Origin: Dactylorhiza incarnata
Taxonomy: Eukaryota > Streptophyta > Magnoliopsida > Asparagales > Orchidaceae
DNA length: 64,000 bases
Direction: 5' to 3'
Assembly: GCA_033032865.1 (NCBI GenBank)
Contig: JAWHQI010000019.1
Span: forward strand, 9,652,001 to 9,716,000
The translations under genes were made by a program, and so were the position numbers. Of this stretch, positions 1 to 64,000 are shown piece after piece (the first letter of the stretch is position 1; each line of letters starts with the position of its first letter). The notes below the pieces were generated by a model. The model searched no databases and had not been told where the DNA came from. It saw only the letters and a list, made by a program, of their open reading frames with translations.

Positions 1-215
1 GGCGTTGGAGGTTGGCCAACTCCTCCTGCCCAGAATTTGAGCTCTGTGCAAGGCTAGGCACCCGAGGCAGCGGAGGTAGGCTAGATGAGAGGTCGCCAGA
101 CCTCATTGCTTCTTCCGGTTTGTCTGCAAGGAAAAAAGTGCGGTTAGCACAACCGAAAGAGAATAATACCACAGAATATTGCAAGATAAAATGCCTGAGT
201 GCACAGCCATCACGA

Positions 216-953
216 CTATTCAGGGTCCATCCTGCGGTGCTGCTCCTTACAAAACCTCTCATTCTTCCTTCTCTTGATAGCAGAAATTTGAGTCTCGGAT
301 GGAAAATAACCCAGAAGCGGGTTCAACATCAAATAATTCTTTCGAGGTCGCGGAATGAAGAAGCGGACAGGGTTACAACCCGCAACGCGCTTACCTGGTG
401 CGAAAGGGTTTGGTAGCTGCGGCTTGTCCAGAGCCCGCCTCCTCTCCTCCGCCTTCACTTTCATCAAACGCAGCCCGGTCATTGTCGAGTCATCTTCTTT
501 CAGCTTGGACTCTTCAGGTTTACCCGCATCCTCGCCAGGAGGGTCATCTCGGCTTGAAGTCACGGGGCTGTCAAGGAGTTTGTCCCGCTTCTGGAGGTTA
601 TCCATGCTGTTAAAGTTATCACTGAGGGTCATACTATCCGCAGAATCCGGAGGCAAACCGTCTAGCTTGGCAAAAGGGGTGACCGACATTTCGACCTCTT
701 CCTTTATGCGCGGGTTGGTTTGGAGGCAGGCCTCTCCCGGTTTCTTGTAAAGTTCTTTACTTTTGGCCCTCATCTTCTGGACCTTCTTTACTATCCGCTC
801 TGTCGCCATCTCGACTCTCTTCCTTTTCTTTTTACCCGTATCCGATTTCGCTTGAGGAGAGGGGCTGGAGTTATCATCCACCACTACCAAAGGAGTGGTC
901 AACCCGTCCGATTTAGGAGAGTTGACCACCCCTTCTTCTCCCTCATGTATCAT
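216..953 (-). CDS. Unknown basic protein, possible antisense ORF of the Tat-like element
   Basis: This 245-residue open frame is rich in Lys, Arg, Ser and Pro. A strongly basic stretch near residues 40-70 (KKKRKRVEMATERIVKK) could act as a nuclear localisation signal. No zinc knuckle, protease, RT or integrase motif is visible. It runs opposite to the LTR direction inferred from the TATA box at 1899. Together with the ORF at 1013-1312, which is in another frame just upstream, it may be one antisense gene broken by a frameshift. No function can be given. Confidence 0.35.
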   Translation of the reverse strand: MIHEGEEGVVNSPKSDGLTTPLVVVDDNSSPSPQAKSDTGKKKRKRVEMATERIVKKVQKMRAKSKELYKKPGEACLQTNPRIKEEVEMSVTPFAKLDGLPPDSADSMTLSDNFNSMDNLQKRDKLLDSPVTSSRDDPPGEDAGKPEESKLKEDDSTMTGLRLMKVKAEERRRALDKPQLPNPFAPGKRVAGCNPVRFFIPRPRKNYLMLNPLLGYFPSETQISAIKRRKNERFCKEQHRRMDPE

Positions 954-1012
954 GAGAAGTGGATTCCCTGAAGGGGTAATTTCAATACCGAAGGATGCGG
1001 CTTCTCCGGCTT

Positions 1013-1312
1013 TCAGTGCGGCGTTGCTTGAGCTCGCCTTGTCAGAGGGGCGGACTCCCCGGTCTTTGGCAGAATGGCATTTGAGTCCAACCTATCGGAG
1101 GGTGCCGGTGGATCGTTCAGTGGTTTAGAACTACCCGCGTCGGGCTCTTCGGGCACCTTCCGGGTTATCAAGTCCACAACAAGTTTCGAGCTACCCGCTG
1201 TAGGTTTCCCAGACCAGTTACTTTTCTTCCAGTCTTTCTTTTTTCGGTCCGCTTCCTTCTTCCGATCTCCACTCTTGTCCATGCGGACTTGGAGATGATC
1301 CAGGAAATTCAT
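1013..1312 (-). CDS. Short lysine-rich ORF, possible 5' half of the antisense gene
   Basis: This is a 99-residue frame with a highly charged N-terminal third (repeated KK, RK and DK pairs). It is followed 60 bp later on the same strand by the 216-953 frame in a different phase, with a similar Ser/Pro/Lys composition. I infer that both derive from one longer antisense ORF. No recognisable domain is present, and chance openness in GC-rich DNA is possible. Confidence 0.25.
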   Translation of the reverse strand: MNFLDHLQVRMDKSGDRKKEADRKKKDWKKSNWSGKPTAGSSKLVVDLITRKVPEEPDAGSSKPLNDPPAPSDRLDSNAILPKTGESAPLTRRAQATPH

Positions 1313-1898
1313 TTTGATCAGAAAATTGCCGGCTTGAAAAAGTTTAACCGCAGTTGGCGAGTAGTTCCCCGTTATTTCAAAGAAAGTATGCAGAATAGAG
1401 GGCCCTCAGGGTTTCTTATAGGCTTCAGAACAAACCGGGCGTGGTCTCCGGCTAGAACTAATATTTTCGAAATTCCCTTGAGATTTGAAAATATGCGGGG
1501 ATTATGTTTACCCAGAAGACCGCTTCCCGAACAATACCTCTCTCAGACCAGGCGTTTTGCTGTATCAAGTCGCCCAGCTCCAGACCTAACAGGTCTCTCG
1601 GTCCAGCCTGAACAAATCGGGCGGTTTAACAGTATCCAGACCGCTTCCCAGGATTGAAGACTGCTAAGGCTCAATCTAGAAGGCAAGCCGCGGCCTCAGA
1701 ACAGAGGCCGCCTAGGCTGCATCATCACCTTGATCGCAGCACACTTTGACTCTGTCTAGTATAGATTGGATGCTCAAGCCGCTAAGCTGCGCGACCTGTT
1801 TCTTTTTCATTTCTGTATCCCATCACCCACTACCCGATTCTCCTGTACCCGGGCAGGCGGTCATTTAATCACTGCCTATTTGGGTAGGCCCCCGAGCC

Positions 1899-1907
1899 TA
1901 TAAATAG
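1899..1907 (+). promoter_or_regulatory. TATA box of the Ty3-type LTR
   Basis: TATAAATAG lies in a GC-rich setting about 300 bp before the inferred LTR end at 2207, a normal position for an LTR promoter. It supports a plus-strand orientation for this element. Confidence 0.5.
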
Positions 1908-2207
1908 GGGGTGGTTATGTTCCCAAGACACGAACACTCGAATCTTGGAGCTCGCTTGTTAGAGATATGGTCTCGAGTTCACTGTCTTGCGACCTGTCTG
2001 ACCGGCCGGCTTCTTGCTTCCTGGTTCTGTAACCCGCTGTAACCTTTTCACTTAAATCAAAGGAAAGCCCATCACAGGAGTGGCATTTGCCGTGACGGGC
2101 AAAGTCTGGCCTCGACCGCTGCCAGCGGTCTCATTTTCTCTAATCAAATAGTAACCGACAGCCCGCAACCTCCATTTTTCTTCGTAGGTGCATTTTCGGA
2201 TTCAACA

Positions 2208-3199
2208 TTAAAGATACTCAACATAAATATTCTCTTAATGTTTGATCTCAAACAATTATTCATGAATTCAATCAAAGTGCAAATGAATAACAGATGAATG
2301 AATTGGAGCTTTAGCCTCCTACTTATTCAGCATATCAATAGACTTCATAAGCGACATACTAAAGACATGCTTTTGAAATACATTCGGGGTGAAGTCCTTT
2401 AGTAAGTGGATCGCCTATCATATCATCTGTTTCTATATGCTCCACTATAATGTCATATTTCTTAACCAATTCCTTAAAGGTTAAGAACATAATTTCCATA
2501 TGTTTGGACTCTGCGATACTTTTATTGTTCATCCAGAACATAACTGCAGAAATATTATCACAGTACAAATGAATGGGTCTAACTATAGAATCAATGACCA
2601 TCAACTCTGTAATGAAGTTCTTAATCCACATTGCGTGAGTAGAATCTCCAAAGAGAGAAACAAACTCCGCATGCATAATGGATGAAGTAATGAGTGTCTG
2701 TTTGACACTCTTCCAAGAAATGGCCCCGCCATCCAACCTAATAATGTAACCTAAAGTAGACTTCTTATCATCCTCACACCCGGCAAAGTCAGAGTCTGTA
2801 TACCCTACCAATTCAAGATTTTGAACTCTATGGTAGACTAGTTTAACATTTTTTGTTCCCTTCAAATAACTTAAGACTTTCTTGGCAGCCACCTAGTAAG
2901 CAGGTCCTGGGTTTGACTGATATCTATTAGAAGCCCTACTGTAATGGCAATGTCCGGTTTTGTATAGACTTGGGCATACATTAAGCTTCCTACCATACTA
3001 GCGTAAGGTATATCATTCATGTACTCTCTCTCTCTCTCTGTATCGTTCCTAGGACATAATGTTAAGTTAAGTTTGTCACCCTTAATCACAGGTACGTCAA
3101 CAGACTTACAAGTATACGCTCGACGCAGGCTTTCTGACATAGTGCTAAAGAATAGTTAGATCGGTCCCTAATGATCTCAATTCCTAGAACAAAGGATGC
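2208..3199 (-). pseudogene. Ty1/copia RT C-terminus and RNase H remnant (O)
   Basis: Two overlapping minus frames carry the end of a copia pol gene. 2871-3140 contains the post-RT signature PYASMVGSLMYA..TKPDIA, and 2359-2892 contains the RNase H core (YTDSDFAGCEDDKKSTLGY, the AEF and CDN acidic positions) and the C-terminal DPLTKGLHP motif. Translation upstream of 3140 still reads as the copia FVLGIEI region, so the remnant runs to the edge of LTR H. A frameshift separates the parts and Met replaces the usual Thr in the TSSxxAE region. Integrase, the catalytic RT core and both LTRs are absent. The sequence differs from the SIRE-like pols elsewhere in the window and looks closer to Tork/Angela-type elements. 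Confidence 0.85.
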
Positions 3200-3235
3200 C
3201 TCTCTAAAAGTGCACAGTGTGCCTCTGAGAGTCCT

Positions 3236-3253
3236 CTAGAGGGGGGTGAATAG
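3236..3253 (-). other. C-rich tract before the LTR end of H
   Basis: The complement of the lineage-typical TTCACCCCCCTCTAG block lies close to the LTR end. The same block recurs near 5' or 3' LTR ends at 10705, 39280, 43985, 51835 and 58025. Confidence 0.7.
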
Positions 3254-3482
3254 AGATTTAAAAATATTTATATCCTATCAGTGTAGTCAATAAAACTAAC
3301 TATGGTATTATGCTCACAAACAACACTACGGGCAGAATAAATATTGCTGAAAATAAATTGCAAAAAAGATAAGTGGACAACATAGAAAATCACAGCACAA
3401 ACAAAATGATTTTTTATAGAGGTTCCCCAAAATGTCGGTACTCCCCTCTTCTACCACCTGGTAGGAATGCACCACATGTGCT

Positions 3483-3630
3483 AGAGTCTTTTGATAAGGA
3501 GACTCTTAGAACCACAGATCTTTTGATAAGGAGATCTTGAACCACATATCTTTTGATAAGGAGACTCTTAGAACCACAGATCTTTTGATAAGGAGATCTT
3601 GAACCACTGAATCCTTTGAAAGAGGGATTC
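3483..3630 (-). repeat. Hairpin array in H LTR, loop CCTTATCAAA
   Basis: There are five units of about 30 bp. Three different stem types enclose an almost constant 10-nt loop (TTTGATAAGG on the plus strand): AGAGTCT/AGACTCT at 3483-3506, AGATCT/AGATCT at 3516-3537 and again near 3578-3599, and GAATCC/GGATTC at 3609-3630. The third unit, near 3547-3570, has lost pairing. Pairing kept while the sequence changes argues for a selected fold in the transcript. Confidence 0.75.
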
Positions 3631-4261
3631 TCAAAACTCTTTTATTGTTGAGAAAAAGGTGAAGGAAAGGAGGAAGAAGTAGTGGGAAGAATTCTGCTAT
3701 CAGAATTCTGATGAAGCCTTCTGCATCAGTTTTCTCTTTTCTAGATCTGCTAAAAAAGAACCCCTGCTTTTGATAGAGATGATTTGCAGAGGTTATGAGC
3801 TTCAGATCCTATCACTTTCTTCTATTGAAATTTGGTTGCTATATGATATTTGATGAAGAGCATCCTTCTGTGTTTCACTGTACTAAGAGAGAGCAGTTCT
3901 TATTATTCACTATCTTTTAGGGTTCTAGGAGGAAGAAGAAGAAGCAGGAAGCCCTAATCGACAACAACAGAAATTGTGATGAATGCTCTAATTACTTCTC
4001 TCTAATCTTCTTATTTATTGTCAATTCATTAATTTAAATTCCTTTCCTCTTTTAGAGTGTGCTGAAAAGGTTTTGGCGTGGACAATTTCTCTTCCTTTCC
4101 TCATTTATTCACGACTCGTCTGCCAACTATCTTGATCCTTTCCAAGAAAGCCTTGGTTATCTTCTTTATTTCTCCTTTCTACTCTAGGCAATAAATGAGC
4201 CATTGTAGAACGGTCTTCAGTACTATGGGCCTTGAGATAGAGTCCCAAAATGACAGCTGAA

Positions 4262-4513
4262 AAGGTTTCCTTTTCAGACTGTATTCGACGTTGCGTCAAT
4301 TTCTCTTTCCCTCTTATCGACGCACCTTCGAGTCCTTGTAAAAGCAGCTTCGAATTCCTCCAAGCTCTAGTTGAACTCTAATATCGATGTTACGTCGAAT
4401 ACTTATCAACGTACTCGTCAAGTTGAAGACTTCACTCTGAACTTCAATATCTGCGTCGAGTTGTAGTTGACGTTGCGTCGACTTCAGATGGTTTTGACAG
4501 ATTCTTCATTTTG
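4262..4513 (-). repeat. GTCGAC/GCGTCGA word cluster in H LTR, first part
   Basis: Short CpG words such as TTCGACGTTGCGTC, TTACGTCGAA and TTGCGTCGAC recur every few tens of bases and continue at 8932-9116 beyond the N1 insertion. N1 entered within this cluster, at a CGTTG step. Confidence 0.7.
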
Positions 4514-4652
4514 CGTTGTGTTGGAACCTTAGTTTTGATTTGAGTTAGGATCCATCTTTATGGTCATAACACATCTTGTATTACTTAGATCAAATTCCAT
4601 TAAGACAGGAGATAAGAGAAAATAATATATATATAAATAATACATGTTCTCT

Positions 4653-4945
4653 GGGTTCGACGAACGGCTATCTGCGTTCGACGAACGTCGCTCTGCGATC
4701 GACGAATGATATTCATTCTGCGCTCGATGAAGAATAACTATCTCAATGGTCGACGATCCCGTCTCAGTGGTCGACGAAATACAGCTATCTCAGCGGTCGA
4801 CGATCCCGTCTCAGCGGTTGAAATAATCCAGCCGTCTCAGCGGTTGTTCGACGATCTCAAGTCTGCGTTCGATGAATATTCAGCAGAAGCTCAGAACGAC
4901 GAATTCAATAATTAGATCGACGAACTTGAAGCTGAGCTCGACGAA
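4653..4945 (+). repeat. TTCGACGAA / CAGCGGTCGAC word cluster of N1
   Basis: About a dozen CpG words recur at spacings mostly of 21-25 bp: GTTCGACGAACG, ATCGACGAAT and GGTCGACGAT, joined in the second half to CTCAGCGG. The cluster lies between the LTR start and the TATA box, so it is in U3. It mixes the word of F/H (TCGAC) with the word of E/M (CAGCGG). The 3' LTR copy is at 7574-7812. Confidence 0.75.
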
Positions 4946-5604
4946 ATTATCATCAGCAATTATATTTCTCCTTTCTCAGCTTGTCTAATATTCTCAGCAA
5001 TATTCTTGATTAATTTCTATTTTATATATTACTATTTATTGCTGCCCGTCTTCTTTATGAATTAATATTATAGCTGATGTAGCATTAAATATTATAGCCA
5101 TTGCAGATAAGCAAAAGACGGCAATTTATCTTCTCGAGGAATCTAGGAAATTAAAGAGATATTATCTCTTTCCTTTTCGGGCAAGAATTCAAATTAGCAC
5201 TGAAGCCTTCTCCAGAATATATACAAAAAAAGAAGAGCAGAAAAGAAGTAGTAGAGAATAGGAAGAACCAGGAAGAATAAACAGAGAAACAAAAAGAAGC
5301 AGCACATATATAGAGTTCTTGATAAGAACAACATATTTTATTTATCTTCTTTTTGCTAACTCTTCTCTGCAGATCATCTTCATCCTGAGACACCAATCAA
5401 TATCACTTGCTCAGGATCAAACTGCAGAAGAAGAAGATGAGTTATTACAATCAAGTGAAGAAGCTTCCTCAACACTAATTAAATCAGGGGGAGCTCCTCT
5501 TCAACATCATCTTCAAAGATCCAATCTCAACAACCCATCAGGATCTCTAGAGTCTTCTCAAGCAAAGAGAAGAACAAAATATATTTTCTGTTTTCCTTTT
5601 TACC

Positions 5605-5613
5605 TATATAAAG
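5605..5613 (+). promoter_or_regulatory. TATA box of N1 5' LTR
   Basis: TATATAAAG lies downstream of the word cluster. The 3' LTR has TATAAAG at 8490-8496. Confidence 0.6.
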
Positions 5614-5649
5614 GGTTATAACTCCCTTCAAAAGTTACAGCCATTGGTG

Positions 5650-5770
5650 GTAGGGCACCTGATCAAAAACCTGTAGTTGGGTTAGAGCACCTGATCAAAA
5701 GCTCACTTGATGTGTGGACACCTGATCAAACCTCCCTTGGTGGCAGGGCACATGATCAACAACCTGTAGT
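5650..5770 (+). repeat. CCTGATCAAA tandem units of N1 LTR
   Basis: Four units of about 30-40 bp share the core CCTGATCAAA (ATGATCAAC in the last). One forms GAGC...GCTC around the core; others have only short arms such as AGG...CCT. The core resembles the CCTTATCAAA loop of the F/H arrays and sits at the same place in the LTR, so this looks like a more decayed version of the same array. Confidence 0.55.
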
Positions 5771-5992
5771 GGATTCCTACCAAGTGTGGTAGAAGAGTAG
5801 ATTTACCCAGGTTTAGTGGGGAACTACTATATATCTTTGTGTCATCTGTGATGCTTTCTGTGATGTGCTGTTATCTGTGATTTCTGTTAGTTTGTTTTTC
5901 ATAACTCACTAAACTACACATATATATCACTATTTTGAAATAACCCAAAGAGTTTTAATTTAAGAACTAACCTCCTTTCAATTGGTATCAAA

Positions 5993-6003
5993 GCAAGGTT
6001 GAT
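5993..6003 (+). other. Primer-site-like sequence inside the N1 LTR
   Basis: TGGTATCAAAG, one base different from the primer site, lies about 50 bp before the LTR end, in the same CTTTCAATT context as the true site. The second LTR has it at 8876-8886. It looks like a former primer site that became part of the LTR. Confidence 0.7.
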
Positions 6004-6045
6004 TATATTAATCACCTTCAACTGATATTCAATTGCACTTTCAAT

Positions 6046-6056
6046 TGGTATCAGAG
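6046..6056 (+). other. Primer binding site of N1
   Basis: TGGTATCAGAG starts 2 bp after the 5' LTR. It is complementary to the 3' end of initiator methionine tRNA, the usual primer of plant Ty1/copia elements. Confidence 0.9.
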
Positions 6057-6148
6057 GGTAGTTGATTTTATATACAGGCTAACACGTGAATCATAAAGAT
6101 CAATTAGTTCTTAAGTTTAAGTTTTTTTTAAGGTTTTTCTAAAATCTA

Positions 6149-6953
6149 ATGGCACAAGTAGAATTTTCAAATTCACCAATCTGTAATTTGAATAGATTTT
6201 CTTTATGGCAAGCTAGAATTAAATTATATATGAATGCCATAGATGAAGAAATCTATAATTCTATTTTGACAGAACCTCCATCTTCACAAACATCAACAGA
6301 TGCTCAAGAGAAGCTGAAAAGTGTTGATGCAAAGGCTATGGACATATTAGCTTAATCAATGTCAAATGACATTCTTCAAAGAGTTGATGAATGCACTTCA
6401 GCAAGAGGCATCTGGAACTCCCTCACAAGTATGGTAACTGAACCTTCTTTCACTAACTATATTTTTGATGCAGAACCATCATCTAGTCTAAATGAAGAAG
6501 AAGAAGAAGAAAAGAACAAAAAGCTAGAGCTTTCTGCATGATGGCCATATATGGCTCATATCACAACTCAGATGCAGAAGCTGAATCAGATGAGGTAACT
6601 GAAGTACTTCAACTCCTAATTTTACTTCAGAACAAATCAAATCAGATTCTGAAATTCCATATACAGATTTAATAAAATCTGAAAATGAAAGCAGAAAAGA
6701 GTTAAAAATAAATAATTTGACTTCTGAATATAACAAACTTAAAGAAGTTTTAAAAATATCAGAAGAACAAAATATTTCCTTGAAAAATAAATTTGAACAA
6801 TCTTTTAAGGAAAAAGAAATTATTTATGTTCAACAAAATCAGAAAAAGTTTACAAATTTATATTTTAATGAAGTAAAAAGGCTAATATATTTCAAATGCT
6901 TAACCTTTTTAAATCTTTTAACTCAAATAATAATTAATCAAGCAATTATATGA
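6149..6953 (+). pseudogene. Broken gag of N1
   Basis: The frame at 6149-6355 has the copia gag N-terminal pattern (CNLNRFSLWQARIKLYMNAI, followed by ILTEPP). It reaches an in-frame stop at about 6354-6356 and continues at 6359-6541 with DILQRVDECTSARGIWNSL, the usual second block. After a Glu-rich stretch the phase shifts. 6717-6953 then reads as a Lys/Glu-rich coiled-coil-like segment of the gag C-terminal half. No zinc knuckle is visible. The protein matches the gag of F in its first block. It cannot be translated as one product. Confidence 0.85.
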
Positions 6954-7419
6954 TTCATTGGAATTTCCTATCTTAAAAACAAAGTCAGATAACTTCACAT
7001 TCTTACAGACTTTCTCCAAAATCATGTTGAGCATTCTACTCAGATTGCATAGATCAGAAATGATCAGAGCACTGAGTGTGAGTCTCTTCTGATAAGGGAA
7101 TTCTATAGAAGAAAGGTATCAGGCAATGTTTTTCTGATTTTAAAATTCCTTAGAATCCATTAATAGTTATAGCAATTCATTTCATTAAAATTCTATTTAA
7201 ATCAAAATCTAGGAATCAGAATTGCTTAAATGTATTTTAATAGAAGAAGAAATAATATAATTTATGGTTAAATATTTTCAAAAAGAACAATAAATTCTTC
7301 TATAATCTCTGACCCTAATGCCTTAAGTTATTCAATATCTTTTTTATGCTTAGGTATCTTAAACCAAATAGGGGGAGATTATTAGAACCTAGTCTTAATT
7401 TTGCTTAGGATCCCAACTC

Positions 7420-7433
7420 AAATAGGGGGAGAT
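7420..7433 (+). other. Polypurine tract of N1
   Basis: The purine run AAATAGGGGGAGAT abuts the 3' LTR start TGTTGG. It is the plus-strand primer of reverse transcription. A near copy in similar context occurs near 7368-7381. Confidence 0.85.
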
Positions 7434-8926
7434 TGTTGGAACCTTAGTTTTGATTTGAGTTAGGATCCATCTTTTTGGTCATAACACATCTTGTATAACT
7501 TAGATCAAATTCCATTAAGATAGTAGACAAGAGAAAATAATATATATATATAGAAATAATACATGTTCTCTGGGTTCGACGAACGACTATCTGCGTTCGA
7601 CGAATGGCACTCTGCGGTCGATGAATGATATTCATTCTGTGCTCGACGAAGAACAGTTATCTCAGCGGTCGACGAACGTCTCAGCGGTCGACAAAATCCA
7701 GCCATCTCAGCGGTCGATGAAAAGTTGCGTTCGACGATCTCAAGTCTACGTTCGACGAATATGTAGCAGAAGCTCAAAACGATGAATTAAATACTTAGAT
7801 CGACGAACTTGAAGCTAAGCTCGATGAAATTATCATCAGCAATTATATTTCTCCTTTCTCAGCTCGTCTAATATTCTCAGCAATATTCTTGATTAATTTC
7901 TATTTTATATATTACTATTTATTGCTGCCCGTCTTCTTTATGAATTAATATTATAGATGTTGCAGCATTAAATATTATAGCCGGTGCAGATAAGCAAAAG
8001 ACGGCAATTTATCTTCTCGAGTAATCTAGGAAATTAAAGAGATATTATCTCTTTCCTTGTCGGGCAAGAATTCAAATCAGCCCTGAAGCCTTCTCCAGAA
8101 TATATACAAAAAGAGAAGAGCAGAGAAGAAGTAGTAGAGAATAGGAAGAACCAGGAAGAATAAACAAAGAAGCAAAAAGAAGCATCACATATACAGAGTT
8201 CTTGATAAGAACAACATATTTTATTTATCTTCTTTTTGCTAACTCTTCTCTGCAGATCATCTTCATCCTGAGACACCAATCAATATCACTTGCTTAAGAT
8301 CAAACTGCAGAAGAAGAAGATGAGTTATTACAATCAAGTGAAGAATCTTCCTCAACACTAATCAAATCAGGGGGAGCTCCTCTTCAACATCATCTTCAAA
8401 GATCCAATCTCAACAACCCATCAGGATCTCTAGAGTCTTCTCAAGCAAAGAGAAGAACAAAATATATTTTCTGTTTTCCTTTTTACCTGTATAAAGGGTT
8501 ATAACTCCCTTCAAAAGTTACAGCCATTGGTGGCAGGGCACTTGATCAAAAACCTGTAGTTGGGTTAGAGCACCTGATCAAAAGCTCACTTGGTGTGTGG
8601 ACACCTGATCAAAACTCCCTTGGTGGCAGGGCACCTGATCAACAACCTGTAGTGGATTCCTACCAAGTGTGGTAGAAGAGTAGATGTACCCAGGTTTAGT
8701 GGGGAATTACTATATATCTTTGTGTCATCTGTGATGCTTTCTATGATGTGCTGTTATCTGTGATTTGTGTTAGTTTGTTTTTCATAACTCACTAAACTAC
8801 ATATATATATCACTATTTTGAAATAACCCAAAGAGTTTTAATTTAAGAACTAACCTCCTTTCAATTGGTATCAAAGCAAGGTTGATTATATTAATCACCT
8901 TCAACTGATATTCAATTGCACTTTCA
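7434..8926 (+). repeat. 3' LTR of N1
   Basis: This is the second copy of 4519-6043, with the same start and end. Word cluster, TATA-like sequence and CCTGATCAAA units are all kept; differences are scattered substitutions and a few small indels in the word cluster. Confidence 0.92.
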
Positions 8927-8931
8927 CGTTG

Positions 8932-9116
8932 AGTTGAAGTCAAAGTTGCGTCGACAACTAATGATACTTCGACATGCTCATTTCATCTATGTCGATATCC
9001 ATTCGACGTAGCGTCGACTTGATCTACTTCGACAGAGGGATTGAGTCGCTTGGACCTCTAATCTAAGTTAGTTCGACATGAAGTCGAAGTGGCGTCGAAT
9101 AGAATTCGACTCAATT
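8932..9116 (-). repeat. GTCGAC/GCGTCGA word cluster in H LTR, second part
   Basis: This continues the cluster cut at 4518 by N1. At least eight CGAC- or GTCGA-containing words fall in 185 bp of AT-rich sequence. Confidence 0.65.
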
Positions 9117-9295
9117 GTTAACTCAACCCAATTTGTGCTTGTCTTGCTCTAGTCTTTACACTCCAGGTTGTGTGTGATATTCTAAGACATCTAAAGACCA
9201 AATTACCATCACTATACAATGGGTAATTAAAACCTAAGAGTTAAAATCACTTTTAGATAATTTGTTAAGTTAAATCCAAGGGGTTTTTCCCAACA

Positions 9296-9309
9296 ATCTC
9301 CCCCAATTT
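9296..9309 (-). other. Polypurine tract of H
   Basis: Read on the minus strand, AAATTGGGGGAGAT directly precedes the LTR start at 9295. This shows that 3205-9295 is the 3' LTR of a minus-strand element whose body lies to the right. Confidence 0.85.
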
Positions 9310-9675
9310 ATCTTAACAAATTTTACAGATTGTTTAAAGTGATTTTACACAATCTTTTTTATAAATAGAATTACACATAAAAATTTAATTCCAATACAAT
9401 ATGACAGACTGAAGTCACAAGCTATTTCATTCATTTGTTAAGAAATTATATTGATCTCCACATCTGTTTGTTTCCATGGAGTATAATGGTTACAGAATAC
9501 CTGAGCTTCATTTCTCCTTCTCAGGAGTTTTTCTTTTACTTGAAAATACTTTTGGAGGTATCTTCCTTGGGACAATCTTCAGAGGCTCATCATCTTCAGG
9601 AAATATTGTTGCTTCTTCAACAATATTGTCCTTGGGAATCTCCCCCTGAGTATGTGCATTTAGCTCAGCATTTTG
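9310..9675 (-). pseudogene. ORF3 (envelope-position gene) remnant of H, 3' part
   Basis: Minus-strand translation gives broken segments with repeated acidic QGE-type runs like the ORF3 C-terminal region of F (53298-53564). The stretch was continuous with 17363-17888 before A inserted at 9675. Several stops and frame changes are present. Confidence 0.55.
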
Positions 9676-9835
9676 TGTTGGAACACGGTCTTCCGCATCT
9701 CCTAGGTTTGAGAATAATAAATACTATGTGTATTTGATCCTGTGTACTTAAGTGTGTAGGAAACAAGTCCATATGACTTAAGGATAACATAAGAAGGTTG
9801 CCCCCAATATTGATCCAAAAATTCTAACAAGCCCA

Positions 9836-10038
9836 CTAGCGCCGGCGGTAGCACCTAGCGCTTGGCGCTAGCGATGATTAGTGCAATTCTGGTAGCATTT
9901 TTAGAAAGCGCTAGCACCAGGCGGTAGCGAATAGCGCATGCAGTAGCGCGGAGCACAAGAGGCAAGGCGGTGGAGTTTCCCTGGAATGAAGATACGCACG
10001 CAGAGAATATTCCCTAATATGGGATAGCGCTAGCGCTC
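9836..10038 (+). repeat. GCGCTAGCGC word cluster of A
   Basis: Palindromic CpG words built on GCGCTAGC and GGCGGTAGCG recur about ten times before the TATA-like box. The 3' LTR copy is at 16440-16650. A short copy of the word also lies inside the element near 13626-13640. Confidence 0.7.
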
Positions 10039-10043
10039 ACTCC

Positions 10044-10050
10044 TATTAAA
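10044..10050 (+). promoter_or_regulatory. TATA-like box of A 5' LTR
   Basis: TATTAAA lies just downstream of the word cluster. The corresponding sequence in the 3' LTR (TAAAAAG) is changed. Confidence 0.4.
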
Positions 10051-10315
10051 GGAGGCCTCTTCTGTCATTTTTTAATACACAAGTTTGAGAGAGGTGAAGT
10101 GCTAGAATTCCAGACCCTTGCCGAAAAGTGATCTCACACAAAAGTTCCACAAATTTTTGAAGGAGGATTTCTTCACGCCGGATCCGACCGAAGATCGCTT
10201 CATCAATGCTTATACTACAACGGTCTTTCGTCGCCAACTTCAGAAGTTCTTCAAGAGGGAGATTTTCATATTATTGTCTTTCCATTTCATATCTTTTTCT
10301 GTAATCGTTTAGTGA

Positions 10316-10500
10316 ACTTGCCTCGTGTTGGCGACTAGGTCTGGGTAGGACTTAGGGTAGAAACTTGCCTCGTGTTGGCGATTAGATCTAGGTTAGCTCT
10401 AGGGGGTGCTCGAGGCCATATCTGGGGAAGGATTGGCTAGAGCGGCTTGAGGCCATATCCAGGCAAGGATAGGCTAGGGCCACTGGTTCATGGGGATGTG
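10316..10500 (+). repeat. GCCTCGTGTTGGCGA units in A LTR
   Basis: Two units (near 10320 and 10366) pair TTGCC with GGCGA around TCGTGTT. They are followed by a pair of longer GAGGCCATATC-type repeats. The 3' LTR copy has TCGCC/GGCGA pairing. This is the position occupied by hairpin arrays in the other LTRs. Confidence 0.5.
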
Positions 10501-10747
10501 AGTCAGGATAGAAAGCAAAAAGAGTTTATTATTATTCGCCACCGATTTCTGGCGTTATAGAAATCAATTTTTTGTTAACCCATATTTCGTATTAATAAAA
10601 CATGTCTCTACTTTATTTCACTTAGGTTGTTTGATTTCTCACCATCTTAATCTCTTATTATTTCAAGATATTCAAAATATAAGAAAAAGTTTTAAAACCC
10701 TTATTCACCCCCCCCCCCCCTCTAAAGGCGCCTACAGATCCAACAAG

Positions 10748-10758
10748 TGGTATCAGAG
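10748..10758 (+). other. Primer binding site of A
   Basis: TGGTATCAGAG lies 2 bp after the 5' LTR end and is complementary to initiator methionine tRNA. Confidence 0.9.
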
Positions 10759-10794
10759 AGAGGTTATTCCAAAACGTTCTAACAATTGGGAATA

Positions 10795-11604
10795 ATGGCG
10801 CCTCATGATCTAGCTTCAACTAGTGCGAGGAATTTTTATGAAGAAGAAAATTCACAAGCACCACATTTATTTAAAGGGACAAATTGTAGAGGATGGAAAA
10901 TTTTAATAGAAAATTTAATTAAAACTTTAGATATCGAGGCATGGAATTTAACAATTATAAGACCAGCGGATGAATCAATTAAAAAAGAACGTCATCTAAA
11001 TGCAAAAGCCAAACACTATTTATTTTGTGGTCTATCAAATGAAGTTTTCAAATTAATATATTGTTTTTCTAGTGCATACAAAATATGGAAATTTCTTACA
11101 GAAATGTATGATCTTCCTCTCGCAGGTATGGAAAAAACACAGGTGGAGAAGGAGATACATGCATCCACCATTATTCAAGAAGATCTCTCTCGTAGCAAAA
11201 GCATGGAAATCATGGAAATTGACTTAGACGAAGAGAGCAATTCATCAAGAGAAGATGAAAATTCATCTATAAAAGTGGAAGGCCTAGAAGACAAAAAAAC
11301 TTTGAGTTCAAATCTTGCCTCTTTAGATAGCACTGCAAGCAAAACTAGTTCCTCTTTTTTCATTACAAATTTGGTTTTCTCATTTCACATGCTTCAAAAA
11401 GCTAAACGAAAAATCAAAAAGTTAAAAGAGGCAAACTCAAAATTACGCATGAAAAATAAATATTTAAATGCTAAAATTATTGATTTGCAAAATTCTGATC
11501 TAAATTCTTCTCATTGTTTTAATTGCAATGATATTAAAGAAAAATTCAAGGAGCTTGAAAATGAACATATTTTGTACAAGAGCATAATGAAAAATTGTCT
11601 TTAG
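10795..11604 (+). CDS. Gag-like protein of A, N-terminal part
   Basis: The frame is open from 10786; I prefer the ATG at 10795 because the homologous gene of B starts at the same point (M-x-x-HDLA). Residues about 25-110 have the copia gag (DUF4219/UBN2-type) pattern: LFKGTNCRGWKILIENLI, a FCGLSNEVFKLI helix and AYKIWKFLTEMY. Residues 115-185 are acidic and Ser-rich. Residues 195-235 are a Lys/Leu-rich coiled coil. The frame stops at 11604 while recognisable sequence continues in another phase at 11667, so the natural protein was longer and a frameshift lies near 11575. No complete zinc knuckle is visible. The role is probably particle assembly. Confidence 0.75.
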   Translation: MAPHDLASTSARNFYEEENSQAPHLFKGTNCRGWKILIENLIKTLDIEAWNLTIIRPADESIKKERHLNAKAKHYLFCGLSNEVFKLIYCFSSAYKIWKFLTEMYDLPLAGMEKTQVEKEIHASTIIQEDLSRSKSMEIMEIDLDEESNSSREDENSSIKVEGLEDKKTLSSNLASLDSTASKTSSSFFITNLVFSFHMLQKAKRKIKKLKEANSKLRMKNKYLNAKIIDLQNSDLNSSHCFNCNDIKEKFKELENEHILYKSIMKNCL

Positions 11605-12255
11605 AAAATTCAACTTTGAAAAGTGATTGTGCTAAATACTAAAGTTATAAAATTGAAATCAAGGAGATGGATGAAACATTTAAGGAATTTAGAAATAACT
11701 ATCAAACTCATATTGACTTAATTGTTTCCACTCTTAAAAATAGCACAATTGCTTATAATAAAGCAAGACATAATCTCAAAGTTAAGAATTATGATTTGGA
11801 AACTAAAATCAACTCACTAAAGGAAATCATAAAGGAAAACTGTCAAAACATACATTCACAATATCAAGCTAAATTCAAAAATAAGTTAAATATAAATTTC
11901 CAAAAAATTTCTAATCATAACAAAGGAAATAAAAAAACAACAAAAACATGTAAAAGAATTTCCAAAAGATTATTATTTACAAAATCATGTTTCTCCCAAC
12001 TTGAAATTAGAATTACACAAATTTCCTATAAACAATACTTTCAATTGTCATTACAAGCATAATATTCAAAATAAAGATAATCATAATGGAAATTTGATGC
12101 ATACGAGCAACATTAAACCAAGGTTTGAATGGAGACCCAAAATTAAAAATGAAACATTAACTTCACATGAAAGGACCCATTCATCACTATCTACCCACAA
12201 TCCAACACGTTATATTTGGGTACACAAAGGAACCACCGCACTTGGTCCCCTTTGA
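11605..12255 (+). pseudogene. Frameshifted gag C-terminal half of A
   Basis: The frame at 11667-12062 continues the coiled-coil-rich protein (ETFKEFRNNYQTHIDLI onward). The frame at 12001-12255 carries a tail ending WVHKGTTALGPL, similar to the gag-pol junction region of SIRE-like elements. Stops and phase changes separate the parts. B has a parallel, more decayed copy up to about 60780. Nothing resembling protease or integrase follows. Confidence 0.6.
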
Positions 12256-13915
12256 ATACCTAAATCTCTTATTTATTAGGTATCACCAAATGCATGAAGT
12301 AGAATATTTTCTAAAAGAAATATACAAATTTCTACTTCATAATATGCTTTAATGCCCTTTAATTTTTCTTTTGCATTTTCTTATTTTTAAGCTATCATGT
12401 TATGGTCATCTTATATATTATTAGAAATATGATTTTATCTCTTAAAACTTAATGAGTTTATAAATCAAATTGATCAAAATTAAAAACCATATTTTATTTT
12501 GATGACCTATCTATCTCTCTTATATTCATTGCCTATATATATCATATAGTATTCATACAAATTGAACTATAAATTTGCTATAAGATATGTTAATTAAATC
12601 AAGTTATTAGGCTATTAAGAACCTTAGCCTTCATCAACAAAATTAGAGAAATAACATGATCTAAAAGAAAGTTTAAAATCTAAAAGAAAGTTCAATGTTC
12701 AATATGTTTTTTTAAACAAAAATTATAGTGTGTTCACTCCTTGATGTCAAACAAGAACTAAACCATCACTATTGTTCACCTATCAGAAATCACATATATA
12801 TTCAAAATTCTTAATTAAAGAGAAAAACACTAAAATGTATTGAAAGATTTTACCATCATAATGAATATTGAATACACATGCACCACCATGATCTATTGAT
12901 GACCTTTGCTAAAATTCTCTAAAATCATATATCATAAGTCATATCAAAAGTCTTCTAAAAACAACTATTTCTATCACAGTTATATGAATAATATGATGAC
13001 AATTGATATTATAATTGCATACCATGGTTGGTGTATTATGTGTGTATTGTGATTTATTTCAAGTTAAGACCTTAAAATCATCTTGATATCAATAAGTCCA
13101 AATCAAATAGAATCTTCACTTCATTCTAAGTCTATAAATTGAAACATTATCATACCATGGCATAACATTAATCTCAAACTTTTCATACTAACATTGTCAC
13201 CTAAAGAATATTAGTATCTATGTTAGGTTTTATATGTTTACCAAGATATACAAGCTGGGTATTCTTTTCTAGGGCATATCCAGTTATTCTTTGCATAAAT
13301 ATTTTCACATTAAAATCATTTAAATTATGCTTATTTGGATTATTCGAACATGATATCATGTGTCTTCATTTCCTATCTTTTTCAAGTTATACTATTTTGA
13401 TAAACACAAGCCTTTAGAAAACTCAAAATGAAGGTATAATAAAATATATCTCATGCAATGTTTATTTGGTAAATTCATATACAAAATCGCTAATCTTTCA
13501 TTCAATTTGCACTATCTAGACATCTCCAAAAATTCTGAAATTTCTGCATGAAACTACTCTTGGGACACTTAATCAAGATCAAAAATTGGAATTTTCAAAC
13601 TCTTAAATAATAGTGTACTGTTTACCGCGCTAGCTCGCCTATGTGATTTTATGTAATTATAAAATTCTAAAAAATCACTAAAAATATATTATTTTATATG
13701 TACAACTCAGTTTTGCATGTATGCCATAAATTGATTTTTGAAAAATTAAAAAAAAAACTACAAAAGCCAAAAATTGCAAAAATATTTTATTCTCTTCGAT
13801 TCTTTGTTTATTTGTTTGATTTCTATTTCTATATGCAAAAATCAAATACAAAAATATAAAACAAAGAATTATCAAAAAATATTTGAACTTAACTTTTCTA
13901 TTTACATGTATCTTG
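12256..13915 (+). other. AT-rich interior of A, no gene
   Basis: I see no coding signal here; stops are dense in all frames. Stretches align by eye to B at about 60780-62090. A single GCGCTAGC word occurs near 13626-13640. This replaces the pol region of an autonomous element. Confidence 0.6.
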
Positions 13916-14002
13916 CGAAAGAGAGATTTGGGCTATCATCCCATCACATCTCCTAGTACTGGGCGAACCTCTCACAGGGTAGACCTCGGGAAGTCCAAGA
14001 TC
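13916..14002 (+). ncRNA. Conserved structured motif 1, copy in A
   Basis: This about 87-nt motif also occurs in C (24605), D (28155) and L (48640). Here P1 is GAGAT/ATCTC (13923-13927 with 13948-13952), P2 is TGGG/CCCA, and P3 is CGA/TCG enclosing CCT/AGG. The tail GGGAAGTCCAAGA is nearly invariant. The stems differ from the other copies but still pair. It is probably an RNA signal acting in cis; whether it is an independent transcript is unknown. Confidence 0.6.
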
Positions 14003-14516
14003 AAATTATAAGAGTTCAAACTTTAAATCAAAATTATTTTTCAAAAATATCACAAATATTGTATGGACTTTATTGTGAAACTCAAGCATGATTTAATCCA
14101 ACATTTAGACCTTCTACAATGTTTAATTCATTCCTTTAAACTACTTTGAACATTGTTTTTATCATGCTTTGATATATCTACTCGTTTGTGCATCAAATTG
14201 TATTGTAAAAGTTGTGTAGAACTAAGCGTAACATGCTTCTAACTATGAGTAAATGCTTTATGGTTGATAATGATACTAATTCACTCACTTATTTTGGCAA
14301 AGTCTACATGTGCTTTTAATCTAAGAATGCTTTCTTGTGTATTGTAATTGTACAATGAATTAAATTTGCACAAGTATCTTACCTACACCACCTTTTTTTG
14401 CACTCTTAATATTTAAGAAAAGTGGTTGTCCTTTCAAATTACATTGGTTTGCAAAACAAGTGTATTTGGAGAACTTTGTACAAAAAATAATCATGAAATA
14501 AATTGACAAAGATAGC

Positions 14517-14745
14517 TCAACCAAGCACTACTTGAACCTCATGATAAGTCTTAATAAGCGTTCTAAGGTTGAGCACCTTAGAAAGACTAGTAAAGTGTCT
14601 TGTGCAAACCATCATTTTTACACCACTTATTCTTAAGTACACTGGATCATAAAAAATATATGTTGAAAAATAAAGTGTGTGATCCCCTAAGCACTACTTT
14701 GCACCCTGATAAGTCTTAATGAGCATTGTGTGTGCAAAGCACCAT
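14517..14745 (+). repeat. Motif 3, two copies of an AAGCACTAC..GATAAGTCTTAA block
   Basis: Two diverged copies (14523-14600 and 14693-14745) share AAGCACTACTT and TGATAAGTCTTAAT. The first continues into CTAAGGT..ACCTTAG, a 7-bp stem over TGAGC. B has one copy at 63357-63475. Its function is unknown. Confidence 0.55.
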
Positions 14746-15494
14746 GGTAGTTGTACATTTTTTCTATGTGCAATGATGTGTGTGAGAGTAAAATTATTTG
14801 TGTTTTATTGTGCACTTTTCTCTACATATGTCTTATATTTTTGATTAAATCATTTGTTTACTCTATTCAAAATACACTTATGTGCATCTTCCATAACACT
14901 TCTTCTCATGAGTATTGGATCCTACTGCTAAGTTCCATACTACTCTTTATATATATAAATGCACTAGATAACCTAGCATGCTCTCTACAATGTTTTGTAT
15001 GTTTTGAATTTGTGAATTAATATAACGTTTTAGTAATCTCTTTTTGAAAACATTATTTCATGCTTGGTTACTTTATTTTCAAACTTAAAGATCTTAAATG
15101 CAAATTGATTTACAAAAACATCTTCATTTTGGACTTTCACTCATATCTCTTCTTATGAATCATCATATCTTGCAAAAGAGATGTTTCTTGTATTTTAATA
15201 AGTCTTCCGCATCAACACCATGTATTTTTTACCTTGCGCTTTCATGCTTATATCAAAGTCTTAAATCTCAAAATTCCTTTTTTTTCAACAAATGGTAAAC
15301 TTGCTTGGTAGAATTTATATTGGTTGTTCTGACACGAATATCACTTTTCTGTTAAAAAATCGGATTCATTAATAGATTTCAAAATAGCTTTGAGAGTTTA
15401 AAGAAAATCAAATACAAATATAAACCCTTAGGCTATGAACTTATCATTAGATTCAAATGCTTAATGTTTCCAATGATTATTATCCCATAATTTC

Positions 15495-15745
15495 ACATCT
15501 CACCATAGCGAGGGCGTAGGGTTGTAGACATTAGATAACCTGACCTCTAAGTCAGGACTTATCCTTAACCGGGGAGGGTTCCAGTAGGGCCTTGCGAGGC
15601 ACTGGGGGGAAAGAGTGCTAGGTTGAGTATTTTCTAGTGTTTGCATATGGGACTAACACCCCAACCTACAACATGTATGCAGCTCCTCATGACCATCAAT
15701 CACAGAGTATGGGGCTAGGGTGTGGACATATTGTCTGGGTAGATT
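15495..15745 (+). other. Motif 2, about 250-bp conserved block in A
   Basis: The block is much more like B 62095-62330 than its flanks are. Its centre is a hairpin: CCAGT (15581) pairs with ACTGG (15605), and inside it GCCT-TGCG-AGGC. B changes the loop to TGTG and keeps all pairs. There is no ORF. The block stands after motif 3 in A but before motif 3 in B. Confidence 0.65.
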
Positions 15746-16265
15746 GGTTACTTGGAAATCATTACCTTTTTATACTTAAAACTCGTATATAAATGGGGAG
15801 AACTAACATGATAATATTGTTTACATGGCAAATGTTATATTGTTCATCTTTATGCTAAAAACTCTGATCTATTTCTATGAAAATATTTATGCTAACAACT
15901 CTGATTTATAAAAATTGTTTTTATGCTTAAAACTACTTATCATTTCATTTCCTCTAAAAAGCTCGATCATTCCTTATCTTATTATCAAAAATCCTTTTTA
16001 TGTCTCTTGCTTCCTTTCCCACTTTTGCTAATAACAAAAGGGGGAGAACCAATCATGATAAATATTCACCGCTATCAAAATTGAAAACTAACATGATTAA
16101 TTAAATTTATAGTTTACATATTAGGCGAGCATGTATTTAGGGGGAGCAATTCTAAATACTAAAATCAATAATTATCCTAAGTCATCACTCTCACACATAC
16201 ACAAGTAGGTTTCATCATGCTTATATATAAATGCTCTGATTTATCATTAATGGATTTGTTATTAT

Positions 16266-16279
16266 CAAAAGGGAGAGTT
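16266..16279 (+). other. Polypurine tract of A
   Basis: The purine-rich run AAAAGGGAGAGTT directly precedes the TGTTGG start of the 3' LTR. Confidence 0.7.
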
Positions 16280-17357
16280 TGTTGGAACATGGTCTTCCTC
16301 TACTCCTAGGGTTGAGAATAACAAATCCTACGTGTATTTGATCTTGTGTGCTTAAGTATGCAGGAAATAAGTCCATATGACTCAAGGATAAAATTAGAAG
16401 GTAGCCCCCAAAATTGAGAAAAAAATTCCAACAAGCCCACTAGCGTCGGCGATAGCACCTAGCGCCCGACGCTAGCGATGATTATCGCAATTTCGGTAGC
16501 ATTTTTAGAAAGCGATAGCGCCAGGTGGTGGCGGATAGCATAGGCGATAGCGCGGAGCACAAGAGGCAAGGCGATGGAGTTTCCCTGGAATGAAGATATG
16601 CATGCAGAAAATATTCCCTAATATGGGATATCGCCGGCGGTAGCGCTAGCGCTCACTCCTAAAAAGGAGGCCTCTTCTCTCATTTTTTAATACACAAGTT
16701 TAAGATAGGTGAAGTGCTTGAATTCCAGACCCTTACTCTGCCGAAAAGTGATCTCACACCAAAGTTCGACGAATTTCTGAAGGAAGATTTCTTCACGCCT
16801 GATCCAACCGAAGATCGCTTCATCAATGCTTATACTACAGCGGTCTTTCATCACCAACTTCAGAAGTTTTTCAAGAGGGAGATTTTCATATTATTGTCTT
16901 TCCATTTCATATCTTTTTCTATAATCATTTAGTGCACTCGCCTCGGGTTGGCGATTAGGTCTGGGTAGGACTTAGGGCAGAAACTCGCCTCGTGTTGGCG
17001 ACTACATCTAGGTTAGGTCTACGAGGTGCTCGTGGCCATATCCGGGGAAGGATTGGCTAGAGCGGCTTGAGGCCGTATCCAGGGAAGGATAGTCTAGGGC
17101 CACCGGTTCGTGGGGATGCGAGTCTGGATAGAAAACAAAAAGAGTTTATTATTATTCGCCACCGATTTCTAGCATTATAGAATTCAATTTTTGGTAAACC
17201 CATAATTCATGTTAACAAAACATGTCTCTACTTTATTTCACTTAGGTTGTTTGATTTCTCACCATCTTGATCTCTTATTATTTTAAGATATTCAAAATAT
17301 AAGAAAAAGTTTTAAGACCCTTATTCACCCCCTCTAAGGGCGCCTACCGATCCAACA
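16280..17357 (+). repeat. 3' LTR of A
   Basis: This is the second copy of 9676-10745, with the same ends, word cluster and hairpin region. It has a shorter C tract and scattered substitutions, so the insertion is not very recent. Confidence 0.93.
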
Positions 17358-17362
17358 TTTTG

Positions 17363-17888
17363 TACAGCTTCCTTGGCAATCTTTGACACCTCATCCAGTA
17401 GATTATCATCCTGGAGCTCCCCTAGAGTAGAGGGAATTACCTCCCCCTGGTTTACTGCTGTGTATTCAACAATCATTTCTTCTTCCATATTTCTTTGGAT
17501 ATTTGGGATAGGTTCCCCCTGAATAGATGGGAGCTCCCCATGAATATCTACAGTAGTTTCTACTTGATTCCCAAGCATGTTTTCTTTTCCTTGCTTCTCT
17601 TGATGCTCTGAAGATGGCTCCCACTGGATATTTGGACCTTGGAAGATGGTCACTTTTTTAGGGGCTGCATCATCATTATCTTTATTGATGCCACTCAACT
17701 CTATGACTGGCCCTTCCTCCTCCTAAATTTTCTCCCCCTTCTTAACCTTGCTGGCAAGAGAGGTTAAGAACTCCTTTGTTACCAGGGAGGAGGATATGAA
17801 GTCTTTGAGCCCCTGTAGAGATCTTTTAGAATCTAGTAGTTCAGCCTCCATTTTGGAGTGTGGCTAATAGATCAGCAAATGTAGTGGA
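17363..17888 (-). pseudogene. ORF3 remnant of H, 5' part
   Basis: Minus frame 17698 to about 17363 encodes an acidic, Gln/Glu-rich protein with QGE repeats. Further upstream it reads with interruptions to 17888. The DNA aligns with the ORF3 3' half of F (53298-53860), including the CTCCCCCTTCTTNACCTT block. It ends where giant LTR K begins. Confidence 0.65.
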
Positions 17889-20823
17889 CGTAACATCCCA
17901 TTTTCTACTAGACCCCCTAACTTCAATTAGGTTAGGACATGTGGTGAGTGAGGGAGTTTGTGCTTGGTGGTGAGCTTGAGATGCACTGAGTTGAGTGAAC
18001 TCACATGTGATCCACTATAGGAGGCATAATTGACCAAAAGCCTCATCAATTGGTCAACCAATTTAGCCAAGTGGACCAAAGTCAAATCTAGGTAAATATA
18101 GCCCAATTCAACTCAAGAGGGTTCAATTCACACTCATATGACCAAATTGACCCTACTACAAGATGGTAAACCTTTTAAGGAGTGTTATGGACCCGAAAGC
18201 CCCATCATGGGGTCACCAATTGGTCCAATATGACCAAAGTCAAACTTAGGTCAATATAAGCCAATCCTTCCCCCAATAGACTCAATTCACCCCCAAAACA
18301 TAAAATTGACTTCACCCCTAATCTTAGAACATCATGGGGGACCTAATTGACTCAAAATCCCCATCATGGGAACATCAATTTTACCAAATTGACCAAAGTC
18401 AACTTTTCCCCAATTTTTGTCAAAATCACACCTATTGGTTAAATTAGCCCAATTAGGGCATCACCATGACCCAATCAACATTGGGAGGTGTTAAGGGACC
18501 CAAGCTCAACATTCTAGACCAGTCAACCCACCCAATTGACCAAGTCAACATCAAGGACAACCATGGTCAATTTTAGGCCTAAAAGAAGAAATTATAAGCC
18601 CAAGCCAAATTCAATTGGGCTAAGACCTCAATCCAAGCCCACCCAGCACCCAAGTGTGCAATTATTGTCTATGCCCTCTGCAAATGGAGAAGGATGACAT
18701 GCAAGGGGACAATTTGGACATTTCCCCCAAATTCCAAGTGAGACAAAGATGAATTAGTGGATTAGAGGCCACTTGGCCTCTCCCTCATCTGCCCAAGACA
18801 ATATTTTACCTCCCCAGTTAATTCCCAGCCAAATTGGTGCCGGAGTTGTGCCATTTGGTAGCAGGGAGGTGCAACCAATGCTGGCCGAACAATGCCTTAA
18901 TGGCTGTCATGGTTAGAGCCATCCTCAGCTCATTTGGACCATTCCACAACCTTCAGAGGGTGGAGAATAGTCGAGCCAGTGTATTGGAGCAGAGGAAATG
19001 GTGCCGGATCGAGTAATTGAGCGGGATCACCAGAGCTCGCCACCACCATGCCACACCACCACAACACTCACCGTCAGCCCTACTTCAGGTCCGGTTTCTC
19101 CCCCTCTCCCTCTGTCCTAGAATCTAGCCATTTAGGAGAGAAATCGGGCTCAATTGAGCCCAATCCCATGTGAGCTTGAGGGAAAAATTCTGAGTTTTAT
19201 CTTTCGCTCGGGATCGTCGGAGGAGTCGCCTTCGGTGGCCGTGTCGCCGCCTGGCGGTAGCCACAACCTCAACGGAGGTGGTGGAGGTGGTGGCCGAAAG
19301 TGGTGGGTCGTGGATTGCTGGGAAATCAAGGAGGAAGGTGGCCCATGTCAGGCAAATCCAGGCTGTCGGCTAGAGGTAGGAGAGGAACTCACAGTCGTCG
19401 ATTTCATATGATATGATATCTGCAGACCACTTTTAATTAAATGAAATAAATGTCACACTTTCTCTTGTATGTTCATGCTGAAATTTAAGGCCTTTAGTGG
19501 CCTTTTTAGGAAAAGTTGCCTGAGATAACTATTGTAGGCCTTGATGTTTACTTTCATTTGAAAGTTACATCAATCCTTTTGGATCAATATAAGACCAACA
19601 ACACTCACTTTAGGGAGGCTGGTCAAAATAGAAACCATAAATCATTTTGTGTATATACTCTAAATGGTATGTCTGATGGACTTGAAATTTTGGCCATGCA
19701 TGCATGTGCCCTGCATCTAGCTTGCATCCAAAAATTAGATTTTTTAGGAGATGATTTTACTAAGGTTTTATTCAAAATATGTAAAATCAAATAAGTGACA
19801 TTTTTGGAGTTGCATAACTCGAACTGGCCCCAAATTTGGGTGTCACCCTTAATTAGGCATTATTAGTCCATGGTTAAAATTTGAGATCAATTGAACCACT
19901 GCATATAGGGTAATTCTCTTTGCATGTCTCTACTTAAGGGGTGATTTGGTGTGCCAATAGCCAAAAGAGGTATATTGTGTATTTATCTCAAATGGCTTTA
20001 AGTTAGCCTCTGAAATTTTGCACACACCCTCCTTATGATATAATGCACCACCCCAGAAAAACTTAGGATCTCTAGGGTCAAGAACCTTAGGAATATGATC
20101 AATGTGATCCATGTCACACTTTTATATTTTTGAAATATTTACGGTTAATATATTGAGGAAAATTGTGAAACTCTGGGTAATACTTTGTTATTACATTTAG
20201 AATCTCTGTAAATTTTAGTAGAAAATTCGGAGAACAATTCCTCTAGGTTTTAGCAAATTTGCCCTATGTCACAATTATGAATAAGTGAGAATGCACTAGG
20301 CAAAATGTCTGATTAATGGTTGAAACTCTGGAAAATGGATAGGAATATAATTATGAGCCTCTGTAATTTTTGGTAGAATTTTTGGAGATATTAATTATGA
20401 TAAAATTCAGTTAATTCAGTTTGCCCCCTTTCTTAATTTGTGCAATATCTGTAATGAAACTTTCCTGGAAAATTATGGGATTTTGGATTTGATGCTTTCC
20501 GTGCACTATGGTGTTATAGTAATTTTCCCAGAATTTTTAGAAGTCATGGTGTAGTACTTGATGTGTAAAGTATGTTTTCAACCCTTTCATGTTAAATAGA
20601 AAATATGATTATATAGTCCTTGGAAAATTATGTAATTCTAGAATTCGTATTTTTATGTCATTATAGTGCCACTGTAATTTTCTCAGAATTTTTGGAAGTC
20701 ATGGTGTAGTACTTGATGTGTAAAGTTATGTTTTCAACCCTTTCATGTTAAATAGAAAATATGATCATATACTCCTTGGAAAATTATGAAATTCTAGAAT
20801 TAATATTTTTATGTCATTATAGT
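17889..20823 (+). mobile_element. Giant Ty3-type LTR K, 5' part
   Basis: It starts CGTAACATCCC, close to the TGTAACATCC start of many plant Ty3 LTRs, and follows the same order of sequence types as C: CAATTGACCAAAGTCAA repeats, a GC-rich part near 18780-19410, then a long AT-rich part. It is cut at 20823 by C, resumes at 26103 and is cut again at 26416 by D. The small ORFs at 18834-19016 and 19154-19411 are Gly/Pro-rich and are probably chance frames. No protein domain is visible. Strand is given by analogy with C and is uncertain. Confidence 0.55.
18040..18560. repeat. CCAAATTGACCAAAGTCAA dispersed repeat in K
   Basis: Variants of AATTGACCAAAGTCAA recur at spacings of about 100-150 bp, with CCATCATGGG between them. 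C has the same family at 21070-21270. It is likely an old tandem array inside the LTR. Confidence 0.5.
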
Positions 20824-21647
20824 TCTAACATCCCCCAAAAAACTAGACTCCTAGAGTGGTTTTGTCATCACTAGGTCATGACAAAACCCTAGGAAGCTTG
20901 AAGAGACCACTTGGCCTTAGCCAGGAAGAAGGAAACCATAGTGGTCTGCCAATAGCAATTTCCAGTTAACAGGCATAGGGTTGGACTTAAGGGCCTCACC
21001 TTGACCCTTTGACCCCACCATAGCATACCTAACCCTTTAAGGGTCCCCTTAGAGCACCAAGGACCCATTGGGGTCAACCAAATAGGCCAAATTGACCAAA
21101 GTCAACCCTAACCCCAAGTTGGTCAAAGTAGCCTAATTAGGGTCAATTGACCTCCACCATGCCAAATTGACCCTACCTAGACCTTGCTAACCCTTAGAGG
21201 AGTCCAATGAGTCACTAGCCACCCATTGGGGCCAACCCAAATGGTCAAATTGACCAAAGTCAACTCCCCCCTAAATTTAGGTCAAAATGACCTATTTTGA
21301 CCTAATCAAGCCCAATCTACTTGGGCTAGGACCAATTGGAGTAGACCATTTGTCTAGGAGGCTGAAAATTATTCAAAGAGCCATCCAATTTCTGTAAATG
21401 ATGATTAGGAGAGAGAAAGCCCATTTTCCCCAAAAATGGTGGAGAGAGAAAGAGAGGAATAATGGCCATTCATGGCTTGGGAGGCCAAAGGCTTCCTCTC
21501 TTCATCTCCCATGGTTTGGTACTCCTCCCCTCAGTAATTTGGAGAAGTTTAACAGCCTTGGCCAGCCACATAGGTGGATGTATTCATGAAATTTCAGTTG
21601 GCCGAAATTGGACATTAATGGCATTCATGATAATTAGGAGTTGCACC

Positions 21648-21658
21648 CTCCCCCCCCC

Positions 21659-21689
<31 letters not shown>

Positions 21690-21690
21690 A
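21648..21690 (+). repeat. Poly-C followed by (CA)n
   Basis: A run of more than 20 C is followed by a short CA repeat. The length is unreliable in any assembly. Confidence 0.8.
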
Positions 21691-22214
21691 ATTGAACCTT
21701 ATAACTCCTTCAGAGGACTTGGAGGATCAGTTTACCCACCTTCCCCAAAGAAATCGAGCACCAGAAGCTAGGATTGACATGGCGTCGAAAGCTCCACCTC
21801 CGGCCATGGTGACTCGCCGGAATTCGCGCCACCAAACCCCCATACAGGTCTGATCCGCCTCCTCTCCCTTAGTGCTAGATCTTATCATAATTTGGGGCTT
21901 GTTCCGAGCTCAATTGGGCTCGGATAGTGCTTCCAAAAGGGCTCGTTTTGAGATCTCTTTCCCCTCCTCTACACCCATATTCCGACCACCTCCGGCCGGC
22001 CAACAACCCCCTATCGCCGGCCACCACCTCAACGGAGGCAGTGGTGGCATTGGCTGGCCGGGAAGAGGCACAGGTGGCCAGGAAATCATCCCGCAAAGAA
22101 GCCCAGGATGGGCTGTCATGCGCCATCCATCCAACAGGGACGATGACTATGAGCCATTGGATCTGCCGGGATAAGCTATTCGCAGATTTATATGATTATG
22201 TTATATCATTATTT

Positions 22215-22728
22215 CATTAATTCATCGATCTGAGTAGAAGAAATTCGTCGAGCTGTAGCCTGAGTTCGTTGAACTAATAGTTGAGTTCATCGAACTAAAT
22301 CTGGAGCTCATCGAACGGAATTCATCCATCGAGCACACTCTGGAGTTCGTGAACTAATAGTTGAGTTCGTCGAACAGAACCCGGAGTTCGTCGAACTGAA
22401 TTAATTCACCGAACTGATAGTTGAGTTCGTCGAACTGAACCTGGAGTTCATCGAACGGAATTAATTTACTGAACTGAATTAATTTGTCGAACTGAATTAA
22501 TTCATCGAACTGAATCTAGAGTTCATCGAACTGAGGGATAACCTGCTGAACTGGTTGGAGAACTGATTTCGCCGAACTGAATCACACCGTTCGTCGAACG
22601 CAGAATTGATTTCGTCGAACGCACGCAGATAGATTTCGTCGAACTGAAGCATGGCGTTCATCGAACGCAGAACAGATTTCGTCGAATGCAGATTGGAAGT
22701 TCGTCGAACGCAGAGACTTGTTCCAACA
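22215..22728 (-). mobile_element. Fragment of a TTCGACGAA-type copia LTR inside C
   Basis: Read on the minus strand it begins TGTTGGAACA at 22728, the LTR start of the N1 type, and runs at once into more than 20 copies of GTTCGACGAA-type words. Several neighbouring copies are exactly 21 bp apart. It ends near 22215 without TATA box, C tract or LTR end, so it is truncated. Confidence 0.6.
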
Positions 22729-24604
22729 CATTTTGTCATACTTCCTCCAGTAATTCTTTTTAATTATTAAAAATACTAGGCCCCTCAAATGAAAAAGTGC
22801 CCAACATGAATGTTGTAGCCCTTGGTGTCTAGATTAAGTGAAAATTTGTTTCAGCCCAATAGGGGCACTATAGCTCCCTATGGAGTTATTTTTCTAGGAC
22901 TGGTCCCTAGGGTAGGGCAGTCACAAATTCTTGAATATCTTTCTATTGGTAAATGTTATGGCCTTGAAATTTAAAACCTAGGCTATTTACACCTACCCAC
23001 ACATCATTACCAAAGATGTGAATTTTAGAGGAACCTTTTTCTAAGGTTTTTGTAATAATTTCATAAATCAAATATTAATTAATTATTGGGTCAAATGACC
23101 TCCAATGCACTCCAAATTTTGGTGGGTACTTCTTAGTGTTATCACATGACCCTGGTAAAAATCTCAGCCCAATTGGGACTTATTTGATTGGGTAATTTGT
23201 CAACCCAAGTTAGGTCAAATTAGGTCAAAGTTAGGGCATGGTGTTTATCTTGGGGTATGGTGGCCAGAACTCATCACCAGGAGATGAAACCTTGGCCACT
23301 GGTTAGGATCACCTAAAACGCCTTCATGAGTAAGATGGGGTGGTGTAGAGATGGATATGGCCTAGGATCCAAGTTTTACCCCTTGGGGTGCATATAAAAC
23401 CTTGTGAAGGACATGTGGTCAAAAACCCTAGAATGGCCATGGAATTTAGGGTATATGTTCATGGGGTGTGATTATACTCTAGGGAATTTTGAGAGAAATT
23501 TGGGACTACTTATTTCCCCTAAATTAGGTCATAAACCCTTTAGGGAAATTTCTTATAAGAGAAATTTACATAATCAAATGACCTTGGATGGTGATGAAAT
23601 CGTGGTTGTATTTTTATAATCATATGATGGACCTCTGGTAATTTTTGTGTAATTAATTAGGTGATTTAACCAGCACTTCATTCACAAGGCACTTATTTTA
23701 CCTTAATTTCAAGAGATATAATTGAGGCTCCAAAACTCTCTGGAAAAATGTGCAACTTGGTAATAGGAAATTTCAGAGCACTAGGAATCCCTGTAAATTT
23801 TTGTATAATTTTTGGAGGTTGTTATCAGTAGGCTACTTCACAACATGCTCATATTAGGATTTCTTTGAAATATTTATTTAAGTGGTTAATATGCCTTTGC
23901 AAATTCTAAAATTTGGTCTGAAAACTTTTCTGATCAATGTAAATGTCTGGTAATATTTCCATAATTTTTGGACAAATATTGTTGGTGATTGCTTCTTTAA
24001 TTTCTAATTTTGGTTAAATTGTCAATATTATAATTAGAGGACAATTCATGATTGTAAAATTATGACACACTGTACTTACTGTTATTTTGGCATGATAGAT
24101 TTATCCTAATTTTATGAGAGTCATATTATAAGAATCCCTTACACTTCATGTTCATATTCATACTTGGCAAATATTGGAGAAATTTAAATAAATGCTAATA
24201 TGTTGAGGAAAATTATGAATCTCTGGAGTTAGTCTTATAATGCCATGATATCCCTCCAGTAATAAAATTGTGTCATAAGGATGAATATTTGGAGTACTTC
24301 TACTTATTAGCTTCATATAGTTAGTTTGGTCTGCGTATAGTAAAAATGTGAAACTTGGATATTAGGGGCCTACCGAGTGGAAGTGGCATGTAGTTGGTGT
24401 ATATGGTCAGGTTGAAGAGATTGAAGGTCACCAAAAGGAGTTTAGGAGATGAGGCTGTGCTTGGTGAGTTAAGGGTAAAGTTGTGCTCGGGATTGACGAA
24501 AGATCGTCTTTCTCTTAGCCTGTCATAAAATGCTTAGGGGTAATTCAAGAGAAATGACAAGAAGGGTATTCTTACAGGTATCTACCAATAACATTAAGTA
24601 CCTT

Positions 24605-24692
24605 GGAAAGGGAGCTTTGGGGTGTCATCCCAGTATAGCTCCTAGTACCGTAGCGAGCCCCTAACAGGGTAATCCTCGGGAAGTCCAAGATT
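24605..24692 (+). ncRNA. Conserved structured motif 1, copy in C
   Basis: P1 is GGAGCT/AGCTCC (24611-24616 with 24637-24642). P2 is TGGG/CCCA. P3 is CGAG/CTCG (24654 and 24675), enclosing CCCT/AGGG. The invariant tail GGGAAGTCCAAGA follows. All four helices are perfect here, so this is the best copy for modelling. Confidence 0.65.
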
Positions 24693-24779
24693 AACCATAA
24701 ATTGTAGGGTTAAGTTGTAAACAAGATTAATTTAGTAATATCCTCACCCACACTCCGTTGTTACGGGTATATATTCAGT

Positions 24780-26097
24780 TTGGTCTTACGAGCGATAGTG
24801 GTGGTTGTAGCAGTAGACTAATTAGTCTGGTGAGCTTGTGACTCAGTAATGTTTATTGGTGCGGACGGGTTGGTCCGGCGAGCCGTTGGCTCGGAAGGTT
24901 ATGATGAAGGGGAGGTTGGCCCGGGGAATTTATGGCTTGGGATATAGTAGAACATGTTTGCATGTGCATGAAGGTGGTGGGTTTTCGGTATTGGACGGTC
25001 ATTCACACCGACGTCGATACATTGACTCGACAAGTGTGGAATTTGCACTTAGCCATAAAAGTCTGGTGGTCCAGCCAATAAGAGTACGCAGATGCTCCGC
25101 AGTTTTGCGTTGAGGCATACGATAGGTCTAGGTTAGGTAGTGTGAATACCAACCTTGAGGTGGGCGAGGCCTAACCCACCGCTTCCATTTGACACTGCGG
25201 GAGTATCCTGGGAGTCTCGCTAGCTCCAAAAAGGGGGAACTAAAGGTCTGTGCGCATAGAGTCAAAGTGTGTGAGTTGCACTTGTATGAACATATCATAA
25301 ACTACATAACTCTGCATCATGGCATAAACATTGCATTTCAACCCCTACCCCTATCGTATAAATTGGTTATGAGACTCTCTATACGATAGGCCTTGCTAAA
25401 TGACCCCTTGGTCTATAGATTTGTATGAGCATTCCTATAAATCAATGGTTACTTTTCTATTATATACATGTCTTTACTTACTACACCTTACTTGTTCTTT
25501 ACCCTGTTTTACTTACTGCTTCAATTATCTATATACATATGTGTAATTGTAGAAACATTCCCTGTAGATTATGCCCCTATCACCTACTATTGTTTATACC
25601 CCTTGATGTACTCCGCTTCATCCTTCACGCACAGTGCCTAGGAGTCACCGGGGGAGGGGTGGGGGATTGGCTTAGTCTTTTGACTAACGGTCGGTGGACC
25701 TTATCATTTTAGGGGACCGAGGAGATGCTGCAGCACCAGAGGCCGATGCAGATGGAGACGGGGCAGTCTAGCACAGGAGCACAAGTTTCAGGATCAGTGA
25801 GTGATTAGTAGTTAGCTTCTGCGAGTGATCTTGTTGTGAGGATATGATGTACAAGGCATGAGCCCTTTATTATTGTAACTTTGTTATTTCAGTTATACCA
25901 TGTGGACATTTATATATATATAGCATGTGATTTGTGGACTTGAACTTCTATTATTTGTTTATACTTTTCTTCTTCTGTGATCGATATTGCCGACAGGATC
26001 GGCGCTTTGTAGTGGCGACCTTCTCGTGTGTTGGTGTCACCGCAAAGCGGCGGTTCTGGGCATAAGACCCGGGTTTTTGAAAAAAAGGGGTCTTACA
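24780..26097. other. GC-richer 3' part of C, no gene
   Basis: The part holds the inverted pair CCCTATCGTATA/TATACGATAGG near 25350-25390 and a GC-rich terminus (25980-26097) with GCCGACAGGATCGGC. No coding domain is recognisable. Confidence 0.4.
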
Positions 26098-26593
26098 ATA
26101 GTGTCACTATAATTTTCTCAGGATTTTTGGAAGTCATGATGTAGTACTTGTTGTGTAAAGTTATGTTTTCAACCCTTTCATATTAAATAGAAAATATGAT
26201 CATATAGTCCTTGGAAAATCATGAAATTCTGGAATTAGTATTTTTATGTCATTATAGTGCCACTATAATTTTCTCAGAACTTTGGGAAGTCAAAATCTAG
26301 TACTTGATGTGTAAAGTCATCTTGTAACCCTTTTTATGATAAATAGAAATTACGATTATAAATATGCTGGAAAATTATGATATTTTGGAAACCATATCAT
26401 TATGTCATAAGTCACCTGATGAGTACTTTTTGTACTCATCTTTTAGTATAATTTTAATATAGTTTTAATATGAATTTATATAAATTATATGTATTATCTT
26501 ATCGAATTCATTTCTTTTTATTTCTTTAACTAATGTAAGCTTGTTTTATCTTTTTCAGGTTTCCTGGGCACTTTTGAGAAAAATTCCAAAGTA

Positions 26594-27045
26594 CACGCCC
26601 ATGGTCACGGGCGTGACCATGGGGCGTGACAGCCTAGATGTGTTCCAGACCCGATTCCGCCACACCGGGGTCATTCCGTGAAGATTCGCCAAGTACACGC
26701 CCCAGTTCACGGGCGTGACCAAGGGCGTGACCCAGTGTCACGGCCACGACTCGCCACAGCATCTAGAGCACGCCTGCCACGTCATTTAAAGTTACACGCC
26801 CCAGGTCACTGGCGTGACCTAGGGCGTGGCATCAGGTCACGGGCGTGACTCGCCCCGCGCTTCTTCCCGCCAGAGTTTCCCGCCAGCAGCACTATTTCAA
26901 GATTACACGCCCCAGGTCACGGGCGTGACCTAGGGCGTGACACGGCCGAAACGCTCGCAATTACTCCAGAAGGCGCCCTCTCCGCTACTGCTTCGATCAC
27001 GCCCCTTACACGCCCTTGGTCACGGGCGTGACTAAGGGCGTGTAA
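26594..27045 (+). repeat. Five regularly spaced long hairpins in U3 of D 5' LTR
   Basis: Copies start near 26594, 26694, 26794, 26905 and 27007, about 100 bp apart. Each is CACGCCC..GTCAC-GGGC-GTGAC..GGGCGTG. The last (27006-27045) forms an 18-bp stem with one G-T pair. The middle of the arm varies between copies (ATGG, AGG, TTGG) and the other arm follows (CCAT, CCT, CTAA). The second LTR has the same five at 31153-31607. Confidence 0.85.
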
Positions 27046-27060
27046 CCTTATTTTTTCAGC

Positions 27061-27067
27061 TATATAA
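27061..27067 (+). promoter_or_regulatory. TATA box of D 5' LTR
   Basis: TATATAAAG lies about 15 bp after the last hairpin. The second LTR has the same sequence near 31624. Confidence 0.7.
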
Positions 27068-28019
27068 AGCCAGCTCCAGCAGATGTTAAAAACCAATTTT
27101 TAGGACTTAGACCTTTCATTTCATGTCGTTATTTTCATATTTTAGTTGTTCTTGTACTCCTTTTCTTCTTGCAATTGGTACGTTCAATTAATATAGTTTG
27201 TAATTTTCAATTCCTAGTTTGTAATTTTTCTTTAGCAATTTAATAAAATAGTTCTTTTCTTCTCTCATTTTCTCCCTCTTTTATCATATGCCCTTTTATT
27301 TATTTTGATTCTTCAATCTCCATGAGTAACTAAAATATTATCAGTACTCGATCGAGATGATCCAAGGAATGATATAAGTCATGAAATAATCTATAGCTGC
27401 TATTTCTCTTTTCGAAAATGCTTAAAATTTGCCCTTGATTTTAAGATAACGAGATTATATTTTCGATATATAATTCTTGTTCTTGTTTTCGTTCTTTAGT
27501 TAGCCGAGAGGCTCGTAAGACGAATCGATCACTCAAGGATAAAAAGAGTAGAATGCAATCCTCGAGAGAGGACGACGATACCCTTCCGGATTGGGGTAAA
27601 AGCCAATAGCGGGATTCACTTTGATAAGGCGAGTTTTAGGGGTTTCGATTCTAGAACGAGAGTTCGATTGATCAACCTAAACTCAGTTGAGCGCATCCTC
27701 GAGAGAGGTGCGTTCATAATTCGGGAATCTCCACGGTCAAAGCTATTTTATTAAGATAATGCGCTTTTATTCTTTGTTCTTATTTTTATCTCCAAGGTGA
27801 TTCAAGATCGAGTGCTAATCGTTCTTTTAATTCTTATTTTTTTCCATCTGCAAAACCCACCTCAAATTTTAATTGATAAAATAATAGAGATTTTCTTGAA
27901 GTAAGAGTACTCAACCGCCCCGAGTCTAATACCACCTTGGTTTTTATAACCTATACTACATTCGATATGGTACACTTGCCGTTGTCGTTTGCAAGCATAG
28001 TTTTGCCCCATCATGTTTT

Positions 28020-28037
28020 TGGCGCTGTTGCCGAGGA
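28020..28037 (+). other. Athila-type primer binding site of D
   Basis: TGGCGCTGTTGCCGAGGA closely matches the TGGCGCCGTTGCCGGGGA found after Athila-lineage LTRs, with two C/G to T/A changes. Confidence 0.8.
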
Positions 28038-28154
28038 CACGGTTGATATTTCGAAAAAAGAAATATTAATTAATTTTATCGTTCTCTTTCTTCTCTCTCT
28101 TCTCTTTATTTTTTTTTTATATAAAAAAAATCTTAAAAAGCGCAATCTAAATTC

Positions 28155-28242
28155 TCGGAAAGGACGCTTTGGGCTTGAATTCCCATCATAGCCTCTAGTA
28201 CCTTGCAAACCCTTCACCAGGTAGATCTTGGGAAGTCCGGGA
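28155..28242 (+). ncRNA. Conserved structured motif 1, copy in D
   Basis: It lies about 120 bp after the primer site, in the leader. P1 is GGACGCT/AGCCTCT with one mismatch and one G-T pair. P2 is TGGG/CCCA. P3 is CAA/TTG, where C has CGAG/CTCG. The tail is GGGAAGTCCGGGA. The position is that of a packaging or dimerisation signal, which is inference. Confidence 0.6.
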
Positions 28243-28340
28243 CTAATTTAACCCGCTTTTTGAAAAAAAATTTATAATAAAAAAATTTATAAAATTCCAT
28301 TCATTTAGGTAAAGGTTGTTTCCTTTTTATTTTTTTTAAT

Positions 28341-29734
28341 ATGAAAGAATCTGAATTGGCCATTAAGGTTGCTGAGCTTCGAAACCAACTTTATCTCTTA
28401 CGAGCCGCACGAGAACGCCAATTTAGTTGTCATTTTTGTGGTGCGCCTCTCAAAGTGAGGAATGTTATTTACATTCTTATTATAAAAATAATTATTATGA
28501 AAATAATTTTCCTCAATATTATGCAAATAATTTTGATAATAATTACGATCATGATTTTTCATCTTTTAATGAAAATAATTTTTCAAACTTTGATGAAAAC
28601 AATTTTTCTAATTTTAATGAGAATAATTTTTCGGCATTTAATAATTGTTCTTCTAGCTCCGAAGTTGATTATTCCTCGTGGCAAGCTCACCCAGATAGTT
28701 CCCGGAGCAACAAAGATAAATCTATAGATCCGAATTTTTGTTTTTCTTCTTGTACGCCGCAATTTTCGTTCTCTAATTTTGGGGAATTTCCGCCAATTCA
28801 TATAGATACTACCCCCCAAAATTTAGAGGAAAATATTTTTTCTAATTTTTAGGAGAATAATTTTTCGGCTTCTAATAATTTTTCTTCTAGCCCCGAAGTA
28901 GATTATTCTTGGTGGCAAGGTCACCCGGATAGCTTTCGGAGCGATGAAGATAAATCTTTAAACCCGAATTCTTGTTCCTCTTCTTTTGCGCCGCAACATT
29001 CGCACTCTGATTTTGGGGAATGTCCGCCGATTCAATTAGATACTTCTCCCCAAAATTAAGAGGAAAAATTTATTTCTTCTAGTATTTTTTCTCCATCCTT
29101 GGATAATTTAGTTATGGAGGAACATGTGGTTTCATGTAATCCCATAACTTCTTTTACCAAAGATGAAGAAAAATTACTTTTCCAAGAATTTCTTAAAATT
29201 ATGGGCACCCCGGATGAAATAGAAGAAGAACAAGTTTCTTCCCCTACTCCAACCGGATTTCATTTTCCTTGTCATGAATATTCGCGAATTTCGTCTATCC
29301 AACCAAAAATTCATGGAAATTTAGTGTCCGAAAATTTAATTCCGCTTGATAATACGCTAGATTTTTCTAAGGAAATAATTATTATAGAAAAGGAATAACC
29401 AAAGCTTAATTTAATAATTTTGCAAGCGCCTCCTCCTTGCGAAAATTTTTCTGAATCGTTTATTTGTGATTCTTTAGATACTAATATTTTTCAGGTAGAA
29501 GATGAGTCGTTGCTACCCCAATTAATTGATGATCCATATGTCGCTCATCTTTATAAATCCAAATCACCTCAGGTATGTATAGGTGATTTAGATTTGCAAA
29601 TTCAAGATCAAAGACAAACGAAGAATCACATGTTAAGCAGAGGAGAGGCTGGCCGACTGACGCTGGCACATTCACCTACGCGTGAATTAGGGGAGTTGCT
29701 TGTTCACTTCTCTTTTAAATTTCCTTTTTCCTAA
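28341..29734 (+). pseudogene. Unknown Asn/Phe-rich protein gene of D, broken
   Basis: It begins at 28341 with a short helical part and CHFCGAPL, then shifts phase. The frame from 28427 continues to 29734 in one phase with three in-frame stops (near 28850, 29057 and 29396). It encodes Asn-Asn-Phe runs (NENNFSNFDENNFSNF). Two tandem modules of about 70 residues follow, each with a EVDYSxWQxHPDS core and a PPIxxDTxPQN end. The acidic C-terminal part ends in a frame overlapping the Athila-typical TTGGGAGGC region. It takes the place of gag, but no gag domain is recognisable. Confidence 0.5.
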
Positions 29735-30978
29735 CACTAACCGTCTAGCTTAAAGACGTGAAAAAGAAAGCGCTCTTGGGAGGCACCCCTTGCTTATCTT
29801 TAATTTTCATGCATTTTTCTTTTAAAAGTTTATTTTTCAAGTGTTCTTCATACTTAGTTTTAAACATTAGGGACAATGTTTAATTTTAAGTATGGGGGTG
29901 TAGCTTAGAATTCCCTGTATTTTTAATTGATAAAGAAAAAAAAATTAGATTTATTAATAATAATAAATATGCCTAGCCTTGTTGTTTTTATTGTTCTAGA
30001 AATTTAGTTTGAGGTTTGATTATAAGTATTCTTTCATTTTTAATTTAGCTAATATTTTGTTCAATCAAAATTTGTTAAATTTAAATTTAAAGTAATTTGG
30101 TTTTAAGAAACATTTTATTTTCTTAATTCGATTAGAGAATTAATTTAGCACTACTTCTCCGTTTAATTTTAAATAGCTTCACTTTGTGGTAAATTGGCTA
30201 AACATCTCTAGATTTCTATTATATTCTCTTTTAACTTTAAGATCTTAGGAAATTTCATTCCAATAAAAAGTTGCTCTCAAAATAGTTTAATTTATAAACT
30301 AGAAGTATTTCGTTACCCTTGGTAAACATATGTATTTTTTCTTTTTCCCCTATTGTTAGATCATATGTCATGGGAATAAGGAGATGTTAATTCTTTATTC
30401 TCTGGTAAACATATGCAACCCAAAAATAAAAATGAAGAGAGAAAAAAATGTTTATATGTCGTGGAAATGATAGGATAATAGTCTATCATTCTCTGGTATT
30501 ACATATACTTAAAAAGGGGGGGGGGGGGGGGGGGGGTTGAGAGGATAAAATTCATCACCCCAATCAAAAACCTCTTCATATCCTTTGTCATCATTTTGCC
30601 ATTTCGTTCAAACCCATCCCCAGCCAATTTCATTGTTTCTAGTTCTAAACTAAATTATTAAGAGAGCAGTAATTTGGTATGTGTCTTTTCCTTAAGATTC
30701 TTTTATATTAGAGTGTCTATAATTTCAATCTAATTTTGTTTGAAAATTTCTATAATTTCGATTGCTAAATAGTTATCTTGAGAAGTAGTTAGCTAAACAA
30801 ATTTCTCTTTTTAAATTATCAACATGACTTATGACTTAATTCTTGAATTCCTAAAATTTGTTTTTGACTTATTCTTGGTTTAATAAAATTTTAGTCAATT
30901 AGAAATAATATCGATGTCTTGTAATTCGTTCCTCACTTTTTTGCTCTGGAACAGCAAAAACTCAAGTATGGGGGTGTT
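29735..30978 (+). other. 3' untranslated interior of D with polypurine-like tracts
   Basis: It contains AAAGCGCTCTTGGGAGGCACC near 29768, a first AAGTATGGGGGTGT at about 29889 and a second at 30965-30978 directly before the LTR. Tandem blocks around 30300-30500 repeat GGTAAACATATG and CTCTGGTA motifs. The rest is AT-rich with no ORF. Confidence 0.65.
30517..30537 (+). repeat. Poly-G tract
   Basis: A run of about 20 G; its exact length is unreliable. Confidence 0.8.
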
Positions 30979-32489
30979 TGATGAGTACTTTTTGTACTCA
31001 TCTCTTAGTATAATTTTAATATAGTTTTAATATGAATTTATATAAATTATATGTATTATCTTATTGAACTCATTTCTTTTTAATTCTTTAACTAATGTAA
31101 GCTTGTTTTATGTTTTTCAGGTTTCCTGGGCACTTTTGAGAAAAATTCCAAAGTACACGCCCATGGTCACGGGCGTGACCATGGGGCGTGACAACCTAGA
31201 TGTGTTCCAGACCTGATTCCGCCACACCGGGGTCATTCCGTGAAGATTCGCCAAGTACACGCCCCAGGTCACGGGCGTGACCAAGGGCATGACCAAGTGT
31301 CACGGCCACGACTCGCCACAGCATCCAGAGCACGTTTGCCACATCATTTAAAGTTACACGCCCCAGGTCACGGGCATGACCTAGGGCGTGACATCAGGTC
31401 ACGGGCGTGACTCGCCCCGCGCTTCTTAGCGCCAGAGTTTCCCGCCAGCAGCACTATTTCAAGATTACACGCTCCAGGTCACGGGCATGACCTCGGGCGT
31501 GACACGGCCGAAACGCTCGCAATTACTCCAGAAGGCGCCCTCTCCGCTGCTGCTTCGATCACGCCCTTAAACGCCCTTGGTCACGGGCGTGACCAAGGGC
31601 GTGTAACCTCATTTTTTCAGCTATATAAAGCCAGCTCCAGCAGATGTTAAAAAACCAATTTTTAGGACTTAGACCTTTCATTTCATGTCGTTATTTTCAT
31701 ATTTTAGTTGTTCTTGTACTCCTTTTCTTCTTGCAATTGGTACGCTCAATTAAAATAGTTTGTAATTTTCAATTCCTAGTTTGTAATTTTTCTTTAGCAA
31801 TTTAATAAAATATTCTTTTCTTCTCTCATTTTCTCCCTCTTTTATCATATGCCCTTTTATTTATTTTGATTCCTCAATCTCCATGAGTAACTAAAATATT
31901 ATTAGTACGCGATCGAGATGATCCAAGGAATGATATAAGTCATGAAATAATCTATAGCTGCTATTTTTATTTTCGAAAATGCTTAAGATTTGCCCTTGAT
32001 TTTAAGATAACGAGATTATATTTTCGATATATAATTCTTGTTCTTGTTTTCGTTCTTTAGTTAGCCGAGAGGCTCGTAAGACGAATCGATCACTCAAGGA
32101 TAAAAAGAGTAGAATGCAATCCTCGAGAGAGGACGACGTTACCCTTCCGGATTGGGGTAAAAGCCAATAGCGGGATTCACTTCGATAAGGCGAGTTTTAG
32201 GGGTTTCGATTCTGGAAGGAGAGTTCGATTGATCAACCTAATCTCATTTGAGCGCATCCTCGAGAGAGGTGCGTTCATAATTCGGGAATCTCCACGGTCA
32301 AAGCTATTTTATTAAGAGAATGCGCTTTTATTCTTTGTTCTTATTTTTATCTCCAAGGTGATTCAAGATCGAGTGCTAATCGTTCTTTTAATTCTTATTT
32401 TTTTTCCATTTGCAAAACCCACCTCAAGTTTTAATTGATAAAATAATAGAGATTTTCTTGAAGTAAGAGTACTCAACTGCCCCGAGTCC
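30979..32489 (+). repeat. 3' LTR of D, truncated
   Basis: This copy of 26417-27927 has all five hairpins and the TATA box. It breaks off after CCCCGAGTC; the last part of the LTR is missing and copia pol of E starts at once. Confidence 0.85.
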
Positions 32490-34270
32490 TGACTGTCCAA
32501 GACAAGCCCAGCAGCAGCAACACACAGACAGCTGATGCAATTCCTGAAGAAGAAGAGGTACAAGATGAAGTCACAGCTGAACCAATGGAACAAACACAGC
32601 CACCAGAGGACCCTCTTCCTGCTGCTGCAAGGCACCTGAGAGATCATCCAAGAGAGCTAATAATTGGGGATCATACCCAAGGCATATTGACAAGAAGCAA
32701 AGCTCATAATGAAGCACTATTCTTGAGCTTCCTCTCTCAAATGGAGCCCAAGAAGTTTAAAGAGGCCAATCAAGACACATTCTGGATTGAAGCAATGCAA
32801 GAAGAACTCCTACAATTCAAGAGATGCAAAGTATGGAAGCTGGTTCCACGACCTCAGGGACACAATGTGATTGGCACTAAATGGGTATACAGGAACAAGC
32901 TTGATGAGAATGGTACAATCATCAAGAATAAGGCCAGATTAGTAGCCAAAGGATACAGGCAAGAGGAAGGTATAGACTTTGATCAGTCCTTTGCACCAGT
33001 TGCAAGGTTGGAAGAAATTAGGCTATTCCTTGCCTATGCTGCCTACAAGGGGTTCAACGTCTACCAGATGGATGTCAAATCAGCATTTCTCAATGGAGAC
33101 TTGAAGGAAGAGGTATATGTTGAACAACCTCCAGGTTTTGTGCATCCAATCCTAACTTCTCATGTTTATCTTCTTAGGAAAGCACTATATGGTCTCAAGC
33201 AAGCTCCAAGAGCTTGGTATGAGACTTTGTCCAACTTTCTCCTCAAGAACAAGTTCATGAGGGGAAACATTGATAGCACATTATTTCTTAGGGAAACAAG
33301 GGGCAAGTGTCTCTTAGTCCAAATCTATGTTGATGACATAATCTTTGGGTCTACTGATGACAACCTATGCAAGAGATTTGCCAATCTAATGCAGGGGGAG
33401 TTTGAAATGAGCAGCATGGGTGAGCTAAAATATTTCCTTGGGCTCCAAGTGAAACAGTCTGATGATGGAATTTTCATCTCCCAGACCAAGTACACTAAGG
33501 AGCTCATCAAGAAATTTGGTATGGAATCAGCCTCCACCATGAGAACACCCATGGGGTCCAATGTATCATTAGACAAGGATGAAAAGGGAAAGGCCTTTGA
33601 TGAGTCCATGTACAGATGTATCATTTGATCCCTATTATACTTGACTGCTAGTAGGCCAGACATTATGTATGCTACATGTGTTTGTGCTAGGTATCAAGCC
33701 TGTCCAAAGGAATCTCACTACACCTCTGTGAAGAGGATATTGAGATACCTTAAGGCCAGCTTGCATCTTGGCCTTTGGTACCCTAAGAACAATGACTTTG
33801 AACTAACAGGCTTTTCAGATGCAGATTTTGCAGGTTGTATAGAAGACAGGAAGAGTACAAGTGGTACTTGTCAGTTCCTAGGGAGAAGATTGATATCTTG
33901 GAGCAGCAAGAAACAAACCAGTGTGGCAATATCCACAGCTGAGTCTGAGTACATTATTGCAGGTAGCTGTTGTGCACAACTCCTTTGGACACAGCATCAG
34001 TTAGAGGATTACAACCTCAAGGTAAGGGAATCTCCTTTGTATTGTGATTCATCCAGTGCAATATCTATTGCTAAAAATCCTGTCTCTCATAGCAGGACTA
34101 AGCATATAGTGATTAGATATCATTTTATTAGAGAACATGTAGAGTGTAAAGACATCTGTCTTGAATTTGTCCCCACTTACAAACAAGTAGCTGATATCTT
34201 TACAAAGCCACTGGATGAATCCAAATTCAATGCTTTCAAAATTGATCTTGGCATGCTTAGTGTAGAATAG
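32490..34270 (+). pseudogene. SIRE-like copia pol of E: RT and RNase H, 5' truncated, one stop
   Basis: The frame runs open from the junction at 32490 through an acidic integrase-RT linker to the RT domain: [67 protein letters not shown] and the catalytic YVDDIIFGS near 33330. An in-frame TGA at 33626-33628 replaces the conserved Gly before SLLYLTASRPDI, and a Cys replaces the preceding conserved Gly two residues earlier. RNase H then reads intact to 34270: FSDADFAGC, STAESEY, LYCDSSSA, RTKHI and ADIFTKPL. Gag, protease and integrase are missing upstream. Apart from the stop and truncation the protein is well kept. Confidence 0.92.
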
Positions 34271-34810
34271 TTGTAAATGTATGTGTAATAGCTGTCACTA
34301 TTGTTGATTATGAATGATGAATTATCAAACTAAACACTACAACTTAGTGACATGACTAGGACCCATCTTAAGCAAGAATATCTACATTAGGTCTAAACCC
34401 TATGATCAACTAAAATGCAGGAGTATGTTCAGCTGAATCAGCTGAGAAAAATCCCAGCTAAACCGCTGAGATGAGGAAACTGTCCCAGCGGTTGACAGTT
34501 CACTATCCCAGCTGAACCGCTGAGACGAGCAAAGTGTCTCAGCGGTTGACACTTTACTATCGCAGCGGCCTAGGTCTCCGTCTCAGCTGAACCGCTGAGA
34601 TGGGGTATGTTCAATATGACATCTGTTAATTAACCCAGAAATCCTTGAAACAATAAGGTAATTAAGTCTAAAAACCTAGGGTTAATAAAATCGAAACTAA
34701 AAATCTATAAATAGACACATTGCAACCTATAACAAACCACAAAGCCAAACCTTTAGCCGCCGAGACGATTCATCTTCTCTCCCATCTCAGCGCATCGATT
34801 CTCTGCTTCT
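34271..34810 (+). promoter_or_regulatory. Internal promoter-like region before ORF3 of E
   Basis: Between the end of pol and the ORF3 ATG lies a 540-bp non-coding region. It contains a cluster of AACCGCTGAGA/TCTCAGCGGTT words (34425-34605), then TATAAATAG at 34706-34714, then the ATG at 34811. One pair, AACCGCTGAGAC (34515) and GTCTCAGCGGTT (34547), makes a perfect 12-bp stem with a 9-nt loop. The same word is clustered upstream of the TATA box in the LTR of E (38150-38340), while the surrounding sequence differs. I infer a separate promoter for ORF3. Confidence 0.6.
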
Positions 34811-37387
34811 ATGGCGCCAAAAAGCTCGAAAGATCTCCTGGAAGGCTATGAAATAGTAAGAAATGGATTCTCTCATGCCTCTGAAGAAATTCGACAAGTG
34901 ATTCATCTAATGGAAGCTCAAGGTCTGGAGCACATGCTGTCTGAACCATGCTGCATTCTCAAAGTTAAAGTTCTGGAATGGTTCAACCATGTCAAACTGT
35001 CTCCATCCAAAACCATCCTAATGTCCAAGATAGGAGGTGAGAAGATAAAGATTACTGCTAAAAGGCTGGAGAAGGGGCTAAAATTAACTCCCTGCAGTAA
35101 AACTGAAGAGGAAGGGATATCTGAAAAGGACAAGCAGACTGCCCTAAAGTGGATAGGATACAGTGAAAGTAAGACCAGTTGTCTAAGAAGGAAGTTCTTC
35201 AATCAACAGGGGAAGCTGTTGTCTGATATTGTGGGCAAAGCTATCCTATGCAAGCCTGGTTCACATGACACTGTCTCACAGTTCATGTTTGAATTAATGA
35301 CAAGGATAATTCTGTCCAAGAGAACCTCATGGGGAGAAGTCATCTTTCAAAGGATAAAGTAATCTCTCCAAGCCCCCAATATGGGAAGAATACTATCTCT
35401 GTACCTACAGAATAGTTATTCAGAGACCTTTGCAAACTCCAAGGGGTCAAATCTCCATTACCTCAAAAGTATGGACATTAAGACTCTGGATAGATTCTCC
35501 AGAGTGCTCTTTATGAGCCAGCCAACTGTGGCAAAGGAAAAGAAGAACGAAGTATCCCAGCAGAAATCAAATTCATCCTCAAAGTCAGCTGGATCTGACA
35601 ATGAAGATAGTCATGGGTCTGATCATAGATCTGCCAGCAACCCAATGAACATTGACAATGAAGAGGTCCCCAGGACAAATGAGGAGCCCCAAGGAAGTGT
35701 TGTGCCCAATCCTGAGCCAACCCAGATGAATGCTGATCCAGCTATTCATCATGCTGAAGATGAATTTCCCAACTCACCTATACATGGTAAATTAGGACTT
35801 CAGTTAGGTCTCTTTTCTCTATCAATAGTATAGTCTAGGTGTCTAATTCATCAATCATTTTTCAGGTGACCTTAGACCTAAGGATGCCCCAAGTGAGGGG
35901 AGCATAGCCCAGCCTATGAAGGAGGAGGTGGGTATGCTAGTGAGGGAGAACATCAACATGAATTGGTGTCACCTAATGCCCCATCTGAGGGGGAGTCGAT
36001 CCCTGATAATGAGAGGGCTGATGCTCAGAGTGGAGCTGAAGAGATGGTTGAAAAGGAACTTCCCCAGGAAAGGCCAGTTGGAGCTCTGGACACTTCTGAC
36101 CTGTTAAATTCAATACAAATAATCATTGAGGGTCAGCTGTTGTCTATGAAAGAGATTGTTGCTGCAAAGGTTCATGATGTATCTACCCAGATAAGGAATG
36201 AATTACATTCAACAAGAACTGCATTGACTCAGGAGATTCAGGCCAGTGAGCAAAGAATGGAGTCAAGAGTGGCTGAAGTGAGAACTGAAATGAATGCCCA
36301 GGTTAATGATGTCAAAACCGCATTAGATCATATCCTTCTGCAGATGAGAAGATGGTTTGAAATGGCCAAAAATACTGTTGCTGCCCAACACACAGTTCTG
36401 AAGGATATAGCAGACCATCAAGGGGATTCCACAAAGGACATCACATATGTAAAGAATCATCTTTACAAAAATGAGAATGTCTGGGAAAAAGCTGTTGCAA
36501 GGATGGCACAAGTGGTCAACACATCAAGCAGCCAAGTCAAGTCCCAGATTGACAAGGCAAAGGAATATATTTTGGATGATGTGGACAACTCCTTACAAAG
36601 TCTCTCTCAATCCATAGTGGATCAATACTCTGAAATAGAGAAGAAGATAGTGGCACACAGCAAAGAAGGGGAAGAGAATATTCTCAATCTACATGCTAAG
36701 CTGAAAGGAGCTCACATACAGCTGTATAACTACATGGAGACCTCCCACAAACTGATACTCTCCAATCAAGAAGAAGCCAACAAGCAAATGGTGGAAGTGG
36801 TCAACAATGCTTCCAGTGCTATTCAAGAAAATATCCTTACCATGGCTAGAAAGGTAACTGATAATCAATGGGAGTCCAGCTTAAAGGTGTTGCAAGGAAC
36901 AAGAATTGCTTTGAATCTGCCAGTCTTGAACCCTAGCAGAGATGAAGACTTTGACTTCCAAAGTCAATCAAATCTAATTGCAGATGAGAGAGCAGCAAAT
37001 AGGAGAAGGGTAGAGGGTATTCAAACTGCTGAAGAATACATGGCACAAAAGAGAATGGAAAGATTAGAGGATCCACTCCATGAAGATGATAATCTGGAGT
37101 TGGACACAATTGTTGTCAATACCTGGGTGAGCCATGGAAATCCAATGAAAGACATTGACCATGTATATTCAGCTGCTGAGTGGATCAAACATCTTGAAAG
37201 GGAATCTTTAAGGGAAAGGATTCTCAAAGAAAATATGGTAAGAAGGGAAACTCCTTTAAGGATTCCCCCAAGATATCTTCCCAAGCCACTTCTGTACTTC
37301 AAAGTAAAGGAGAAGATCAAAGCTGCTGCTGAAGCTAGGAAAAGAAAGTCTACAGATGGAGAGAGTTCTTCCCAGGGTCAATCTTAG
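34811..37387 (+). pseudogene. ORF3, envelope-position gene of E (SIRE env-like), broken
   Basis: It lies after pol in the same direction, where SIRE/Maximus elements carry their env-like ORF. The N-terminus (MAPKSSKDLLEGYEIV) and the LLSDIVGKAILCKPGSHD block match ORF3 of F. A TAA near 35360 interrupts it. 35381-35833 is acidic and Ser-rich. A GT-AG segment (35787-35865) may be an intron. After a phase change near 35930, 35963-37387 gives 474 residues dominated by a long coiled coil (about residues 45-330), then a basic tail. No convincing transmembrane segment or signal peptide is seen, so a true envelope role is doubtful. Confidence 0.75.
35787..35865 (+). other. Possible intron in ORF3 of E
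   Basis: The donor is CATG/GTAAAT and the acceptor TTTTTCAG/GTGACC, with stops inside in the ORF3 frame. Joining the two sides keeps an open frame for a short way, but a second phase change near 35930 is still needed, so the evidence is weaker than for F. Confidence 0.4.
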
Positions 37388-37965
37388 GAAAACCAGCCTT
37401 GACATTTCTTTTGAATTAAATCTACAACTATAGTTGAATTTTCTTTCATATCTGCACTGAACATTTACAATGCAATGAAATTTCATATTCTGATCATAAT
37501 ATTGTGCTTGTTACTATTGATATATGTACTATGTATTTATTATCTTTAGTATTCACTATCTTAAATGGGATGTTCAGATTGAAATGGATAAGCTATTATA
37601 GAAAATAGCTCTCCAATTGAGGGGGAGTAAATTCCCTGCTCAGGTTGAAGGGAAGTTAGCAAATGCTCAGACTATATAGGTTAGCCTACAGGTTGATCCA
37701 AAAGGATCTATAGATGTTATCTCTCTATACATAGAAAGTTAAGGGGGAGATAGTAAGTTAAGGTTGAAAAAGCCAGAAAGGGGGAGATAGGTCCAGTACC
37801 AATGCTGGAGAAAGGGGAGAAAGGGCCAGTGCAAATGCCTAGGGTGTTAGGTCCTATGCTTCACAGATTACTTCTCTAAAAGTTCATTTTTTTCTGTGAT
37901 AAGATTTCTATTGTTAATGGACCTTAGCATTGGGGATGTTCTGCCTTCTTCAAATAGGGGGAGAT
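37388..37965 (+). other. 3' untranslated region and polypurine tract of E
   Basis: There is no ORF. GGGGGAG motifs recur (near 37620, 37742, 37780 and 37800). The last purine run, AAATAGGGGGAGAT at 37952-37965, directly precedes the LTR. Confidence 0.75.
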
Positions 37966-38149
37966 TGTTGGGTATATTGTCACCAATATAACCTTGATTT
38001 GAAGAGGCATCACTCTTAATGCTAAGGACATATTGTATTTAACAAAGCTATACTTGTGAAGGATATACAGGCATAGGTGACTCAAAAGGAAGGGCCACAA
38101 ATGGCCCTAGATAAGAAGAAATTAAATCATCCACAAGGAGATGAAGATC

Positions 38150-38340
38150 TGTCTCAGCATAACCGCTGAGACGATGGGCCAGAACCGCTGAGACGAGGAG
38201 CCGTCTCAGCGGATCCACTGAGAAGAAGATTGGAGCAACCGCTGAGAAGGGAACTGAATCTGCCACTGAGACTGGAAGCAGTCTCAGCCCAACCGCTGAG
38301 ACTGGATGCTGTCTCAGCCCAACCGCTGAGACAGATCCAA
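38150..38340 (+). repeat. AACCGCTGAGAC word cluster in E LTR
   Basis: About nine forward and reverse copies of CCGCTGAGAC/GTCTCAGCGG, many in inverted pairs, lie upstream of the TATA box. The same word occurs before ORF3 of E and at 63690-63800 in M. Confidence 0.8.
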
Positions 38341-38454
38341 ATGTTTTGACGGGATCTGCTTTTGGCGCAAATGACATTTGAGAGGGAAAAGCAAGTCCAA
38401 TCAGCCCCATACTGTGTCAGGAGGATTGATATAGCCGTTGGAGCCTTCTGGGGG

Positions 38455-38462
38455 TATAAAAG
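38455..38462 (+). promoter_or_regulatory. TATA box of E LTR
   Basis: TATAAAAG lies 115 bp after the word cluster and about 310 bp before the hairpin array, so the array would be transcribed. Confidence 0.7.
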
Positions 38463-38772
38463 AAGATGTTAGGGCAAATCAAGGAGTACTGTTCCATTGA
38501 GAAGCTTTTGCTACATGCCGCAATCGAGCATTCGCGATTCAGCCAGTTGAAGTCATTCTCTGCAGCTAAAGTTAATCTTATAAGGGAGATTAGTTAGCTC
38601 TTCCTGTACAAACTCAAGAAGGGCAAGTTAATCTTCTGCTTTGCTGAAGGAGAAGATCAAGGGGATACAAATCTGAAGCTATTATTTTCAGATCTAAAGA
38701 AAGGATTCAGAAGACCTAAGAGTAAATCCTTTTGTCTTTTGTATCTAACTCAAACTCTATTACATCTTTGTA

Positions 38773-39098
38773 AGGCATTGTTGCCTGAGTAAAAGGCTGT
38801 TGAGCCTGTGTGTAAAGCTGTGTTGACAGCTTGAGTGGTAGGACTTCTTGATAGGTCTAAGGTAGGAAATCTGTGGGATTTCTGAGTGGTAGGAGTTCAT
38901 AACTCTGAGCTGTAGGGCTGTTGAGCCTGAGGTGTAGAGTTGTTAAGCCTGAGGTGTAGGGCTGTTGAGCCTGAGGTGTAGGGCTGTTGAGCCTGAGGTG
39001 TAGGGCTGCTGAGCCTGAGTGTATGGCTGATGTGCCTGAGGTAGGATCACTCTTGATCTGAGAAGTTCTGAGGAACTTGTGGTGTAAGCTCAAGGAGC
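38773..39098 (+). ncRNA. Hairpin array in E LTR with complementary stem changes
   Basis: About 14 units of 20-26 nt are separated by CTGAGGTGTAG-type spacers. Perfect stems include AGGCA/TGCCT (38773), AGGCT/AGCCT (38794), AAGCTG/CAGCTT (38815), GAAATC/GATTTC (38866), GAGTT/AACTC (38893), GGCT/AGCC (38916 and later copies), GATCA/TGATC (39045), AAGTTC/GAACTT (39063) and GCTC/GAGC (39088). The loop is often GTTG or TGTTGA. One unit (38936-38950) is decayed. So many different but self-complementary stems in one tandem array are hard to explain without selection on pairing. Confidence 0.85.
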
Positions 39099-39330
39099 CG
39101 AGATTGGAGATTGTGGCCTTGTCTAACTCATTGTTAGAAAGGTGAAGGGGGAAAGAGGACTACTCAAGACACCTTGTCTTGAGGAACCTCTATACATCCT
39201 TGTGTGTTTTCTGTGCTTGTGTTTTCTGCAGCTAGAAACATTAGGTTTAAACAAAGAAAATAAGTAGAACCTATTCACCCCCCCCCCCCCCCCCTCTAGG
39301 TATTATTGACTACACCTATATAAACTATCA

Positions 39331-41550
39331 GATTTGCACAAGCAAAATCTCGCCTTTCACTTCCCTAAGAAACAATGTCTTATCTATTGTTCCTTTTGTA
39401 AATTTGTTCTCAAGAAGGAACCTAGACAATGTCTCATACCAGGCTCGGGGTGCCTATTTGAGACCATACAAAGCTTTATGTAAATAATATACATGATCAG
39501 GAAAGTTAGGATCTGCAAAACTTGGAGGCTGAGCTACATATACTTCCTCTTTAAGGTCTCCATTCAGGAAGGCTGACTTCACATCCATCTGGAAAACCTT
39601 AAAGCCCTTATATGCAGCAAAAGCTAGAAATAATCTGATGGCTTCAAGTCTTGCTACTGGTGCAAAGGTCTGATCAAAATCAATCCCTTCTTCTTGCCTG
39701 TATCCTTGTGCAACCAGTCTTGCTTTGTTCTTTGTAATGATGCCCTTTTCATCAAGCTTGTTCTGGTAGACCCATTTGGTTCCAATCACATTTTGTCCTT
39801 TGGGTCTTGGTACTAACTCCCAAACTTTACATCTCTTGAATTGGTTGAGCTCCTCTTGCATAGCAAGGATCCAAGATGGATCGGTGTTTGCTTCTTCAAA
39901 CTTCTTCGGCTCAATCTGTGAAAGAAAACTTAAATGTAAGACTTCGTTAGTTGTACCTCTTCTCGTTAGAACTCTGCTTGAATGATCTCCGATATTCTGA
40001 TCAGCTGGATGATCTCTTGAATATCTGACTCCCAAGTTACTTGCATTTTTAGGAGCAACTTGAGGTTCAGCCACCTCTGGAACATCTTCTTCTTCATGAA
40101 CTTCTTGTTCATCTTCAGAGTGATCTGAGATCCCTTCTGTCAACTTTGGTGCATCATCTGTGGTATTTACTCTATCTTTCAAATTGAGTTCCTTTAGCTT
40201 TTCACCTGCATCTTCAATGAACACACTAGATGAGTTGCTATGCAGCAGGCTCGTCTCATCAAATACAACATGGACTGTTTCTTCTACCACCAGAGTTTTC
40301 TTATTAAAAATCTTATATGCCTTACTATGGCTAATATATCCTACGAAAATACCTTCAAAACATTTTTCACTAAACTTGGTTGTGGGATGTTTTCCATTGT
40401 TAAGTACATAGCATTTACTGCCAAAAATTCTAAAATATGAAATCTTTGGTTTTCTGCCCTTTAGAATCTCATATGGGGTCTTCCGATGGTTCTTATTGAT
40501 GAGTGCTCTGTTTTGCACATGGCAAGCTGTGTTGATAGCTTCTGCCCAGAAGTATTCTGGAAGAGCAGAATCACTCAACATAGACCTGCCAGCTTCTATG
40601 AGGGTTCTATTCTTTCTCTCGGCTACTCCATTTTGCTGTGGAGTACGTGGAGAGGAAAACTCATGGTAGATACCTTGACTTTCACAAAACTCTGTCATGG
40701 CCCCAGACTGAAATTATGTTCCATGGTCACTTCTGATTTTGACCACTGAACAGTCAAGTTCATTCTGAATAAGCTTGACAAAAGTAGTGAATATGCCAAA
40801 GGTTTTTGACTTAGGTTTTAGAAAGAATACCCATGCAAACCGGGAATAGTCATCAACAATAACCAAGGTGTAAGCTTTCCCACCTAAGCTTCTAACTGAC
40901 ATTGGACCAAATAAATCCATATGCAGCAGATGAAGACATCTGGTAGAATTATTGCCAATTATGCTCTTAAAGCTAGCCTTTATTTGCTTACCCATTTGGC
41001 AAGCATGGCAAGGGCTTTCTTTAATGCATTTAACTTTGGGGGCATCCCTTACCAAGTTGTGAGAAAATAACATAGATATAGTTTTGAAATTAATATGTGC
41101 TAGTCTCTTGTGCCATTGGTCACAAAGAGATGCACTATCTTTGGCAACAAAACACACTGGGGTAGAAGACTGTAAACATATAAAATCCAAACAGTATATA
41201 CCACTACTCCTAGAGCCTGCTAAAATAGTTTCCGCAGACACGGTCATCTTTATCAGGCATCTATCTCTAAAGAACTCAACAGTATAGCCTTTGTCACACA
41301 GTTGGCTTATGCTAATCAGATTGTATTTCAATCCTTTCACATGAGCTACACGTGTGAAAACGACTGAGCCGATGGTTATTGAACCATAGACGATAATAAT
41401 ACCTCGTTCAGATCCGCCAAACTTTACTTTAGGCCCGTTCTCAACTGGAACATAATCCTGAAGTAATCTTCTTCTCTCGGTCATATGCCGAGAGCAACCA
41501 CTGTCCAAATACCAGATAGGAATTTCGTTGGCCTTTGGACATTCCTGCAA
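39331..41550 (-). pseudogene. SIRE-like copia pol of G: protease, integrase and RT start
   Basis: Frame 41550-40714 begins with the protease (WYLDSGCSRHMT) and continues through the GAG-pre-integrase region (WHKRLAHIN) and the integrase zinc and core regions (CHACQMGKQ, HMDLFGPM, VDDYSRFAWVFFLK, RSDHGT). A TAA follows at about 40712 in place of the next conserved residue, and the same phase continues at 40698 ([29 protein letters not shown]) into RT ([29 protein letters not shown]). A TAG near 39451 replaces the Gln of the YGLKQAP motif. The gene then reads to 39331, just before the YVDD motif, where E interrupts it. The rest of pol is lost. Confidence 0.92.
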
Positions 41551-43873
41551 ACATGATCAATACCCCTTAGGAACCCAAACATTTTTGGGCCCTTGGTTCC
41601 TTGTTAGTGAACACCACTTGGAACATTAACTTTGCAAGTGGTCGGTCTTGCACTGTTAACTCGTGGAGTTCTTGGCACAATATGATTGAACCAACAATCT
41701 ATGGCAAAATGACCAATTTTTCCACAACACCATCATTCAAATCTATTGTATCTCCTCTTTGTGTTCTGCTGAGCCTTTTGAACGGGTGGCTTTGCAGGAG
41801 GAGCAACCTTGGAGGTAGAAGCCTCGTTGGTGCAACATACATAATTCTTAGGCACAATAGGGTTGACCTGCGGTGCCTTCTTAGCATTTGATCCATGAAC
41901 GAATGGTCCATGATGCTTCAATTGAACTTCCTCATAAGGAGCCTTGAGGGAGCTAGATCCAAAGTCTCTTGGTCTGGTCCACACTGAGTTCACCTTGGCA
42001 GGCTCAACATGGGTTGGTCTGCTGAAGTGACCATAAATGCTCTCAAGATCATAGGTGTTTGTAGGAAGAATCACCTTCTTGAAAGTTGGAGCACACTGTG
42101 AACCCTTACCATTTGCTTTAGCAGCTCTTCTTTTGGATGACTTACTTAGGCTCTTTTCAGCAACATGGCCCAAACCACTACTACCAGAACCAGCAGTGAA
42201 AGTGTCTATGATAGGCAAAACTGTCTTGGGCTTAGAGAAGTTCATTGTGATCTTCTTTTGAGCCTCAAGCTGTTTCGTCAAATCATTGATAATTTCACTC
42301 TTCTGAATGCCTGCTGAAGTGGCCTATGAGAGTGCAATCTTCAAGGATAAGATTTCTTCCCTTAGTAGGTTAGATTCTTCAATCTCCTTTCTCAGATTTG
42401 ATTCTTGATCCTTTAGGGATTGAATATCCTTTGATTGAGTTTTAACAAGCTTTTGACACTTGTTAAACCCCTTCAACATTTCCTCATACTTAGCAGTCAA
42501 CTCAGAATCCTCTTCCGAATAGTAGTTTTCATTAGCATCAGATGCCGTTTCTGAACATGAAAGAGGTGTAGAAGATAATACCTGACCGGTGAAAGGAACA
42601 ATATCTTTGTCATCATCTGACATAGCCATTAGACTGTAGAAGCAGTCTTCTGTGAGACCTTTTCCTCTATATTGACCAAATTGGTCTTCTGTATCAGGTT
42701 GAGCCATAAATCCAAAGAATGCCTCTTCATCTGAGTTAGACTCATTTGAGTCACTATCACTCAGAGTCTTGGACTTCTTGGCAACAAAACTCTTCTCCTC
42801 TTTCTTCTTTCCTTTGAAGGACTTCTTTTCTTCTTTTCTTGAAGATTCCTTCTTCTTGTGTGGGCAATCAGCTATCATGTGCCCTGGCTTTTTACAACAA
42901 TAACAAATGGGTTCAGTATAATTGTGTTTGTTCGGTTTAGAACCATACCTGTCGTTTCTGTCACGGTGTGATCTACTATGATCACTTGAGGAAGATGAAC
43001 CTTTTCTCATTTGTCTCCTCTTGCTAAGTAACTTTTTGAATTGCTTGGAGAGGAGGGAAAATTCTCCTTCAGATAGTTCTGAATCTGCAGAACTGCTTTC
43101 AGCTTTATCCTCAGAAGACTCATCCCTCACAGGGGACAGAGCCCTACTTCTCCGGGAGCTTTCAGCCTTTAGAGCAATGGTATTCTCCTTGCCAGAGCTC
43201 CTACTGCTTTCCTCTTCTGACTTCCTGATATTAAACTTCAGCTCATGGGAAAGCAGCTTCCCATACAGAATTTGTGGCTCCGTAGTGGCCAACTTACCAT
43301 ATTCTCTGATAGCTATCACTTTGGGGTCCCATTCCTTAGACAGGGATCTAAGGAATTTATCGTTTAGTTCACCCATGGTGAATTCCCTTCCATAGTTTCT
43401 CAAACCATTTACAATCTTGAAGAATTTCTCGTAGGTGTCAGAAATTGTGTCTTTGCCTGTTGCTTGAAGGCTTCATATTCTTGGTTCAGCAAAGACTTCC
43501 TGTCATCTCGAACTTCTTCAGTACCTTCCATCAAAACCACAATAGAATCCCACATCTCTTTTACAGACTTGCAGTGAATCAGATTTTGTAGCATTGAATC
43601 ATCAACTGCACCTGCTATGATGTGCTTCGCTTTCTTGTCCAGAGTGACAAATGCAATTTCGTCCTTTGTCATATCCATTAGTTTCTTTGGCACCTTTTTG
43701 GTGGGATCAATGGTAGAAGCAACCGTAGGAATGACGGGACCTTCCTTAACTATCTGGGAGATTCGGGGATCATTTGCTTCCATGTAGAAGATAACTCTTT
43801 CTTTCCACATGGGGAAATTTTCCTTAGTGCAAACTGGGAGCTTGGAGGAAAACCTTTCCAAGCCTCTGTCCAT
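41551..43873 (-). pseudogene. Gag of G with two zinc knuckles, broken
   Basis: It starts at 43873. Residues 1-150 have the copia gag pattern (FPMWKERVIFYMEA, KEMWDSIVVLMEG, RKSLLNQEYEAF). A frameshift occurs near 43450, after which 43403-42324 continues (FLRSLSKEWDPKV, Ser-rich part, Lys-rich part). The first knuckle is CYCCKKPGHMIADC near 42860-42908. A TAG near 42325 is followed in phase by 42281-41733. The second knuckle, around 41712-41732, has its first Cys codon changed to TGA (CGKIGHFAIDC remains). Gag would package the RNA; two knuckles are normal for this lineage. Confidence 0.9.
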
Positions 43874-43937
43874 AGATAGAGATCTTGAGAACGTAGAAGG
43901 ATCTTTAATCTAGGTATTAACCTCTTAAAGATAACCT

Positions 43938-43952
43938 AGCTCTCATACCAAT
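43938..43952 (-). other. Primer binding site of G
   Basis: The minus strand reads ATTGGTATGAGAGC, one base different from TGGTATCAGAG, directly after the 5' LTR end. Confidence 0.8.
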
Positions 43953-44165
43953 TGAAAGAAATCGTTGTCTACCTAAATCACCTAGAGGGGGGTGAATAGG
44001 TGATCTCTACTGCGATTGCGGAATAAAAAATTTTGCACAAACACAACAGAAAAAATCACAGCACAGAGACACAAGATTTATAGAGGTTCCCCAAGGGTGG
44101 GTACTACTCTCTCCCGCTCCGCCTATCTAGCACTTCGGGCTAGCGTCGGCAACTTCACCAAAACT

Positions 44166-44310
44166 CAGATTTATCAACAAATCCTACACTCGGAGACAAC
44201 GGCTCCTACAAACTCGGAGAACAACCTCTCCTACAAACTCAGAGTAAACAACTCCTACAACTCGGAGTAAACAACTCCTACAAAATAACTCGGAGTAAAA
44301 ATCCTACAGA
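44166..44310 (-). ncRNA. Hairpin array in G LTR
   Basis: On the minus strand the units read GTAGG-stem-GTTG-stem-CGAG, the same layout as in E. Stems differ: GATTT/AAATC (from 44191), GGAG/CTCC, GGAGA/TCTCC, GGAGT/ACTCT and GGAGT/ACTCC. The last unit is shortened. Confidence 0.75.
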
Positions 44311-44799
44311 AATTAAATAAAGTTTGAAATGAAACTTCTCTTGAATCTCAATAGAGATTAACTTCAGATCTGGAGATACTAAATCTTCTTCTTCCTTTAG
44401 AGTGAAAGCTTGGATCTTCAAGGATTAGGAAGAATAAAGAATCGGCAAACCTGATATGAGTAGACCCTTTGATTAAATCGAAAAGATCTTCAATATTGAG
44501 AGCAGCAACTTGATCAAAGGTCTTCTTATCTGAGAAATCTTTAGCAACACTGAAGAACGAAACTTGAGCGGCGCAGAAGTTAGATCTCAGAAAACTTGTT
44601 CAGCACGCAAGAAAGAAAACAGCTGGGTTCTTCTTTTTCAATCGGGTTATATCTTCTCCTTGCCCTAAAAATAAGAGATTATTTATAGGAAGACCTCCAA
44701 CGGCTTGGGCGACAAACGAGGAGAGGTCTCCATGTGTACTGTACATGGCGGCCAACCCTAAATTTCAAAAACGAAACGTAAATTTGAAATCTGTCTGTC

Positions 44800-45125
44800 C
44801 GTCATTCGTCGAGACTTTACGTGAACATTCGACGAATTGACTTGGCCATTGAAAAATACTGAACAAAGCTTGAAAACTGTCTTCTGTTTTCATTCGTCGG
44901 AATTCATCGGGAGTTCTCGAGAACATTCGACGAATTGACTTAGCCGCACATTTTCCTTCACAAGTCTGCCTTTTCGACTTCTGTCTGCGTTCGTCGATAT
45001 TCGTCGGGAGTTCATCAGAACATTCGACGAATAGACTTAGCCGCAGAAATTTCTTCTTCAAACTAGAAATTTGGCTTCTGTCTGGATTCGTCGAGATTCA
45101 TCGGAACTTCATGAGGCATCTCGAC
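44800..45125 (-). repeat. TTCGTCGA / TTCGACGAA word cluster in G LTR
   Basis: Four modules of about 85 bp each contain a TTCGTCGA-type word and, about 30 bp on, an AACATTCGACGAAT word followed by GACTTAGCCGCA. They lie upstream of the TATA box on the minus strand. 45061-44765 is also an open frame, which I regard as a by-product of the repeat. Confidence 0.75.
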
Positions 45126-45442
45126 GAATTGACTCAGCAAAAATTTCTTTTCTTCTGAAAACCTGCTCCACTCCTCAAGCATGAAAACCTTCAGTTATGA
45201 GTATATGAAGTACACCCCAATAGAGAGATTACACATGGACCAACACTTTGTTCTACACAATGAGGGATTACATTGTCTAGAACTGTGTTTGGTGATCCAT
45301 TACAACCTGACTTTGGTGTGCACTTAGCAATTTAGAACCTGCAAACACATAACTAGAGAACAACATCAAATACAACTCAATTCAACTTAGTTCAAAGGAA
45401 CACTTCTTCAAATCAAGCTAATTGTGGCTACAATACCCAACA

Positions 45443-46262
45443 GGGCTCTCCAAGGCACTTTGTCTGCCTAGACTTTCAAGGGACGAAATAGAGGATGAGA
45501 TCTCATAGGAAGATCTTTCAACAACAAAGAAGTGGTGCAACCACAAAGGACAATCTCATGGTACCTTGAAGAAGTCTGACTTCAAAGTAAAAGGGAAACT
45601 TTAGGCTGATATTCTTGGTAAAGCATTATTATGCAAACCTGGATCTCATGACAGAATATCCAAGGATATGTTTGAAATTATGACCAGAGTAATTCACTGC
45701 AAGAAAACTGACTGGGCTCAGTTACTATTCAAAATGATCCAGGGAAGTCTTTAAGCACCAAATTTTGGAAGAATCCTATCCATATATCTCCTTAACACTC
45801 TTCAATTAAATGAAAAGATGGGATCACCCATCCATTATATGAAGAAAATAGACTTAAAAATTCTGGGGAGATGGGAGAAAGTTATCCCTAAAACTACATG
45901 GAAAGGGAAGAAGATCAGTGACAGTCAGGACAACCCATCTGCAAGTAGTGATAGTATACAATCCAGAACCACATGTTGAGAACTTAGTTACTAATATGGC
46001 AATGCCTGAAGACTCCGCTGCTAAGTAGAGAAGTGCCCCAGTTGAGGGGAAGACTCATACTATGAGCTCTCAGCCCAAGAGACTGTGGAGCCTATTGAGA
46101 ATGTGGTTGTTGTTGAAGGGGAGTCTCACAATGAACTCTCTGCTCCATAAGTTGCGGAAGCAACTTACACTAAGGCTGCTGTCCAAGTAGACCTAGAAAG
46201 TTGCAGAATGGATGTTGAGAATACTGTCCTTGAGATGGGTAGTACTGAGCAAGAGAATCAGT
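45443..46262 (+). pseudogene. ORF3 remnant J, target of G
   Basis: Broken plus-strand translation matches ORF3 of E and F, best in the block reading ADILGKALLCKPGSHDRISKDMFEIM (45612-45690, split here by indels elsewhere). Acidic, Gln-rich text follows to about 46260. Start, promoter and 3' half are missing. G entered at its left edge; the 5 bp after the LTR is GGGCT, but the partner is lost. Confidence 0.7.
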
Positions 46263-46720
46263 CCATAGAATTCATCTTAATTTTGTTAGGTTTTCTCTAA
46301 ACATGAGTGGAACAACACATCATATGTGCGCAGAGGAATAAATATACAAGAACAATCCAAAAGAGTTTCGGATCTTGCAATTTCATGAATCAAGAAATAA
46401 ATAAAGCAACACATTGCAATCTACCTGAGATGAATTGAGTTAATACTCAACCATGGTGCTCCAAACCAAATCCAGAAATGAGCGCCTGAGTTCCAAGCAC
46501 AGAATGTGTATCTGCACCTCTACAACAATCCATATGAGCGAAGGAGAACCCCAATCTTCTTGTCCAACAAGATCTGGGTCAGAGAAGGATTGCCCTCAGT
46601 GTCTCCCATGGATTGCAAGATCTGTGCAAGGGAGAGGCGGAGACGGCAGAGTGGGTCTCGCAGAAACCTTGCGGAATGGTTTCGCCTCTATCTTAGAAAA
46701 GATGATAGCTTAGGGAAAAC
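46263..46720. other. Unassigned stretch
   Basis: I could not link this 460-bp stretch to any other part of the window. Overlapping frames at 46453-46724 are open but show no domain. Confidence 0.3.
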
Positions 46721-48862
46721 CTAAAAATTCCATACAAATTAGACATGTGCATATTTGGGAAATACTCTATGCATGTAGGAGTAGTGTATGGAAAATGGTG
46801 TGCACATAACACCCAAGTTGAATTTAATGATTGTGGAGTTCTACAACTCCAAATAGGATGAAATTTTGGACATGTATGAGTCTTGCCCAAACATATTCCC
46901 TGCCCAAAAGTGGGAATTTTTTGGAAAGACTTTTTATATAGTTTAAAAAAATAATTTCGTAATTCATGCATAATTAAATTAGATGGGTATAAGAACCCCA
47001 AAATGACCTCAAATTTGGGTGGCATGCTTATTAGGTCATTAGTTGACATTGGTTAAAATTTGAGTGTAATTGGACCACTGCATGTTGGGTTATTCCACTT
47101 GCATATCTTTGCATGATATGTATTATGGTGTGCATGTAGCCAAAAAGGGAATTTTGTGAATTTGGCACATATGGCTTGATCTTAGCCTCTGGTATTTTGG
47201 CCACATCTTTGCTATGACATAACACATCACCTTAGTGAAAATTAGGATTTTTGGGATTTAAAATCCTAATTAATGGATTAAATTAAAATATGTCTCCTTC
47301 ATGTAATAGTGAAATGTTTGTGGCCAAAATCTTTTGAAGAATTGTGAGACTCTTAGAAATAACTTGGAATATCATTTGAAACCTCTAAAATTTTTGTAGA
47401 AATTTTTAGAGATTATTTCTTTGATTATTATCAAAATTATGACTTGTCACATTTCTGAATAATTGAAATTTTAATAAGGAAAAAGAGTTGGAAAATTTTG
47501 AAACTCTGGAAGGACATTTGAAATCTAGTTCTGAACCTCTGGAAATTTATTATAAATTTTTGGTGATCATTTGCTTTGAAAAATTTCAATAATATCATTT
47601 GTCACACTTTTGAATTAATGAAATAAATATGTTGAAAATTATTTGAATAATTATGATTCTCTGGATTTGTACTTATTTCATAAATATTGACAAGTGGAAA
47701 TTTTTATGGAATTTTGAGATGAATATCTCTTGTACTTCATTTGTAAAGTGATATTTAGAGAATATTATTCATAAATAGATATTGCTGAGTTTAAATAAGT
47801 TGGAAAATTTGTAACTTTTGCCCATCTTAATATATGGATTAATGTTGTATGTGTTAATTTATTTAGATCACTTGGGCATCAGGAGATGAACCTTCAAGTG
47901 TAATGTGGCATGGAAAATGAAAACAACAATTTTATTTTAGGAGCAAATTAATCAAAAAAATTATGAATTTTTGATAGCTTCTTATCTATGCCTTTATTGT
48001 GTTATGATAAAAATTTCAGGGCCCTAGGCATGGTGTGCATTTAGCAAAAACCTAAGCTAGTGATTAGGCCATCAAGATCATTGAGGATCTGAATGAAACT
48101 TGAAACACAACAACATGACATGTAGAGTTTCAAGAATAAATTGGGAGTCCTTTGAACATGATTACCATTTACATATCATAAGGGCCTTAGGTTATACTCA
48201 TAGTCATGGTGGTCTGCGGATAACAAATCTGCATTTAGTGGTTTGGACATCCTTTGGACATGACACACAACCCCAAACACCTTAGATCTGTTATGTACCA
48301 TATAGGAGGGTGGGTAGGCCATTTTATGTTGGAACTAGTCCAAGACAAGTTGGTGTGTGGTTAGAGAAATGCTTAAGGTTGGATTATTAAATCTAGATAG
48401 AGGAGTGAAACGATATGAACCACCAACAATAATATGACATGTTAAGCTTCTGGGATTAGTCCTAGATCGTGACCAAGTTAAGATGAGCTGAGGAGAACTT
48501 AGTCAGCAAATAACAGGTAGTGTTGAGATTCAATTGAAGGTCATCGCTCCCTTTAATAACTATAATCACCTTAGGGCTCTAAAGTAATCAGAGAGATTGT
48601 GGGAGGTAGGGGTAGGCACCAATAATAATAAATATCTTGAGAAAGGGAGGTTTGGGATCTACCCCATCGTACCTCCTAGTATCGCTGTGAGCCCTTGATC
48701 GGGTAGAACTCGAGAAGTCCAAGATGCACCCTAAACATCTAAGATCAGCAAAAGAGTAGAAAAGACTAGATGGCTTAGGAATATGAATGAATCATACACA
48801 TACATCTTAGGTGACTAGTAGTTTATAGAGTGGAACAGACAATTCTGTCCATGGAGTCATAG
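46721..48862. mobile_element. Giant-LTR fragment L, related to C and K
   Basis: Stretches align by eye with K at 19820-20110 (ATTTGGGTG, GGTTAAAATTTGAG, ACCACTGCAT, AGCCTCTG) and with C at 24530-24690, including motif 1. Both ends are missing; LTR I starts at 48863. Frames such as 46693-47049 (minus) show no domain. Confidence 0.6.
48640..48728 (+). ncRNA. Conserved structured motif 1, copy in L
   Basis: P1 is GGAGGT/ACCTCC (48646-48651 with 48671-48676). Compared with C (GGAGCT/AGCTCC), one base pair has changed from C-G to G-C, a true compensatory change. P2 is TGGG/CCCA, P3 GAG/CTC, P4 CCC/GGG. The tail is GAGAAGTCCAAGA. Confidence 0.65.
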
Positions 48863-50055
48863 TGTTGGTTATAGAATAATCACCAGGGGGGGGTTAGGTG
48901 ATTAAAAATATTTTGCAAGAAATGATTTTAATGGAAGCACTGCACAGGAGAATCACAGAAAATCACAGCACACACACAACAGAAGATGTATAGAGGTTCC
49001 TCAAGACTGGGTGTCTTGAATAGTCCTCTGTCCCTCTGCACCTACCCAACAGTGTGCCAGGCTCGACAAACTTTGCCAATGTCTCCGGCCCGTAAGCCCC
49101 TGTAGCTTAGGCCCGCAAGCCCCTTCACTGCACCCGAGCCCGCAAGCTCGACACTCAGGCTCTCAAGCCCTACACAACATAGACCCGCAAGTCTTGCCTG
49201 CAGCCTAGGTCGGCATGCCCCTTCACTGCACTCGAGCCCGCAAGCTCGACACTCAGGCCCTCAAGCCCTACAACTCGGACCTGCAAGTCCTTGCAGCCTA
49301 GGCCTGCAAGCCCCTTCACTGCACCAGAGCCCACAAGCTCGACACTTTTTGACCCGCAAGTCTCTCTGCCCTAGCCCTCAAGCCTCACAGATCTCAAGCC
49401 CTCAAGCTTGACGCACAGATCTGAAAATAGATCTTACAAGTGTGGCCTGCAAGCCTTACAAAAATAGATTTACAATATTGATTCTGCCTGATGGAGATCG
49501 GCTTCTTTTCTTGAAGAAGATGCTTTTGATGTGAACCTTGACGGTGCGAATCTTCTTTAAGATTCTTGCTCTGCTGGATGTTGACTGGCTATCTTCTATC
49601 TGGAACTCTTCTTTATCAGTCGATGAAGCTAGACTGATTCTCTTGAGAACAAAAGATGAAGATTAACTTGTTCTCCGTTCTTGTTTTTGCTTATCTCCGC
49701 CGTTAATATTCTATTCAAGATTGCTTATGGAGATTCTCTTAAGTTCCAGGATTCGAGTGAGAGTTTAGGGCATACACTGTTCCCTTTTCTAGGACTGAGA
49801 TGCGGCTTAACTGTCTACTATGATGCCCTTTACTAACAGACGCCCATCCCTCAAGAGCATGCGCTGATTAGAAAATAAGGCGGCGACATTAAATGCTGAC
49901 AGCGCGTCCGACTACTTTTGAATCCGTCTTGATGATATTTCCATTGTTACGACGATATGGAAAATATCTCGACGACAGGGCTTGTCGATGTCTTGAACAG
50001 GTTTCTTTTTCAATTCTTCATCAAATAGTGATATCTCGACGATACGGGACATCAC
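48863..50055 (-). repeat. LTR I (copia, minus), cut by B
   Basis: The left end TGTTGGTTATAG corresponds to the LTR end on the minus strand. The C-rich tract (48884-48894), TATAGAGGTTCC block and hairpin array follow. CGACGA words (49905-50045) are the start of the word cluster. B enters at 50056, so the LTR start is outside the visible part. No TATA box could be placed with confidence. Confidence 0.7.
49087..49455 (-). ncRNA. Hairpin array in LTR I: constant loop, varying stems
   Basis: About 15 units share the hexaloop C-C/T-G/T-C-A-A (TTGCGG in transcript sense), with the exceptions CCGTAA, CCACAA and TCTCAA. Stems: GGC/GCC (49087, 49110, 49158, 49256, 49301, 49444), CGAGC/GCTCG (49135), AGAC/GTCT (49181), TCGAGC/GCTCGA (49232), GGAC/GTCC (49277), GAGC/GCTC (49327), GAC/GTC (49351) and CAAGC/GCTTG (49395). 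The unit at 49208 is decayed and that at 49374 has only two pairs. This is the clearest array in the window. Confidence 0.88.
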
Positions 50056-50204
50056 TGTTGGAGCCTATGTTCCGCATCTTTTGGTTTGAGATTAACAAAT
50101 ACAGTATTGTATTTGATCTTGTATTTTGTGTGTTTATAGTGTGCAGGTTTTACATGAACTATAGCTATATGAGTAGTTTGCTTATTGGAGATGACTCTCT
50201 GGAA

Positions 50205-50745
50205 AGAGAGCTAACGCTCGCGTTAGTTGTTAACGCCCCGCGTTAACAATCGTTGAGAAGGAAACCATCGAGAAGAAATGACGTCGAGAATGAATCCGTC
50301 GAGAAGCCAGAGTCAATGCCAGGCGTTAGGTCTTAACGCTGGGCGCTAGCCGTTCGACGAAATGAGATGCCCGTCGACGAATTTTTGTTCGATGAAATGA
50401 GGTACCGGTCGACGAAAATTGCAGTTGATGAAATGGAATTCTGTTCGACGAAATTGTGTACGATAAACTTTGATGGCATTTGACGAAATGAGCTGCCGGG
50501 CGACGAAACTGCATTCGATGAAATGAGTTTTTGGTCGACAAAATTGCATTCAATGAAACGAAATTGCATTCGACGAAATCGCGTTTGACGAACTGAGGTA
50601 CCGGTCGATGAAACTGCGTTCGAAGAAAGTAGATGTCGTTCGACGAAAGTCCATAAACTGCCACGATCTTGATGGTTGCGCGATTTCAGCCACGACAATG
50701 CACGTTCACTAACGCTGGCGTTAACTCTTAACGCCACATGTTAGC
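50205..50745 (+). repeat. GGCGTTAAC and TTCGACGAA word cluster in B LTR
   Basis: The outer parts have GTTAACGCC and GGCGTTA words in inverted pairs. The middle has about 18 TTCGACGAAATG/GTCGACGAAA words at spacings of about 14-21 bp. The minus frames 50326-50737 (Arg/Phe/Ser repeats) are by-products of the repeat. Confidence 0.78.
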
Positions 50746-51222
50746 TCCTTGGCTATTTAAGTACATCCCCTCTCATTATTTTATAGAGATGATTCCAGAA
50801 TTCTGATACTTTTGAGAGAGGCTCGTCTACAGCAATTAGGAGATCTCCCTTGTGCTAACATGAAGATCTAAAGAAGATTTTGAAGGAGAAGGTATACAAC
50901 GCATATTCCATACGAAGGACGATCACTTCAAGAATGCCAACATCTACATCGTCTCCGTCTTCACCTTCAGAATTTCTTGTGGAGTTTCTCTTTACTTATC
51001 TTGTAATCTTTTACTTTTTCCTTTTCTAATTTGTGTGGAGAAATCGTTCGGGGAGAACGACGGATTCTGGGAAGGATTCCATGTGTAAATTCGCCTTGTG
51101 TTTGGCGACTAGGTCCTTGTGCGGCTTAGGGGTAATTCGCCGCCTTGTGCGTGGCGACTAGGTTGAAGGTAGATCTAGGAGATGGCTAGAGTCCTTATCT
51201 AGGGATATATAGGCTATTGCCA

Positions 51223-51247
51223 ACCGGTCCTTGGGAGAAGGACCGGT
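51223..51247 (+). other. Perfect 10-bp stem in B LTR
   Basis: ACCGGTCCTT and AAGGACCGGT are separated by GGGAG. The related place in A (near 10480) is decayed. Confidence 0.7.
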
Positions 51248-52065
51248 GAAACAACAAAAAGTGTTTTTACATATTCTCGCCTTGCTTTCTATCGTTATAG
51301 AAATCAAACATTTGTGTATTCAATTTATTATGAAATAAAATCATCTATTTTAATGTTCTATTCAATTGATTTTATTTCCTCTTTAAGAAAGTTTTAATTT
51401 ATATTTCATTAAAGTATTAAAATTAACATTTTTGTAATCATCTTTGAAATACAATAATCGTTTTTATTATCTCTGATTTTCTGAAATTGTATTTCATATA
51501 AGATTTCATAAGTAAAATCATTGCAACAATCTTTTTGTGCTAAGGAATATTTTTTGGAGAGCTAACGCCCATCGTTAACACTTAACGCCAGGCGTTAGCA
51601 ACAGTTAACAAAAAGTTTTGTTTCTCTTATTTAAAAAGGAATCTTCAATACAATCTTTTCTGAGATATCAAAATATATTTTCTTATAAAATATTCCTAAA
51701 CTTTGATCACAAACTTTGATCACAAACTTTGATAAATTTAATTTAGATTTAAAATTCCATAAAGCCCTTATTCACCCCCCCCCCCCCATCTAAGGGCGCC
51801 GTAATGAAAGTGCACAGTTAACCTCACTAGAATTCTCTAGAGGGGGGGGGGGGGTGAATAGAGATTAAAAAATATTTTGTGCAAAGTTAATATATATGTG
51901 TATGATCACAGATTAGAGCTTCCCACACACCAACGAGAATTAAACAAATAAAGAAAGTAAATGCAAGAAAAGAAATCACAGCACAACACAAGAAAATATA
52001 GTGGTTCCCCAAACTTTGGATAGTCCACTCTTCTACCCCCTTGGTAGGAATTCACTATCTTGCAC

Positions 52066-52196
52066 TGAGTCTTTTGATAAGGAGACTCTTAGAACCACCC
52101 TGAGTCTTTTGATAAGGAGACTCTTAGAACCAACTGAGTCTTTTGAAAAGGAGACTCTTAGAACCAGTACACTGAATTTTTTTTAAGAGAGATTCT
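52066..52196 (-). ncRNA. Hairpin array in F 3' LTR
   Basis: Three units pair GAGTCT with AGACTC around TTTGATAAGG (TTTGAAAAGG in the third), and a fourth pairs GAATTT with AGATTC less well. Spacers read TTAGAACCA. The 5' LTR copy is at 58257-58388. Unlike H, the stems are nearly uniform here. Confidence 0.7.
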
Positions 52197-52811
52197 AAAA
52201 ACTCTTTTACAATGTTTAAGTAAGAATAAGAAAGAAGAAAGAAATAAGAACAAGAATGAATCTTCTTCCTAGCAAGAAGATTGGAAGCACAAGAAGTGAA
52301 TTAAATCTTTCTTCTATAGAGAGAAGAAGATTTGTAGATTTTCCCTCTTATGTGAGATCTATCAGAATTTGCAGCAGAGTGACTTCAGAAGCAGGAGAAG
52401 AAGAATGCTTGAATATTGCTGCAGGACTATTTCTCAATTCTCTCTTGTTCACTTGGGAGCTTTTCCTCTTTTTCAATGAGTAGAATGGTGGATCACTCCT
52501 TGGTTTTTCTCTGTCGACCTCCTTCATAGATATATAGCTCTGTTCATTCAAATAATACTCATAGGAGGAAATTTAATTATCAGACAGAGAATTAGAAGGA
52601 TAGAAACATTTCCATAGTTAGCATACCAATAGAAGGAAAGAATTCATTCCAATTTCAAATAATGTCCATAATGAATTTTATCAAATTAGCCAAGAATCTA
52701 ATAGAGGAAAAGAAAGATTCAGAATGGCTATAAGACGTAAATTGATTCCATATATATCAGATCTATAAGATAAGGAAAGAGATCTGGCGATTTCGAATTC
52801 TGTCATAAAGA

Positions 52812-53032
52812 TCGACGTGCGTCGATTACTATTCGACGCAAGCGTCGAATACATCCTATCTGGACGTCGAGAGGAGAATAAGGAAGGTGCGTCGACAAAG
52901 GTGCGTCGACTACATTAGATGCGTCGACTAGAAATCAGAGTAGCGTCGACAACACATACGTTGAAATCTTCCTAAAGTTACTTCGACTCAATCTGAAGGA
53001 AACGTCGACTACATTTCGACGTTGCGTCGAAC
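52812..53032 (-). repeat. GTCGAC word cluster in F LTR
   Basis: About 12 words such as GTGCGTCGA, TTCGACGCAAGCGTCGAA and GCGTCGACTA occur upstream of the TATA box on the minus strand. The 5' LTR copy is at 59003-59238 and extends further. Confidence 0.78.
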
Positions 53033-53069
53033 TCTTTTTCAGGGGTTAAGAGAAATCATTTTCCCAACA

Positions 53070-53083
53070 ATCTCCCCCTATTT
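53070..53083 (-). other. Polypurine tract of F
   Basis: The minus strand reads AAATAGGGGGAGAT directly before the LTR start. Confidence 0.85.
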
Positions 53084-53297
53084 ATCTTAACCCTATTTAG
53101 AGGGAAATTGTACTAGCATCTCAGCATTTGTAGAGAAAAGAAATATATCAATTAAGCAAAATAAAAAATTGGAAAAAGAGATTATATAACCAAATTTTCC
53201 AGAATTATATAAATAGACTTCATGTTCATATCAATCAGTATTATTTTCAAACATTACTCAGGAGGGGTAGGAGGAGTCTTTCTCTTTCTCTTGAATA

Positions 53298-55122
53298 CTA
53301 CTGTTTTAGGAGAGGAGGGTTCTCCTTCTCATTTGTAGGAAGTTCACCTAGCTCCCCCTGAGCAGATTGCTCCCCCTGGGATGGAACTTCCTTTAATCCT
53401 TCTACTTCTTCAATTTCTTTATTATTTCCAGGTCTAGTTGCATCTGGCTCCTGAGCTTCTACTTCAGTCAACACAGCATCTGGCTGTTCTTTTCTAGCTT
53501 CATTCATAACAGTATCCAGCTCCCCCTGAATTGCTGTTTCTTTATCTTTCTCCCCAACTGCCACATCTTCCTTTTCAGTTTCAATTTCTGCTCTGCTTGC
53601 CTCCCCTTGTAATAGTACTACTTGATTTGCAGCCTCTCTTGCTATACTAAGTACCTCTATTGTTTGTTCTTCAGATTGTAGCTCAGGTACAACTTCATTT
53701 CCAATTGTCTTGAGAAGTGCAAGACTGTTATCTTTTGAGGAAGGAGGGGCTTGTGAGGGAGAGATTTAGGATTGGTGAGCTGCTCTTCATCTAGATTCTC
53801 CCCCTTCTTGACCTTCCTGGCCAGGGAGGTTAAGAAAGACCTGGTCACTCTAGAGGAAGAGAGATAGGTATTCAGATTTCTTACAGAGGCACTGACCCCA
53901 TCTATTTTGGGTGTGCATGTGAAGGATGGAGGAATGAATTTGGTAGCAGTGCTCATCCAGCATTGCTTGGAATGCTTGAGTTGCTGTTGCAATGCACTGA
54001 GTAAGAAGGGCTTCAGTGGATGCAGATGGTTCATGTTGTGGTTGATGATGAGGAGAGAGTGGTGGAAGTGGTGATGAGGGTGGAGAAAGGTTAGTTGATG
54101 TATGAGGTATTGGTGATAGTGGAGGTGAAATGGGTGAGAAAGTATGAGGAGGAGGAGTTGGAGAAACTGCTGTTTGAGGAGAGGGTGTTTGAGAAGGGGT
54201 AGGTAGAGTAGGAGTTATGAGGGTGGTAGAAACTATTTGAGTGGATGATGGTGGTAGAGAAGGATTGTCTCTTTGAGGAGGAGGAGGAGGAGATAGATGA
54301 GCAGGGGAGTTAGGAGGAGAGGGAGTTCTTTCAGGAATGGAACCAGGCTTGGGGATTTTCCTAGTCCATTTGGAGAAGAGGGCAATGGACATCCTCTTTC
54401 CAGGAGGGATAGGAATTCCTTTTGACCTACAGAGGTCAGGGAAGGAGTGGAAGAGTACTTGACTCATAATCCTCATGTAGGCATTCTCTTTGTGAGAATA
54501 TCTAGAGCCTATCATCTTGAGCAGACAGCTGGCCCAGTCTATTTTCTTATTCAATACAAGAGCCCCCATGATGTTTAGTTGCTGCTTGGGCACTGCATCA
54601 TGGGCAGATATCTTACATAGTAGTATCTTTCCTACTATATCTGCTAGTAGTTCCTCAGAAAAGTCTATTTTCTTTAGATGGGTTGGTTTATCCCTTGAAA
54701 ACTTCATGATGGTCAGCAGATGCTTGATTTCATCAGGTGTGAGGTCTATAGATTCATCACCTAATAAAGAAATGATGAAGACTTATGAGGTTACTCTTTA
54801 GAAATTGATTTCCTTTCCCTATTTTAGTTGAAAAAAGATTATATTAGGATATACCTGATGGAAGATCAAAGGTGGTCCTAATATGTTCTGCAGAGATTGA
54901 GACTGGTGTCTCATAGATTGTTCCCTGGATTTCTCCTTGTTCAGATATCTGAACATGAGTTTTCAACTCTGTGAGCTATGTTTCCAGGAGCTTGCATCTT
55001 GTTGAGATGAGTTTGTCCAATCCGAATTCAGTGAAGAGAGCTATGATGTTCTTATAGTTCTCTGCTGCTGCTTGGAAGGATTCAAGGTCGATATCGAACC
55101 CAGAATTTATCTTGGGAGCCAT
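53298..55122 (-). pseudogene. ORF3, envelope-position gene of F, with a probable intron
   Basis: It starts at ATG 55122 (MAPK, as in E). Exon 1 runs to 54855 with one in-frame TAG; exon 2 starts at 54760 and joins in phase. 54707-53850 carries the LLADIVGKILLCKISAHD block shared with E and J, a FSKWTRKIPKPGSIP segment, then about 85 residues of Pro/Ser/Thr-rich repeats. After a phase change, 54034-53657 and 53564-53298 give a charged part with QGE repeats and a basic LARKVKKG segment. There is no signal peptide or clear membrane anchor. The reading is broken by at least one stop and one or two frameshifts. Confidence 0.7.
54761..54854 (-). other. Probable 94-bp intron in ORF3 of F
   Basis: On the minus strand the donor is CATCAG/GTATATCC and the acceptor CTTTATTAG/GTGATG, with a pyrimidine-rich part before the acceptor. 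Unspliced reading stops at a TAA within four codons; splicing joins exon 1 and exon 2 in the right phase for the conserved protein. E has no intron at this point. Confidence 0.65.
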
Positions 55123-55500
55123 TGTAGATCAGTGAGAGAGGGAAAAAGAATCGGTTGGACTGAGGAGCAAGAAGGATAAAGGATGCAGAGTAGTGAAGGT
55201 TTCTAACTGAAGAGTCTTTTTAACTCAGGTGAAGCGTCGAAACGGGACTCAATTCGAGGCTTATTCGGTACTTCAGTGGATGTGACCGAAAATATTTTAG
55301 CATTGCCGCTCGTTTTTATGAAGTCGACGTTGCGTCGAGTGGAATTCGACGTAAGCATCGATACAGCCCGCATTAAGGTGTTAGGGTTTTTTGTCGACGT
55401 ATGCGTTGATTGTAATCGACGTATGTGTCGATTTCACTTATTGAGTTGAGTCGTCGACGTTGCGTCGATTGGAAGTCGACGTGACTTTTGATTTTCCTAA
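55123..55500 (-). promoter_or_regulatory. Internal promoter-like region before ORF3 of F
   Basis: About ten GTCGACGTTGCGTCGA-type words (55225-55495) are followed on the minus strand by TTAAAAAG near 55216-55223, then the ORF3 ATG about 100 bp later. E has the same arrangement with its own word and nearly the same TATA-to-ATG distance. Confidence 0.6.
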
Positions 55501-55555
55501 AGAATTTTAGGTGTTTATTTCTTTTCCTAGTTCTAAGTCAGTCTTGGACTAATTT

Positions 55556-57873
55556 TTACAGATAGTTTGATTGGTTGTGCCAACATTGTTTGGCATGGTG
55601 GCCAGTTTTGTTACATATATGCCACTTGATTATCTTATTCTTATGATAATTTGAGTTTAGAGATGAATAGAAGTGTTGATTAGGATAGAAAGTTTGGTTA
55701 CCAGGTTCTGGGTAGAAATTTTGGTTAGGATAGAGGTGTTGATTATGATGGAAATCATGGTTAGGATGAATGAATCCTGAATGGGAATTATAGAAGGTTT
55801 TTGGAGGATAGGCATTTAAGTCGCTCTGAATTTTTGTGCGTCGATATCTATTCGACGCATGTTGATAGTTGCTTCGATTTATATTCGGTGCTTTCTCCCG
55901 ATAGCGTTGATCTGATATCGACGCATGGACAAAGTTGCGTCGATTGGAAGTCGACGTACTTTTATTCAAGCATTGAGTAAAGGTCGAAGCATCTGAGAGG
56001 TTGCGTTGAGTAAAAGTCGACGCACTATCATTCATACGTCGATATGAAGTCGACGCAATTGTTTCTTCATAAATTTTCTTTTTCCCTTTTTCTGATTTTG
56101 CTCTTTTGTGTATTGTTTCTTTTGGCTTAGTTGCTTCTTCAGATGAAGTTTGAGAGTCATCAGCTGAATAATATAATGTTTCATCAAATTGTTTTATTTC
56201 CTTGAGGAAGTCTTCTTCCTTATTCAGTGAATCTTTCTCTTGGTTTGATTTGATGGGTTTGGTGAATTTTACAGGGATCATCCAAGCAGGTTTGTTGGAT
56301 GGAATTTGGCTGGTTGAGGGATCAGCCCCTAGGCCAAGATTTTAATGTCTCCTTGTTTATTGTTCAGTGATTTCCTTGAGAGTTTGGCTTCTCATGTTTA
56401 TTGATTCTTCAAAGGCTTTTGCCTGGGATAACTTATCCTTAAGGAGCTGGTTTTCTATTCTAGCCCTTTCAACTTCCTTTTCTATGATGTTAGCCCTACT
56501 TCATAATTTTTAGAGCATTTAGCCTCTCTATTTCTCTGATTTTTAGCCATATTAATTTGATTTTTTAGGTCATTAATTTCTTGTGTAGCTTTTAGTTGAT
56601 CTAGACACATTCCCATAAAATCATTTCTGAAATTATCACTTTGAAAATCTATTTCATCAAAAATGTTTACCTCATCCTCATCCTCAGATTCCTCTATGAG
56701 AATGAGGCTATTTTCTCTTTCATCTTCAGAAGATATGCTTTCTTCTGATCCTGTCTCACTCCATGAGTTGGTACCATCATCTTTCTTTGAGCCTTCAAAT
56801 GCCATTAATCATAGGTCTTCTTGCTTAGGTTCTTCATTGTCACTCTTAGAAGAGGAGCTGTCCTCAGAGTCTGTATCACTCCAGACTTCTGCTATAAAGC
56901 CTCTTTCTTTCTTCTTCCCCTTTTTCTTGAGATCTTTCTTTTTCAGATCTTTCTTTGTCTCAGCATTTTCTGGACATTCTGGGACAATATGTCCAGGTTT
57001 CCTGCAAGAATAACAGATAATTTCTTTAGTAGGAGTTTTGTCATACCTTGGTTTTGACTCTCTACTTCTTGATCCATGTGTCCTGACCTATTTCTTGAAT
57101 TTTCTGGCCAGAAAACTGAATAGTTTTTCTTCAGTGATAGAGCCTCCTTCCTCTGTTGCTTTTAATGCAATGTTCCTATCTTTTGAAGAGGTTGGGATGT
57201 TTTCTCTTCTCTTCTTCTCTTCTCTGGTTTTCAGCAGTTGCTCATAGGATCTGAGTTTTCCTAAGAGAGCATCTGTTGAAATTTCCCTTTGACCTCTTGT
57301 GTCTCTTATTGCCCATATCCTTAAGTCCCATGAGCTTGGGAGACTCATCAGCAATTTGTCATTGATCTCTGTAAGAGAGATTTATCTATCCAAGTCCCTT
57401 AGTTGATTGATGATCAGACTAAATCTGTCATACATCTCAGAGATGCTTTCTTCATTCTTCTTTTGGAAGTTCTCATATTGAGAGATCAATAGAGCCTTCC
57501 TATCTTTTCTTTCATCAGCACTTCCTTCTACCATCTTTATGAGAGCCTCCCAAATTTCTTTGGCTGATTCACAATCAACCACCCTTTGAAAGATTTCATC
57601 AGAAAGGGTTGAGACCAGAATATTTACAGCCTTTGCATCATATGTTCCTGCCTTTTTCTCTTCAACTGTCCACTAAGCCTTTGGGACAAGTGTTTGAGTC
57701 ACCTCACCACTTGAGTCTTTTCTATAAGGCTTGGGAGGACCTGTCAAGATAACATTAAATAAATCTTCATCAATAGAATTCATATAAATCCTAATTCTTG
57801 TTTTCCAAACTGCAAACTTTTCAAGATTGCACATTGGTGGTCTGGTGGAAGCATAATCTTTGATTTGTGCCAT
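55556..57873 (-). pseudogene. Gag of F, several in-frame stops
   Basis: It starts at 57873 (MAQIKDYAST; CNLEKFAVWKTRIRIYMNSI). The frame 57873-56482 keeps one phase over about 460 codons but has four stops (near 57673, 57380, 57088 and 56806). It carries RVVDCESAKEIWEALIKMVEG, the first knuckle CYSCRKPGHIVPEC near 57010 and an acidic Ser/Glu part. After a phase change near 56290-56480, 56281-55556 holds repeats encoded by GTCGAC-type DNA and a second knuckle (HICNKTGHHAKQC), whose first Cys is replaced by Trp. Where pol should follow, the ORF3 promoter region begins instead. Confidence 0.88.
55840..56062 (-). repeat. GTCGAC words inside the gag coding region of F
   Basis: About twelve TCGACGCA/GCGTCGAT words fall in frame in the gag C-terminal part and are translated as STSYRRM-, STFTQR- and HASNRYRR-like repeats. 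They are the same words as in the LTR and before ORF3. Confidence 0.75.
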
Positions 57874-57891
57874 GTGAAAATTGATTGTTAG

Positions 57892-57900
<9 letters not shown>

Positions 57901-57926
<26 letters not shown>
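57901..57926. repeat. (TA)n microsatellite in F leader
   Basis: An uninterrupted TA run lies between the primer site and gag. Confidence 0.9.
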
Positions 57927-57928
<2 letters not shown>

Positions 57929-57976
57929 AGGTAGGATCTTTTTGATCAAGGAGTTAACCTTTTTAGATCAACCTGG

Positions 57977-57987
57977 CTCTGATACCA
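57977..57987 (-). other. Primer binding site of F
   Basis: TGGTATCAGAG on the minus strand lies 2 bp after the 5' LTR. Confidence 0.9.
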
Positions 57988-57989
57988 AT

Positions 57990-58065
57990 TGAAAGTGCAC
58001 AGTTAACCTCACTAGAATTCTCAAGAGGGGGGTGAATAGAGATTAAAAAATATTTTGTGCAAAGT

Positions 58066-58096
<31 letters not shown>

Positions 58097-59320
58097 ATCA
58101 CAGATTAGAGCTTCCCACACACCAACGAGAATTAAACAAATAAAGAAAGTAAATGCAAGAAAAGAAATCACAGCACAACACAAGAAAATATAGTGGTTCC
58201 CCAAACTTTGGGTAGTCCACTCTTCTACCCCCTTGGTAGGAATTCACTATCTTGCACTGAGTCTTTTGATAAGGAGACTCTTAGAACCACCCTGAGTCTT
58301 TTGATAAGGAGACTCTTAGAACCAACTGAGTCTTTTGAAAAGGAGACTCTTAGAACCAGTACACTGAATTTTTTTTAAGAGAGATTCTAAAAAACTCTTT
58401 TACAATGTTTAAGTAAGAATAAGAAAGAAGAAAGAAATAAGAACAAGAATGAATCTTCTTCCTAGCAAGAAGATTGGAAGCACAAGAAGTGAATTAAATC
58501 TTTCTTCTATAGAGAGAAGAAGATTTGTAGCTTTTCCCTCTTATGTGAGAGCTATCAGAATTTGCAGCAGAGTGACTTCAGAAGCAGGAGAAGAAGAATG
58601 CTTGAATATTGCTGCAGGACTATTTCTCAATTCTTTCTTGTTCACTTGGGAGCTTTTCCTCTTTTTCAATGAGTAGAATGGTGGATCACTCCTTGGTTTT
58701 TCTCTGTCTACCTCCTTCATATATATATAGCTCTGTTCATTCAAATAATACTCATAGGAGGAAAATTAATTATCAGACAGAGAATTAGAAGGATAGAAAT
58801 ATTTCCATAGTTAGCATACCAATAGAAGGAAAGAATTCATTCCAATTTCAAATAATGTCCATAATGAATTTTATCAAATTAGCCAAGAATCTAATAGAGG
58901 AAAAGAAAGATTCAGAACGGCTATAAGACATAAATTGATTTCATATAAATCAGATCTATAAGATAAGGAAAGAGATCTGGCGATTTTGAATTCTGTCATA
59001 AAGATCGACGTGCGTCAATTACTATTCGACGCAAGCGTCGAATACATCCTGTCTGGACGTCGAGAGGAGAATAAGGAAGGTGCGTCGACAAAGGTGCGTC
59101 GACTACATTAGATGCGTCGACTAGAAATCAGAGTAGCGTCGACAACACATACGTCGAAATCTTTCTAAAGTTACTTCGACTCAATCTGAAGGAAACGTCG
59201 ACTACATTTCGACGTTGCGTCGAATACTATTCGACGAAAATTTACTTAACGCTGATTTTCCTTTCTTAGAATTCATATTCAACTCTTTTTCAGGGGTTAA
59301 GAGAAATCATTTTCCCAACA
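57990..59320 (-). repeat. 5' LTR of F
   Basis: Near copy of 51805-53069; it keeps about 65 bp next to the word cluster (59222-59290) that the 3' LTR lacks. Confidence 0.93.
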
Positions 59321-59336
59321 CGTAAAATCCAACACG

Positions 59337-59347
59337 TGGTATCAGAG
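59337..59347 (+). other. Primer binding site of B
   Basis: TGGTATCAGAG lies 2 bp after the 5' LTR end CCAACA at 59334, showing that the LTR of B continues across the F insertion. Confidence 0.88.
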
Positions 59348-59384
59348 CGTCGGTTATTCCAATACGGCTTCATAACCGGGAATA

Positions 59385-60780
59385 ATGACGCTTCATGATC
59401 TCGCAACTTCTAGAGGGGATACTTTTTAGGAAAATGAAAAATCATTATGCCCACCATTATTTATGGGTGAAAATTATAATGGGTGGAAGACACTTATGGA
59501 AAAATTTCATAAAACTTTTGATATTGAAGTTTGGAATATTACAATTAAAATGCCCCCCAATTATTCTAAATAAAAATGAAATGTTTTTAAATGCCAAATC
59601 TATGAATAGTCTATATTGTGCTCTACATCAAAATATTTTCAAACTTATTTATATGCTTCCTACTGCTTTTGAAGTTTGGAAATTTCTTGAGATATTTATA
59701 GTCTTCCTTCCACAGATGATGAACAAGAGGAATTCCTTATAGATCCAAGAGAAGAAATCGACGAGGACTCATGCTTGGAGGAAGATCTATCTAAGAGAGA
59801 AACAATATTGGACTCAAATGATGGCAAAACATCAAGCAAAAGAGAAGACAAAAATTCAACTATGGAAGAGGAATGCGAAGAAGATGTCAAAGGAACCTTC
59901 GGTTCAAATCTTGCCTCATCCCATAGCAATGTAAGAAAATCAAAATCTTATCTTTTTGTAACAAATTCTATTTCTACATTTCGTGTGCTTAAATTTGCTA
60001 AACGTAAAATTTCAAAGTTGAAACATGCTAATTCCAAATTATGTTTAGAATATAAAACTTTAAAAGCAAACGCTAAAGTAGAATCTTATATTGATGTTTC
60101 AAATTCTCTATCATGCTCTTTAATTGAAAATGCTAAACCTTGTTTTGATTATAATTCTTTTAAAGAAGAACTCAAGGTTTTGGAAAAAGGTCTTTTAACC
60201 TCAAAAGAGCATAATGAAAATTTGATAAAAGAAATGATAATTTAAAGGATAAAGTATAATCATTAAAAATGTTTATTCAAAATTTTTCATATAATAAAAA
60301 ATTTTTATTTCTAGTTTATCAAATTATCAAAAGTCTAAAAGCTTAACTTCATATTATAAGAGTATGTCTATAAGAAAGAGTGGAAATGAAAATCATCAAA
60401 ATAAGAACTAATTATTTAAAACATATTCTAACCCACTCTTTCAACATTCAATTCTTAAGAAAGATCATCACTCTTATAAACTCTCAAAGAATCAATATAA
60501 TAAAATTCATTATGATTATCAACATCAATGTATATTGAAAAATAATTTGAATAAACATAAATCCCAAATGAATTATTTTTCAAAGAACTATCATTCCAAA
60601 AAGATGTCAAATAATCATAATATGAATTTAAAAGATAAATAACCAAAGTATGAATGGAGGCCCAAAATTTAAAATGAAACACTAACTCCACTTGTAAAGG
60701 CCCATTCATCACTATCTCTCCAAAAGCTAGCATGATGTATTTCGGTACCCAAAGGAACCATCACACTTGGTCGCCTTTAG
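59385..60780 (+). pseudogene. Broken gag-like gene of B
   Basis: The reading from ATG 59385 parallels A (HDLATS) but meets a stop within 20 codons. The NGWKTLMEKF / FDIEVWNITI block and the AKSMNSLYCAL-like block lie in different phases. 59775-60245 is open and matches the acidic and coiled-coil parts of A (NLASSHSNVRKSKS, FAKRKISKLKHANSKL). Later sequence to about 60780 matches the A tail (EWRPK, PKGTITLG) with stops. The gene cannot be expressed whole. Confidence 0.8.
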
Positions 60781-62090
60781 ATACCTAAATCTCTCATTCA
60801 CTAGGAATCATTGTATTGCATGAAGTAAAAAAAATTAAAAATGAAATATCATTACTCTACTTCATGATATGCTTAATTGCTTTTTCTTTTGTTTATTTTT
60901 TATTCTTGAGCCAACATGTTTATGATTACTTTGTATATCATGAGATATGACTTTCATTTTAAGCCTAATGTTTAACAAATTAAATTGAATTAAATTGAAT
61001 ATAAAGTCATATTATGTTTTGTGATCTATCTCTCCTTTTTATATGTTTTATCCTTTTTAAATCCTTGCCTATAAATGTCTTATATTATAATTATAAATTG
61101 AATGCTAAATTTGCTAAATGATATTATCAAGACTAATAAAATTACTTTCAAAATTGGATTTAAAGGACTTTTTAGGGGTCTTAGGCTAAACTATTAAATG
61201 CACAACTTATTGCATATTTGTGTATTTTTTGTTGTGCATATAATAGCCCCTATATTGAAAATCATAATCGAGAAAATTCAGAATCAAATAAAATAAAAAA
61301 CCATGTGTTGCTAACGCCAGGCGTTATCACTAACACTGGCGGTAGCATATTTTCCTAAAAATTCTGATTTCTTTAATTATTATTTTTTTGAAAAATTATT
61401 TTACTATGTTAAGTATCATTATTTTCAAATACCTTATATTTGTTTTGTCTAATTTCTACATATTAAAATCAAAAAGAAAATTCACAAAAATGATGAATAT
61501 GATTTCACACACTCCACCTTGATCTATTAATATCCTATGCTAAAATTCACTAGTGTCATATATCATAATTCATGATCTATCAAGAATTATCATAAATCAA
61601 CTATTTCTATCAACCTTAGGATTTATGAAATATATGATGGATATTGGTATTATAGTTTCATATCTTGTTTAGTGTGTGTGATATGCATCTATATTGTTTG
61701 CATGAATCTCATCATGTTTAGACCTTAAAATTAACTTGACATTAACAATATGAAATCAAATAGAATTTCCTCTTCATTCTAGGTCTATAAATTTTCAAAA
61801 CTCTATAATTGATTACATGCAAACCAATTATATATATTTAGCATATTTTGCATAACATCCAAATTCATTATCCTAGCTACACCTCTTGGTATACGTTCAA
61901 TTTAGTATTTATGCTAGGATTATCAATATCGTGACATACTAAAGGTAGAGAAATTTGATCTTTAAGATTCATGAGTACAATGTGGTTTCAAAATGCACAA
62001 TATGTTCTAAAACTAAAACAAACTCATGTTTTATGAATCAATCCTTAGACTAAAACACTTAGTGTATCCATAATCATTAACCCTTGACTT
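60781..62090 (+). other. AT-rich interior of B, no gene
   Basis: The part corresponds to 12256-13900 of A. It contains TAACGCC-A-GGCGTTA (61312-61326), the U3 word of B, in otherwise CpG-poor DNA. Motif 1 of A has no counterpart that I can see. Confidence 0.6.
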
Positions 62091-62094
62091 GTGT

Positions 62095-62330
62095 CTCACA
62101 ATAGCGAGGGCATAGGATTGTGTGCATTAGAGAAATAACCTCTAAGTCATGTCTTGTCCTTAACCGGGGAGGGTTCCAGTAGGGCCTTGTGAGGCACTGG
62201 GGGGAGGGAGTGCTAGGTTGAGAGTTGTCTTTGTATGCATATGGGATTAACACCCTAACCTACGACATGTGTGTAGCTCCTCATGACCATCCGTCACTTA
62301 GTACGGGGCTAGAGTGTAGTCATGTAGTTA
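62095..62330 (+). other. Motif 2, conserved block in B
   Basis: It matches A 15495-15745 far better than the flanks do. The hairpin CCAGT (62176) / ACTGG (62200), with inner GCCT-TGTG-AGGC, is unbroken. Confidence 0.65.
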
Positions 62331-63356
62331 AGGTATCTTGATCTTAGATATACTTATATTACATTCATTACATGAATATTATCTTACTCTTTATACTTAA
62401 ATCATGCATATTTGTTTTTGTTCTAACATTGCATCTTGTGTTTGAATATTTTATTATTTTAAGCCTTAATGATTTTACAAAACACAAATATTTTAAAAAT
62501 CACCAAAAACATGCTAAAAGAGCCTTCAAATCTAATCAATATACTCTGAAATTTCAATTGAAGGAAGGCCTCTTTATAATACAAATGAATTGAGAAAAAT
62601 GTTTTCTATCTTTTTATTTCCTTTAAAACAAAATTTTATTTCTTTTAAATATATATATATATATATATATGTATTTTCTTAGGCATTATTTTGGGTTTAT
62701 TTTTCTGGCATAGAATATCATTTACTGATTGGGCTAAAAAGACTTCTATATTTTCCAGAGAATATATATAAAAAAATACAAAATTACAAAACAATTTCAA
62801 AGAACAAAAATATGTTTTTCTCTTTATGTGTGTTTATTGTTTTGTGCATATATAAAAATTAAAAAATTTATAAAAACTGATTGTTATTCATTGCCATTGT
62901 CAAGGATGATTAATTATATCAATTAAAGATTAAATACAATGTTTAATTTAACTTTCAAGTTTCTTAAAAAAAAAACATTGTTTTGTATTTGTCATGCGTT
63001 GAAAATTATCTTGTTATGTGAAATGAAATTGATTGTAGATATACATGTGTAGAAATGCTTAGCATGCCTCTAAGTATGAGTAATGTATTATGTTTGATAA
63101 TGATTCATTCACTCACTTATTTTTGATAACTTACATGTGTTTACAATCTTATTCTTGCATGATTGTCAACACAAGTAATTAAAATGCTTAAATAGATTAC
63201 CTACACAACATTGAATTGGTTATTACAATTCTTTGTCTTTCATGCACTTATTCTTTAGAGAAATGTGGTTTAAAATGCTATGTTTGCAAAACAAGTGAAT
63301 TCGGAGTCCTTAGTCACTAAACAAAATAAGCAAATAATCAATGACAAGGAAAACTC
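62331..63356 (+). other. AT-rich interior of B between motifs 2 and 3
   Basis: No gene is seen. It has TA microsatellites near 62650 and similarity to A 14200-14350 near 63040-63130. Confidence 0.5.
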
Positions 63357-63475
63357 CACTAAGCACTACTCACCCTCCTGATAAGTCTTAATGAGCATTG
63401 TGAGGTTGAGCACCTTGGCTAAAGAATTGTAAAGTGTCTTGTAGCAAACAGTTTATACATCACTTCTCTTAGTAC
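63357..63475 (+). repeat. Motif 3, copy in B
   Basis: AAGCACTACTCACC..TGATAAGTCTTAATGAGCATTGTGAGGTTGAGCACCTT matches A 14523-14600 over its length; the AGGT/ACCT pair around TGAGC is kept. Confidence 0.55.
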
Positions 63476-63554
63476 ACCAGATCACAAAAATTGAAAGTTT
63501 AATATGAAAAAAATAAATCTGTAAATATATATAATATATATATTTATATATATA

Positions 63555-64000
63555 TATGTTCTTGTGTTTACAGATAAGCATGCTTGCCTGAGTGGAATAA
63601 GTCTGGTTAGCCTTTCCTAGTGGCGAGGGATCGAAACCAGGCCATCTCATTTTCGCTTGGATTTAATCCCGCAGCCCGCTACCCGCAACACAAACCGCTG
63701 AGACTCAACCCAAACTACTGAGATGAGTCAGCCCGCTACCCGCAACCCCAACCGCTGAGACTCAGCCCGAACCGCTGAGATGAGTCAGCCCGCTGAGACC
63801 AGACCTGCCATCTCACTCCAGCCCGCCAGCTCAACCTGCCAGCCTTCTATCCGCACCCCACCAGCTCTCAAGTCAAACTCGCCAGCCTCTCAAGTCAAAC
63901 CTCCAGCTGCTCTTCTAGCACCTTCCAACCTCCTTTTTTTTCTATTTGCACCCTCATTTTTGCCTATAAATATGGGAGGCTTTTCTTGTTTTTAAGGGTT
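63555..64000 (+). mobile_element. LTR-like unit M with Pol III box-like sequences, partial
   Basis: A new unit begins after the TA repeat near 63555. It has an A-box-like TTGCCTGAGTGG (63584-63595) and a B-box-like GGATCGAAACC (63628-63638), then CCGCTGAGAC words (63690-63800), Pro/Ser-coding C-rich repeats (GCCAGC) and TATAAATA at 63966. The last two features fit the U3 of an LTR of the E word type. The short frame 63780-63995 is probably a by-product. Either a SINE sits at the front of an LTR, or the LTR carries Pol III boxes. Confidence 0.45.
63690..63800 (+). repeat. CCGCTGAGAC word cluster in M
   Basis: Five AACCGCTGAGA-type words (one changed to AACTACTGAGA) alternate with TCAGCCCGCTACCCGCAAC. 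Confidence 0.7.

Follow-up and report, generated by a model that had tools for sequence, protein, structure and literature searches.

A conserved, putatively structured RNA module with 5S rRNA-like letters in three LTR retrotransposon families of Dactylorhiza incarnata

Why would unrelated LTR retrotransposons carry the same short motif? The question is raised by a 64-kb stretch of Dactylorhiza incarnata DNA (contig JAWHQI010000019.1, positions 9,652,001 to 9,716,000), here called the window, in which an earlier note made from the letters alone had placed four copies, A, C, D and L. All four were recovered with R1, a covariance model built from these same copies with a structure chosen by RNAalifold. 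They lie on the plus strand at 13909-14004, 24599-24694, 28150-28246 and 48633-48728, and their scores of 97.4-105.5 bits, high by construction, compare with 11.6 bits for the best match elsewhere in the window, which confirms the four sites. The module is about 92-97 nt long.

13909-14004, plus strand: module copy A, in the internal region of a copia-type element
24600-24691, plus strand: module copy C
28150-28246, plus strand: module copy D, flanked by the PBS-like site and the gag-like ATG of a short LTR element
48633-48728, plus strand: module copy L, with one pair of the CC/GG stem changed to TA

The 3.27-Gb host genome was scanned with two sequence patterns. The first, CTCCTAGTAN{24,36}GGGAAGTCCAAGA, is anchored in stem P1, loop E and the 3' end, and generated 6,853 exact matches against 0 for its reversed control. 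The second, GAAAGGGNNNTTTGGGN{50,78}AAGA, takes its anchor from the 5' half of arm 1 and asks only for a loose AAGA at the 3' end; it generated 16,015 matches against 7. Given these controls the module is not a product of chance; it is an abundant repeat component of the host genome, with thousands of copies. Occurrence in viruses or prokaryotes was considered and rejected: the scans produced 3 and 7 loci in IMG/VR and 8 in prokaryotic genomes, R1 found nothing below E 0.6 in these 18, and they were taken as chance matches.

A sample of 73 copies was assembled, four from the window and the rest from pattern matches in contig order, which makes it a convenience sample. It was derived from 77 matches by removing L080, which repeats L012, two tandem paralogues, and L090, which scores 21.5 bits and lacks the second half of the module including the loop-E letters. 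Nine of the 30 second-pattern loci (L083, L085, L086, L088, L091 and L098-L101) were unused, as their places were already held from the first pattern. The alignment used for structure, A5, has 72 rows: it leaves out L036, which is like L035, and L107, which has an odd insertion, and it includes the L095 paralogue.

When the module was masked, the flanks of the 73 copies formed three single-linkage clusters comprising 31 giant-LTR type, 27 Athila-type and 15 copia-type copies. Outside the module the sequences of the three families could not be aligned with each other. The claim that the hosts are of three unrelated kinds is therefore upheld by flank clustering, and also by local anatomy.

9676-17357, plus strand: host of copy A, 7.7 kb, with LTRs at 9676-10745 and 16280-17357 (88.6% identical) and the TSD TTTTG
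20824-26097, plus strand: host of copy C, a solo LTR of ~5.27 kb with ATAGT on both sides (by eye) and an LTR start without TG
26417-32488, plus strand: host of copy D, with LTR-like repeats at 26417-27926 and 30979-32488 (96.8% identical)
28020-28037, plus strand: PBS-like site in the host of copy D, two changes from a tRNA-Asp-type pattern, 130 nt before the module
28341-28727, plus strand: gag-like open frame in the host of copy D, beginning ~95 nt after the module

The host of copy A has an initiator-Met-like PBS after its 5' LTR and degraded gag-like frames. Its gag frame gave no copia gag match in Pfam, and its copia label is taken from its relatives L019 and L027, the latter with an RVT_2 reverse transcriptase upstream of the module. 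The solo LTR around copy C sits inside a repeat array. For the host of copy D no TSD was found and the exact LTR end is not fixed. Neither the host of A nor that of D has a full pol frame. Among the Athila-type elements, L035 has an rve integrase upstream of the module, and L040 and L044 have a tRNA-Asp-type PBS upstream and gag-pol downstream. In the Athila-type loci L035 and L017, CATTGGGGACAATG followed by the PPT-like AAGTATGGGGGTG lies between pol or the PBS and the module.

We infer that the giant-LTR family is of the Ty3/chromovirus kind from its LTR ends and PBS, features indicative of that group, and from an RVT_1 frame beside L095 that may belong to it. L030 has an initiator-Met PBS-like sequence after its LTR end. 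The giant-LTR copy L031 has a 5S-gene-like stretch (AGTTAAGCGTGCTTGGGC...GGATGGGTGACCTCC) immediately after its LTR end, in the last 70 bases in module orientation; this stretch may be a pseudogene of 5S or a Cassandra-like piece. The flanks of copy L join the giant-LTR cluster, via intermediate copies only, and in a direct comparison copy L and the LTR of copy C have the motif alone in common. A separate fourth kind of host for copy L was not borne out.

The window holds other repeats as well. A direct repeat of 1.5 kb (4519-6043 and 7434-8926, 93% identity, ~2.9 kb apart) probably represents the two LTRs of a short element. A second LTR-like pair (51805-53031 and 57990-59224, 96.7% identity) encloses minus-strand gag-like frames, and R1 found no module within that element. 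An inverted repeat (32723-33295 and 39361-39933, 74% identity) has its left arm in a copia reverse-transcriptase frame, and therefore probably represents two copia elements in opposite directions. The top named relatives of the window's copia reverse-transcriptase frame, among the best 120 of 8000 matches, are Platanthera zijinensis proteins (71-79% identical). Diverged tandem arrays of TTCGACGAA-like units occur at 50353-50654, 44790-45153 and 22244-22612.

What the copies have in common was approached through secondary structure. Run on 33 copies, RNAalifold predicted a three-way junction that includes a closing stem; the covariation term was small, at only -0.03. The most likely model from these predictions is a junction of the closing stem P0, arm 1 (P1 plus P2) and arm 2, which would open with UAGUA facing GAAG. 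P0 is TCTTGG/CCAAGA, with the compensatory version TCTCGG/CCGGGA in copy D. In copy C the parts are as follows.

24601-24606 with 24685-24690, plus strand: closing stem P0, outermost pair mismatched in this copy
24611-24616 with 24637-24642, plus strand: stem P1
24618-24621 with 24629-24632, plus strand: stem P2
24643-24647 (TAGTA) facing 24680-24683 (GAAG), plus strand: loop-E letters
24648-24649 with 24678-24679, plus strand: CC/GG stem
24657-24660 with 24667-24670, plus strand: stem P4

Over the 72 rows, 94.4% of the 1,581 paired cells are standard pairs, and changes on both sides of a pair number 57 versus 14.9 in column shuffles. As the copies are related, columns were also simulated without structure along a FastTree tree (1000 runs). 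P1 is paired in 89.6% of cells versus 73.9 +/- 6.6 in the simulations, and both-side changes in P1 amount to 49 cells versus 7.5; 0/1000 runs reached either value, so the claim that P1 covaries across copies stands. P1 is judged here on anchored samples, since the first pattern fixes CTCC on its 3' strand and the second fixes GGG on its 5' strand. P0 is paired in 96.5% of cells, a value reached by 44/1000 simulations, which is weak support. Pairing in P2 (124/1000), P4 (87/1000) and CC/GG (219/1000) was not significant for any of these stems alone in the same simulations, and arm 2 is for this reason put forward as a proposal. For the structure as a whole, 0/1000 runs matched the pairing and 7/1000 the both-side changes. 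When no structure was assumed, column pair 29-54 ranked first of 4,962 (E 0.05) and was the sole single pair to stand out; none of the next five belongs to the structure.

The stem set in the earlier note was right for P1 and P2, and it overlooked the closing stem P0. Its third stem, P3 (CGAG/CTCG), was rejected, with 224/288 cells paired (77.8%) and one of its four pairs formed in only 31/72 rows.

Minimum-energy folds of the 72 rows contained P0 in 59, P2 in 46, P1 in 37, P4 in 25 and CC/GG in 18; the four main stems occurred together in 9/72. Of the window copies, C alone takes the drawn junction as its minimum-energy fold; A, D and L differ. Fold z-scores were 0.32 for A, -2.47 for C, -2.13 for D and -1.59 for L. 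Overall there are 72 G-U cells against 33 A-C cells. Because a single column pair contributes 31 of the 72, and P1 itself has 13 G-U against 15 A-C cells, wobble pairs do not settle the strand.

These figures bear on whether the conserved object is RNA at all. A DNA-level element, either a dyad protein binding site or an insulator, would also preserve an inverted repeat by the kind of covariation seen in P1, is in line with the near-equal numbers of G-U and A-C cells there, and would accommodate the poor folding of most single copies. It is at odds with the exclusive sense orientation described below, with the nested two-arm layout and closing stem, and with the presence of letters of an RNA loop-E motif, and we regard it as very unlikely. 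The reading that we favor is an RNA module.

Orientation was scored from coding matches. A match to a query protein lay within 1.5 kb of 22/73 copies; some of the query proteins came from loci within the set (L035, L044 and copy A). The match was to the copy's own lineage in 21/22, comprising 14 Athila integrase, 3 Athila gag and 4 copia gag or pol matches, and the module is in sense orientation in all 21. The remaining copy, L095, is also sense. Antisense matches were limited to two, both of a copia frame that lies past the Athila copy L018.

Position is far less uniform. Of the 14 Athila copies with an upstream integrase, 10 have 366-448 nt between the end of the first-listed match and the module, and L018 and L038 have 551-558 nt; in L012 and L028 the match covers the first 156 residues only. 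In other Athila-type copies (L040, L041, L017, L020 and D) a PBS-like site lies 153-544 nt upstream of the CTCCTAGTA box, for which copy D carries CTCTAGTA, and in L040/L044 and D the module is just ahead of gag. Copy C lies ~1.4 kb before the LTR end. The module is inside the LTR in the giant-LTR family only; the copia- and Athila-type elements, which have coding frames, carry it internally. The place of the module thus varies among elements, and its strand, where it can be told, is constant.

Two other cis functions have to be weighed against these positions. Retroviral packaging signals are located between the PBS and gag, and some Athila-type copies as well as D have the module between a PBS-like site and gag. 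As a packaging or dimerisation signal, the module would be recognised by Gag or by a partner RNA and would admit the transcript to the particle; short elements such as D would exploit the proteins of autonomous relatives, and the non-autonomous elements A and D do keep the module in the absence of a full pol frame. We felt that this is rather unlikely, in that three unrelated Gag lineages would need to read the same RNA, and in that the module lies behind pol in those ten integrase-bearing Athila copies and inside the LTR in the giant-LTR family. A role in the processing or stability of the element RNA, or in its translation (through enhancement or internal initiation), with no part in export, fits all of the structural evidence equally well, and also the place just ahead of gag in L040/L044 and D. 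Most Athila copies with coding evidence have the module behind pol, mostly with no long frame downstream in the 1.5 kb read, which argues against this group of functions, and we consider it unlikely.

Is the module kept, or was it simply carried along? Mean module identity is 83-87% within families and 74-79% between them, and the nearest relative belongs to the same family for 70/73 copies. In 490/545 within-family pairs the module is more alike than the flanks (350 nt on each side), and those flank identities are inflated, given that the aligner assigns unrelated flanks 73%. The pattern is consistent with an old module that each family has retained on its own. Tandem second copies are present at L095:1656-1749 and L096:1656-1749, both on the minus strand. 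They are GC-rich and divergent, lie ~60 nt upstream of the main copy and score 47.5 (L095) and 46.5 bits (L096) with R1; their loop-E letters are the same, and P1 is changed and apparently pairable (by eye).

A passive mobile module, that is, an old SINE-like insertion or template-switch copy with no present function, would explain the different places in different families, the tandem second copies in L095 and L096, and the failure of the families to align outside it. It would not readily explain the family-specific versions, the compensatory changes in P1 or conservation above that of the flanks, and neither a poly-A tail nor a TSD was seen around the four window copies (by eye only). We judge it improbable. 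The choice offered in the earlier note was between a cis-acting RNA and a transferred module. Of these a cis-acting RNA fits best, given the P1 pairing, the sense orientation in 21/21 and the 490/545 pairs; recent transfer is less likely because the nearest relative is so consistently in the same family, and old transfer is compatible with the data.

The most constant part of the module is not a stem. It is a set of unpaired letters, the same ones that make up loop E (bulged-G) in 5S rRNA. In the 19 rows obtained without that anchor, a count that leaves out L090 and L107, CTAGT is present in 19/19 and the next A in 17/19, and the facing G-A-A in 19, 17 and 19 of 19. The second-pattern listing also holds a subgroup with CTAATA and GGGAAT, with at least four listed rows. 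In CTAGTA...GAAGTCC the module has the letters of 5S loop E, and these loop-E letters also occur in the host genome's own 5S (L001). As RNA, the module would present AGUA opposite GAA, with the flanking U...G and C...G of that motif. These letters, and the partial 5S likeness they belong to, were omitted from the earlier reading of the module.

The likeness extends beyond loop E. The majority string of the module is collinear with the L001 5S over ATCCCATCA.A.CTCC, TAGTAC and GGGTAGACCTC..GGGAAGTCC, with a score of 51.4 versus 31.0 +/- 4.8 for shuffles (0/3000 reach it); this comparison was picked by eye after the sequence had been inspected, a choice that the statistics do not count. A strict local alignment was reached by 4/3000 shuffles, and a global alignment was not significant (84/3000). 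Genomic decoys reached the loose local score in 3/9,480 cases, and in 0/1,538 at G+C of at least 0.48. The best decoy scored 76, far above that score; the high-scoring decoys are perhaps truncated module copies, though any window containing CTAGTA, GAAGTCC or TTTGGG had been removed beforehand. Among individual rows, 38/72 lie above the 99th percentile of shuffled rows, and the L095 tandem paralogue aligns poorly (34.8). Single window copies set against a 5S sequence scored weakly: the shuffles scoring at least as high, of 2000, were 3 for A, 38 for C, 31 for D and 284 for L.

Membership in the 5S rRNA family was rejected, as neither model finds the other. None of the four window copies matched RF00001, even with E allowed up to 10, R1 gave no match in the 5S loci L001 and L002, and a second covariance model, R2, run unfiltered on eight 5S loci, gave nothing convincing. 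The five helices (I-V), loops A-E and 119-120 nt of 5S rRNA are not all present: a segment with the 3' strand of helix II and the 5' strand of helix V is absent. By its letters the module is 5S-like, and is not 5S. A Pol III promoter derived from 5S, of the sort known from Cassandra, Ajax and SINE3, would be consistent with the 3' part of the module, where GGGTAGACCTC..GGGAAGTCC resembles the 5S box C region. We hold it to be highly improbable: the alignment gap coincides exactly with the 25 nt of 5S in which box A and the intermediate element lie, RF00001 has no match in the four copies, and the module resides in coding elements, not TRIMs.

The explanation that we put forward brings these observations together. 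The module would be a conserved sense-strand RNA that three unrelated LTR retrotransposon families carry in the direction of transcription, and it would act in cis on the full-length element RNA. Its partner would be a host RNA-binding protein of the 5S-binding type, with RPL5 as first candidate and TFIIIA as second. The bound protein would steer unspliced element RNA, in the simplest case by taking it out of the nucleus, and for the most part irrespective of where in the transcript the module lies. Binding of a host protein is suggested because unrelated elements keep a sense RNA element at different places and share 5S loop-E letters in it; the elements may use a common host protein for RNA handling. 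RPL5 is placed first on account of the RNAs that it binds, namely 5S rRNA, a viroid loop E and the mimic of 5S in TFIIIA pre-mRNA (PMC6164485). Export is proposed as the role because all three lineages need to export unspliced RNA. Transcription of the module, its protein partner and its role in export are inferred, as is the folding of loop E and of arm 2 as drawn. Taken as a whole, a sense-strand three-way-junction module that acts in cis through a host 5S-type protein to steer unspliced RNA is an explanation we hold tentatively, at somewhat less than even chances.

If true, the explanation would matter for plant elements. A 2025 review states that nuclear export of plant LTR element RNA has not been studied directly (PMC12786077). 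A reporter experiment with a module of <100 nt could address both unspliced-RNA export in plants and shared host factors. One structured RNA kept alike by copia-type, Athila-type and giant-LTR lineages would be out of the ordinary; as a new RNA family, the module would also help in annotating plant repeats. Searches of the open-licence literature, judged mostly by titles and the beginnings of abstracts, brought up no paper on such a module. In its main text, a 2025 survey of plant structured RNAs has six mentions of P5SM and none of 'transpos' or 'loop E' (PMC12218528).

How does the module compare with known systems? No Rfam 15 family reached its gathering score in the 64-kb window, and the weak matches in the four copies are to unrelated families and include no hammerhead. 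The statements that the motif belongs to no known RNA family and has no hammerhead core thus hold, the former for Rfam 15. With 5S rRNA (RF00001; L001) the module shares the loop-E letters TAGTAC ... GGGAAGTCC together with ATCCCATCA.A.CTCC and GGGTAGACCTC in the same order, and possibly the layout of a closing stem with two arms. It differs in being ~25 nt shorter, in having neither helix II nor helix V, and in placing CCCA in the P2 stem instead of loop C.

Cassandra, Helenus and Ajax (TRIMp3) are likewise LTR elements with a small-RNA-like stretch; they are short, and their LTR holds a Pol III promoter (PMC10886601), whereas the module occurs in large elements and has no box A region, that stretch being a 25-nt gap in the alignment. 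The module is in the LTR in the giant-LTR family only, and ARAGORN with the bacterial code identified no tRNA in the 64-kb window. Potato spindle tuber viroid offers a parallel, in that RPL5 binds the loop E of this parasitic plant RNA; it is a rod-like circular RNA, and the likeness is one of description (PMC6164485).

P5SM, in plant TFIIIA pre-mRNA, is a 5S-like RNA inside another transcript that is read by RPL5; it resides in a host gene and controls splicing, and it is set apart from the module by description and not by sequence (PMC4538838, PMC6164485). As the module copies lie in LTR elements, identity with the P5SM exon of TFIIIA was rejected. R1 found no module in the TFIIIA loci L110-L112, and R2 found nothing convincing in L110 and L113. 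The likely TFIIIA gene is L113 (host genome C2673:11015500-11021500), where simple alignment revealed no 5S-mimic exon in the stretch between the first two zinc-finger exons.

RNA transport elements of the retroviral type (CTE) are the remaining comparison. The module would resemble them as a conserved, putatively structured cis element in sense orientation, judging from P1 covariation and the 21/21 sense copies. The mouse elements IAP and musD carry such cis export elements, RTE and MTE, which are structured, flexible in place within LTR-element RNA, and serve the export of unspliced RNA; they are animal elements read through NXF1, and the module, with its putative function, is likened to them by description, no shared sequence or fold being known (PMC12786077). 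That the module is a compact 5S mimic which captures RPL5 or TFIIIA for export, and so would be a plant counterpart of the animal retroviral transport elements, common to copia- and Ty3-type elements as a result of convergence or ancient exchange, is a more specific version of our explanation, and a doubtful one.
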